Source of the DNA: Sphingobacteriaceae bacterium
GTDB lineage: Bacteria; Bacteroidota; Bacteroidia; B-17B0; Aurantibacillaceae
Assembly: GCA_947453445.1 (NCBI GenBank)
Contig: CANGGP010000026.1
Span: 1-41,672 of the forward strand
DNA: 41,672 nt
Direction: 5' to 3'
Shown here: positions 1 to 41,672 of the stretch, in pieces
Numbering within the stretch: the stretch's first letter is position 1
How the letters are laid out: every line of letters begins with the position of its first letter
Position numbers and translations under genes: made by a program
The notes under the pieces: generated by a model
Seen by the model: the letters and a program-made list of their open reading frames with translations, nothing else
Told to the model about the DNA's origin: nothing
The model's database searches: none

Positions 1-1486
1 ACGATACTGCCAGTGCCACCCAAAAGTGATTCATTAAAATCAAAGTCCAAGTCATAAATACACTTTTCCGTTCTGAAAATGATTTTAAAACCATCATTAA
101 TCCAATGGCCGAGAAAATAGCCGGCAAGTATTTGTTGATGTTTGCAGGAATATCGGCTTTGGTATACAAACAAAACAAACCAATAATATAGGTTGGAATA
201 AAAAACAAGTACAAACTTTTGATCGTGAAAAAATTTAGTTTACGGCCAATGTTCTTCATTGGGTTCCAAACAATGTTTGCCATAAAACTATCAAGGTTCC
301 ATTCTTTTAAACTTAAAATGTACAACGAATGTTCTAATTTTTTAGGCCACGATTTTTCGAAGGTGTGTACACTTGGACTGTAATTGTAAAATTGCTCGCG
401 AATTAAATAACTTACTACCGAAGGCGAAATGAGTAATTGATAGGTGCGTAAAAAAGCATTTCCTGCAAAATGTATTAAAGCCAAATTATCGAAACCCAAG
501 GCTACTTCAATAAAAATGATACCAATTTGCGACACGGAAGCATAAGCAATTTGACTTTTTACCGATGATTGAACCCTGGCAATTAAACTGGTGATAATGC
601 TGGTTACAAGGCCTAACATGCCAATGACGATGCGAACCGATACTTGATTTTCCCAAAACGGAAAGGTTCGCAACATTAAAAATACACCAAGGTGCACCGA
701 TAATGAGCCGTAAAAGATTGCGCTTGAAGGTGTAGGACCTTCCATGGCCCTTGGCACCCATGAAGAGAAAGGTAACTGTGCCGACTTTGCCGCAGCAGCC
801 AACAAAATCATTAAAGAAATAAACACTCCATTTAAACTGTGAAATTGTAAATGTTCGTGTACCAACTCCGAATTGTTGAGCTGCATAAACGTAATGTTTT
901 CATGCCACAAATGATGCGAGGCCCACATCGCCAAAATTAATCCCACATCACCAATACGGTAAACCGTAAATACTTTTAAAGCATTTTTTACAGGCAAATA
1001 ACGGTCGCGGTAAAAAGCAATCAACAAGAAAGAACAAACACCCAGCACTTCCCAACCAATAAACAAGGTTTCAAGGTTACCTGAAAAGATAATGACAATG
1101 TAGCCCAAATAAAATAATTGCAAAGTGTTGAAGAAACGCTTAAATCCGCTTTCACGGTGCAAATACGCCTTGCTGTAAACCGTTACCAAAAATGTAAGCA
1201 TCGAACCAACAATTAAGTATACAGTCGATATTTTATCAAAACAAAAGTCAAGGTAAAATTCATAGTCGCCGGATTGATACAAAACAATGTCGCGCAAATT
1301 TACCGATGGATGGCCTTGCATAATCCAATAAACAGTGTAAACGAGTATTCCCAATAAATTTGCACCTACACTATAGTATGCAATTTTTGAAATCAACTTT
1401 TCATTGGTTCTTGGAATCAATAAACTGATTAATAAACCCAACAATGGAATCAGTAGAAAAATATGTAATAACAATTCTGTTCTCAT
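1..1486 (-). CDS. dabB: DabB, proton-conducting membrane subunit of the DAB inorganic carbon transporter (partial)
   Basis: Integral membrane protein of the NADH-quinone oxidoreductase subunit L / Mrp antiporter family, expected to conduct cations and energise carbon uptake by DabA. Read on the minus strand, the frame is open from the ATG at 1486 to the left edge (about 495 residues), so the C-terminus is missing. It begins MRTELLLHIFLLIPLLGLL and has many hydrophobic segments; typical proton-channel-family stretches include FIGWEVLGVCSFLLIAFYRD and AKSAQLPFSSWVPRAMEGPT. The start overlaps the dabA stop in an ATGA arrangement, implying translational coupling. On sequence alone a respiratory NuoL is possible, but the neighbour DabA makes DabB far more likely. 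Confidence 0.88.
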   Translation of the reverse strand, partial: MRTELLLHIFLLIPLLGLLISLLIPRTNEKLISKIAYYSVGANLLGILVYTVYWIMQGHPSVNLRDIVLYQSGDYEFYLDFCFDKISTVYLIVGSMLTFLVTVYSKAYLHRESGFKRFFNTLQLFYLGYIVIIFSGNLETLFIGWEVLGVCSFLLIAFYRDRYLPVKNALKVFTVYRIGDVGLILAMWASHHLWHENITFMQLNNSELVHEHLQFHSLNGVFISLMILLAAAAKSAQLPFSSWVPRAMEGPTPSSAIFYGSLSVHLGVFLMLRTFPFWENQVSVRIVIGMLGLVTSIITSLIARVQSSVKSQIAYASVSQIGIIFIEVALGFDNLALIHFAGNAFLRTYQLLISPSVVSYLIREQFYNYSPSVHTFEKSWPKKLEHSLYILSLKEWNLDSFMANIVWNPMKNIGRKLNFFTIKSLYLFFIPTYIIGLFCLYTKADIPANINKYLPAIFSAIGLMMVLKSFSERKSVFMTWTLILMNHFWVALAVS

Positions 1487-4005
1487 GCCTGTTGTTCTAA
1501 AATTTGTACGGGAATATTATCTTCGCTCGATTCAATGATGCGCTTAATTGTTTTAGTAGAAGGAATTGCAGCGGTTAAAGGTTCGTAAAGACTAAAACTG
1601 CCATTCTTAAAATAATAGATGTTGTGGTTTTCGGGATGAATCGCCACCAAATGCACCCACTCATTCTTAAACCATTCATACATACTGTCAACACTTTGTA
1701 CGGTTTTTAAAACGATGTCAGGAAAATGCTCAACCACAATCATTAATCGCACAGGGTCATGCACCTCAATCATTTGACTCGGTAAGCCCGGCCTTAAATC
1801 GCCATCAACGCCATTGGCAACACCAATCAATCCCATCACATTGTGCGGTAATTTACTACCGGCACCCAATTTGTGATTGTCAACGCGCGAAAAATAATAT
1901 TCTAAATTAATGCCACCACAAACCGGACCCAAGGGCTTCATAATGTTCACCAAAATATCACCATTCGGATCTATTTTATAATTGTATGAATTCAAAAACG
2001 AACGACGGTCTAAAAACAAATCTTTCGACAATTCTCTGCTCCCAACAATACACATGGCATTGGTGGCATGGTTCAATTCAGGCCGTGGTTCAAACAATGA
2101 TACTGAACGGGTAAGAATTTGTTGGTGTATTTTTTTAGGACTCAAATGTGTGTCAATCGACGCGAGTCGTCTTGATCTTTCCTTGGCGTTTAAATCCAAT
2201 GCATGTTGAAAGGTGCCAATGTTCTTTTGATGCAAACTTTTATTTTTTTCAATCAATTGGTCTTCATCAAAAAATGCAATCTCATCACGCGTTGTATCAT
2301 GTAAACCGCCAACAAATTGTGTGTGTTCAGGAATGTGAATACCGCGTGTACTTAATAATGCCCTTACTTGTTTGTGGTTGGCCATAAACGATAAAACCCT
2401 TGCATTCACCGAACCGGGCCTGCCGCAACAAGCACCACAATCGTAAGCAGAGTAGTGTGTGTTATTTACACTGCTTGAACCATGACCCAAAACGTAAATG
2501 AGCGGCGCAAAATGATCTATTAAACCAATGCTTTTTAATAAGGCTTCAACACGATCGGTCATTTCAGGAATCGTAAAGCCTATTTGCAAATCATTTTCTC
2601 TGTACTTTTCATTAAAATTTTCGATTGTGAGTTTCGAAAATTTATCCATTTGCTTAAACGATGAGGCCGCAGCCGGTGTGCTTGAGGGTTTAAACACTTG
2701 TAAAAACAAACGCAATATCGACCAAAAGCCAAGTGTTTGTGTAATAAACCAGCCTTGAAATAATGAATGTGTGTACTTGGCCAAATGGAAATCTTTCTTC
2801 CTTTTTTCACGGGTGTCAATTTCTTTTATAAGGTGTTTTGGGTTAACCGGCGCTGGACAAAGTTTTGTGTATGATTTACCAAATTCAGGTTGAAAATAAA
2901 ATTCAACGCCAAAAAATCCTGGTGTACCAAAGGTTTCAGCATTTGGGTCTTGTTCTTCTACATAACGACGTATCGAACACTCGCGGTCATCAATGCAAAA
3001 CAATGCCTGAAAGTTTTTATTTTCAATGTGCGTTTTTGTTTTTGGAACCGATTTTAATCCCCTTAAAACGCCATCATAATAGGTCCATTCAAATGCTTGT
3101 TGCCAACAAATTAAAACCTGGTTTAATTCACTTTCTTGTATATCTGAAAATAAATCTGATTTAAAGGCCGGTGCTTTTAAGCCTAAGGGCGCCCATATTT
3201 CACCAAATTTATTGTCCAAGGCATCTATTTCAACCAACAATTCAAAAATGATAAAGTCACGTGTGGTAATTTTACGTTGATCCAATAAACTTTGTGGCTG
3301 GTCTTCAATCACTGAAACCATGCCCGACCAACCTTGGTGACTAAATTGTTGATCGAACAAGTACCTTTCATAAAGACTTTCTTCTCCCACCAATATTTTT
3401 AATAAATCGCTGATTTGAATGTTTTGGTTTAATAGAAAATTTTTTGCGCGACGTGTTTTGAAAAATCCTGTGTAAGTGGTGCGTTCAATTTCTCTGATAG
3501 AGCTTAAAAAACCACTGCGCTCAGCCGGAAAGTTCCAAATCGAAATGCCTTGGTCTAAATAACTGCACAAGGTTCTGAATAACTCAGGTTGAATGGTTAC
3601 TTCTAAATCGATGTTGTATATTTTTTTCCAATAAGCCCTTAAACGACCTATCCTAGGCTTTTTCGAAGTATCATAAATTTTTAAAGTGAGTCGGTCTTTC
3701 CATTCCAACAAGTTTTCTTGTCCATACTTTTCTATAAGTATGGCATCTAAAATGTCTTCATTAATTTTTTTGTAAGCAAATAACTTTCTGAATTCACTTA
3801 ATGCCAACGACACTTTATAGCCGAATATCTCAGCTGCTTTTTGTGTGGCCTCAAAAAATGGTACATCTTGAAATGAATGCAGGGTGTTATGGTGAATGAA
3901 GTCTTTTAACGGTGCCTGAGCAGGTAAATAGTGCTTCAATTTGTGAATCACTTGTTCTTCGTTAAAAGTCATATTTTCTTTTTGATGCATTGTTTTAAAT
4001 TCCAT
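1483..4005 (-). CDS. dabA: DabA (DUF2309 / UPF0753), zinc-binding inorganic carbon transporter subunit
   Basis: 840 residues, the usual size for the family. DabA is a large, peripheral, beta-carbonic-anhydrase-like protein that with DabB is thought to hydrate CO2 vectorially and accumulate bicarbonate in the cytoplasm. The expected zinc and active-site residues are all present: C337 and D339 in FCIDDREC, H508 in LGHGSSS and C523 in YDCGACCG. Their spacing (2, 169 and 15 residues) closely matches the C351/D353/H524/C539 set of the Halothiobacillus protein (family knowledge). The first Met was used; M6 or M12 are also possible. The preceding gene is 88 bases upstream and dabB overlaps the 3' end by four bases. 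A heterotroph would use this pair to supply bicarbonate for carboxylations at low CO2. Confidence 0.93.
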   Translation of the reverse strand: MEFKTMHQKENMTFNEEQVIHKLKHYLPAQAPLKDFIHHNTLHSFQDVPFFEATQKAAEIFGYKVSLALSEFRKLFAYKKINEDILDAILIEKYGQENLLEWKDRLTLKIYDTSKKPRIGRLRAYWKKIYNIDLEVTIQPELFRTLCSYLDQGISIWNFPAERSGFLSSIREIERTTYTGFFKTRRAKNFLLNQNIQISDLLKILVGEESLYERYLFDQQFSHQGWSGMVSVIEDQPQSLLDQRKITTRDFIIFELLVEIDALDNKFGEIWAPLGLKAPAFKSDLFSDIQESELNQVLICWQQAFEWTYYDGVLRGLKSVPKTKTHIENKNFQALFCIDDRECSIRRYVEEQDPNAETFGTPGFFGVEFYFQPEFGKSYTKLCPAPVNPKHLIKEIDTREKRKKDFHLAKYTHSLFQGWFITQTLGFWSILRLFLQVFKPSSTPAAASSFKQMDKFSKLTIENFNEKYRENDLQIGFTIPEMTDRVEALLKSIGLIDHFAPLIYVLGHGSSSVNNTHYSAYDCGACCGRPGSVNARVLSFMANHKQVRALLSTRGIHIPEHTQFVGGLHDTTRDEIAFFDEDQLIEKNKSLHQKNIGTFQHALDLNAKERSRRLASIDTHLSPKKIHQQILTRSVSLFEPRPELNHATNAMCIVGSRELSKDLFLDRRSFLNSYNYKIDPNGDILVNIMKPLGPVCGGINLEYYFSRVDNHKLGAGSKLPHNVMGLIGVANGVDGDLRPGLPSQMIEVHDPVRLMIVVEHFPDIVLKTVQSVDSMYEWFKNEWVHLVAIHPENHNIYYFKNGSFSLYEPLTAAIPSTKTIKRIIESSEDNIPVQILEQQA

Positions 4006-4093
4006 GTTGATAATTGAAAATAGAAAGTTTAGATTTTTGAAAAATCGAAACAGACAGGAATAGGGTTTCTGTGATTAGAAACCGAAACTAGAA

Positions 4094-4450
4094 TCAAATA
4101 AGTATTTGACGAATGGCCAAATAAATTGGCTTAGGACAAACCAAGGCAATAACTTGCGCAGAATTAAAGTTGGTTGTGAGGTAGGTAAATTGATTAAAAC
4201 TGAAGAAAAAAGGAAGCTGTATGTGCTCAATTTCTAAATCACTGTCATCTTCATATTCATTTTCGTTGTTTTCTGAAAGTTGCGTGCTGGCATCCTGATT
4301 AGAAGCAGCTGCTTTACCAACAAAATGAAAAGCCGTGTGATTGAAATTTGAATTGACGTTAAACTTAATGGCGCTAAATACCGTGAAGCAAAAGGATGTT
4401 AGGAAAAACACCAAATTAATGAAACCAAATATTTTACGCTTATTTTTCAA
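4094..4450 (-). CDS. Small membrane-anchored hypothetical protein upstream of dabA
   Basis: 118 residues if started at the TTG at 4450; no in-frame ATG occurs before the hydrophobic segment. It has a basic N-terminus (KNKRK), one hydrophobic helix at about residues 8-28 that could be a signal anchor, an acidic middle (ENNENEYEDDSDLE) and a hydrophobic tail ending PKPIYLAIRQILI. I do not recognise the family. It lies 88 bases upstream of dabA on the same strand and may share its transcript. A TATCTTTG box (minus strand, 4459-4466) lies almost at the start codon, so either that box is not used or the real start is further downstream. Function unknown. Confidence 0.55.
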   Translation of the reverse strand: MKNKRKIFGFINLVFFLTSFCFTVFSAIKFNVNSNFNHTAFHFVGKAAASNQDASTQLSENNENEYEDDSDLEIEHIQLPFFFSFNQFTYLTTNFNSAQVIALVCPKPIYLAIRQILI

Positions 4451-4527
4451 TTCGATTTCAAAGATAATATTAAAAAGGAATTGACCCTTGATTATTTAAT
4501 TTTTTTAACCTTTATTTTATCAAAGGC

Positions 4528-5838
4528 TTATTGTGAAAAAATTTCATCAAAACACTTGGCCATGTAATTAATCATTTCCTCTGAAATCATTGGTGTTACG
4601 CCAATCCAGAAGGTGTCTTTTAAAATAATTTCAGTGTTTGGTAAATCACCAACCACGCGGTAATCAACATTTTTAAAGTAGGGTTGCTTGCGAATATCAC
4701 CGGCAAATAACAAGCGTGTGCCTATTTTTTTCTTGTTCAAAATTTGAACGAGGGCGTCGCGTCCTATGCCTGCATTGGGTTTCAGCGTGATCAAATAGCC
4801 AAACCACGATGGGTTTGAATTGGCTGTTGCAACAGGTAAAATTATTTTATCACTGTGTTTTGAAAGTGCATTGGTCAACAAGTCGAAATTTTTTCTTCTG
4901 GTGGCAATAAAGCCTTCTAACTTCTCTAACTGCGCCAAACCAAGCGCTGCTTGCATATCGGTAATCTTTAAATTAAAACCGTTGCGCGAGTATGTGTATT
5001 TATGGTCGTAGCCTGCAGGTAAATCGCCCAATTGTTGTGTGAATCTTTTTCCGCAGGTATCATCCTTACCGGGTTCACACCAGCAATCACGTCCCCAATC
5101 TCTAAACGATTCCATTATTTTTTTCAACTTGGCATTGCTTGTAAACACAGCGCCACCTTCACCCATGGTGATATGGTGAGCAGGATAAAAACTCAATGTG
5201 CCAATGTCACCAAAAGTTCCAACATGTTTGCCATTGTAGGTTGCACCTAAAGCATCACAACAATCTTCAATCAACCACAATTGGTATTTGTCGCAAAAGG
5301 CCCTAACAGCAGCCAAATCAAAAGTATTACCCAATGTATGCGCCACCATCACGGCTTTGGTTTTTGCGCTGCGCGCATTTTCCAACTGACTCACATCAAT
5401 TTGATAGGTTGGAATTTCAATATCCAAAAATACCGGCACCACACCATATTGTAACATAGGGTTAATGGTGGTGGGAAATGAAGCCGCCACAGTAATAACT
5501 TCATCACCGGCTTTAATGGCACGGTCTTCCAACTCATGCGCCGTTAATGCCGAAAAGGCCACCAAATTGGCCGAAGAGCCCGAATTTACCGTTAACAATG
5601 ATTTTACATTGATGAACTTGGCTAATTTTTTTTCAAACTCAGTGTTAAACTTGCCGGTTGTAAACCAAGCATCCAAAGCCGAATCAGTAATGTAAGTGAG
5701 TTCTTTGTGATCAAATACCTTGCCGCTAACCGGCACAACAGTTTCGCCCGCAACAAAGGCTTTCGCTTTAAATGCTTCATCATGGTACTCCTTAATCAAG
5801 GCATGAATTTGGTGTTTTATTTCAAGTAATTTCGACAT
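4528..5838 (-). CDS. rfbH: RfbH-type CDP-4-dehydro-6-deoxyglucose 3-dehydratase (E1)
   Basis: 436 residues, normal for E1/DdhC/AscC. This PMP-dependent, [2Fe-2S] member of the aminotransferase fold removes the C3 hydroxyl of CDP-4-keto-6-deoxyglucose. Two diagnostic features separate it from sugar aminotransferases. The PLP lysine is replaced by His (H221 in YPAHHITMGEGG), and the iron-sulfur ligands follow the C-x57-C-x-C-x7-C pattern (C194, C252, C254, C262; visible as DCWCEPGKDDTC). It is the last gene of the cassette, six bases after rfbG. The reaction normally needs an E3 reductase (ferredoxin/flavin type), which is not present in this window. Confidence 0.95.
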   Translation of the reverse strand: MSKLLEIKHQIHALIKEYHDEAFKAKAFVAGETVVPVSGKVFDHKELTYITDSALDAWFTTGKFNTEFEKKLAKFINVKSLLTVNSGSSANLVAFSALTAHELEDRAIKAGDEVITVAASFPTTINPMLQYGVVPVFLDIEIPTYQIDVSQLENARSAKTKAVMVAHTLGNTFDLAAVRAFCDKYQLWLIEDCCDALGATYNGKHVGTFGDIGTLSFYPAHHITMGEGGAVFTSNAKLKKIMESFRDWGRDCWCEPGKDDTCGKRFTQQLGDLPAGYDHKYTYSRNGFNLKITDMQAALGLAQLEKLEGFIATRRKNFDLLTNALSKHSDKIILPVATANSNPSWFGYLITLKPNAGIGRDALVQILNKKKIGTRLLFAGDIRKQPYFKNVDYRVVGDLPNTEIILKDTFWIGVTPMISEEMINYMAKCFDEIFSQ

Positions 5839-5844
5839 TCGTTT

Positions 5845-6912
5845 TTATTTAGAACAATATTGATTAATTTGATTCACGCGACTTTGGTAAAGGTTGGCGC
5901 CACCTTTTAATTCTTCCACATATCCTTCAACAGTAAACAAAATAGTGTCCTTAAAGTTTAACTTCGGATGCCATCCCAAATGATTCACCGCTTTGGTCAC
6001 ATCCAATTTTAATAAAGTGGCTTCGTGCAGCTTCTCTAATTGGGCAGGACTCTCGGTTTTTAAATCAGGCAACACTTGTTTCACTTGTTCTACCACTTGC
6101 CCAACAGTGTAGTTTTCGTAGGCAGCAGGACCAAAATTCCATCCACCCACAAACTTTGAACCTTCATTGTACAATTTTTCTCCCAGCTTTAAATACCCGT
6201 AAACAGGCTCTAAAACAAATTGCCAAGGACGAACAGAAGAAGGGTTTCTTAAAAATACAGCTTCTTTTTTGTGGTATGCTCGCATCATATCAGGTATAAT
6301 ACGGTTATCAGCCCAGTCGCCGCCGCCAATTACATTACCGGCCCTGCCGGATGCAATTTTGCAAGCATTGTCTTTATTAAAAAATGATTTGGTATATGAA
6401 TGTGTAATGAGTTCCGAACAACCTTTTGATGCACTGTAAGGATCATCGCCACCCATTGGGTCAATTTCACGATAACCCCAATCCCATTCATTGTTTTGAT
6501 AACATTTATCGGTGGTGACATTCACTGCAATTTTTACACTTTCACAAGCACGCACACTTTCAAAAAAATTCACGGTGCCCATTAAATTGGTTTCAAAATT
6601 GTAATGCGGATTGTTGTATGAATCAATCACCAAAGGCTGCGCTGCCAAATGAAAAGCCATATCGGGCTGCACATCTTTAAAGTATTGCTTTAACTTGTTT
6701 AAATCACGAATATCACCATCCATGTGGTGAATTTTTGAAGCCAAACCTGTTGTAACAAAATTATCGCGATCAGTGAGCGGGGGCAGGGCATAACCATACA
6801 CTTCAGCGCCCATTTCTTTCAGCCAAATGCTCATCCACGAGCCTTTAAAGCCCGTATCGCCGGTAAGCAATACTTTTTTATTTTGATAGGTTTTTGAAAA
6901 AAGGTCTAACAT
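5845..6912 (-). CDS. rfbG: CDP-glucose 4,6-dehydratase
   Basis: 355 residues, the usual length. A short-chain dehydrogenase/reductase that converts CDP-D-glucose to CDP-4-keto-6-deoxy-D-glucose. The Rossmann motif TGDTGFKGSW sits near residue 17, NVTTDKCYQN gives the catalytic Thr-Asp-Lys-type region, and YSASKGCSELI holds the YxxxK pair. GRAGNVIGGGDWADNRIIPD is characteristic of the RfbG branch. It lies between rfbF and rfbH, with 24 bases from the rfbF stop and six to the rfbH start, so the three are almost certainly cotranscribed and act consecutively. Confidence 0.95.
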   Translation of the reverse strand: MLDLFSKTYQNKKVLLTGDTGFKGSWMSIWLKEMGAEVYGYALPPLTDRDNFVTTGLASKIHHMDGDIRDLNKLKQYFKDVQPDMAFHLAAQPLVIDSYNNPHYNFETNLMGTVNFFESVRACESVKIAVNVTTDKCYQNNEWDWGYREIDPMGGDDPYSASKGCSELITHSYTKSFFNKDNACKIASGRAGNVIGGGDWADNRIIPDMMRAYHKKEAVFLRNPSSVRPWQFVLEPVYGYLKLGEKLYNEGSKFVGGWNFGPAAYENYTVGQVVEQVKQVLPDLKTESPAQLEKLHEATLLKLDVTKAVNHLGWHPKLNFKDTILFTVEGYVEELKGGANLYQSRVNQINQYCSK

Positions 6913-6936
6913 GTTATTTTTAATTTGAGCCTATTC

Positions 6937-7707
6937 TTACCAAACTTTCCACTCGGCTTTGTTTTGTTCCCAAAACTTATTTAAATCTTGCTTGTCTTTT
7001 AATGAATCCATCGGCTTCCAAAAACCTTCGTGTTTAAAGGCACAAAGCTGTTGATCTTTGGCAATGCCCTCTAATGGTTCACGCTCCCAAATGGTGTCAT
7101 CACCTTTAATGTATTTAAAAATGCCGGGTTCACACACAAAAAAACCACCGTTAATCCAACCGCTTTCACCTTTTGGTTTTTCTAAAAATGATTTAACTTC
7201 ATGCTTCTCGTTAATGTCTAAAACACCAAAACGACTTTCGGGCTGCACAGCGGTAACCGTTACCATCTTTTTATTTTTTTGGTGAAATGCCACCAATTCT
7301 TTGATGTTGATATTACTCACACCATCGCCGTATGTCAGCATAAATGGCGAATTGTTTACATACTTTTCAATGCGTTTAATGCGCCCACCGGTCATCGAGT
7401 CTTTGCCGGTATCCACCAAGGTCACTTTCCAATCTTCAGCACCGGCATGGTGCACTTCCATTTCATTGGTTTTTAAATTAAAGGTCACATCCGATTGGTG
7501 TAAAAAGAAATTCGAAAAATATTCCTTAATCACATGGCCTTTATAGCCGCAACACACAATAAATTCATTAAAGCCATGGTGCGCATAAATTTTCATAATG
7601 TGCCATAAAATGGGTTTTCCCCCAATTTCAACCATGGGTTTTGGTTTAATATCGGTTTCTTCCGATAATCTGGTACCTAAACCGCCTGCTAATAATACAA
7701 CCTTCAT
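6937..7707 (-). CDS. rfbF: Glucose-1-phosphate cytidylyltransferase
   Basis: 256 residues, as expected for RfbF/AscA. It makes CDP-glucose from CTP and glucose-1-phosphate. The nucleotide-binding signature is at the N-terminus (LAGGLGTRLSEET followed by KPKPMVEIGGKP), and LTYGDGVSN, GGFFVCEPG and FWKPMDSLKD are typical of this subfamily. It is the first committed enzyme of the CDP-sugar pathway but not the first gene here: the epimerase and reductase lie upstream, beyond the palindromic repeat at 7781-7919. If that hairpin terminates or processes the transcript, rfbF may have a separate promoter. Confidence 0.95.
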   Translation of the reverse strand: MKVVLLAGGLGTRLSEETDIKPKPMVEIGGKPILWHIMKIYAHHGFNEFIVCCGYKGHVIKEYFSNFFLHQSDVTFNLKTNEMEVHHAGAEDWKVTLVDTGKDSMTGGRIKRIEKYVNNSPFMLTYGDGVSNINIKELVAFHQKNKKMVTVTAVQPESRFGVLDINEKHEVKSFLEKPKGESGWINGGFFVCEPGIFKYIKGDDTIWEREPLEGIAKDQQLCAFKHEGFWKPMDSLKDKQDLNKFWEQNKAEWKVW

Positions 7708-7780
7708 ATTTATTTTTTAGAGTTTCAAATTTACTTATTTATTCTTTAAGCTTTTACCTACAATGAGCGAATTCTTTTTT

Positions 7781-7919
7781 GGGCGCCCGGGCGCGCTTTC
7801 CATTCCAAGCGCTGTTGGCCTTTGTTATGTTTGTGCCGCTGCGGTGTCTTTCAGCCTCCTCGTCGGCCAAACATCACACAAAGTCCTTCACAGCGGCTTT
7901 CCATTGCAATCGCTGGCGC
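7781..7919. repeat. Long imperfect palindromic intergenic repeat (REP/MITE-like)
   Basis: A GC-rich island of about 140 bases in an otherwise AT-rich region. It opens with GGGCGCCCGGGCGCGCTTTC and closes with GCAATCGCTGGCGC. Nested arms pair across it: AAGCGCTGT (7807-7815) with ACAGCGGCTT (7890-7899), CTTTGT (7820-7825) with ACAAAG (7878-7883), TGTTTG (7829-7834) with CAAACA (7867-7873 region), and GCCG (7835-7838) with CGGC (7864-7867). From memory, Bacteroidota genomes carry dispersed intergenic repeats of this general layout (GGGCG... start, ...CAATC..GCG end, variable hairpin core). Only one copy lies in this window, so repetition itself cannot be shown here. A 25-codon frame (7874-7951, minus) runs into it and is probably not a gene. 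Confidence 0.6.
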
Positions 7920-7957
7920 AAAATCTCGGCTCTTAGTTTCTCAAAACTCATTTTATT

Positions 7958-8809
7958 TTAAATCTTTCCGCCAATTGTCCGCAATTTTTTTACCGAACCC
8001 CAAGTCTCCATTGGTTCGTAATCGGGGTAGGGGTAATGCCCCAAATTAAGTTGTATCCGGTAATTATTCTCTTTTAAAAAATCCTCAATCTTCGTCTTTA
8101 ATTTTATCGGTTTACCACTGCAACAATTCACAATGCCTACAAGCTTGTTTTGAATCGCAATTTTGATGATGATGTTGGCTATTTCTTCCGGACTCAAAAA
8201 ATCCCTTATTTGTTCACCACCCGACATGTTAAATTGCGCATCACCCCGCGAAATGGCATCCATTAAAAGGGTGTACAAGTTTTTTCTTTCCTTAATGGCA
8301 CCAAAAACATAAAATACACGTGGCCATTTTAATTGAAATGCATGTGTAGTTTGTAATTCTTCTAAAAAAATGCGAAGTAAATTTTTGGCCTGTGGATAAG
8401 GCATCATGGGCAGCGAAGCCATGTCTTCTTTTAATTCCCCTTCTTGCAAACCATATTCATAACAAGTGCCTACACAGGTAATGTCCTTCAATCCATTCTC
8501 AATTAAATTGTGTAAAAAGGCCTTGTGTTTTGGTAATATGTCGGTTAAATGCACCTCGTTTTTGTATTCGTTTAATTTATCCCAGGCCAAGTGTATCATG
8601 GCATCCGGACGATGAAAAAAGTCGAACAAATTGATGTTATATTCTGCATTGATGTCGAATGGAAGATAAGTCACCTTTGAATAAAAGGGCAATGCTTTGG
8701 CTTTTTCGGCGTTTCTAGAAGTGGCAATCACGGTGTGCCCCTCAATCAAAAGTTGTTCAATGATTAAATGACCCAAACCACCACCGGCGCCGCTGACAAG
8801 AATTTTCAT
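7958..8809 (-). CDS. NAD(P)-dependent SDR reductase of the CDP-sugar cassette
   Basis: 283 residues from the ATG at 8809. The frame stays open upstream to a GTG at 8860, but that would overlap the preceding gene by 47 bases, and the Rossmann motif GAGGGLG must lie near the N-terminus, so MKILVSGAGGG is the better start (four bases after the preceding stop). YxxxK appears as YPQAK and a preceding GTCYEYG strand fits an extended SDR. Context suggests the last, stereospecific C4 keto-reduction of a CDP-deoxysugar, as done by AscF or RfbJ-type enzymes (inference). The exact product stereochemistry cannot be read from sequence. Confidence 0.8.
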   Translation of the reverse strand: MKILVSGAGGGLGHLIIEQLLIEGHTVIATSRNAEKAKALPFYSKVTYLPFDINAEYNINLFDFFHRPDAMIHLAWDKLNEYKNEVHLTDILPKHKAFLHNLIENGLKDITCVGTCYEYGLQEGELKEDMASLPMMPYPQAKNLLRIFLEELQTTHAFQLKWPRVFYVFGAIKERKNLYTLLMDAISRGDAQFNMSGGEQIRDFLSPEEIANIIIKIAIQNKLVGIVNCCSGKPIKLKTKIEDFLKENNYRIQLNLGHYPYPDYEPMETWGSVKKLRTIGGKI

Positions 8810-8813
8810 CGAA

Positions 8814-9353
8814 TTAAAATAAACTTTTAAAATCTTTAAAATCAACAAAATTTTGATCACGCGCCGACATAATCGGATTCACAATTTCATTCGCAAATGC
8901 AAATGAACGGTAGTCAATGCCCGCATCACAGGCCGCATCAAACACATCCGAAACCTTGTATTGCATTAGGGCTTCTTTTGAATGCACATAAAAACCATGG
9001 GCAAAACCTTCGGGCACATACACCATGCTTGGTTGATTCGAATCCAATTCAAAGCGATGAAAATGGCCGTAAGTGGGCGAATCACGGCGAATATCCACCA
9101 CGTAATCTGTTACTTTTCCCTGCACACAATACACCATTTTGGCAATGGCTTTTGGTGGGTTTTGAAAATGCAAGCCCCTAAAAACATGTTGATGCGAAAA
9201 GGTAAAATATTCTTCTTTAAAAGGCATCTCAATGCCCATGTTTTTAAATAAATCAATGTGGAAACTTTTAATGAAGCTGCCCCTGATATCGTTTTTTTGA
9301 TTAAAAATAACTTCAAAGCAATTTTTAAGTGCTGTATGTTTTATCTCAAACAT
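8814..9353 (-). CDS. RmlC-like (dTDP-4-dehydrorhamnose 3,5-epimerase family) sugar epimerase
   Basis: 179 residues, the usual cupin size. The catalytic-His motif RGLHFQNPPKA, the basic AKMVYCVQGKVTDYVVDIR strand and PEGFAHGFYVHS are all family hallmarks. Because the surrounding genes handle CDP-sugars and no dTDP genes (RmlA, RmlB, RmlD) are present, the substrate is more likely a CDP-4-keto-(3,6-dideoxy)hexose, as for AscE of ascarylose synthesis (inference). It is the first gene of the minus-strand cassette. The 105-base gap to the divergent T9SS gene at 9459 must hold the promoter, but I see no clear TAnnTTTG box for this strand. Confidence 0.85.
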   Translation of the reverse strand: MFEIKHTALKNCFEVIFNQKNDIRGSFIKSFHIDLFKNMGIEMPFKEEYFTFSHQHVFRGLHFQNPPKAIAKMVYCVQGKVTDYVVDIRRDSPTYGHFHRFELDSNQPSMVYVPEGFAHGFYVHSKEALMQYKVSDVFDAACDAGIDYRSFAFANEIVNPIMSARDQNFVDFKDFKSLF

Positions 9354-9441
9354 GCTTAATTTTTTACTAAAATAAGAAAAGATTGTGGTCGACTATTGTT
9401 CAAGAAAAATAGTTTTTCCAATGATTATATTCATAACTTTA

Positions 9442-9458
9442 TTGGATAGATTATCCAA
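9442..9458. promoter_or_regulatory. Palindrome abutting the start codon of the T9SS protein gene
   Basis: TTGGATA-GAT-TATCCAA is a perfect 7+7 inverted repeat ending one base before the ATG at 9459. It could be a dimeric regulator site or a small hairpin that affects translation initiation. It lies between two divergent genes. The assignment rests on symmetry and position only. Confidence 0.35.
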
Positions 9459-11402
9459 ATGAAATATTTTAGAATTCTTCTCTTAGTGGTCACTAATATT
9501 TTAAGTGGCCGGTTCATGAACGCACAAACCCCAGCTACATGCCTGAATTTTGACGGTGTAAACGACTATGTAAATGTAACTAACAACGGTGCTGTATTTA
9601 ACGTTTCGAGTGCCCATAATAAAACCGCACAAGTATGGTATAAAAGCACAAATATCAGCGGCAATGCAGTAAGAATATTTTCTACCGGATCTGCCAATTG
9701 GACGAGTGGATTTTGGTTAGGTTTTGCTCCTGGTTCAAATTTTTTAATGGTTGAAATGAGCGATGGTGTTGGCACCGGTCAAGTTATCAACGCCACGGTA
9801 ACCAGCAGAGGAGATAATAACTGGCACCATGCTACTGCTGTAATGAATGGTTCTTTGGCTTCTTTGTATCAAGATGGTATTTTGCAAGGCACCATCAATA
9901 TTTCAGGCGAAGCGGCAATGCCTTCATCAGGTGCTATACATATTGGAAATTCATACAATAATGAATCAGGTTCTTATTTTACGGGAAGTGTAGACGAATT
10001 GCGCGTATGGGACAGAGCGCTTTGTGGCAATGAAATATTGAATACTAAAGATTGTGAATTAAGCGGTAATGAATTTGGCTTAGTGGCCTATTATCAATTT
10101 AATCAAGGTGTTTTTAATGCAAATAATTCTTCTGTTGCCTCCTTAAATGGCTCTGTAACGGTTGTTAACACAGGTACTTTAATTAACTTTGCCTTAAGTG
10201 GTTTAACATCTAACTGGACTCAACAGAGCGCTGTTACTACAGGTTATATATGTAGTTTAACTTCTGCCTTTAGTTTAAGCGTCAATGCGTCTAACCTTAA
10301 TATCTGTAATGGTCAAAATGCAACCTTAACAAGTTCAGGTGCTGCCTCATACACTTGGTACCCGGGTTCATTAAACGGGAATTCTATAATTGTTAGTCCA
10401 TCAGTAACAACTAACTATTCTGTTTATGGCCTAGATAATGGAGGCTGTTTGGGAAGCGGCAATTTTAGCCTTAATGTTTATAATTCTGCCTTAAACATAA
10501 CTGCTTCCAGCCCTACTATTTGTATTGGTCAATCGGTAACACTTACAGCGAGTGGCTCAAATTCTTATACTTGGGCATTACCGCAAGGTAATATCCTATC
10601 AACACCATCTATTGTGGTAAGCCCATCCATAAGTACAGTTTATTTGGTTCAAGCAATCAATGGCCCTTGCCAAGCCATTGGTACATTTACATTAAATGTA
10701 AATACCGTATCAATTAGTTTATTTGGCGCCACGTCGATTTGTAACGGGCAATCGGCTACAATTACAGCTTCAGGTGCAAATACTTACACCTGGATGCCAA
10801 TTGGTGTTTTAAATACCATTGCTGTCTTAAACCCCAGTATCTCATCAACATATACGATCAGTGGCACAAACGCACAAGGTTGTGTTGGTAGTAATTCCTT
10901 GGTCATTACGGTAAACCAAAACCCTACATTAACAATTAGTGCCAATAATACTGAAATTTGTAAGGGAAATTCAGCCATACTTAATGTTTCAGGCGCCAAT
11001 AGTTATTCTTGGTCACCAATCATTTCAACAGGTAATAATGTTTATGTCAATCCCACCCAAACCACAACTTTCAACGTTATCGGATCCTTTAACAACAACT
11101 GCAGTAGCACTGCAAGCATAGTCCTTCAGGTGAATGCATGTGTAGGTTTAATGTTGAACGAAGGTTTTGCGGATTTAAAAGTTTATCCGAATCCAATGCT
11201 TAATATTTTAAAGCTTGAAGGACTAACAGAAATGGACAATAAAAGGATAGAAATCTGTAACTTATTGGGTGAAATAGTTTATTCAAAATCGATTGAAATT
11301 CAAGAATCAGAATTCGATTTAAGTTTTTTGCCTAAGGGAATTTATATTGTGACAATTAGCACAAAAGAGCATTCATTCAAAACCCATATCTTAAAAGAAT
11401 AG
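9459..11402 (+). CDS. T9SS-exported LamG/Ig-like repeat surface protein
   Basis: 647 residues. A signal peptide (about 1-22, ending NAQT) is followed by a LamG/concanavalin-like jelly-roll (about 28-200; LNFDGVNDYV, NNWHHATAVMNG, GSVDELRVWDRAL). Four similar Ig/PKD-like repeats of about 65-70 residues follow at roughly 278-340, 350-415, 422-486 and 492-558. Each has the pattern ICNGQ.ATLT.SGA.SYTW...PS.TT.Y. The C-terminal T9SS type A sorting domain (about 572-647) carries VYPNP, LLGEIVYSK and LPKGIYIVTI. The protein should cross the outer membrane by type IX secretion and be attached to the surface or released. Likely an adhesin or carbohydrate-binding protein; no catalytic domain is visible. 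Confidence 0.9.
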   Translation: MKYFRILLLVVTNILSGRFMNAQTPATCLNFDGVNDYVNVTNNGAVFNVSSAHNKTAQVWYKSTNISGNAVRIFSTGSANWTSGFWLGFAPGSNFLMVEMSDGVGTGQVINATVTSRGDNNWHHATAVMNGSLASLYQDGILQGTINISGEAAMPSSGAIHIGNSYNNESGSYFTGSVDELRVWDRALCGNEILNTKDCELSGNEFGLVAYYQFNQGVFNANNSSVASLNGSVTVVNTGTLINFALSGLTSNWTQQSAVTTGYICSLTSAFSLSVNASNLNICNGQNATLTSSGAASYTWYPGSLNGNSIIVSPSVTTNYSVYGLDNGGCLGSGNFSLNVYNSALNITASSPTICIGQSVTLTASGSNSYTWALPQGNILSTPSIVVSPSISTVYLVQAINGPCQAIGTFTLNVNTVSISLFGATSICNGQSATITASGANTYTWMPIGVLNTIAVLNPSISSTYTISGTNAQGCVGSNSLVITVNQNPTLTISANNTEICKGNSAILNVSGANSYSWSPIISTGNNVYVNPTQTTTFNVIGSFNNNCSSTASIVLQVNACVGLMLNEGFADLKVYPNPMLNILKLEGLTEMDNKRIEICNLLGEIVYSKSIEIQESEFDLSFLPKGIYIVTISTKEHSFKTHILKE

Positions 11403-11506
11403 CAATAATTTGCGTATTTGCTTATGCATTGCTCTATTTAAACAATTCGGCCACCGAAATTCAAAAAATTAGTCTTATTTTCAAGGTTTTTTATAGATTA
11501 CTTTAA

Positions 11507-12331
11507 GTGTTAAAACCGCCAAAAATAAGTGTTTGTATACCCGTTTTTAATGGGGCTGAGTTCCTAAATGTGGCCATTGATTCGGTGTTAAAACAAACAG
11601 AGCAAGATTTTGAAATTATTTTGGTTGATAACCAGTCAACCGACAACACAGTCGCCCTGATCAAAGCTTACACCGACCCAAGGATAAAATTATTCATCAA
11701 CGATCACAATATCGGCATGATTCCGAACTGGAACAAGGCCATTTCATATGCAAAAGGACGTTATATCAAGATTCTACCGGCCGATGATTTATTATATCCG
11801 AAATGCCTTGAACTTCAGTCTTCCATTTTAGAAAAAGACCAAAACAAAAAAATTGCCTTGGTTTGTTCATCTCGCCACATCATCAACGATGCAGGCAAAG
11901 TTTTATTCACCCGAAAATTTGCTTCAAATGCACAAGAATTAAGCAATACCAAGGCTTTTAATACAGTGATTCGTGCCGGTGGTAACATTGTTGGTGAAGG
12001 CGGTGCAGTGATGTTTCGCCGCGAAATACTTGAAAAAACCGGACCTTTTAATTCAGATATTTTTTATCTATTAGACCTCGACCAATGGTTTAAAATCTTG
12101 TTACATGGTAACTTGTATGTTTTACCTGTTGTGCTTTCTGCCTTTAGGGTATCATCAACATCGGCAAGCGTTTTGGTGGCCAATAAACAAAAAGACGATT
12201 ATTTTGCCTTTATCCGCAAAATCTATCAAAACAAAGAATATCAATTATCTTGGTTCAGTTATCAAATTGGCTTGATAAAAACCTATATTTTTACACAAAT
12301 TAAAAAGCTTATTTATAAGTTTGTTGTTTAG
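11507..12331 (+). CDS. Family 2 glycosyltransferase
   Basis: 274 residues from a GTG that directly follows an in-frame TAA (11504-11506), so no earlier start exists. GT-A fold: ISVCIPVFNGAEFL at the N-terminus, EIILVDNQSTDNT for the nucleotide-binding strand, and PADDLLYPKCLEL holding the DxD-like acidic pair. The C-terminal part (YLLDLDQWFKILLHG) is typical of GT2 enzymes that build surface polysaccharides. First gene of a four-gene plus-strand glycosylation operon, 11 bases from the next gene. Sugar donor and acceptor cannot be read from sequence. Confidence 0.88.
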   Translation: MLKPPKISVCIPVFNGAEFLNVAIDSVLKQTEQDFEIILVDNQSTDNTVALIKAYTDPRIKLFINDHNIGMIPNWNKAISYAKGRYIKILPADDLLYPKCLELQSSILEKDQNKKIALVCSSRHIINDAGKVLFTRKFASNAQELSNTKAFNTVIRAGGNIVGEGGAVMFRREILEKTGPFNSDIFYLLDLDQWFKILLHGNLYVLPVVLSAFRVSSTSASVLVANKQKDDYFAFIRKIYQNKEYQLSWFSYQIGLIKTYIFTQIKKLIYKFVV

Positions 12332-12342
12332 TTGCTGCTCCA

Positions 12343-13272
12343 ATGAATAAAAAAATTACCATCATCGTTCCCATATATAATTCATCGGCTTTTATGCAAA
12401 ATTTGCTGGAAGCCATTGATGAACAAAAAAAATTATCAAATTGGAATTTGGAATTGATTTTAATCGATGACGGCAGTCGCGATAACAGCTACAAGAAAAT
12501 TGTGGAGCTGGCTGCTATTTATCCCTACATCAAAGGCATTAAATTGGCAAGAAATTTCGGACATCAAATTGCGGTAAAAACCGGTTTAGCGCATTCCACC
12601 GGCGATTATGTGGCCATTATCGATGATGATTTGCAAGATCCGCCTTCTTTATTGCCGGGCTTTTTTGAGCATCTCGACAAAGGTTATGATGTGGCTTACG
12701 GTGTGCGTAAAAAGCGCAAGGAGTCATTGATTAAACGTGTTAGCTACAACAGCTTTTACCGCATTTTAAAACAATTAAGCGATACCGATATTCCTTTAGA
12801 TAGCGGCGATTTTTGCGTGATGACGAAGCAAGTGGTCGACAACATGCTAAAGTTGCAAGAAAAAAATCCCTTTTTACGCGGCATTCGCGCATGGGTTGGC
12901 TTTAAACAAATTGGGGTAGAGTACGAGCGTCACGCGCGTTTGGCGGGCGAATCGGGATATACCTTGAAAAAATTATTAAAGATTGCCATGGATGGCATCT
13001 TTTCATTTTCTTCAGTGCCCATTCGTGTCATCACCATCCTCGGGGTATTGGGATTAAGTTTTGCCTTGGTGTACTCAGCCATCACCGTGTATGGTTATTT
13101 TTTCAGCGGTATTCCCGTTAAAGGTTTTGCCACATTATCAATTTTAATTTCCTTCTTCAGCTCATTAATCCTCATTTGTTTGGGCATCATCGGCGAATAC
13201 ATTGTACGCATTTACGATGAAGTGCGTAACCGTCCTTATACCGTAATCGATCAAACCATTAATATTCAATGA
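12343..13272 (+). CDS. Polyprenyl-phosphate glycosyltransferase (GtrB/DPM1-like GT2)
   Basis: 309 residues. The N-terminal GT2 domain has ITIIVPIYNSSAF, LILIDDGSRDNS and the DDDLQDPPSLLPG motif that is highly characteristic of dolichol/undecaprenyl-phosphate sugar transferases. Two C-terminal membrane helices (about 230-255 and 265-290) follow, as in GtrB. It is expected to load a hexose from a nucleotide sugar onto undecaprenyl phosphate at the inner membrane. The lipid-linked sugar would be the donor for the GT39-like protein two genes downstream. It overlaps the next gene by four bases. Confidence 0.9.
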   Translation: MNKKITIIVPIYNSSAFMQNLLEAIDEQKKLSNWNLELILIDDGSRDNSYKKIVELAAIYPYIKGIKLARNFGHQIAVKTGLAHSTGDYVAIIDDDLQDPPSLLPGFFEHLDKGYDVAYGVRKKRKESLIKRVSYNSFYRILKQLSDTDIPLDSGDFCVMTKQVVDNMLKLQEKNPFLRGIRAWVGFKQIGVEYERHARLAGESGYTLKKLLKIAMDGIFSFSSVPIRVITILGVLGLSFALVYSAITVYGYFFSGIPVKGFATLSILISFFSSLILICLGIIGEYIVRIYDEVRNRPYTVIDQTINIQ

Positions 13273-14195
13273 TGAAAATAGCCATAGTTGGATCGAATGG
13301 TTTTATTGCAAAACACTTGGCCTCTGCACTTTCTAAAGTAGCAAATACCGAATTGTTTCTTTTTGGCCGCAGTCAAAGCAATTTATCAGGCATTGATGCA
13401 ACTTATAAGCTTATTGATTTAAATCAACCCGAATCCTTTATGCATGATTTTAAAGGCATCGATTTGGTTTATTATTTGAGTTCCGACAGCATTCCATCAA
13501 GCTCATGGCACAATCCATACAAAGAGGTAGAACAAAATTTGTTGCCTTTTTTAAATTTTATGGAAGTGGCCGCCAAACAAAACATTCACAAGGTGGCCTT
13601 TGTATCGAGCGCCGGCACAGTATACGGCACCACACAAGGTAAGGTGGATGAATCTTCTGCCACCAAGCCCTTTTCGCCTTATGGCATCATGAAACTGCAC
13701 ATGGAGCACATGTTGAATTATTACAAAACCAAATACAATATTCAATTTGATATTTATCGGGTGTCGAATGTATACGGCGAAGGTCAAAACACGGCAAAGG
13801 GATTGGGCATTATCAATACTTTTTTAGAGCATATTTTGCATCACCAACAAGTGAAGGTGTTTGGTGATGGTAAAATTACACGCAACTATATTTATGTGAA
13901 GGATGTGGCACAATTAATGCTGCATTCCATTAATAATACCGCTACTTCAGATATTTTTAATGTGTCTTCCGATAATACTTATTCAATTAATGATTTAATC
14001 GACATCATGAAAAAAGTGGTGCATGAAGATTTTAAAGTGCATTACGAGTCAAGTCGTCAAAGCGACAATGCCTTTATTGATTTGGACCATTCGAAAATAT
14101 CGACGCTGCACCCCGAATTTAAATTCACATCAATAGAGGAGGGGATAAGCAAAACCTACAACTACATTAAATCGCTACAGCACAACATTCAATAA
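13269..14195 (+). CDS. NAD-dependent sugar epimerase/dehydratase (extended SDR, GalE-like)
   Basis: 308 residues. Rossmann motif IVGSNGFIAKHLA at the N-terminus; the catalytic Ser and YxxxK appear in FVSSAGTVYG and SPYGIMKLHMEH. The segments RVSNVYGEGQ and FGDGKITRNYIYVKDVA are typical of UDP-glucose/GlcNAc 4-epimerases. Probably supplies the nucleotide sugar used by the operon's glycosyltransferases (inference from linkage). It starts inside the end of the preceding gene and ends one base before the next. GalE, WbpP-like and related specificities cannot be separated by eye. Confidence 0.85.
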   Translation: MMKIAIVGSNGFIAKHLASALSKVANTELFLFGRSQSNLSGIDATYKLIDLNQPESFMHDFKGIDLVYYLSSDSIPSSSWHNPYKEVEQNLLPFLNFMEVAAKQNIHKVAFVSSAGTVYGTTQGKVDESSATKPFSPYGIMKLHMEHMLNYYKTKYNIQFDIYRVSNVYGEGQNTAKGLGIINTFLEHILHHQQVKVFGDGKITRNYIYVKDVAQLMLHSINNTATSDIFNVSSDNTYSINDLIDIMKKVVHEDFKVHYESSRQSDNAFIDLDHSKISTLHPEFKFTSIEEGISKTYNYIKSLQHNIQ

Positions 14196-14196
14196 T

Positions 14197-15885
14197 ATGG
14201 CAAAAGCACAATCCACCGCAAAAAGCGAATCCATTCAAAAAAACGACAACAGCACTGTATTGGGCAAGTTTTCCTTCAACCAAGAAGAAAAAGTGGCCTA
14301 CGCTATTTTGGCATGTTTAATCTTGCTGGTTATCCTTATTCGTTCTAAATTTTATAACATTCCATTCGAACGTGATGAAGGCGCTTATTCTTATTATGGT
14401 AAATTGTTGTTAGAAGGTAAAATTCCCTACAAAGATTTTTACGAGCAAAAGTTTCCGGGCATTTTTTATTTTTTCGCCACCATCGTTGCCATTTTTGGTG
14501 ATACCGTTAAAGGCATGCACATGGGCTTTATGTATGTGAACATCATCACCATGATTTTTTTATTCATGGCCTCCAAGCGCATGTTCTCTCCTTTGGCCGC
14601 TGTGGTTACTGCCACTACTTTCGCCATTGTATCGATGTGTCCTAATTTAAGCGGTTACACGGTTCAAGGTGAACATGCAGTTGCATTTTTTGTGAGCATT
14701 GGCATCTTCTTGTACACTTATACCTTAACACATCCGGGTTGGAAAACCTATTTGGCAATGGGTTTGGCCATGGGCTGCGCATTTATGACAAAAACCAGCG
14801 GTATGTTTTTGGTGTTATGGGGTGGTTTTGTGATCATCAGCGATTTTACTTTTTCAGGCAAGAAAAAACCAATCAAAGAATTAATCATCCATGCGAGCAT
14901 TTATTCTGTTGGTGTGTTTATCGTGATAGGCTTCACCTTCATGCTCATCATGATGAAGGGTTCGTTTAATGAAATGTTGTTCTGGACCTATGAAATTCCT
15001 AAAAAATACGTGAATAAAATTCCTTGGAGTGACGGTAAAAAATACTTCGAATACATGTATAATTCCATTACTGCCGAATACAAATTCTTCTGGTACCATG
15101 CCTTATTTGCTTTGGCTGCTTTCTTTTTAAAGAACATTACTTGGCGCCAAAAGTTTTTTGCATTGACTTTAATCTTCTTTTCAGGCATCACCATTGTACC
15201 GGGTTATTATTTTTACGGTCACTATTGGATTCAAATTTTGCCCGGTTTATCAATCTTAGCCGGCATGACCTTTTTTGTGGTGAACGACACGTTAAAAAAC
15301 CGATTCAATTTAAAATCTAAAAGTATTCCTTATGTATACCTTGGTCTATTTTTAGTGTTCTCATTATCGCACTTAAATAAAATGAAGGATTATTATTTTA
15401 ATCCAAATTATGAACGCATATTACGCACCGTTTATGGCAACAATCCTTTCCCTGAAGCCATGGGCATTGCCAACTGGATCAATGCCAACACCAAACCCGA
15501 AGACGGCATGGTGGTGATGGGTTCAGAGCCTGAATTGTATTTCTACACCAAGAAAAAATGTCCTTCGCGTCATGCTTATTTTGCAGCCATTGTCGACAAT
15601 GTACCGGAGCACAAACAATGGCAACGTGAGTTTGTGAGTGATGTAGAAAAAGCCAAGCCTAAGTATTTTATTTTCTTCAACCATCAAATTTCTTTGTTTG
15701 TTCAGCCCAACACCGATCAGTATGTGTTTGAATGGTACAACAAATACATCACCGAAAACTATAACCTAATTGGTTTGGTTGATATGGTTGATGGTTATAC
15801 CAGTACTTACGTTTGGCGTGAGCAACTCAATAACTATAAACCGCAAGCGCAAAACAGAGTGTACATTTACGAAAGAAAAAGTTAG
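14197..15885 (+). CDS. Integral membrane glycosyltransferase, GT39/GT83 (PMT/ArnT-like) family
   Basis: 562 residues. A basic cytoplasmic N-terminus precedes the first membrane helix (about 30-48). The first periplasmic loop then carries FERDEGAYSYYGKLLLEGKI and YKDFYEQKFPG, the acidic DE and following pattern of lipid-phosphosugar-dependent transferases. About ten hydrophobic helices follow, then a soluble periplasmic C-terminal region from about residue 400. It should transfer a sugar from an undecaprenyl-phosphate donor (made by the GtrB-like neighbour) onto a lipid, glycan or protein on the periplasmic side. Last gene of the operon, ending 23 bases from the convergent XRE gene. Confidence 0.85.
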   Translation: MAKAQSTAKSESIQKNDNSTVLGKFSFNQEEKVAYAILACLILLVILIRSKFYNIPFERDEGAYSYYGKLLLEGKIPYKDFYEQKFPGIFYFFATIVAIFGDTVKGMHMGFMYVNIITMIFLFMASKRMFSPLAAVVTATTFAIVSMCPNLSGYTVQGEHAVAFFVSIGIFLYTYTLTHPGWKTYLAMGLAMGCAFMTKTSGMFLVLWGGFVIISDFTFSGKKKPIKELIIHASIYSVGVFIVIGFTFMLIMMKGSFNEMLFWTYEIPKKYVNKIPWSDGKKYFEYMYNSITAEYKFFWYHALFALAAFFLKNITWRQKFFALTLIFFSGITIVPGYYFYGHYWIQILPGLSILAGMTFFVVNDTLKNRFNLKSKSIPYVYLGLFLVFSLSHLNKMKDYYFNPNYERILRTVYGNNPFPEAMGIANWINANTKPEDGMVVMGSEPELYFYTKKKCPSRHAYFAAIVDNVPEHKQWQREFVSDVEKAKPKYFIFFNHQISLFVQPNTDQYVFEWYNKYITENYNLIGLVDMVDGYTSTYVWREQLNNYKPQAQNRVYIYERKS

Positions 15886-15908
15886 TGAAAACGACTTAAA
15901 GCATCCGT

Positions 15909-16220
15909 TTAAAGGGGGGCATTTTTCAATTTACTTTTGATTGTCTCCCAATTTTGTTTTATAATTTCATCACCTTTTTCGTTTATATGATGTGCAAGAT
16001 TGATTGCATCATCTTTAATTAATACGTCGAGGCTTATGCCTATTAAGTCTGCAATTTTTGAGGCATGCATAAAACTCAAACCAATTTCATTCCTTTCAAT
16101 TTTATGAAAATTGTTCTCACTCATTTCTAAAAAAGTGGCGAACTCTTTTACTGAAATTTTATATATCGTTCTGATATACTTTAGATTATTGCCGACAGTA
16201 ATTTTGGATTTATTAATCAT
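15909..16220 (-). CDS. XRE-family helix-turn-helix regulator
   Basis: 103 residues, mostly a single HTH_3 domain (about 9-68: VGNNLKYIRTIYKISVKEFA, FLEMSENNFHKIERNE, ASKIADLIGISLDVLI) and a short polar tail. No toxin or kinase partner is adjacent, so a toxin-antitoxin role is not supported. Its ATG lies 10 bases from the truncated end of a T9SS sorting-domain remnant on the opposite strand, suggesting the gene arrived or was left by a rearrangement. Targets unknown. Confidence 0.8.
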   Translation of the reverse strand: MINKSKITVGNNLKYIRTIYKISVKEFATFLEMSENNFHKIERNEIGLSFMHASKIADLIGISLDVLIKDDAINLAHHINEKGDEIIKQNWETIKSKLKNAPL

Positions 16221-16229
16221 ACTTGGGTT

Positions 16230-16418
16230 TATGTTGATATGCCTTTTGAGAGTGATATTAACTTAATTATTTACAACCAGCTTGGGCAAGTACTTTTAGA
16301 AGAAAAAAATTACCAAAGCATGGCTGCCATTGATGTAAAGTTGTTGCCTTCAGATTTGTACTATTATAAAATTATAACAAGGCAAAATACATATAGTGGT
16401 AAGTTTGTGAAGGAGTGA
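16230..16418 (+). pseudogene. Remnant of a T9SS C-terminal sorting domain
   Basis: A plus-strand frame of 62 codons ending in TGA at 16416-16418 reads YVDMPFESDINLIIYNQLGQ, then VLLEEKNYQ, LPSDLYYYKIIT and YSGKFVKE. This is the typical ending of a type A T9SS sorting domain (strand, NxxGQ turn, LPxGxYxxxI, final KxxKE). There is no start codon, signal peptide or cargo domain: homology stops abruptly at about 16230, next to the start of the XRE gene on the other strand. The remainder of the gene has been lost. The frame itself is intact, so the deletion may be recent. Confidence 0.75.
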
Positions 16419-16486
16419 TTTTTTATTTAGAATGGAATCCTGATTTTATTGCCTAAGAAAATGGGGGTGAAGTGGTATTAAAGCGT

Positions 16487-17500
16487 TTACTTCTTCTGTA
16501 CTGTATTCACAACCGCTTTTGGATTTGTTTTTTTGGTTTCAATGGTTAATATAGCCAGATCTAATGCATCCTTGGCTTCACAATCAACATCCGGCGCAAT
16601 GCCCTGACCTTCCCAATTTGATTTGGTAACCGGACTAATGGCTTTGCCAAATGGAATATCGGCAACAAAACCATTGCCCAGTGGTTGGAAGCTTACCACA
16701 TGGGCACCGCCCCGTGTTTTTTCGCCAATTATTTTTGCACGTTTAAAACTTTTTAATTGGTAGGTGAGCGCTTCAGCCGCCGAAAAAGTAGTGTGGTTGC
16801 TTAACACATAAAGTGGCATGTTGTAAAATTTTGCAAAGGAAGGATCAGGACTGGTGAAGTACTTAATGGTTGTATTTTCTTTTCTTAAATAAATATCGTT
16901 TACGTGCGTTTTTTTCGCGAAGAAATGTGAGATGATGTAATTGGCCATTTCGGGAGATCCACCTGAACCATAGCGCAAATCGATGATCAATGCCTTGCAA
17001 TTGCTCACCTTTAAAAATGCAGAGTCGGCTGCCGCTTTTGAATATTGGTTTAAACGCGAAAAATAACTGATTTCAATATAACCAATGTTGTTGTTTAAAA
17101 TTTCAACGCTTTTAAAACCGAATTTTTTTTCGCGTTCTTGGTTGAGTTTTTTTTCTACAAAGGCCGGTATATCTTCAATTTCGCCCGAAACTTCATAGGC
17201 AGTTACAGTGTCATAATCTACATGAAAATGCTCATCCCTAAAAACACTTTTAACATCTTTAGTAAGCGCTTTTGCAAATAACTGAGGATTTGTAATGCTG
17301 TCGTAAGCCTTATGCAATAATTGGTTTTGAACGAAGGCGCTCATTTTTTCGGCTTCATTCTTAAACACATAAAAATGGTTTAACTGACGGCTTAAACTGT
17401 CGACTACAGCATGTATTTTTTCAGGATTGAGTTGCGCAACAGACCTAGCATGAAAAAGCATGATGAACGGCACTAATAAAATGAAGCGTTTTGTTCTCAT
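16487..17500 (-). CDS. Exported S41-family (tail-specific-like) peptidase
   Basis: 337 residues. A signal peptide covers about 1-22 (ends SVAQ). The S41 core follows: NNNIGYIEISYF, KALIIDLRYGSGGSPEM and then LYVLSNHTTFSAAEALTYQL, which holds the nucleophile S240. KIIGEKTRGGA and QGIAPDVDCEA complete the family pattern. There is no clear PDZ domain, and the layout resembles the interphotoreceptor retinoid-binding/S41B branch rather than CtpA. It follows the FISUMP lipoprotein gene by 15 bases and is probably cotranscribed. Substrate unknown; periplasmic or surface location. Confidence 0.85.
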   Translation of the reverse strand: MRTKRFILLVPFIMLFHARSVAQLNPEKIHAVVDSLSRQLNHFYVFKNEAEKMSAFVQNQLLHKAYDSITNPQLFAKALTKDVKSVFRDEHFHVDYDTVTAYEVSGEIEDIPAFVEKKLNQEREKKFGFKSVEILNNNIGYIEISYFSRLNQYSKAAADSAFLKVSNCKALIIDLRYGSGGSPEMANYIISHFFAKKTHVNDIYLRKENTTIKYFTSPDPSFAKFYNMPLYVLSNHTTFSAAEALTYQLKSFKRAKIIGEKTRGGAHVVSFQPLGNGFVADIPFGKAISPVTKSNWEGQGIAPDVDCEAKDALDLAILTIETKKTNPKAVVNTVQKK

Positions 17501-17515
17501 GCTTTTTTTTTCAGT

Positions 17516-18778
17516 TTAATCTTTTACACAGCGTATATAACATCCCACATTAAAACTACCACTCATTGTGCTAATGCCGCAAGTATACCCAAATTTTAAG
17601 TAGGTGGCATACGAACCACTGTAATCACTGGTCCAATAATAGGCATTGGTGTTCATGTCTAAATCACCACCTCCCGAGCCTCTGCAGCCTGCCGGTAAAA
17701 GCGACATGGCACTGTAGTTTGTAGGGGAGCAATAGGCCAATGACCAGGTGTTGTGATTATCCATAAAATGTTGCATGGCAGCAGCGTTACCGCCTAACTT
17801 ATCAATCAGTATTTGCCATTCAGCAGTACTAGGAATATGCCAACCTGCAGGGGCGAGTCCTTGTGGGTCGAGTATGGCTCTAAAGTTATACATGTAACCA
17901 TAGGAGCTTGTGTAAGCTGTATTGTCGGCATAATTACATCTTGCACCGAATGAGGTATTGCTCCAAGAGCCAAAGCCTCCGCCAACCAAGGGGATGGAAA
18001 CCCCACTGTAATATTTTGTCACGGCTAAATTTTCAGCCATCCATGTTTGATTGCCAATGGTAACAGTATTGTATGAGTTACCTTCATTGTCAGTTACTGA
18101 ACCTGAAACAGAATACACCACCGGGGCTGATGCTGTTTTAAAATTTTGTTCTTGGCCGTAAACAGTACCAAAATTATAAGTGCCGTAAGCCCTTACATAA
18201 TAAAGGGTGTTTTCGGTTAAATTATTAAGCGTTGTATTAAAATTGGGTGAAGTACCGGTAGATTTTTTAGTTCCATTAATGTCCGGATTATGTCCTGTGC
18301 CGTAACAAATGCCTGCATCCATTAACATCATTGAGGCAGAGCTGGCTGCAAATCCACCGGCCGTGCCTGTGCTATAAGTCAGTGCACTTGGTAAATTGGT
18401 AATCACTTGGGGCGATACAATTGTTGTAAATGAAGTAACGGTGCCTAGGCTTGTGCCAATTGAGTTGGTTGCAAAAGCCCTTAAATAATAGGTTTTTCCG
18501 GGTGTTAAGCCTGTTATTTCGCAAGAATAACTTTGTGAACCCTCACCCACATTAATCACATTTTTTTCTAAATCGGGATTATTTAAAGTGTCCCAACAAA
18601 AGCCTTTTGCTGTGATACTTCTGCCAAAGATAGAGCCGTAAGCCTTTGCAGTGAATATACCCGGGTTTTTCACGCCAACGGTGGTAGATTGCGGCAAATC
18701 AAGTTTTTCCTTGCACGAAACAATGATGAAGACCGAAATAATGAATAAGAAGATAATAGATGTACTTAATGTTTTCAT
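17516..18778 (-). CDS. FISUMP-domain lipoprotein with FN3-like repeats
   Basis: 420 residues. A lipoprotein signal peptide ends with FIIVSCKEK (lipidated Cys about 22). Two fibronectin-III-like units of about 90 residues follow (ITGLTPGKTYYLRAFATNS and LNNLTENTLYYVRAYGTYN). The C-terminal half (about 230-420) is a Fibrobacter succinogenes major paralogous domain: VTIGNQTWMAENLAVTKYY, YMYNFRAI, APAGWHIPSTAEWQILIDKL and the ending GCYIRCVKD. Expected on the outer membrane. The role is unknown, though such proteins are common surface lipoproteins in Bacteroidota. It is upstream of, and close to, the S41 peptidase gene. Confidence 0.85.
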   Translation of the reverse strand: MKTLSTSIIFLFIISVFIIVSCKEKLDLPQSTTVGVKNPGIFTAKAYGSIFGRSITAKGFCWDTLNNPDLEKNVINVGEGSQSYSCEITGLTPGKTYYLRAFATNSIGTSLGTVTSFTTIVSPQVITNLPSALTYSTGTAGGFAASSASMMLMDAGICYGTGHNPDINGTKKSTGTSPNFNTTLNNLTENTLYYVRAYGTYNFGTVYGQEQNFKTASAPVVYSVSGSVTDNEGNSYNTVTIGNQTWMAENLAVTKYYSGVSIPLVGGGFGSWSNTSFGARCNYADNTAYTSSYGYMYNFRAILDPQGLAPAGWHIPSTAEWQILIDKLGGNAAAMQHFMDNHNTWSLAYCSPTNYSAMSLLPAGCRGSGGGDLDMNTNAYYWTSDYSGSYATYLKFGYTCGISTMSGSFNVGCYIRCVKD

Positions 18779-18858
18779 TCTGTAATGTAAGTTCTGATTG
18801 TAAATCTTAACTAAAAATAAGCAATTTCATTTATTAATTGAAAGCTTCTCAAATTATT

Positions 18859-19806
18859 TTATTGCTTAAAACCCAACATAAACATGTTCAATGCTTTCAC
18901 CAAATCAGGGTGTAAAGGCAATTTAGGATCGGCGTAAATTTCCAATTGTTTTTCTTTTTCATCTGTATCACAAAATTTTAATACATGATTCATGTTGGTA
19001 ATAATGCTAACATGCGCAAGTTTGTTGGCCTTTGAAAGTAGTTCAGCGTCGAGGGTTTTTACTTGTATGTCTTTATCACCTTGTAAAATTAAAATTGGAA
19101 TGTTTAATTTTTTTAATTCTTCGCTTGGATTGTACTTAAACCAAGAGGTCATATAACCTTGCACGCTGGGTCTGAAAAGCATGTAAAGGGTAGGTGGCAC
19201 ATTGGCAATGCTATCGCCTTTTTTGAGTCGATCAATCAAAGGAAAGATAATGTTTTTGACATCTTCCGGAACTTTCGAAAACTGTTCCTTAATAATGTCG
19301 TCGGCCGCTCTGCCGGCGCCTGCAATAGAAATATAAGCCGAAACATTTTTATTTTTTTCAGATGCCAATAATCCTATCAGTGCGCCTTCACTATGGCCGG
19401 CCACAATAATCTTGCTAAATGAGCCTGTTTTATTCAAAAATTTGATCCAATCCTTGGCGTCATTTACATAAGTGTCGAAAGTTAAACCACGTTCCGACTT
19501 TAAAGCTTCTTTACTTTCGCCAACACCGCGTTTATCGAAGCGTAAACTCGAAATGCCATTTTCTTTTAAAGTTCTCGCCAATAATTGCAATGAATTGTTT
19601 TCCATGTCGTATTGATTACCGTTGCGATCGGTTGGACCTGATCCGGCAATAATTAGTACCACCGGTGTTTTGTGGTTTCTATCAGCGATGCACAAACTTC
19701 CTTCAAGTTTGCCTTCTTTTAATTGAATGGCTACGATTGAATCTTGACTATTGGCAGCCAACGACAATAAGAAGAGGCAGCAGAAAAGGATATTTGGTCG
19801 GAACAT
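18859..19806 (-). CDS. Exported alpha/beta hydrolase
   Basis: 315 residues with a signal peptide of about 20 residues (ends AANSQ). Features of the fold: the oxyanion-region VVLIIAGSGPTDRNG, a RFDKRGVGESK loop, the nucleophile elbow AGHSEGALIG (S139), an acid in LILQGDKDIQV and the catalytic His in NMNHVLKF. Probably a serine esterase or acyl hydrolase of the periplasm. The gene stands alone; the 250 bases upstream contain only the terminator of the next gene and AT-rich sequence in which I see no clear promoter. Confidence 0.85.
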   Translation of the reverse strand: MFRPNILFCCLFLLSLAANSQDSIVAIQLKEGKLEGSLCIADRNHKTPVVLIIAGSGPTDRNGNQYDMENNSLQLLARTLKENGISSLRFDKRGVGESKEALKSERGLTFDTYVNDAKDWIKFLNKTGSFSKIIVAGHSEGALIGLLASEKNKNVSAYISIAGAGRAADDIIKEQFSKVPEDVKNIIFPLIDRLKKGDSIANVPPTLYMLFRPSVQGYMTSWFKYNPSEELKKLNIPILILQGDKDIQVKTLDAELLSKANKLAHVSIITNMNHVLKFCDTDEKEKQLEIYADPKLPLHPDLVKALNMFMLGFKQ

Positions 19807-20006
19807 AAATGATCGTTGTTTAGTTGGCTTTTAATTTTTGTGTGGAATAATGATGGGAAATTTCTTCATTGCATTTTTTTGAGGATTGAAAGTAAATCGA
19901 AACATTTAATTTCACCCCATAAACAATTCAGTTCACAATTGCAGTTTGAAAATCATCTTCTCCATATTTTTTTTAAAGATAAGTAAAACCAATTATTTGA
20001 AAACAA

Positions 20007-20036
20007 AAAACCCCGTTATTAAAAAATAACGGGGTT
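20007..20036 (-). terminator. Intrinsic terminator of the VWA lipoprotein gene
   Basis: AAACCCCGTTATT (20007-20019) pairs perfectly with AATAACGGGGTTT (20024-20036) around an AAAA loop. Read on the minus strand the stem is followed by a T-rich tract (TTTTTTGTTTT). It lies 22 bases after the stop of the VWA gene. The rest of the 19807-20057 gap shows nothing I can identify. Confidence 0.85.
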
Positions 20037-20057
20037 TGAATGAAATTTTTGTTTTGT

Positions 20058-21233
20058 TTATTGCAAACTGCTGTTTACGAGACGTACCATCAAATTATTT
20101 AAATATTCAATTTGATACGAACCTACAGATGGTTGGTAGTGTTGATTGCCTTTTTTACTGTCGTCGGTTAAAAATGTAAAGGTGCCATTGGTGGCCATGG
20201 CCATAAGGCGCACCGAAAATTCAGCATCTTTATCGGCGCCACTGGCTAAAACAGGAATTAACTTAATGCCTTTTGCTGCTGCGTTTAAAATTGAATTTTG
20301 TAAACTGCTAATCACTGCTTTGTCAGCATGAGGAGGAGCATCCAGTATCAAAAACATAATGCGTGATTTGGCCTTGCTTGACCAATTTAATGTATTTACT
20401 GCTTGGTCTAAGGCTGAGTGAACGGCTTCAGGGTAGTCGCCGCCACCGCCGGTTTCTTCAGCTTTTAAAAAGTTGATGCTTTGGTTTTCGTCTTTCGAAA
20501 AATCAGATTTTTTAGTCACAAAATCATCACCTTCATCCTTGTAAAAAACCACAGAGGTATAAACATCACTTTGCGGATTGTTCGATTTTATTCTGCCAAT
20601 TACATCGTATAGTTCATTTTTAAGGTATTTTAATTCATCCGTCATTGACGATGTTACATCAATCACAAAACTGATATTGGCCGTATTGTCGTTTTGCCAA
20701 GCACTTTCAATACTTAAGGTATTGATGCCTTGGCTAAATGGTTTTACATTGCTTAAAGTGGCTTCACCATTGTTTACCGAAATTTGCAACTTCGAATAAT
20801 CAACCTCATTGCTCGATGCGTTTAAATTGGCCCACAATTCAGCTTTTCCTTTGTTGTCGGTACGGGCAGTGAAAATCACTTTGCCATCGAGTAATAAATC
20901 AACTTTTACATCGCAAAGGGCTTGGTGACTGCCGTTGGTAAGCTGAAAAGAAATACGGTTGTTGGTGTAAAAACCCCATTTGCTTTGCATGGCAGCATTG
21001 TTGTTTTTACCCAATAAATCTGTCCAAAAAGTCCAATTTCCCAAGTCGTTCCATTCGGAGGCGGTTAATACCCCCGCATTTTGACTTTGTGAATTGTCGC
21101 CGTTCGACATATCAGATGTTTGCGGTGTGCCTTTTTCGATGCTTGATTTTGAACAAGCGTTTAGCACTACTAAGGCCGATAAAACACCAAAAAATTGGAT
21201 GAATTTTCCGGCAATTGGTTTTGATTGAATCAT
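20058..21233 (-). CDS. Lipoprotein with a von Willebrand factor A domain
   Basis: 391 residues from the ATG at 21233; a GTG two codons earlier (21239) is an alternative. A lipoprotein signal ends LVVLNACSKSS (lipidated Cys 27). After a low-complexity Ser/Asn-rich linker comes a beta-rich region, then a VWA domain from about residue 185. Its MIDAS motif reads FVIDVTSSM (DxTxS rather than the usual DxSxS), followed by GGGGDYPEAVHSALDQAV and RIMFLILDAPPHAD. It probably mediates metal-dependent protein contacts at the outer membrane. It has its own terminator and a likely TAnnTTTG promoter, so it is monocistronic. Confidence 0.85.
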   Translation of the reverse strand: MIQSKPIAGKFIQFFGVLSALVVLNACSKSSIEKGTPQTSDMSNGDNSQSQNAGVLTASEWNDLGNWTFWTDLLGKNNNAAMQSKWGFYTNNRISFQLTNGSHQALCDVKVDLLLDGKVIFTARTDNKGKAELWANLNASSNEVDYSKLQISVNNGEATLSNVKPFSQGINTLSIESAWQNDNTANISFVIDVTSSMTDELKYLKNELYDVIGRIKSNNPQSDVYTSVVFYKDEGDDFVTKKSDFSKDENQSINFLKAEETGGGGDYPEAVHSALDQAVNTLNWSSKAKSRIMFLILDAPPHADKAVISSLQNSILNAAAKGIKLIPVLASGADKDAEFSVRLMAMATNGTFTFLTDDSKKGNQHYQPSVGSYQIEYLNNLMVRLVNSSLQ

Positions 21234-21270
21234 GTTCACTTAATTTAATTAAACGTTAATGTTCTGATAC

Positions 21271-21278
21271 CAAATTTA
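21271..21278 (-). promoter_or_regulatory. Candidate Bacteroidota -7 box for the VWA gene
   Basis: On the minus strand this reads TAAATTTG, matching the TAnnTTTG -7 consensus of Bacteroidota, about 38 bases before the ATG. No convincing -33 TTG was found at the usual spacing. Confidence 0.4.
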
Positions 21279-21435
21279 CAAAACAGATAGACCGAATTTT
21301 CGTTGATTTGCATTATAAATGTTAATTTTTGCAAGAACATATTATTTCTAATTTTTAATAAAAAAAATTACCTTGGCACAATATTTAATGTTATAATTGA
21401 ATAAAATTTGAGACAGACCAACACAGCCTTTTAAT

Positions 21436-21837
21436 ATGAAAAACCTCATTGTTATATTTCTTTTCTTTTTCTCTTGTTTTTCTTTTGCCCAATCGCTGAG
21501 CGGCACCAATTGGATGATGACCAGTATTGACAATTTAGAAACAGCTAAAAGCACTCAAATAACCAATAGCATCAAGGCTTATTTGGTGTTTGAATCTGAT
21601 TCGGCATACAGTGGTCGCTTTTGCAACACCTACTCAGGCAGGGTGAGAACAAATGCAGCACGCCAAATGAAATTAACCGTTCCTATTGCCACCAAATTAT
21701 CTTGTTTGGGGATTGATAAATATGAAAAGGAACTATTCGATTTATTGCCTAAAGTAACCAAATACCGCATCGAAGAGGGGTATTTGTACCTTTTTACCAT
21801 CAACCGTAAACGCATTACTTTTAAAGCCGAAAAATAA
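21436..21837 (+). CDS. Exported META-domain protein, first of a tandem pair
   Basis: 133 residues: a signal peptide (about 1-19, ends FSFAQ) then one META/HslJ-like domain. Family landmarks are SLSGTNWMMTSIDNLE, LVFESDSAYSGRFCNTYSG (the GCN.f.G segment, here FCN) and PIATKLSC (the T.maC segment). The domain ends with YLYLFTINRKRITF. Two Cys (in RFCN and KLSC) could form a disulfide. Its TAA overlaps the ATG of the next gene (TAATG). It resembles the downstream protein along its whole length, indicating local duplication. Molecular role unknown. Confidence 0.78.
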   Translation: MKNLIVIFLFFFSCFSFAQSLSGTNWMMTSIDNLETAKSTQITNSIKAYLVFESDSAYSGRFCNTYSGRVRTNAARQMKLTVPIATKLSCLGIDKYEKELFDLLPKVTKYRIEEGYLYLFTINRKRITFKAEK

Positions 21838-22256
21838 TGACAATGCTTAAACCCAAAAGCCATTGTATTTTATTCCTTTTTCTGTTCAATTTTACTTTTA
21901 TTCAAGCACAGCAGTTATCCGGACCCAGATGGATACTAATGAGCATTGATAATTTGGAAACAGGCGTGGTAAAGGTGATTGGTGAGCATGTACGCGCCGA
22001 ATTGTGGTTCGAAGGCGACAGTGTTTATAAAGGCCAATTTTGTAATCCGTATCAGGGAAAAATAAAAGTGAATCAAGATTTTACTTGTCAATTATCAACG
22101 CCTATTACAGGTAAACGAAAATGTATGGGGTTTTCGGATGTTGAAACAGACTTGTTTAAACTTTATAATTTGGTGAATAAGTATAAAATGAAAGGGCAAC
22201 TCCTTTATTTATTCACAAGCGATAAAAAGCGATTGGTGTTTAAATCAGAGCCATAA
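21837..22256 (+). CDS. Exported META-domain protein, second of a tandem pair
   Basis: 139 residues. A signal peptide (about 1-24, ends FIQAQ) precedes QLSGPRWILMSIDNLETG, a FEGDSVYKGQFCNPYQGKI segment, PITGKRKCMG and LLYLFTSDKKRLVF. These align block for block with the upstream gene, so the two are tandem paralogues. Translation is probably coupled through the TAATG overlap; the third codon is also ATG and could be the true start. The gene ends seven bases from the convergent LytTR regulator gene. I see no terminator between them. Confidence 0.78.
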   Translation: MTMLKPKSHCILFLFLFNFTFIQAQQLSGPRWILMSIDNLETGVVKVIGEHVRAELWFEGDSVYKGQFCNPYQGKIKVNQDFTCQLSTPITGKRKCMGFSDVETDLFKLYNLVNKYKMKGQLLYLFTSDKKRLVFKSEP

Positions 22257-22263
22257 ATGAGGC

Positions 22264-22962
22264 TTATTCCTTTGTTAATTTTTTCAAAGCCTGTTCTTCA
22301 TAACTCGCGCCAATAGGCAGCTCCTTGCCGTTTATGTATACAAATTTGCCTCTAATTTTCTCAACGTGCTTGTTGGCTACAATATAAGAACGGTGGATGC
22401 GCACAAATTCATTGGATGGCAATTTTTCAAGTAAATTTTTCATGGTCATACGGGCTACCAAATGTTTTTGATTCTCGAGGTGAATTTTTAAATAATCATC
22501 CAAACCTTCCACATAAATAATGCCCGCAACAGGCACTTTAATTAAACTGAAATCGGCACGAATAAATAAATGTTTTTGATCGTTGTTTAAATTGCCTTGG
22601 TTATGGAGCAACAATAAATCGTGCGCTTTTTTAACGGCTTGTTTAAAGCGGTCGAACGTAAAAGGTTTCACCAAATAATCAACGGCATTTAAATTAAATC
22701 CTTCTACAGCATAATCAGCACGAGAAGTTATAAAAATTACCATGGTGTCTTGTTTCAAATTTTTATACAAGTCAATGCCGTTCATTTCAGGCATGTCGAT
22801 GTCTAAAAAAATTAAATCTGTTGGAAATTTTTCCAGGTAACGCAAACCTTCTTTACTGCTAGAAAATGTTTTTTCAAGTTTTAGAAAATCGATTTCTTTC
22901 GAAAAGTTTTCAATCACTTTGGTAGCAATGCTTTCGTCGTCGATGGCGATGGCTTTTATCAT
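22264..22962 (-). CDS. LytTR-family response regulator (second in the operon)
   Basis: 232 residues. A receiver domain (about 1-118) has the acidic pocket (IAIDDE), phospho-acceptor Asp in LIFLDIDMPEMNG, Thr/Ser in VIFITSRADYA and Lys in YLVKPF. A LytTR DNA-binding domain follows (about 135-230: IYVEGLDDYLKIHLENQK, FVRIHRSYIVANKHVEKI). It is the last gene of the ten-gene minus-strand unit, three bases after the barrel protein. It is a clear paralogue of the regulator at 31800-32489; no cognate LytS-type kinase is adjacent. It may regulate the operon or respond to the product of its enzymes (inference). Confidence 0.92.
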   Translation of the reverse strand: MIKAIAIDDESIATKVIENFSKEIDFLKLEKTFSSSKEGLRYLEKFPTDLIFLDIDMPEMNGIDLYKNLKQDTMVIFITSRADYAVEGFNLNAVDYLVKPFTFDRFKQAVKKAHDLLLLHNQGNLNNDQKHLFIRADFSLIKVPVAGIIYVEGLDDYLKIHLENQKHLVARMTMKNLLEKLPSNEFVRIHRSYIVANKHVEKIRGKFVYINGKELPIGASYEEQALKKLTKE

Positions 22963-22965
22963 GGT

Positions 22966-24225
22966 TTAAAAATTAAATTTTGTTCCTAATAAAAAAAGAT
23001 GATAGTTGTAATATGTTTTGTCGTTTAAATGAAATTTCTTTTCAAAAAGATAGCTGCCGTAAATACAAAAGTTTGGGTTGACTTGGTAAGCGGGTGATAT
23101 GGTGTATCGTTCACCGGTATAATCAATTGAATTGTTGAACAGTAATCCGGTTTGTTCTATAATGTTTACGTTTCGGTTGTGGAAATAAGACAATTGTAAA
23201 TAACAGTTTTTAAATAAGCGTGCATTTAAATTGGGTGAAAACGCAGTATGAAATTTTTGCGTTTGCGTATAGGTATAGGCAAAAGCTTGAAGCCCAAATT
23301 GCAAATTGTTGTTGCTGAAAGGATAAATAACAAAACCGGCATTCAGCATTTGTAAATTGGTGGTGTCTAACTTGGTGATGGTTGCACCTATGTTTAAATC
23401 AATTTTATCGCTTTGTTTAACTAGGTTTGCCGAAGCAATGAATTCATGGTTTTTTTGTGCAGGCAAAGTAATAGTTGTATAAGATATGCCGTTGGCAGGA
23501 ATACTTAATAAAGTTTGGGTGAGGGGAGGAGGCCGATGGGTAAATCCGGGTGGTTCGTATACAAGATAATTTTTTGGCTCCACATTACTGAAAACATAAT
23601 GTGCGCCTACTGAAAGTTTAAAATTGCCTTTTAAAGCAATGGTGTAACGCAAATAATATTGAAATTGCTGTACATTGTATCGCTCTTCATTTTGCAGATA
23701 AGTGTTTAAGCTGTGCATCAAGCCGGCTTGTTTGCCCAAACCGTGTATGAGCGTTATTCCGTTTAAAAATGCCAGGTTGATGTTTGGTTTGGTTGTTGTT
23801 TTGAAGCCACTTTCAAGGGCAATGGCATTGTATTTGTTATTGAAATTAACATCTTTATTCAAAGCGCCTATTTTTTTTGATTCTTCAAGTCGATTGCTGT
23901 ATAAATAAGCATATTGTAAATAGGCATTGCTAACCGCATCATTGTTGTTAAACCTTTTGGCCTTCTCAAAATGTCGCGCCGCCGCACGGTATTTTCCCAA
24001 TTCATAATTCGCAATGCCGGCCCGCATTCTTAAATAATAATAATCCATTTGCGGACCAATTACTTGTTCGCACAATGATGCCAAGGCCGACCAATTTTTT
24101 TCTTGGTACAGTTGGTAGGTCATGCTGTCAATTTTAGCATACGACGCGCTGTTTTGTGCTTGTATCACAAACATTGGCAGCCATAATAAAACTGTAGCGA
24201 TTATATACTTTTTGCCTTTATACAT
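22966..24225 (-). CDS. TPR plus outer-membrane beta-barrel-like protein
   Basis: 419 residues. A signal peptide (about 1-23, ends VIQAQ) is followed by two or three TPR-like helical pairs (about 30-130: RMRAGIANYELGKYRAAARH, AVSNAYLQYAYLYSNRLEES). The remaining 280 residues alternate hydrophobic and polar residues, rich in Tyr, Phe and Asn, and end in LFLLGTKFNF with a terminal Phe. That is what an outer-membrane barrel of about 12-14 strands looks like. The gene starts inside the 3' end of the transporter/M23 gene (25-base overlap), so the two are translationally linked. It could provide the outer-membrane part of the same export or import route (inference). Confidence 0.7.
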   Translation of the reverse strand: MYKGKKYIIATVLLWLPMFVIQAQNSASYAKIDSMTYQLYQEKNWSALASLCEQVIGPQMDYYYLRMRAGIANYELGKYRAAARHFEKAKRFNNNDAVSNAYLQYAYLYSNRLEESKKIGALNKDVNFNNKYNAIALESGFKTTTKPNINLAFLNGITLIHGLGKQAGLMHSLNTYLQNEERYNVQQFQYYLRYTIALKGNFKLSVGAHYVFSNVEPKNYLVYEPPGFTHRPPPLTQTLLSIPANGISYTTITLPAQKNHEFIASANLVKQSDKIDLNIGATITKLDTTNLQMLNAGFVIYPFSNNNLQFGLQAFAYTYTQTQKFHTAFSPNLNARLFKNCYLQLSYFHNRNVNIIEQTGLLFNNSIDYTGERYTISPAYQVNPNFCIYGSYLFEKKFHLNDKTYYNYHLFLLGTKFNF

Positions 24226-26351
24226 TTGTTTTGATGCGTGATGCTGATGTGTTGAATCCCTTTTTCGTTAATTTCAATCTCAAAATTATAAATGGCTTTG
24301 CTTTTCAAATTGTTTGATTGATATGTATTTGAAACGATCTTGTAAATTTGTTGGTGGTCGCCGGTTAATTCTTCTTTGACACCACTGGCGAAATAAGGTT
24401 TAGTGTAAATATAAAATGGAGCCAAAAAATCTTGAATGATACCGGCCAATAAATTTTGATTTGTATCTATGGCCAATGCATCAAGCACGGTTAATTTGGG
24501 ATAATTTGATAAAAGTATTTTTTGTGCCGATAAATAGAACAAATACAAGAAACTTTTTTTGTTACCGATAAAAGCGGTGAAATAAAACAATGTTTCATTG
24601 TTAGTAAAATAAGCTGTGGCGCCTGTTTGTTGGCAATATAAATACGATTGGTTGAGCGAATTGGTAAAAACTTCCCAAATTTCAATTGTTGTGATACCAT
24701 CGCTGTCAATTTCAAAACTAAGTTTCATGCCGGGAATAAAATGAAAAGCATTGCGTATGGCGGCATTGGGAAATGGTTTAAACACAATTTGATTCAGTTG
24801 TGGTGATTCAAAGGCATGTAAAGCATAAGCATCCTTTTGTTTTGAAAGGAAATAACTGATTGGATACAGAATGGTTTTTTCACCAATTTTCGCGCTGTTT
24901 TGAATTTGAAAGTGAAGATGGGGCTGAGGCGATCGACCCGAATTACCGCACAAAGCAATTATATCACCCTTTTTCACATAATCTCCTTGCTTTACTTTAA
25001 AGCTGTTCTTTTTAATGTGGCTGATCTTGCTAAACAATAATTCGTCGTGTTTAATCACAATGCTATTACCCCAATTATCGTTTAAATTCACATCACCAAT
25101 ATTGTTGTCGTCAATACCATCTTTCATGTTTACCACGTAACCATCAGCCGGTGCCAATATTGGCAAGCCATAGCAATAATAGTCAGTAACATCACGACCG
25201 TTTCCTTTAAAGGCTTTTTTTAATTCATCCACCACTTCAAAATCCCAAGCATAACGGTAATCGCCTTGGTGTGTGTTTTTACCATCATGTGCCTGCGTCA
25301 CCATCCATTCGCCATAAAATGGTAAATGCAAATGGATATAAGTGTCTTTTTTAAAACGCTCTTTGTAAATATGGTAAGCGTACAAGTTTTTTTCAGGAGA
25401 AAACAATTGGTATTGTACTTGTAAAAAATATTTAAAATAAGTGCGGTTTTGTAACACCGACAAAATCATTAAAACCACAAATGAGAACGACAGCGAATAC
25501 ACCGGCACTTGCAAGGGTTCAACCACACTTTGTAAACTTACTTGAAATACAAAAACGATGGGCGCCAATGCCAAAGCCAATAAATATGAACTGAGCGAAG
25601 GAATTAAAAAGTAACCACACAACGAAACCGATAAAAAGATGTAATTAAATCCGCTTTGATGCACTGATAAAAACAGGGCTTCATGTTGAAAATAAGCCAC
25701 GGTGTAAGCGCCAATTAAAAAGCTAACAAACGAAATACCAAAGGCTATTCTCGAATACAAAAACAAGCCAATGGCTACCAAAATACCGGCAATGCTGCTG
25801 TTTTGAAACAAGGCCATCGACAAGGTTTTTAAATAAGCACCAAACCAAATGGGCAAGTGGTTTGTCAATTTCCCGCTGAATGTTTCACCAATCATCTGTG
25901 ATGTAGGCTGTAAAGGCAAATCGAATGCATGGATATGTCGGATGCAGATGAGCACAATCCACACTGTAATGATAAAAGGAAAACTCAAATAAGGTAATTT
26001 GAATCTGTTTAAAAAACCTGCCATCCAAACCGAAATTAGTAAACACAACACGGCAGCCATGATGATAAAAATGATTGAAGCCGTGCTAATTGGTAAAACC
26101 GCTCCCAAAGCCAAGGCACTTAACAATACATTATAAGTGTAAGCGCCGTTGTTTAAAAAAGTTTGATTGAGTCCTAATACACGCCCTGCGATTAAAGCAA
26201 TCATCACACTTAAAAAGCCGATCAACCCAACAAGCGGATTCATAAAGGTGGCCAATAACAATAATACCGCCAAAGCAATATTTTGGGAAAAAAATATTTG
26301 GCTGTAACTCAATAAACAAGCCTTTAAATATCCTTGCAGTGTTTGTGTCAA
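24201..26351 (-). CDS. Urea-transporter-like membrane domain fused to an M23 peptidase domain
   Basis: 716 residues from a TTG four bases after the preceding stop; the next Met is residue 37, inside the first helices. Residues 1-310 are a two-fold repeated urea transporter (UT) domain of about ten helices. Repeat 1 has SQIFFSQN (Q18), GAYTYNVLL and LPYLSFPF; repeat 2 has MALFQNSSIAG, SGFNYIFLS and VPVYSLSF. Residues 335-500 form an M23/LytM metallopeptidase fold: H361, D370, H435, H445 and PHLHFQIQ (H478, H480), with APADGYV and LCGNSGRSPQ. Residues 500-716 are a beta-rich extension without a recognised family. The pore Gln of repeat 2 looks replaced by Met and both pore Thr by Ser, so the substrate may not be urea. 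Confidence 0.85.
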   Translation of the reverse strand: MTQTLQGYLKACLLSYSQIFFSQNIALAVLLLLATFMNPLVGLIGFLSVMIALIAGRVLGLNQTFLNNGAYTYNVLLSALALGAVLPISTASIIFIIMAAVLCLLISVWMAGFLNRFKLPYLSFPFIITVWIVLICIRHIHAFDLPLQPTSQMIGETFSGKLTNHLPIWFGAYLKTLSMALFQNSSIAGILVAIGLFLYSRIAFGISFVSFLIGAYTVAYFQHEALFLSVHQSGFNYIFLSVSLCGYFLIPSLSSYLLALALAPIVFVFQVSLQSVVEPLQVPVYSLSFSFVVLMILSVLQNRTYFKYFLQVQYQLFSPEKNLYAYHIYKERFKKDTYIHLHLPFYGEWMVTQAHDGKNTHQGDYRYAWDFEVVDELKKAFKGNGRDVTDYYCYGLPILAPADGYVVNMKDGIDDNNIGDVNLNDNWGNSIVIKHDELLFSKISHIKKNSFKVKQGDYVKKGDIIALCGNSGRSPQPHLHFQIQNSAKIGEKTILYPISYFLSKQKDAYALHAFESPQLNQIVFKPFPNAAIRNAFHFIPGMKLSFEIDSDGITTIEIWEVFTNSLNQSYLYCQQTGATAYFTNNETLFYFTAFIGNKKSFLYLFYLSAQKILLSNYPKLTVLDALAIDTNQNLLAGIIQDFLAPFYIYTKPYFASGVKEELTGDHQQIYKIVSNTYQSNNLKSKAIYNFEIEINEKGIQHISITHQNKCIKAKSI

Positions 26352-26355
26352 AATT

Positions 26356-27714
26356 TTACAATTTAAAATTTTTCAAATAAGGCGGTAATATTTCGTTGTG
26401 CTCAATGCTTTCAATGGTTTCGCAACTTCTAATCACGTGTACTTTTTCTTCCATGTCAATCATCACCACAGCAGGTCGAAGTGCAATAAATTGCATCCAC
26501 TGCGTCATATTATAAGCGCCAACCATATGCACCACCACTTGATCATTTCGTTTTAACGGCGGCAAGGTAACATTTTCACGTATCACATCAATGTTCATGC
26601 ATAGTGGGCCGTATAACACGGCATCTTCGGTGTATTGGCTAAAGTCTTGTGCAGGACTGATTTTGTGTTCGTACCAAAAGGCAGTGAATAAAATATTCAC
26701 ACCAAAATCCATTATGGTGGCGCGACGGCCATCCGACAAGCGTTTGTTCGAAAGCACTGTGCCCAGCAAATAGCCGGCTTCATCAATCAGTGCTCTTCCT
26801 GTTTCGAGAATCAACAATGGTAATTCATCTTCAACAAAACCGGCATTTAAAATTGAAGAGCTAATGGCTTCAGCATATTGATCAAAATCGGGAGAGGTGT
26901 CGGCTCCCTGCAAATAAGAACCTTTGAGTGTGTTTTTCGATGCAAAACCACCACCCATATCGATGTATTGGATGTTTTTTTTGTATTTCTTTTTAATGTT
27001 TAAGGCCAAGTCGGATAATTTTTTTGCTGCAATACCATAAGCACTTGGCGCCAACATAAAAGTGCCAATGTGTGCATGTAAACCAAGCAATTCCATTTTG
27101 TCGTTCAACATAATTTTATTGATGGCATCCCAAGCTTGGCCATTTTCATAATTAAAACCAAATCGGTCCCACATCGGGTAAATACCTGTATCCATGTTTA
27201 CGCGTATGGCCACGCGCGGACGAATGTTCAACTCCGTTGCCAATTCAATTAATAAATACAATTCATCCAAATGGTCGATGTGAATCAACGAATTGTTTTG
27301 AATGGCCAAACGTAATTCGGCTTCGGTTTTATCGGGACCGTTGAAAATAATTTTATCGCCGGGCACATTGTTTTTTAATGCTTTGTTGTATTCAAAACCC
27401 GATACCACTTCGGCCCAAGAGCCTTCTTGATGGAAAACATGACATACGGCATTGATGTAATTTGTTTTGTAACTCCAAGCAAATTGTACTTTGGGGTATC
27501 TTGTTTTGAAGGCCCTTTTGGCATCTTTAAATGTTTGACGAATTGTTTTTTCCGACATCACAAACAAAGGCGAACCATGTTTGGTGATTAAGTCCTTTAC
27601 GGCATTGCCGTCGATGTGGGTGCAAGGATTGTACTCGGTTTTGGTGCCGAATTTATTCATGAGTCCAACATTTAAGCGTTGAATCACCGGTCGTTCATAC
27701 TGCAATTTTTTCAT
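26356..27714 (-). CDS. PLP-dependent fold-III decarboxylase (diaminopimelate decarboxylase-like)
   Basis: 452 residues. Alanine-racemase-type barrel: the PLP lysine is K83 in FAWSYKTN, H215 lies in LHAHIGTF, the phosphate-binding Gly-rich loop is DMGGGF (252-257) and LETGRAL (303-309) replaces the usual EPGR. The C-terminal domain has YGPLCMNIDV (C372) where lysA has CESxD, and GAYNMTQW (Y401). The altered substrate loops argue against ordinary meso-DAP decarboxylation. It sits between the ATP-grasp ligase and the transporter, so it probably decarboxylates a free or carrier-bound amino acid made in this pathway (inference). Biosynthetic LysA, carboxynorspermidine decarboxylase and BtrK-like enzymes are the alternatives. 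Confidence 0.85.
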   Translation of the reverse strand: MKKLQYERPVIQRLNVGLMNKFGTKTEYNPCTHIDGNAVKDLITKHGSPLFVMSEKTIRQTFKDAKRAFKTRYPKVQFAWSYKTNYINAVCHVFHQEGSWAEVVSGFEYNKALKNNVPGDKIIFNGPDKTEAELRLAIQNNSLIHIDHLDELYLLIELATELNIRPRVAIRVNMDTGIYPMWDRFGFNYENGQAWDAINKIMLNDKMELLGLHAHIGTFMLAPSAYGIAAKKLSDLALNIKKKYKKNIQYIDMGGGFASKNTLKGSYLQGADTSPDFDQYAEAISSSILNAGFVEDELPLLILETGRALIDEAGYLLGTVLSNKRLSDGRRATIMDFGVNILFTAFWYEHKISPAQDFSQYTEDAVLYGPLCMNIDVIRENVTLPPLKRNDQVVVHMVGAYNMTQWMQFIALRPAVVMIDMEEKVHVIRSCETIESIEHNEILPPYLKNFKL

Positions 27715-27732
27715 AGTTCTTTTTTTCAGTGT

Positions 27733-28782
27733 TTATAATTCACCCATGGTGGCTATTTTTTCGAATTCCTTTAATTCAACAATCATGTCGAATGAATAAC
27801 GAATAAACATTTTGCCTATATCATATTTGGTATATGGTTTTACTTTTTCTCCCAAGGCCATTTTCACTAAGGCTTCGGGATGATTCTGTCCGCAGCCCAC
27901 TGCCAAATAAACCCATGCCGGAAAGCGGGGATTGATTTCGATCAAATAATAATCACCTTTGGCGTTTTTAATGATTTCCAATTCTAAACCGCCTTTCCAC
28001 TTTGTAGATGTGAAAAGTTGTTCGGTCATTTTCATCAAATGTTCATCGTCGATTGAAATACCCGACCATGCTTTGCCTTTGTCGGTAATGTATTGTTTGC
28101 GCATGGGTACCGCCCCAATGGTGTTTCCCATGCCATCCCCAATGGCTGTTACATTTAACTCTTCACCAATAACAAATTCCTGAATGATAATGGGCAAGCC
28201 CCATTTGGCGGCAATTTTATTAAAATAAGTAGCCGCTTGTTCGGGGGTATAAGCCACCGAAGCATCGTAAAATTTACCCTTTACAACCAAGGGATAAGAA
28301 AATTCCTTTTTAAGTGCAGGTATTTCACCCACATTAAAAACCATTTTACTGAAAGGAATTTTAATGCCGTGTTTTTTTCCGAATTCAGGTAGGTTCGCTT
28401 TGTGCCTTTCATCAAATTGGGCCTGACTAGGCATAAAAGTATGGATGTTAAATTCCTTTTTTAGTTTGTCGGCCAGGGTAATGAAATTAAAAAGTTCGGC
28501 ATCGAAATTAGGAATGATAACATCTATTTTTTCTTGCGCATGAATGTATTTTAAGCGTGTTAATAAGCTGGCTTTACCTGCCGATGGCAATGGAATTTGA
28601 TATGTTTTGGAAACCAAATCATGCATGTAAATGCCAGGTTCCATTGATTCGTATGCCAATCCAATGATGCGTACATCAAAATAGGTGCTGTCTTTTAAGG
28701 CCCTAATAACAGGCACTCCCGGACCGGGACTATCAATGGCGTTGAGTCCGGTTACAGCGACAGTTATTTTTTTTCTCTTCAT
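27733..28782 (-). CDS. ATP-grasp ligase
   Basis: 349 residues. The N-terminal Rossmann-like pre-ATP-grasp domain is about 1-110 (VTGLNAIDSPGPGVPVIRAL). The ATP-grasp fold follows: K168 in PLVVKGKFYDAS, the adenine-region IIIQEFVIGEELNVTAIG, and the Mg2+ ligands E269 (GGLELEI) with E282 and N284 (YYLIEINPRFPAW). This fold forms amide or thioester bonds via an acyl phosphate. It most resembles carbamoyl-phosphate-synthase-like single-chain ligases. The position between the PqqD-like gene (32 bases upstream) and the decarboxylase (18 bases downstream) suggests that it couples an amino acid to a small molecule, a peptide or a carrier (inference). Confidence 0.88.
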   Translation of the reverse strand: MKRKKITVAVTGLNAIDSPGPGVPVIRALKDSTYFDVRIIGLAYESMEPGIYMHDLVSKTYQIPLPSAGKASLLTRLKYIHAQEKIDVIIPNFDAELFNFITLADKLKKEFNIHTFMPSQAQFDERHKANLPEFGKKHGIKIPFSKMVFNVGEIPALKKEFSYPLVVKGKFYDASVAYTPEQAATYFNKIAAKWGLPIIIQEFVIGEELNVTAIGDGMGNTIGAVPMRKQYITDKGKAWSGISIDDEHLMKMTEQLFTSTKWKGGLELEIIKNAKGDYYLIEINPRFPAWVYLAVGCGQNHPEALVKMALGEKVKPYTKYDIGKMFIRYSFDMIVELKEFEKIATMGEL

Positions 28783-28814
28783 AAGTTCTCTTTCATTAAA
28801 TGTGGCAATGGCAT

Positions 28815-29072
28815 TTAGTCATTGCTTGTTTCATTTTCATTCAACTGTAATTTTTTAAGCATGTTGATGAAATCATAAATGTCTTTTTCCAATGTGTTGG
28901 CATCGGTTAAATACTCGTTCAAAATGTTTTTCTTAATCAACTCAATGTCTTTGCCTTCCTTTAACATTTTTACAATGCTCAAGCCAATGGGATTGGTGGC
29001 GAATGAATTACCGTTTGAAGGATCGAAAACAAATCCTGTTTCGCTTAATGCTAAATTTTTTTTAAGTTTCAT
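28815..29072 (-). CDS. PqqD-like small protein (RiPP-recognition-element fold)
   Basis: 85 residues. The sequence LALSETGFVFDPSNGNSFAT followed by NPIGLSIVKMLKEG and EKDIYDFINMLKKLQL is the winged-helix PqqD pattern, closest by eye to the PqqD members of HPr-rel-A systems (SxxGFxFdpxxGxsFxxN). In RiPP pathways such domains bind a leader peptide and hand it to the modifying enzyme. No PQQ genes, HprK-like kinase, radical SAM gene or precursor peptide are adjacent, so the partner here is probably the ATP-grasp ligase (inference). It overlaps the kinase gene by 11 bases, firmly tying sensing and biosynthesis into one transcript. Confidence 0.78.
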   Translation of the reverse strand: MKLKKNLALSETGFVFDPSNGNSFATNPIGLSIVKMLKEGKDIELIKKNILNEYLTDANTLEKDIYDFINMLKKLQLNENETSND

Positions 29073-31308
29073 GGTTATGATGCTTTATTTGTTTTTTAAA
29101 AACCTGTAATTCTACAACTGATGCTTCGCAATCGGTTTTTAATTTTGAAAATTTATTTTGGATGCTTAACAGATCTTGTTTTTTTTCGGCCAATTCTTCA
29201 ATGTCGCTTAAAGGTTGCAGTAAAGAAGCAATGCCCATAAAGCCCACTGAAGTTTTCATGCGGTGGGCAATCATGCGAATATTGTCATAATTTTGCTCAT
29301 TGATGGCCTTGGCTATTTCGTTTAAATCGGCAGGATTTTGTTCGGTATAAATGTCAATCATCTCAAAAATAAATTGATTGTTGCCTCTCGATAAATCAAT
29401 TAAATCTTGTGTATTCACCAGTTTACCTTCAGTTGTTGGTTTTTGTATCGCTTCATTGCCTTCAAACTTTATCAATTTGGTTTTAAGTTGTAAGTGTTTG
29501 GCAATGATTTCATACAAATCCTTTTCCATAAAAGGTTTTGAAATATAATCGTCCATGCCCGCATTGATGCACTTTTCTTTTTCAGCGTTTGTAACGTGGG
29601 CAGTCATGGCAATAACAGGTAAATTCAATTTTAGTTGTTTACGAATTAGTTTGGTGGTGTTGTAACCGTCTAAAACAGGCATTTGAATATCCATTAAAAC
29701 CAAATCGTATTTGTTGCCGTTTAATTTCTGAATGGCTTCTTCTCCATTGGAGGCCGAATCAACCAAAAAACCAAAATCACTTAAATACTCGATGGCTAAT
29801 TTTTGATTCAAGGTATTGTCTTCAACCAATAAAATATTTTTATCGCCATGCGCCAATTTCTCATATTCAAATTTGGTGTTTTCTTGGGCAGGACTTGCAT
29901 TTTCAAAAACAAGCGGGAAGCTAAGTGTTACAACAAATTCAGAACCAAAGCCTTCTTTGCTTTTTACATAAATTTCACCATTTTGTAATTCAATCAAATC
30001 TTTCACAATGGCCAAGCCCAAACCGGTGCCGCCAAATTTTCGTGTGGTTTCTTTATTGCCTTGGTTAAACCTTTCAAACACATGTTCAATCTTGTCTTTA
30101 GGAATGCCAATACCGCTGTCCTTTACCCTAAACACAAGGGTTACCAAATTATGTTCAATGTGTTTTACTTCACAATTTAATTCAACCGAACCTTGTTGTG
30201 TAAACTTAATGGCATTGTTAATTAAATTCACCAAAATTTGATTCAATCGTGTAGGGTCGCCAAACACCATGCTTGGCAATATTTTTTCTTTATGTACCGC
30301 AAAGCCGATGTTTTTTTCAAATGCTTTTTGATAAAACATTACTTGGATGGCACTCAACAAATCATGCAGATTAAAATTTATTTTTTCGAGTTGTAATTTC
30401 CCGGCTTCAATTTTCGAGAAATCAAGTATATCGTTGATGATGCTCAATAAATTACTTCCGCTGTTGGTAATCGATTTTAAATACTCACTTTGTTTTTCAT
30501 TCAATGGCGTTTTATCCAAAAGTTTCGAGAAGCCCAAAATCGAATTCATAGGTGTTCTAATTTCATGGCTCATGTTGGCCATAAATTGTTCTTTTGCATT
30601 TGCATTGTCTTCGGCTTGCTGCTTGGCTTTGCGTAATTCGAGCTCCAATTCGTTTCTTAAATTAATATCCCTAAACAAAACCACTAAGCCGGCCATCAAC
30701 ACCAGCACACCGAGTATGATTTCAATAATGCTGCGGGTTCTTGAGGCCCTTAAATACTCTACGCTATTGTCGAGTAGTTTTTTTGTATGGAACGATAAAC
30801 TGATGTTGATTTCATCCAAGGCCATTGAAATCTCGTCAAGCGTGCTGCTTTCAAGTTCATCGTTGCGTGTATTTTTAAATCCTTGAAAATTGGTTTGCTG
30901 ATTTAAATCTTTTAATTGACTAAGTTTTTTGTAGGTAAGTTCTTTTAAATTTTCAAAATATTGTTCCTCCGAGGTGCTATCAAAAAAAGGTTCCATCGAT
31001 TTTAAATCAGTTTTGAGTTCAGATTCTTTAATTTTGAATTGCTCAATGAATTTGGCGTCGCCGGTAATTAAATATCCTTTCTGACTATTGTCGAGTGCAA
31101 TAATTTTACTTTTATATGATTTCATCAATTCCGAAACACGGTAAGCATTGTAAAGCTCAGCGTTGTTTTTCGACATCTTATTGATGTAATAACTCGAATT
31201 GATAGAAATAAAAACAACCAAGCCAATGCTCAAAATGGAGGTGATACTCACAATTAACTTGGTATATATTTTTAATTTTAAATTCATTCCTTTTGTTTGG
31301 TGATACAT
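29062..31308 (-). CDS. CHASE3 hybrid sensor histidine kinase with REC and HPt domains
   Basis: 748 residues. The order is: membrane helix (about 16-37), periplasmic CHASE3-type helical sensor (about 45-180; ALDNSQKGYLITGD), second helix (about 193-212), HisKA with H248 in NMSHEIRTPMNSILGF, and HATPase with N-box NLINNAIKF and DSGIGIP / GGTGLGLAI. A receiver follows (about 488-605; D540 in LVLMDIQMPVLDG), then an HPt domain (about 630-740) with H682 in AHRMKTS. This allows an internal His-Asp-His relay and onward transfer to the REC-only protein encoded just upstream. The ATG overlaps the preceding stop (TAATG); M8 is an alternative start. Confidence 0.92.
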   Translation of the reverse strand: MYHQTKGMNLKLKIYTKLIVSITSILSIGLVVFISINSSYYINKMSKNNAELYNAYRVSELMKSYKSKIIALDNSQKGYLITGDAKFIEQFKIKESELKTDLKSMEPFFDSTSEEQYFENLKELTYKKLSQLKDLNQQTNFQGFKNTRNDELESSTLDEISMALDEINISLSFHTKKLLDNSVEYLRASRTRSIIEIILGVLVLMAGLVVLFRDINLRNELELELRKAKQQAEDNANAKEQFMANMSHEIRTPMNSILGFSKLLDKTPLNEKQSEYLKSITNSGSNLLSIINDILDFSKIEAGKLQLEKINFNLHDLLSAIQVMFYQKAFEKNIGFAVHKEKILPSMVFGDPTRLNQILVNLINNAIKFTQQGSVELNCEVKHIEHNLVTLVFRVKDSGIGIPKDKIEHVFERFNQGNKETTRKFGGTGLGLAIVKDLIELQNGEIYVKSKEGFGSEFVVTLSFPLVFENASPAQENTKFEYEKLAHGDKNILLVEDNTLNQKLAIEYLSDFGFLVDSASNGEEAIQKLNGNKYDLVLMDIQMPVLDGYNTTKLIRKQLKLNLPVIAMTAHVTNAEKEKCINAGMDDYISKPFMEKDLYEIIAKHLQLKTKLIKFEGNEAIQKPTTEGKLVNTQDLIDLSRGNNQFIFEMIDIYTEQNPADLNEIAKAINEQNYDNIRMIAHRMKTSVGFMGIASLLQPLSDIEELAEKKQDLLSIQNKFSKLKTDCEASVVELQVFKKQIKHHNHET

Positions 31309-31685
31309 TAGGCATTGCTTTTAGTGCCAAGCAAGTTAGCCAAAACATTTTTTAAATGCATAAAATCAATGGGTTTAGGAATAAATGCATCGTATTTTAC
31401 TTCAATTTTTTTAAGAAATTCATCCGGATTTTTAACGGCCGACATCACCAATACCTTCGGGAAGTTTTGCGGGTAAATTTTTTTTAATTTTAAGAGTAAG
31501 CCCGGTCCGCTTAACTCAGGCATAAAAATATCGCAAATAATTAAATCAAAACTTTGGTTTTCGTGAATACCTTTTAAAGCATCTTCACCGTTTTTTGCGC
31601 CGGTAACGCTGTATCCCCATTCTAACAATACCATGCCTAATCCGGTTCTTACCAAATAATCATCCTCTATTAATAAAATATTCAT
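31308..31685 (-). CDS. Stand-alone receiver-domain response regulator
   Basis: 125 residues from the ATG at 31685. The frame extends upstream to a TTG at 31748, but those 21 residues precede the natural receiver start MNILLIEDDYLVRTG, so the shorter form is preferred. Receiver landmarks: acidic pair EDD, phospho-acceptor in LIICDIFMPELSGPG, VLVMSAVKNP and FIPKPIDF with the conserved Lys. There is no output domain, so it would act by protein contact or phosphorelay with the hybrid kinase whose ATG overlaps its stop. It follows the upstream LytTR regulator by 114 bases. Confidence 0.88.
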   Translation of the reverse strand: MNILLIEDDYLVRTGLGMVLLEWGYSVTGAKNGEDALKGIHENQSFDLIICDIFMPELSGPGLLLKLKKIYPQNFPKVLVMSAVKNPDEFLKKIEVKYDAFIPKPIDFMHLKNVLANLLGTKSNA

Positions 31686-31799
31686 ACCCGTATTTTTATG
31701 AATTAAAGTTAACCACAATGTATGTGCAAGTTTGGCTTTTTCGTTCAAAAGCCTGAAAATGGGACTGAAAAGTGTAAAATAGCGGTTGGGGAAGTATTG

Positions 31800-32489
31800 T
31801 TAGAGCAGGTTTAATTTCTGCAAGAGTGCGGGTTTTTGTGAGTCGCCCACCGGAATGGCTGTTTGGTAAACGTATACCGTGCCTTCTTCAAGACTGTCGA
31901 TTTTATCCAAAGCAACAATGTATGAACGGTGAATGCGCATGAATTTTGACAAGGGTAGCTCTTTTTCAATGGCACTAAGGGTGTGGTGAATGGTGAATTT
32001 TTTATTGGCGCAAAAAATACTCACATAATCACCCATGGCCTGCACGTATAAAATATCGTCCACTTTTAATTTGGTTGATTTGCCTTTTTCTTTCACGAAA
32101 AAAAAGTCTTTTTCAAAATTTACTTGTTGGTTTGCGCTATCATAAGTTTCCTTCGCACGAAAAATGGCCTTTAAAAATCGGTCTTCTTTAACTGGTTTAA
32201 GTATAAAATCTACCACATTGTATTCAAAGGCTTCGAGGGCGTAGTCGGGTTTAGAGGTAATTAAAATAACAAGTGGGTGATTTGGTTTCGATTTTAAGAA
32301 ATCGAGACCGCTAATTTTAGGCATTTCAACATCCAACAAAATGAGATCTACTTTATGTTGATTGAGGTAATTGCTTGCTTCAATAATGTTTTCGCACTCA
32401 CCAAGCAAGTTTAAAAAATCTAATCCCGTTACCAGATGTTTTAGAACTGTTCTTGCAATTTTATTGTCATCCACAATCAAACAATTCAT
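31800..32489 (-). CDS. LytTR-family response regulator (first in the operon)
   Basis: 229 residues. A receiver domain (CLIVDDNKIAR, phospho-acceptor Asp in LILLDVEMPKISGLDF, VILITSKPDYA, FILKPVK) is followed by a LytTR DNA-binding domain (about 130-228: ILYVQAMGDYVSIFCANK, FMRIHRSYIVALDKIDSL). It lies three bases after the TPR gene, at the promoter-proximal end of the long operon. Its paralogue closes the same operon (22264-22962). Such paired regulators in one unit suggest two inputs or a nested feedback, which is an inference. Confidence 0.92.
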   Translation of the reverse strand: MNCLIVDDNKIARTVLKHLVTGLDFLNLLGECENIIEASNYLNQHKVDLILLDVEMPKISGLDFLKSKPNHPLVILITSKPDYALEAFEYNVVDFILKPVKEDRFLKAIFRAKETYDSANQQVNFEKDFFFVKEKGKSTKLKVDDILYVQAMGDYVSIFCANKKFTIHHTLSAIEKELPLSKFMRIHRSYIVALDKIDSLEEGTVYVYQTAIPVGDSQKPALLQKLNLL

Positions 32490-32492
32490 AAA

Positions 32493-33116
32493 CTACAAGT
32501 CCTTTAAAGCGTTTGTTGCGTCTTCCGATTGTGGATTGTATTCCAGTGCTTTTTCGAATTGTTTTTTTGCTTCTGCAATTCGGTTTTGTGCTTTGTAAAT
32601 TTTGCCTAAAAGTAAATTGCTGTCGTAATCAAAAGGATATAAGCGAATTACTTTTAAAATATAAGTGGTTGCGTTGGCATATTCTTTGCGGTTAAAATAA
32701 ATGCTTGCAGTGCGGTAATTGGCAATCGAATTGTTAGGATCGAGTTTTAATACTTCTAAATAAACAGCCAAAACCGAATTCCAATTGCCCAAAGCCGAAA
32801 GGGGCAATACAAAACCAAAACGCGCCTCTATCGATGATGGTTCAATGGCGACTGCTTTTTTATAATGTGTTTCTGATTTCACATAATCTTTGTTCATATA
32901 ATACAACCAACCCAAACGCAAATTGATTTGATAATTGTCTTGGTTCAAGGCCGTTAATGTAGCAATGGCCTTGGTATAATCGCTGTTGTATTCATAGGCA
33001 TAGCTTTTTGAAAAAGCCACCGATACATTTTGCTGCGACTTTAAACTTGTGGATGAGTAAAGGAAAAAGAATAAAAAAAGACCGAAAAATGATTTGAGAT
33101 TTTGTTTTGTTTTCAT
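32493..33116 (-). CDS. Exported TPR protein, first gene of the ten-gene operon
   Basis: 207 residues with a probable signal peptide (about 1-28, ends SLKSQ) and four to five tetratricopeptide repeats filling the rest: LRLGWLYYMNKDYVKSETHY, SIANYRTASIYFNRKEYANA, LLGKIYKAQNRIAEAKKQFE. TPR solenoids mediate protein contacts; as a periplasmic protein it could be a ligand for the CHASE3 sensor or a partner of the TPR/barrel protein at the other end of the operon (inference). The next gene follows after three bases. The 5' leader (33117-33220) carries the hairpins described separately. Confidence 0.85.
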   Translation of the reverse strand: MKTKQNLKSFFGLFLFFFLYSSTSLKSQQNVSVAFSKSYAYEYNSDYTKAIATLTALNQDNYQINLRLGWLYYMNKDYVKSETHYKKAVAIEPSSIEARFGFVLPLSALGNWNSVLAVYLEVLKLDPNNSIANYRTASIYFNRKEYANATTYILKVIRLYPFDYDSNLLLGKIYKAQNRIAEAKKQFEKALEYNPQSEDATNALKDL

Positions 33117-33143
33117 TTTAAATAGGTATGGGCCTAAATGTTA

Positions 33144-33201
33144 AGTGCGGGTATTACTACCCGCACTCTCAAAAAGGGGAAAAACCCATTAATCCCCTTT
33201 T
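33144..33201 (-). promoter_or_regulatory. Two hairpins in the predicted 5' leader of the ten-gene operon
   Basis: AGTGCGGGTA (33144-33153) and TACCCGCACT (33158-33167) form a perfect 10-bp stem with a four-base loop. AAAAGGGG (33172-33179) and CCCCTTTT (33194-33201) form an 8-bp stem with a 14-base loop. On the minus-strand transcript the A/G-rich stem comes first and ends in CCCCTTTTT, which is terminator-like, followed by the GC-rich stem, then the TPR start 27 bases later. A GGG in the loop could pair with CCCC instead, giving mutually exclusive structures. The layout suggests attenuation or a processing/stability element. Confidence 0.55.
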
Positions 33202-33226
33202 GCAATCCATATAGAAATGGACAGGA

Positions 33227-33234
33227 CAAATGTA
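33227..33234 (-). promoter_or_regulatory. Candidate -7 box for the ten-gene operon
   Basis: Reads TACATTTG on the minus strand (TAnnTTTG consensus). Transcription would start near 33220, giving a leader of about 100 bases that includes both hairpins. Upstream is a long A/T homopolymer tract (33241-33286) rather than a clear -33 TTG, perhaps acting as an UP-like or bendable element. Confidence 0.42.
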
Positions 33235-33296
33235 ACAGTTTTTTTAAAAAAAAAGAAAAAAAATAATTTTTTTTTACAAATTTTTAGGTGGATTCT

Positions 33297-33358
33297 AGTT
33301 CAACTAAGGTAAATGCTTGTTTGTGCGTTCTTTAAGAACTTTTGTTTAAGATTGAACT
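33297..33358. promoter_or_regulatory. Nested inverted repeats in the divergent intergenic region
   Basis: AGTTCAA (33297-33303) and TTGAACT (33352-33358) face each other, and between them lies the perfect palindrome GTTCTT-T-AAGAAC (33327-33339). Both lie between the ten-gene operon and the radical SAM gene and could be operator sites for either. Symmetry is the only evidence. The remainder of the 33117-33483 gap, apart from the leader hairpins, -7 box and A/T tract, shows nothing I can identify. Confidence 0.3.
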
Positions 33359-33483
33359 AAAAACGCAGCACAGTTTTGTTAAGTGTTAATGAAGAATTAT
33401 AAGCCCCAAGTTTTTGCCGCCGGATTTCTTATTTTTGACTTAATCGCCGAATGCTATAATTTGTAGCCATCAGTCGCTATGTT

Positions 33484-34584
33484 ATGCGGTATTTTTACAG
33501 CATGATTAGCACAGCAAACCAGCAAGCCCCACTTCCTTACGTTAAAGGCAGAGGCGCCCAATTCAACAGTCCTTCACGTTTTTCAAAAATTAACAGTGAA
33601 TTGATTATCAGCGATGATTTAAGTGTCGATTTTAATCAAAAGGTCAAAACCCAATTGATTTATACCATGGCCAAAACAGCCATCAACAAGGTTGAGAGCA
33701 GTGATTTGGGTTTTTCTTATTCCCTGAATCCATACCAAGGTTGTGAACATGGTTGTGTGTATTGTTATGCCCGAAACACCCATGAATACTGGGGTTATAG
33801 TGCCGGGTTGGATTTTGAACAAAAAATTTTGGTAAAACGAAATCTCATTGCTGCCCTCGAAAAACAATTCAGTCAAAAATCTTGGAAGGCAAAGCCGATT
33901 TTACTTTCAGGAAATACCGATTGTTACCAGCCGATTGAAAGGGAATTGGGGTTAACCCGAAAAGTTTTACAAACCTGCTTAAAATTTAAACATCCGGTTG
34001 CCATCATCACCAAAAATGCCTTGATCAAGCGCGACATGGATGTGCTAAAAGCATTGGCTGAACACAATTTGGTGCATGTGATGATGTCAATCACCGGTCA
34101 AGATGAGCACTTACGCCGTGCCCTCGAACCCCGAACCAGCACATTTATGCAAAAAATTGAAACCATTCAGTCCTTGGCCGAAAATGGAATTCCGGTTGGT
34201 GTGATGGTTGCTCCGATTATTCCTGGATTAAACAGCCAACAAATACCTGAAATATTATTGGCAGCAGGCAGGGTAGGTGCCACAAGTGCCGGCATGACCA
34301 TGGTGCGATTAAACGGGTCGGTTGAACCGCTGTTCAAAGATTGGTTGCTAAAGAATTTCCCCGATCGTGCTGATAAAGTATGGAGTCAAATTTGTGAAAC
34401 ACATGGGGGCAAAGTAAACGATAGCCGACCGGGTGTGCGCATGCGCGGCGAAGGCAAGTTGGCGGATTCTATTCAAAGGCTATTTACCCTTTCTAAGGAC
34501 CGATTTATCAAATCAAAAGCATTTGAATTTAATTGCAGCGATTTTAATTACAAGGCCGGCAAAGCCCAATTGACATTATTTTAA
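33484..34584 (+). CDS. Radical SAM protein, SPL-like PA0069/Rv2578c family
   Basis: 366 residues. The [4Fe-4S]/SAM motif CxxxCxxC is C87-x3-C91-x2-C94 in GCEHGCVYCYARNTH. The preceding SYSLNPYQ and following HEYWG, then LSGNTDCYQPIERELGLTRK and MSITGQDEHLRRALEPR, are characteristic of the SplB-related PA0069 family. Its reaction is not established; a DNA- or nucleotide-repair role is often inferred from the spore photoproduct lyase relationship. ATG at 33484 was used; M7 (33502) is an alternative. It stands alone, separated from the divergent operon by 367 bases and from the next gene by 68. Confidence 0.88.
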   Translation: MRYFYSMISTANQQAPLPYVKGRGAQFNSPSRFSKINSELIISDDLSVDFNQKVKTQLIYTMAKTAINKVESSDLGFSYSLNPYQGCEHGCVYCYARNTHEYWGYSAGLDFEQKILVKRNLIAALEKQFSQKSWKAKPILLSGNTDCYQPIERELGLTRKVLQTCLKFKHPVAIITKNALIKRDMDVLKALAEHNLVHVMMSITGQDEHLRRALEPRTSTFMQKIETIQSLAENGIPVGVMVAPIIPGLNSQQIPEILLAAGRVGATSAGMTMVRLNGSVEPLFKDWLLKNFPDRADKVWSQICETHGGKVNDSRPGVRMRGEGKLADSIQRLFTLSKDRFIKSKAFEFNCSDFNYKAGKAQLTLF

Positions 34585-34634
34585 TTTTGATTTCCTGATT
34601 TATAGCTTGGCTTAAAAGCTGCTGAGATTACGCT

Positions 34635-34642
34635 TATATTTG
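34635..34642 (+). promoter_or_regulatory. Candidate -7 box for the 34653-37487 genes
   Basis: TATATTTG matches TAnnTTTG and ends 10 bases before the ATG at 34653, so the transcript would have almost no leader. A TTG at 34607-34609 could be the -33 element, though its spacing is slightly long. Confidence 0.42.
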
Positions 34643-34652
34643 TAATTCAATC

Positions 34653-35165
34653 ATGCGTTTAAGCCATATCAGTTTTAGTCCGCTTCGCCTTTTAGGTATC
34701 TTGGTTTTGTTCACACAATTGGGATTAAATGCCCAGTCTAAAAAATTGCCCCAACCCACCTTAAGTGATGCCGAAAATTTAACCAAACAATGCGTGCAAA
34801 GCCTAACGAACAACGATTCTCTTTTATTTAAACAACTCTTTTTACTCGATACAACTGCCAATATTGAGCGAGGTACCCGCGAGATGATTCAAAACCGCAT
34901 GGTGTACGCCAATTTCGATGAGTTAAAATCAAAACTCATCACAACAAACGGCAAAATAAGCGATATGAAAGCGCTTACAACAGTGCCCATTAAATACAAA
35001 GACGCAAAAACAAAGAAAAAGAAATTTATTTACCATGTACAAACATCCTTTCAGGTGCAAAGCAATACAATGATTTTTTTGGATTTCCCCTGCATTTATC
35101 AAAACAATCAATTGCGCCTTATTGCAGCAGTATCAATCAACGAAGTGGTGCAGGCTACCGAATAA
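34653..35165 (+). CDS. Exported hypothetical protein
   Basis: 170 residues. A signal peptide (about 1-27, ends LGLNAQS) is followed by a mature domain of about 140 residues with no family I recognise. It has a helical first part (LSDAENLTKQCVQSLTNNDS), a Lys-rich turn (KYKDAKTKKKKF) and beta strands at the end (YHVQTSFQVQ, LRLIAAVSINEVV). The overall feel resembles NTF2-like or Cif-like exported proteins, but no motif proves this. It is nine bases upstream of the OmpA-domain gene and probably shares its transcript. Confidence 0.7.
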   Translation: MRLSHISFSPLRLLGILVLFTQLGLNAQSKKLPQPTLSDAENLTKQCVQSLTNNDSLLFKQLFLLDTTANIERGTREMIQNRMVYANFDELKSKLITTNGKISDMKALTTVPIKYKDAKTKKKKFIYHVQTSFQVQSNTMIFLDFPCIYQNNQLRLIAAVSINEVVQATE

Positions 35166-35174
35166 TTTATTCAC

Positions 35175-36041
35175 ATGAAAAAAATACTCATCCTACTCAG
35201 CATTTGTGCAAGTTTTTTTAACAGCTTGGCACAGAACAATGCTTTAAACCTTTATTTTGAAATCAATCAAATTGAGTCAGATCAAAATTATGCCAAACTC
35301 GACTCTTTTTTAAATACCTTGAAAGTAAAAAGTGTGAATGTGCGACTTGTTGGTTATGCCGATTTTTTATCGAACAACGAATATAACTTGGCACTTTCAA
35401 AAAATAGGGCAGAGCACATAAAAGCGCATTTGGCAAAACGCAGCAAAGAGCCGCATGTAAATGTGTTAAGTTGCACCGGCAAAGGCGAAGCGCAAAGTGT
35501 TGACAACAATAATCCCCTTGGTGAAGCAAAACAACGACGTGTTGAAATGCTGCTTGAAAATGCCAGTTCGAATAACAATGTCAATACCCGTCCTGTTCAA
35601 ATTGAAGCCCCTCCAGCTGAAGTAAAACCCGAATTGGTGGCCGGTAAAAAATTAATTGATATACAAATCGGACAAAGCATTGAATTACATGGCGTAAGTT
35701 TTGTGCCGGGCAAACACATTATTTTGGATGCATCGATACCGGTACTATTTGATTTATTGGAAACTTTAAAGCAAAATCCAAAGGTGAAAATTGAAATTCA
35801 AGGCCATGTTTGTTGCATTGAAGACAGTAAAGAAGATGCCTTGGACTACGGCACCGGTGAACGCATTTTATCGGTAAACCGCGCCAAAGCGGTATTTGAT
35901 TTTTTAATTAAAAATGGCATCGATCGCACAAGGCTTAAATACAGGGGCTTCGGTCACAAACATCCGAAAGTGTCGCCTGAAACTTCGCCGGATGATGAAC
36001 AAATGAACCGTCGCGTGGAAATTATGCTGATTGAAAAGTAA
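35175..36041 (+). CDS. Exported protein with two OmpA-like domains
   Basis: 288 residues. Signal peptide about 1-19 (ends NSLAQ). Domain 1 (about 24-130) has LYFEINQIESDQNYAKLDSF, VRLVGYADFLSNNEYNLALS with N.R.E and a closing QRRVEMLLE. Domain 2 (about 160-286) has IEIQGHVCCIEDSKEDAL, LSVNRAKAVFDFLIKNGID, RGFGHKHP and NRRVEIMLIE. Both keep the NxxLSxxRA..v..(R)RVe pattern that binds peptidoglycan. There is no barrel domain, so this may be a periplasmic or lipid-free cell-wall anchor protein. A Pro/Glu linker (about 138-155) separates the domains. Confidence 0.85.
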   Translation: MKKILILLSICASFFNSLAQNNALNLYFEINQIESDQNYAKLDSFLNTLKVKSVNVRLVGYADFLSNNEYNLALSKNRAEHIKAHLAKRSKEPHVNVLSCTGKGEAQSVDNNNPLGEAKQRRVEMLLENASSNNNVNTRPVQIEAPPAEVKPELVAGKKLIDIQIGQSIELHGVSFVPGKHIILDASIPVLFDLLETLKQNPKVKIEIQGHVCCIEDSKEDALDYGTGERILSVNRAKAVFDFLIKNGIDRTRLKYRGFGHKHPKVSPETSPDDEQMNRRVEIMLIEK

Positions 36042-36080
36042 GTCATTTTTTTACTCACATTTTAGATTTAACTTCATAGC

Positions 36081-37487
36081 ATGAAAGTAAAATTTATTGG
36101 TGCCACCGAAAGTGTAACCGGCAGTAAGCACCTCATTATAACCAATAAAGGCAAACAAATTCTTCTCGATTGCGGCTTATACCAAGGCATGGGCAAAGAA
36201 ACAGATGTGTTGAACCACGATTTGGGAATTGAGCCTTCTGATATTGAAGCAGTGATTTTGTCGCATGCCCACATCGATCATTCGGGTAACTTGCCCCTGT
36301 TGGTAAAGGAAGGTTTTAACGGCAAAATTTATTGCACCGAAGCCACTTACGATGTTTGTGAAATTTTGTTGATGGACAGTGCGCACATTCATGAAAGTGA
36401 TGTGCGTTTTATCAATAAACGCCGCGAGAAAAATAATTTGGCACCCATCAAACCGCTATACAACAGCAAAGATGCCGAGCGCTGTTTAAAACGATTTAAA
36501 CCCATTCCTTTTAACACCGAGTTTTTTTTAAACGACGAAATATCATTTCAATTTACAGAAGTTGGTCATATCACTGGTGCTGCAGCCATCAACATCACTT
36601 CACATGAAACAGAAAGCCAAACCAAATTGTGTTTTACAGGGGATGTGGGACGTTACACCGATTTGTTGCTCAAAGGCCCGCAAGCCTTTCCGCAAGCCGA
36701 TTACATCATCTGCGAATCAACTTACGGCGACCGTTTGCATGACCGTACTGAAGATGCCGAAAAGAAATTATTGGATGTGGTGAACCGCACCTGTGTGGTG
36801 AAAAAAGGAAAACTCATTATTCCAGCTTTCAGTTTAGGGCGCACCCAAGAAATTGTATACGCTTTGGATAAATTTAAAAACCAAGGTTTGTTGCCCGAAA
36901 TAAAAATTTTTGTCGATAGCCCTCTATCAACCAGTGCTACCAATATTGTCCGAAAGCACTCTGAATGTTTTAATGAAAGTTTACGTGAGTACATTAAAAC
37001 CGATCCCGATCCTTTTGGATTCAACAACCTCACCTATGTGCAAGATGCAACTGAATCAAAAGCCATCAACGATTTAAAAGAGCCTTGCATTATTATTTCC
37101 GCATCAGGCATGTGTGATGCAGGTAGAGTGAAACACCATTTGCGATACAGTATTGAAGATGAACGTAACACCGTGTTAATGGTGGGATACTGTTCACCAA
37201 GCACACTGGGCGCCAAACTTATGTCGGGACAAAAACAGGTACGCATTTTTGGTGATTTTTTTGATGTAAAAGCCGAAATTGAAGTGATTCATTCCTACAG
37301 TGCCCATGCTGATTATGAAGAACTCATGAAGTTTTTATCTTGTCAAGATAAATCAAAAATAAAGTCCTTGTTTTTGGTACACGGTGAAGATGAATCCAAA
37401 AAAGTATTCAAAGCCACCCTTCAAAAAAATGATTACCACAATGTCATCATCCCCGGTGCCGGCGATGTGTTTGATTTGTATGCTTAA
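36081..37487 (+). CDS. Beta-CASP metallo-beta-lactamase-fold RNase-like protein
   Basis: 468 residues. The MBL motif is SHAHIDHSG (H62, H64, D66, H67), with additional ligands in EVGHITGAAA and CFTGDVGRY. The beta-CASP domain is visible as STYGDR, IIPAFSLGRTQEIVYAL and ISASGMCDAGRVKHHL. The C-terminal RMMBL segment reads SYSAHADYEELMKFL with VHGE. These are features of CPSF73/RNase J-like nucleases acting on RNA 5' or internal sites; a housekeeping RNA-processing role is likely. It follows the OmpA gene by 39 bases and ends three bases from the convergent AraC gene. Confidence 0.88.
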   Translation: MKVKFIGATESVTGSKHLIITNKGKQILLDCGLYQGMGKETDVLNHDLGIEPSDIEAVILSHAHIDHSGNLPLLVKEGFNGKIYCTEATYDVCEILLMDSAHIHESDVRFINKRREKNNLAPIKPLYNSKDAERCLKRFKPIPFNTEFFLNDEISFQFTEVGHITGAAAINITSHETESQTKLCFTGDVGRYTDLLLKGPQAFPQADYIICESTYGDRLHDRTEDAEKKLLDVVNRTCVVKKGKLIIPAFSLGRTQEIVYALDKFKNQGLLPEIKIFVDSPLSTSATNIVRKHSECFNESLREYIKTDPDPFGFNNLTYVQDATESKAINDLKEPCIIISASGMCDAGRVKHHLRYSIEDERNTVLMVGYCSPSTLGAKLMSGQKQVRIFGDFFDVKAEIEVIHSYSAHADYEELMKFLSCQDKSKIKSLFLVHGEDESKKVFKATLQKNDYHNVIIPGAGDVFDLYA

Positions 37488-37490
37488 ATG

Positions 37491-38423
37491 CTAGGCTTGT
37501 GTACTTTGTTTAATTTGGGAGAAGTAGGCACCCGGACTTTGTCCCACATGTTTCTTAAACACCCGTGAAAAATAATTCGGATCCGAAAAACCGGCCGCAA
37601 AACATACTTCTTTTATCTTAATATCATCGGCCTGCATCAATTGTTTGGCGAATTTTATTTTTTCGTGCAAAATCATTTGGTTAGGGGCCATGCCAAATTC
37701 ATTGGTAAATGTGCGGTAAAACACCGACTTACTCATGCAGGCAATATTGCTAAGCTGCTTGGCGCTGATGCCAACGGTGATGTTGCGACGAATATAATCC
37801 ACCACCGCTTTAAAACGTTGGTTTACTTTGCTATTGCCTAAGTCATGGTAATCAATGTCGCGCACATTTTGCAAACGCATGATGGCCAAAATCAATTCCT
37901 TTAATTTTAGATCTACCAAAATATCCTTCATGGGATCATTGCTTGAAAAAATATGAATCAATCTTGTGCCGAGTTTGGCGATTTGTTCATCGTTTTGTAA
38001 AAACAACAAATTCAAATTTATATCCCACTGACTACCAAGTTCTTTTTGCTTGGGAATAGTTTCATTGATGTACTCCAATTGTTTTTGTAAATAAGCATTT
38101 TCAATTACCAGAGCCGTGCATTGGGTGGGATTGGCTTTGTTGGCCTCCGGGAAATTAATGCACATCTGTTCATCAGCCTGAACCATAAAGGTTTCGCCCG
38201 GAATATAATTTAAGTAATCATTTTCTCCCATGCGCAGAATTTTTTTTCCGCGTAACATCGAGGTCACGGTAAAACCGCCAAAGCTTAACTTGATGTTTTC
38301 GGCCGGCTTATGCGTTTCGAAAATATTTAATTCACAACGGTTTAAAGTAAAGGTGGTTCTTTGTTCCACCTCGGTCTTTAATCGCTCCGGATTTGTTGTA
38401 TCAAACTGTCCTAATTTGTACAT
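37491..38423 (-). CDS. AraC-family transcriptional regulator
   Basis: 310 residues. The N-terminal ligand-sensing region (about 1-190) resembles AraC-binding-like cupin modules (LSFGGFTVTSMLRGKK, GENDYLNYIPGETFMV). The C-terminal double HTH (about 210-305) reads ISAKQLSNIACMSKSVFYRT, then IKEVCFAAGFSDPNYFSRVF and KKHVGQSPGAYF. It is divergent from the aldehyde dehydrogenase gene across 148 bases, so it is probably its activator (inference; similar arrangements of AraC, ALDH and DUF779 are common). A TAGATTTG box lies at 38440-38447 on its strand. Confidence 0.9.
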   Translation of the reverse strand: MYKLGQFDTTNPERLKTEVEQRTTFTLNRCELNIFETHKPAENIKLSFGGFTVTSMLRGKKILRMGENDYLNYIPGETFMVQADEQMCINFPEANKANPTQCTALVIENAYLQKQLEYINETIPKQKELGSQWDINLNLLFLQNDEQIAKLGTRLIHIFSSNDPMKDILVDLKLKELILAIMRLQNVRDIDYHDLGNSKVNQRFKAVVDYIRRNITVGISAKQLSNIACMSKSVFYRTFTNEFGMAPNQMILHEKIKFAKQLMQADDIKIKEVCFAAGFSDPNYFSRVFKKHVGQSPGAYFSQIKQSTQA

Positions 38424-38439
38424 AATGATTTACTTATCT

Positions 38440-38447
38440 CAAATCTA
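38440..38447 (-). promoter_or_regulatory. Candidate -7 box for the AraC regulator gene
   Basis: TAGATTTG on the minus strand matches TAnnTTTG; predicted start of transcription is about 10 bases before the ATG. A TTTTTG lies upstream but at a short spacing. Confidence 0.4.
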
Positions 38448-38571
38448 ATAATTTCAAAACGCAAAAACTTGATTTTTATCAGTTTGGGAATTTTGTGCTA
38501 TAAGGTGGGATTTTTTTGAAGCAGTCTAAACTTTTGAATATTCACCTTGCAGCCAACTAACAAATATAAAA

Positions 38572-40074
38572 ATGGAAAATTTAGCAAAACGACCAACTTT
38601 CAAAGCCAAGTACGACAACTACATTGGCGGAAAATTCACGCCACCGGTTAAAGGTGAGTATTTCGACAACATCTCGCCAATCGATGGCAAAGTATTTACA
38701 CAAGCGGCGCGCTCAGGTAAAGAAGACATTGAATTGGCACTCGATGCCGCACACGCTGCCTTCCCAAGCTGGAGCAAAACCGCTGCCACCACACGCAGCA
38801 ACATGTTATTAAAAATTGCCCAAGTGATCGAAGACAATTTAGAATACTTGGCCATTGTTGAAACCATTGATAATGGTAAAGCCATTCGCGAAACACGCGC
38901 AGCCGATTTACCGCTGGTGGTAGATCATTTCCGCTATTTTGCAGGTGTGATCAGAGCCGAAGAAGGTACCATATCTGAACACGATGAACACACTGTAAGC
39001 ATTAATTTACATGAACCATTGGGGGTTGTAGGACAAATTATTCCTTGGAACTTCCCATTGTTAATGGCCACTTGGAAAATTGCACCGGCATTGGCTGCAG
39101 GCTGCTGTACCATTGTAAAACCGGCTGAACAAACACCAACATCCATCATGTGTTTAATGGAATTAATTGGTGATATTTTACCGCCGGGTGTACTAAACGT
39201 TGTGACAGGTTTTGGTCCTGAAGCCGGCAAACCATTGGCCACTTCAACCAGAGTAAACAAAGTAGCCTTTACCGGCGAAACCACTACCGGTCGCTTAATC
39301 ATGCAATATGCGTCTGAAAACTTAATTCCTGTAACCATGGAATTGGGCGGTAAATCACCAAACATTTTTTTCCCTTCAGTAGCTGATGCCGATGATGCAT
39401 TTTTTGATAAAGCCATCGAAGGCGCGGTGTTGTTTGCCTTAAACCAAGGTGAAGTATGTACTTGTCCTTCGCGTATTTTGGTGCACGAAAGCATTTACGA
39501 TAAATTTATGAAGCGTGTGGTTGAACGTGTGAAGGCCATTAAAACCGGTAACCCATTGGACGGAACAGTGATGATGGGTGCACAAGCATCAAATGATCAA
39601 TACGAAAAAATTCTTTCTTACTTAAAAATCGGTAAAGAAGAAGGTGCTGAAGTTTTGGTTGGTGGCAACGCCAATAAATTATCCGGCGAGTTGGGCGGTT
39701 ATTATATCGAACCAACAGTATTAAAAGGCCACAACAAAATGCGTGTTTTCCAAGAAGAAATTTTTGGTCCCGTTGTTTGTGTTACCACTTTTAAAACCAC
39801 CGAAGAAGCCTTGGCCATTGCCAATGATACATTATACGGTTTAGGTGCTGGTGTGTGGACACGTGATGCGCATGAATTGTACACCGTACCACGCGGCATA
39901 CAAGCCGGTCGTGTTTGGGTAAATTGTTACCATGCTTATCCTGCCCATGCACCATTTGGCGGATACAAAAAATCAGGTTTTGGTCGCGAAACACACAAAA
40001 TGATGTTGTCGCATTACCGTCAAACCAAAAACATGTTGATTTCTTACAACAAAAATAAATTGGGCTTCTTCTAG
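38572..40074 (+). CDS. Aldehyde dehydrogenase (ExaC/AldB-like)
   Basis: 500 residues, the usual length. NAD(P)-dependent oxidation of short-chain aldehydes such as acetaldehyde. Catalytic set: N160 in [10 protein letters not shown]257 in [10 protein letters not shown] and the nucleophile C296 in [11 protein letters not shown]; the cofactor motif FTGETTTG is at 233-240. The end, [20 protein letters not shown], is typical of the AldB/ExaC acetaldehyde branch. Regulated most likely by the divergent AraC gene. Ends 63 bases before the DUF779 gene, with an intrinsic terminator between. Confidence 0.93.
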
Positions 40075-40085
40075 TCCTATCATTG

Positions 40086-40125
40086 GCCTTCCGGAAAACA
40101 TCTGTATTTTTCGGAAGGCTTTTTT
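40086..40125 (+). terminator. Intrinsic terminator after the aldehyde dehydrogenase gene
   Basis: GCCTTCCG (40086-40093) pairs with CGGAAGGC (40112-40119); AAAA and TTTT extend the stem past a bulge, and six T follow. It lies 12 bases upstream of the DUF779 start, so DUF779 expression should depend on read-through or another promoter. Confidence 0.8.
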
Positions 40126-40137
40126 ATTGCATATAAC

Positions 40138-40518
40138 ATGGCAAAAACACCACGCATATTGGCCACCCCGGCGGCATTGGATTTGATCCAAAAATTACAA
40201 ACACAGTTTGGTGATTTGATTTTTCATCAAAGCGGCGGTTGTTGCGATGGTTCATCACCCATGTGTTTTGCCAAGGGTGATTTTAAGATGGGTGGCAGTG
40301 ATGTGGGCATTGGTCATATTAATGGCTTTGAATTTTGGATGGCCAAAGACCAGTTTGAGTATTGGCAGCACACCCAACTCACTTTAGATGTGGTGCAAGG
40401 TAGGGGCTCCAGCTTTTCGATTGAAATCCCAAGTGGTTACCGCTTTATCATTCGCTCACGCATGTATAGCGAGGATGAAAGTAAAGATTTAGATGAAGTT
40501 TTTTTTGTGGAGGAATAG
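40138..40518 (+). CDS. DUF779 family protein
   Basis: 126 residues, the full family length. The Cys-rich motif SGGCCDGSSPMC near residue 35 and FWMAKDQFEYWQHTQLTLDV, then GSSFSIEIPSGYRFIIRSR, are diagnostic. Members are almost always next to ExaC/AldB-type aldehyde dehydrogenases, as here, and may bind metal or assist that enzyme; the biochemical role is not established. A strong terminator separates it from the dehydrogenase gene. Following it, 40519-40722 has no gene and holds the repeated TTTGAGCT sites. Confidence 0.9.
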   Translation: MAKTPRILATPAALDLIQKLQTQFGDLIFHQSGGCCDGSSPMCFAKGDFKMGGSDVGIGHINGFEFWMAKDQFEYWQHTQLTLDVVQGRGSSFSIEIPSGYRFIIRSRMYSEDESKDLDEVFFVEE

Positions 40519-40612
40519 GCTTGATTCAGCACTTCCTTTTTTGTAGTTCTAAATAAACAGGTTTTCAATTGCGTATAACAGCATCTTAACGGGATTTTCT
40601 TATCTTGGCAAT

Positions 40613-40712
40613 TTTGAGCTTTAAATGTTAAAATTATATTTGTAGCTCAAATATTAAGAATTTTAAGCTCATTTGTTTTGTTTTTTAGCTTTAATTTTTA
40701 TAATTTTGAGCT
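40613..40712. promoter_or_regulatory. Repeated TTTGAGCT sites upstream of the Fic gene
   Basis: TTTGAGCT occurs at 40613-40620 and 40705-40712, its complement AGCTCAAA at 40644-40651, and a near copy AGCTCATT at 40666-40673. Flanks are A/T-rich and similar (AATTTTGAGCT). The last copy ends 10 bases before the ATG at 40723, a natural place for a repressor to block initiation. The winged-helix domain of the Fic protein itself is the obvious candidate binder (inference). Confidence 0.5.
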
Positions 40713-40722
40713 ATAATTTAAA

Positions 40723-41672
40723 ATGACTGATTTTAAAGCCAATATTCAATTGCTGGTTGGATACCTGAATGAAAACCCCGGTCTTTCTTCAAAGGAGATT
40801 TATGATGCTTCGGGTATTGACAAATTGATCAGTTATGCCACCTTAAAAAGAGTCTTGCAAAGTCTGCTCGAAAAGCAATACATCTCCACTAACGGAAAAG
40901 GAAAAGGGACCAAATATTTTTTAAGTAAAGCATATGCCATCCTTTCGGAAGTTGATGTGGAAGCTTATTTCAAAAAGGAAATTGACGAAAGGGACATACA
41001 TCGATTTTTTAATCATGATTTGATCAAAGGAATCTTAAACAAAATAGATGTTTTTTCCCCGAAGGAATTGCAACAACTTGAAACACTTCAAAATATATTT
41101 AAGGAAAAACTGTCTAAATTATCTAATGATGCTTACAGGAATGATTTGGAAAGATTGGCCATTGATTTAAGTTGGAAGTCTTCGCAAATAGAAGGGAATA
41201 CCTATTCATTATTAGAGACAGAAAATCTGCTCAAAGACAAATTAACGGCGGCAGGCAAAACAAAAGATGAAGCCGTGATGCTGTTAAACCATAAAGATGC
41301 CATCGATTTTATTATATCTCAAGCGGATTATATTCAACCGCTTACCGTTCGTGCCATTGAGGATATACATAGTTTATTGATAAAAGAACTCAGGGTTGAT
41401 AGAAATATCCGCACAAGCAGTGTTGGCATTTCAGGCACAAACTACCGTCCAATTGATAATACCTTTCAAATACGTGAAGCATTGGAAGAAATGTGTGGCT
41501 TAATCAACTTGAAAGAAAATGCTTTTGAAAAGGCATTCTTGGCCTTGATGCTGATTTCATACATACAACCGTTTAATGATGGCAACAAAAGAACAGCCAG
41601 GATTATCGCCAATGCCATCCTTTTAAATAATCATATTTGTCCGCTTTCCTTTAGAACCGTTGACGCCGGTGA
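40723..41672 (+). CDS. Winged-helix/Fic-domain protein with a Gln in place of the Fic-motif His (partial)
   Basis: At least 316 residues; the frame runs off the right edge. An N-terminal winged-helix domain (about 1-75: LVGYLNENPGLSSKEIYDAS, ATLKRVLQSLLEKQYI) precedes a Fic domain. An inhibitory motif, SSQIEGN (S153-E157-G158), lies N-terminal to the Fic core, as in class II Fic proteins. The core motif reads YIQPFNDGNKRTARI (281-291), so the catalytic His of HPFxxGNxRxxR is Gln282 (codon CAA). The phosphate-binding G-N-x-R and the last Arg are kept. AMP transfer is therefore doubtful for this protein; a role as a DNA-binding, nucleotide-sensing regulator is possible. Nothing can be said of the missing C-terminus. 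Confidence 0.88.
   Translation, partial: MTDFKANIQLLVGYLNENPGLSSKEIYDASGIDKLISYATLKRVLQSLLEKQYISTNGKGKGTKYFLSKAYAILSEVDVEAYFKKEIDERDIHRFFNHDLIKGILNKIDVFSPKELQQLETLQNIFKEKLSKLSNDAYRNDLERLAIDLSWKSSQIEGNTYSLLETENLLKDKLTAAGKTKDEAVMLLNHKDAIDFIISQADYIQPLTVRAIEDIHSLLIKELRVDRNIRTSSVGISGTNYRPIDNTFQIREALEEMCGLINLKENAFEKAFLALMLISYIQPFNDGNKRTARIIANAILLNNHICPLSFRTVDAG

Follow-up and report, generated by a model that had tools for sequence, protein, structure and literature searches.

RREs serve to find peptide natural products, the expected ligand being a precursor peptide. For the discrete RREs lasso B1, LppB and PqqD, this ligand is a leader with a YxxPx[I/L/V] sequence (available sections of PMC13381572 and PMC12710340); in LppB, the leader Tyr is hydrogen-bonded by D70, and N33 holds the kink at the Pro in place (PMC13381572, available sections). 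FigC/FslC, SbnH, AcsE, MccE and BtrK, in turn, form a group of conjugate decarboxylases in which a Met beside the catalytic Cys takes the place of the acidic residue by which an unblocked distal amine is otherwise bound; BtrK, for instance, uses Glu attached to a carrier, and MccE uses a conjugate of a peptide (PMC7857480, available sections). The locus considered here encodes a protein resembling the former group and an enzyme resembling the latter. Unlike the FigC/FslC group, this decarboxylase carries a YxxP tail, and it is this leader-type tail, read from the sequence of a gene in the same run as one encoding an RRE, that is new. No published description of the cassette was found in the literature searched, which included the available sections of PMC8939145, PMC12710340, PMC13381572, PMC6784204 and PMC7857480.

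Examination of the window, i.e., the whole 41,672-nucleotide stretch analysed, confirmed ten consecutive ORFs at positions 22264-33116, all on the minus strand and in the order given by the initial annotation. These ORFs, their Pfam domains and the features discussed below are, in run order:

32493..33116, minus strand: TPR protein, 207 aa, signal-peptide-like start (TPR, Pfam)
31800..32489, minus strand: REC-LytTR regulator, accessory (Pfam)
31308..31748, minus strand: stand-alone REC protein, accessory (Pfam)
29062..31308, minus strand: hybrid histidine kinase, CHASE3-HisKA-HATPase-REC-Hpt, accessory (Pfam; CHASE3 just under cut-off)
28815..29072, minus strand: PqqD-family discrete RRE, 85 aa (PF05402, 9.9e-9); N27 at 28992-28994, D64 at 28881-28883
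27733..28782, minus strand: ATP-grasp ligase, 349 aa (ATPgrasp_Ter, 4.5e-9, and ATP-grasp_3, Pfam)
26356..27714, minus strand: fold-III (alanine-racemase fold) PLP decarboxylase, FigC/FslC-like (Orn_Arg_deC_N and Orn_DAP_Arg_deC, Pfam)
27646..27699, minus strand: putative RRE-binding-type tail, decarboxylase residues 6-23, YERPVIQRLNVGLMNKFG; K21 at 27652-27654
24201..26351, minus strand: UT-M23 fusion, 716 aa (UT, 1e-47, and M23, 1.5e-16, Pfam)
25455..26324, minus strand: UT channel domain with altered pore (PF03253)
24894..25172, minus strand: M23 metallopeptidase domain, predicted to be cytosolic (zinc/catalytic residues and loop charge)
22966..24225, minus strand: TPR and beta-rich protein, signal-peptide-like start, putative outer-membrane barrel (weak TPR only; family recurs after UT-M23)
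22264..22962, minus strand: REC-LytTR regulator, accessory (Pfam)

The ORF coordinates give three overlaps (1, 11 and 25 nt) rather than the four first counted, the reported kinase/PqqD overlap being that of 11 nt. Gaps start at 3 nt, as had been stated, and reach 51 nt; the 114 nt given earlier is obtained only if the REC gene uses an internal ATG. Promoter-like sites numbered 35, as compared with 41.3 in shuffled sequences, and terminator-like sites 18, as compared with 11.0 (sd 3.9), with the three on the minus strand (28293, 26061 and 22537) all lying within genes. Such counts offer no basis for placing transcript ends. The YxxP tail, the changed UT pore, the predicted cytosolic M23 domain and a second decarboxylase/ATP-grasp pairing had not been mentioned in the initial annotation.

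Comparison with other genomes defines a conserved Bacteroidota core, at the level of gene content, as the genes encoding PqqD, ATP-grasp, fold-III decarboxylase and UT-M23, followed by TPR/barrel proteins. Core gene order is kept far beyond chance in the cluster comparison. In a 395-genome sample of the phylum, UT-M23 was found in 34 genomes, matches to UT or M23 alone having been set apart by their score, reading-frame length and gene neighbourhood. The ATP-grasp enzyme of the window has a strong match in 34 genomes, the two sets being identical. Genome co-occurrence and neighbourhoods thus bear out the earlier proposal that the four genes form one unit. The cassette ATP-grasp gene is, moreover, present in 76/395 sampled genomes of the class to which the window belongs, so that a metabolite not yet described may be widespread in that class. 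Among 80 relatives, UT-M23 was detected in 16, of which 10 contain the window-type ATP-grasp enzyme and six a fold-I decarboxylase, without overlap. In these six, which are genomes of the same genus, UT-M23 is paired with an unrelated, non-homologous decarboxylase/ATP-grasp set (type 2). These type-2 genomes keep UT-M23, lack the tail and, in the four of four tested, contain no PF05402 match; the fold-I decarboxylase also appears in one genome (G049) without UT-M23. The ORF filter of the cluster listings missed some PqqD genes, of which seven (six plus one) were recovered separately. No PADLOC defence match was obtained for the five core proteins. A siderophore (rhizoferrin-like) cluster was also considered and rejected, since the decarboxylase fell under the FslC cut-off and the NIS synthetase domain was absent from the 30 window ORFs scanned. 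Together, the sequence comparisons point to an undescribed Bacteroidota pathway for producing a small molecule and probably exporting it.

The regulators behave otherwise. Sensing had been described as part of the biosynthetic unit, yet neighbourhood comparison, while keeping enzymes and transporter together, did not keep the regulators with them: same-strand kinase, REC and LytTR genes like those of the window lie within 4.5-6 kb of at least 12 of 48 clusters (some loci being cut by contig ends) and outside the conserved core. It is improbable on this distribution that the product of the operon is a signal sensed by its own kinase and LytTR regulators, even though the kinase, REC and two LytTR genes sit in the run of the window and a kinase and LytTR genes also accompany the clusters of nearer relatives (e.g., L033, L037, L038 and L041). 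The kinase and LytTR genes would instead be local additions to the cassette.

The tail of the decarboxylase is, by its motif, of the YxxP type that RREs bind in precursor leaders. Removal of 12 duplicates from 124 decarboxylases left 112 distinct sequences (L034, on the same contig as L041, was left out), 111 of which contain the pattern [YF]xxPx[ILVM]-x9-K; the remaining one (L193) was unreadable. The first tail residue is Tyr in 106 and Phe in five. K21 is found at fixed spacing in all 111 readable distinct tails, as well as in 110/110 tails found when K was not required, and G23 in 110/111. As a control, the first 75 residues of neighbouring ORFs were considered: [YF]xxPx[ILV] occurs in 48/48 decarboxylases vs 39/451 other ORFs, and addition of x9-K-x-G changes these values to 47/48 and 0/451. 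Loose YxxP-type strings also occur inside folded parts, namely, at decarboxylase residue 46 (44/49) and ATP-grasp residue 194 (48/48). Synonymous codon variation is present in the tail-coding region across 48 loci. Alignments to the 45 solved relatives listed begin at residue 18 or later, none reaching the N-terminal tail. No such tail was seen by eye in the nearest plasmid decarboxylase (Antarctobacter, 29%), nor was [YFW]ExP found in the first 60 residues of the LysA-like ORFs of L002, L125 and L127.

The PqqD protein scores 35.8 bits against PF05402 (cut-off 23.4) and, at 85 aa, falls within the size of discrete RREs (at most about 110 aa). Residues corresponding to those with which discrete RREs bind leaders, namely, Asn for the Pro kink and Asp for the Tyr, are present as N27 and D64, with equivalence judged by spacing. 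Indeed, N27/Y54/D64/F68 are spaced as are N33/Y60/D70/F74 of LppB (PMC13381572, available sections), a likeness of spacing only, the LppB sequence being unaligned. The PF05402 match, the Asn/Tyr/Asp/Phe spacing and a candidate YxxPx[I/L/V] partner sequence are shared with lasso B1, LppB and PqqD, as these are described in the available sections of PMC13381572 and PMC12710340. N27 is found in 110/110 PqqD proteins. Position 64 is Asp in 104/104 pairs in which the tail begins with Tyr and Tyr or His in 5/5 pairs in which it begins with Phe, and is the only PqqD column separating the two sets. In this pairing, L040 (truncated) and L095 are without PqqD; the PqqD protein of L095, seen in L218, has Asp. 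The Phe-tail sequences form one clade (support 0.958), so that the joint change reflects one event. Throughout this clade, a single decarboxylase column of 134 otherwise conserved was lost, namely, Tyr6, along with one conserved column in the ATP-grasp enzyme (of 71) and one in UT-M23 (of 56).

These observations bear on whether the cassette is an ordinary RiPP pathway, in which PqqD would bind a short precursor, encoded elsewhere or too short to see, that the ATP-grasp enzyme and decarboxylase modify, the tail being a mimic or a coincidence. Discrete RREs are most frequent in lasso-peptide and PQQ clusters (PMC12710340, available sections) and their usual ligands are YxxP leaders (PMC13381572, available sections). 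Such a pathway is nonetheless unlikely: no linked precursor peptide gene and no further gene recurring in all clusters was found when ORFs 60 aa or longer were compared; YE[R/S]PxI, the one YxxP pattern tried, has a single DNA match in the draft genome, at 27682-27699 within the decarboxylase gene; and the paired change of Tyr6 and D64 argues against coincidence. Given the conserved tail, the retained Pro- and Tyr-binding residues and the single YE[R/S]PxI match in a draft genome that holds one PqqD above the family cut-off, the most likely docking site of the RRE is the decarboxylase tail and not a separate precursor. The cassette would in this respect differ from lasso B1, LppB and PqqD (PMC13381572 and PMC12710340, available sections), its partner sequence being the N-terminus of a PLP decarboxylase and no precursor gene having been found in the cluster. 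If so, an enzyme tail would serve as RRE ligand phylum-wide; some PqqD genes would then signal an assembly of enzymes instead of a RiPP, and the cassette would supply a naturally occurring case of leader-type docking beyond RiPP biosynthesis.

The enzymes themselves suggest what is made. The decarboxylase contains both Pfam domains and the PLP Lys (K83), HIG (H215), GGG (G254-G256) and catalytic Cys (C372) of alanine-racemase-fold PLP decarboxylases, each at least 93% conserved, as are E267, L268, E269, E282, N284 and R286 of the ATP-grasp enzyme across 48 sequences. The AlphaFold model of the latter was poor (mean pLDDT 57) and was left unused. Among the 45 solved relatives listed, the best match is N-citrylornithine decarboxylase (7kh2; 209 bits vs 142 for the best DAP decarboxylase). 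Identity to FigC extends over 126/397 positions, and Met373 adjoins C372, as in FigC. Assignment to two named families was rejected, namely, N-citrylornithine decarboxylase (NF041039; 241 bits, cut-off 500) and diaminopimelate decarboxylase LysA (TIGR01048; 213 bits, cut-off 297.9; Met373 stands where LysA has an acidic residue). By analogy with this closest solved relative, which acts on N-citrylornithine and shares the Met beside Cys, the decarboxylated amino-acid conjugate proposed in the initial annotation would be a natural guess. BtrJ is an ATP-grasp enzyme. The butirosin side-chain module BtrI/BtrJ/BtrK likewise brings together a ligase, a same-fold decarboxylase and a small protein that partners them (available sections of PMC7857480, for BtrI/BtrK), the partner there being an acyl carrier protein rather than an RRE. 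FigC H357 and R387, proposed to contact citrate (PMC7857480, available sections), are Ile and Gln in the cassette enzyme when aligned by eye; the conjugate is therefore probably not citryl.

UT-B has cytosolic ends, M23 domains are normally extracytoplasmic and peptidase-containing ABC exporters carry a C39 peptidase. The cassette UT domain has the fold of the urea transporters dvUT and UT-B, its predicted structure matching dvUT with a TM-score of 0.85 by target, but is fused to M23 and changed at the position of dvUT E187, the urea-site Glu. This is Met in the window and not Glu in at least 53/55 UT-M23 proteins, whereas 6/8 stand-alone UTs keep Glu. The dvUT T130 position is Ser in 53/55, and the T31 position is Lys/Arg in 35/55, though not in the window. 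The urea transporter family TIGR03441 was rejected (94 bits, cut-off 274.6), PF03253 itself being matched. The M23 zinc and catalytic residues H361, D370, H445, H478 and H480 are present in 53/53 proteins. Because loops assigned by hand as inside contain 0.131 K+R per residue vs 0.027 outside, and given the helix count, the M23 domain is predicted to lie on the cytosolic side. A C393/C468 pair was discarded as a disulfide sign of periplasmic M23, Cys393 occurring without Cys468 in 8/53. Urea uptake through UT, with a periplasmic M23 cutting peptidoglycan and the enzymes being separate housekeeping genes, would fit the two family names and the modelled UT fold; the loss of Glu, the charge pattern, the absence of urease from the ten-gene run (Pfam) and the co-occurrence of UT-M23 with the ATP-grasp gene render it highly improbable. 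In joining a peptidase on the cytosolic side to a membrane exporter, the cassette would resemble the C39 ABC exporters, from which it differs in having a UT channel without ATPase and M23 in place of C39.

The best explanation of the whole, assigned a probability of about 0.5 from sequence and models, combines an RRE-docked decarboxylase, ATP-grasp ligation and UT-M23 export. In the cytosol, the PqqD RRE would bind the leader-like YExPxI tail and so hold the decarboxylase to the ATP-grasp enzyme, encoded between the two. The latter would couple an amino acid through its distal group. The decarboxylase, which resembles N-citrylornithine decarboxylase in being built for substrates with a blocked distal amine, would then strip the alpha-carboxylate; this order of steps is somewhat favoured. 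UT-M23 would then receive the product, the cytosolic M23 domain trimming or releasing it, tentatively, and the altered channel, with an even chance, passing it to the periplasm, where TPR and putative barrel proteins may handle it.

The tail might also be processed itself, with docking presenting K21, the ATP-grasp enzyme loading an amino acid, the decarboxylase acting on the loaded residue and the peptidase releasing the product. The invariant K21 and nearly invariant G23 would agree with this, as would BtrK and MccE as precedents for bound substrates (PMC7857480, available sections). The K-F-G of the tail may, however, have no more than a structural role, at the margin of the core, and since type-2 genomes hold UT-M23 without the tail, and the four tested lack PF05402, M23 cannot exist for the tail alone. 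A precursor-free RiPP logic, with leader and modified K21 fused to the tailoring enzyme, the self-borne residue decarboxylated and a cytosolic peptidase-channel fusion releasing and exporting the product, is judged distinctly unlikely, and docking for ligation and decarboxylation of a small conjugate is preferred.

As for the remaining proteins, the TPR protein heads the run in the window and in most other clusters is placed after UT-M23 or the barrel. Since no Pfam barrel family was detected in eight members scanned, the barrel is still termed putative. The final residue is aromatic in 12/35 putative barrel proteins vs 49/449 in the background, lending the assignment mild support.

An ORF and domain scan returned the ten minus-strand genes of the run in the order and with the domains claimed in the initial annotation, although three overlaps were counted rather than four. 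The encoded proteins fit curated families loosely: the decarboxylase reaches 241 bits against the N-citrylornithine decarboxylase model (cut-off 500) and 213 bits against the LysA model (cut-off 297.9), while the UT part of the UT-M23 fusion scores 94 bits against the urea transporter model (cut-off 274.6), in each case below the cut-off. The run and other features of the window are as follows:

22264-33116, minus strand: ten-gene run
1483-4005: subunit of a DabA-type inorganic carbon transporter
4528-15885, both strands: genes for sugar-nucleotide and glycosyltransferase functions
9459-11402: laminin-G protein with a T9SS tail, within the preceding region
21436-22256, convergent toward the operon end: tandem pair of small ORFs, alike by eye, the first with a META domain

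When UT-M23 neighborhoods spanning at most about 22 kb were compared among relatives and a phylum-wide sample, the order PqqD, ATP-grasp, decarboxylase, UT-M23, then barrel and/or TPR recurred across families, bearing out the proposal that the first four form a unit. ATP-grasp and decarboxylase genes occur together in 48 loci besides the window, with median gaps of 14 nt between them and of 12 nt from decarboxylase to UT-M23. In the phylum sample, UT scored above cut-off in 44 of 395 genomes, assigned by frame length, score and neighborhood to 10 with stand-alone UT and 34 with UT and M23, the latter including one genome (G084) in which UT and M23 are two adjacent ORFs. These 34 are the same 34 of 395 that hold the ATP-grasp gene at 300 bits or more, a single weak match (81 bits) being found in genome G445; for independent draws the probability of such overlap would be about 10^-49, a guide value only, as genomes are not independent. 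The ATP-grasp gene was also found in 76/395 genomes of the class sample and 7/87 of the order sample. The gene set is real and phylum-wide, and no description of it was found in the open-access literature searched. The signalling genes, originally placed within the unit, are accessory: at least 12 of 48 clusters have, within 4.5-6 kb, same-strand genes resembling the window kinase, REC or LytTR, a lower bound given that some loci stop at contig ends. Two further families each appear in 17 loci (among L095-L119 and others), namely proteins of ~280 aa mostly encoded just upstream of PqqD and of ~275 aa mostly downstream of TPR; the single member scanned of each showed, respectively, a T9SS-type tail and a weak Porin_4 match.

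Counting full-length matches alone, UT-M23 is present in 16 of 80 relatives, ten of which have the ATP-grasp gene. The remaining six are all from the genus of the window and instead encode an Orn/Lys/Arg decarboxylase of fold I (OKR_DC_1; in locus L050, 2.4e-78). In the five loci with enough contig (L050-L054, from G026, G016, G002, G022 and G027), a 145-162 aa ORF, the fold-I decarboxylase and an adjoining, different ATP-grasp-like protein are divergent from UT-M23, a second, non-homologous pairing in which UT-M23 is accompanied by TPR and/or barrel genes where the locus extends far enough. The ATP-grasp-like protein of L050 falls slightly under the CPSase_L_D2 cut-off and its look-alike in L136 lies above it. 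The fold-III enzyme is absent from the six fold-I genomes, where best matches of 25 to 74 bits are at the level of ordinary LysA, and PF05402 at E 0.001 gave no match in the four tested. A seventh genome, G049, carries the fold-I pair without UT-M23; there (L136, contig C75) the pair is preceded by genes for a carbon-nitrogen hydrolase and a class-III aminotransferase, an arrangement like that of amine catabolism. In G074, cassette enzymes and UT-M23 are on separate contigs (L048 and L137), one with UT-M23 and a TPR/beta-rich protein and the other with PqqD, ATP-grasp and decarboxylase. From these exceptions, UT-M23 is tied to an amino acid decarboxylase and ATP-grasp regardless of decarboxylase fold, and PqqD to the fold-III enzyme.

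Among the new points, the strongest concerns the PqqD protein, a RiPP recognition element (RRE): as judged from sequence, it most likely binds an enzyme of its own pathway. Alignments of the window decarboxylase to 45 listed solved relatives begin at residue 18 or later, and that to FigC, the N-citrylornithine decarboxylase, at residue 34; the first 20-odd residues, though outside the FigC alignment, are highly conserved. With 12 duplicates removed beforehand, [YF]xxPx[ILVM]-x9-K was found in 111 of 112 distinct decarboxylases, the remaining one being unreadable. Across the 111, position 6 is Tyr in 106 and Phe in five, with E7 in 108, P9, I/L/V11 and K21 in 111 and G23 in 110; K21 was likewise present in 110/110 tails found by a pattern not requiring it. 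Tail codons vary synonymously (48 loci). Within the first 75 residues, [YF]xxPx[ILV] was found in 48/48 decarboxylases versus 39/451 other neighboring ORFs, and the motif plus x9-K-x-G in 47/48 versus 0/451. Loose YxxP-like strings also occur within folded parts of the decarboxylase and ATP-grasp enzyme. In the draft genome, PqqD above cut-off and the YE[R/S]PxI DNA pattern, outside of which YxxP leaders of other sequence would fall, each gave a single match, the latter at the decarboxylase tail. An in-frame ATG lies within the window tail at 27658-27660 (M19); since position 19 is Met in 80/116, this is not a universal start codon.

In the published account of LppB, this RRE holds a YxxP leader, with D70 hydrogen-bonding the leader Tyr, N33 fixing the Pro kink and Y60 and F74 lining the pockets (PMC13381572). 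Window PqqD residues N27, Y54, D64 and F68 correspond to LppB N33, Y60, D70 and F74 minus six, an equivalence judged by spacing. N27 is Asn in 110/110 proteins, and D64 is Asp in all 104 Y-tail pairs, while the five F-tail pairs present Tyr (four) or His (one). As the F-tail loci form a single clade (support 0.958), the tail/position-64 change is one event. It is also specific: 134 decarboxylase columns reach 95% conservation or more in the Y set, of which Tyr6 alone is lost throughout the F clade, and position 64 is the sole PqqD column separating the two sets. Among equally conserved columns, the F clade lost 1/71 in ATP-grasp, 1/56 in UT-M23 and 0/12 in TPR.

As to chemistry, the FigC paper describes a Met beside the catalytic Cys of FigC, in place of the acidic side chain with which ornithine, arginine and DAP decarboxylases bind the free distal amine, and describes FigC, SbnH, AcsE, MccE and BtrK as acting on amino acids previously attached to something (PMC7857480). 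The window enzyme shares this Met (C372-M373, each at least 93% conserved). Because M373 is FigC-like and the FigC group acts on pre-attached amino acids, we infer that ligation would precede decarboxylation. In an alignment by eye, FigC H357 and R387 are replaced by Ile and Gln, which makes citrate improbable as the attached group.

The AlphaFold model of UT-M23 (mean pLDDT 72) resembles the urea transporter dvUT, with a TM-score of 0.85 by target; its resemblance to M23 enzymes, lysostaphin among them, is weaker. Four dvUT positions, which we take to be functional, were compared in 55 UT-M23 proteins. E187 is replaced in at least 53 of them, by Ala in 29, Leu in 11, Gly in 5, Ser in 4 and Met or Phe in 2 each, whereas Glu is retained in 6/8 stand-alone UTs. 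Q24 is retained in 38/55, T130 is Ser in 53/55 and T31 is Lys or Arg in 35/55, the window not among them. With loop sides assigned by the analyst, K plus R per residue is 0.131 in N-terminal-side loops versus 0.027 on the other side (53 sequences). As two inverted UT halves put both ends on one side, the M23 domain is accordingly predicted to be cytosolic. M23 catalytic residues are complete in 53/53. Plasmid relatives of the M23 part, at 33-41% identity, appear in six records from haloarchaea, which are not known to have murein, and one from Thermus. The two translated, from Haladaptatus and Thermus (L140 2363-3289 and L141 2138-3097), both have hydrophobic N-termini and resemble the UT-M23 linker plus M23 part; the archaeal gene lies near nitrile hydratase genes.
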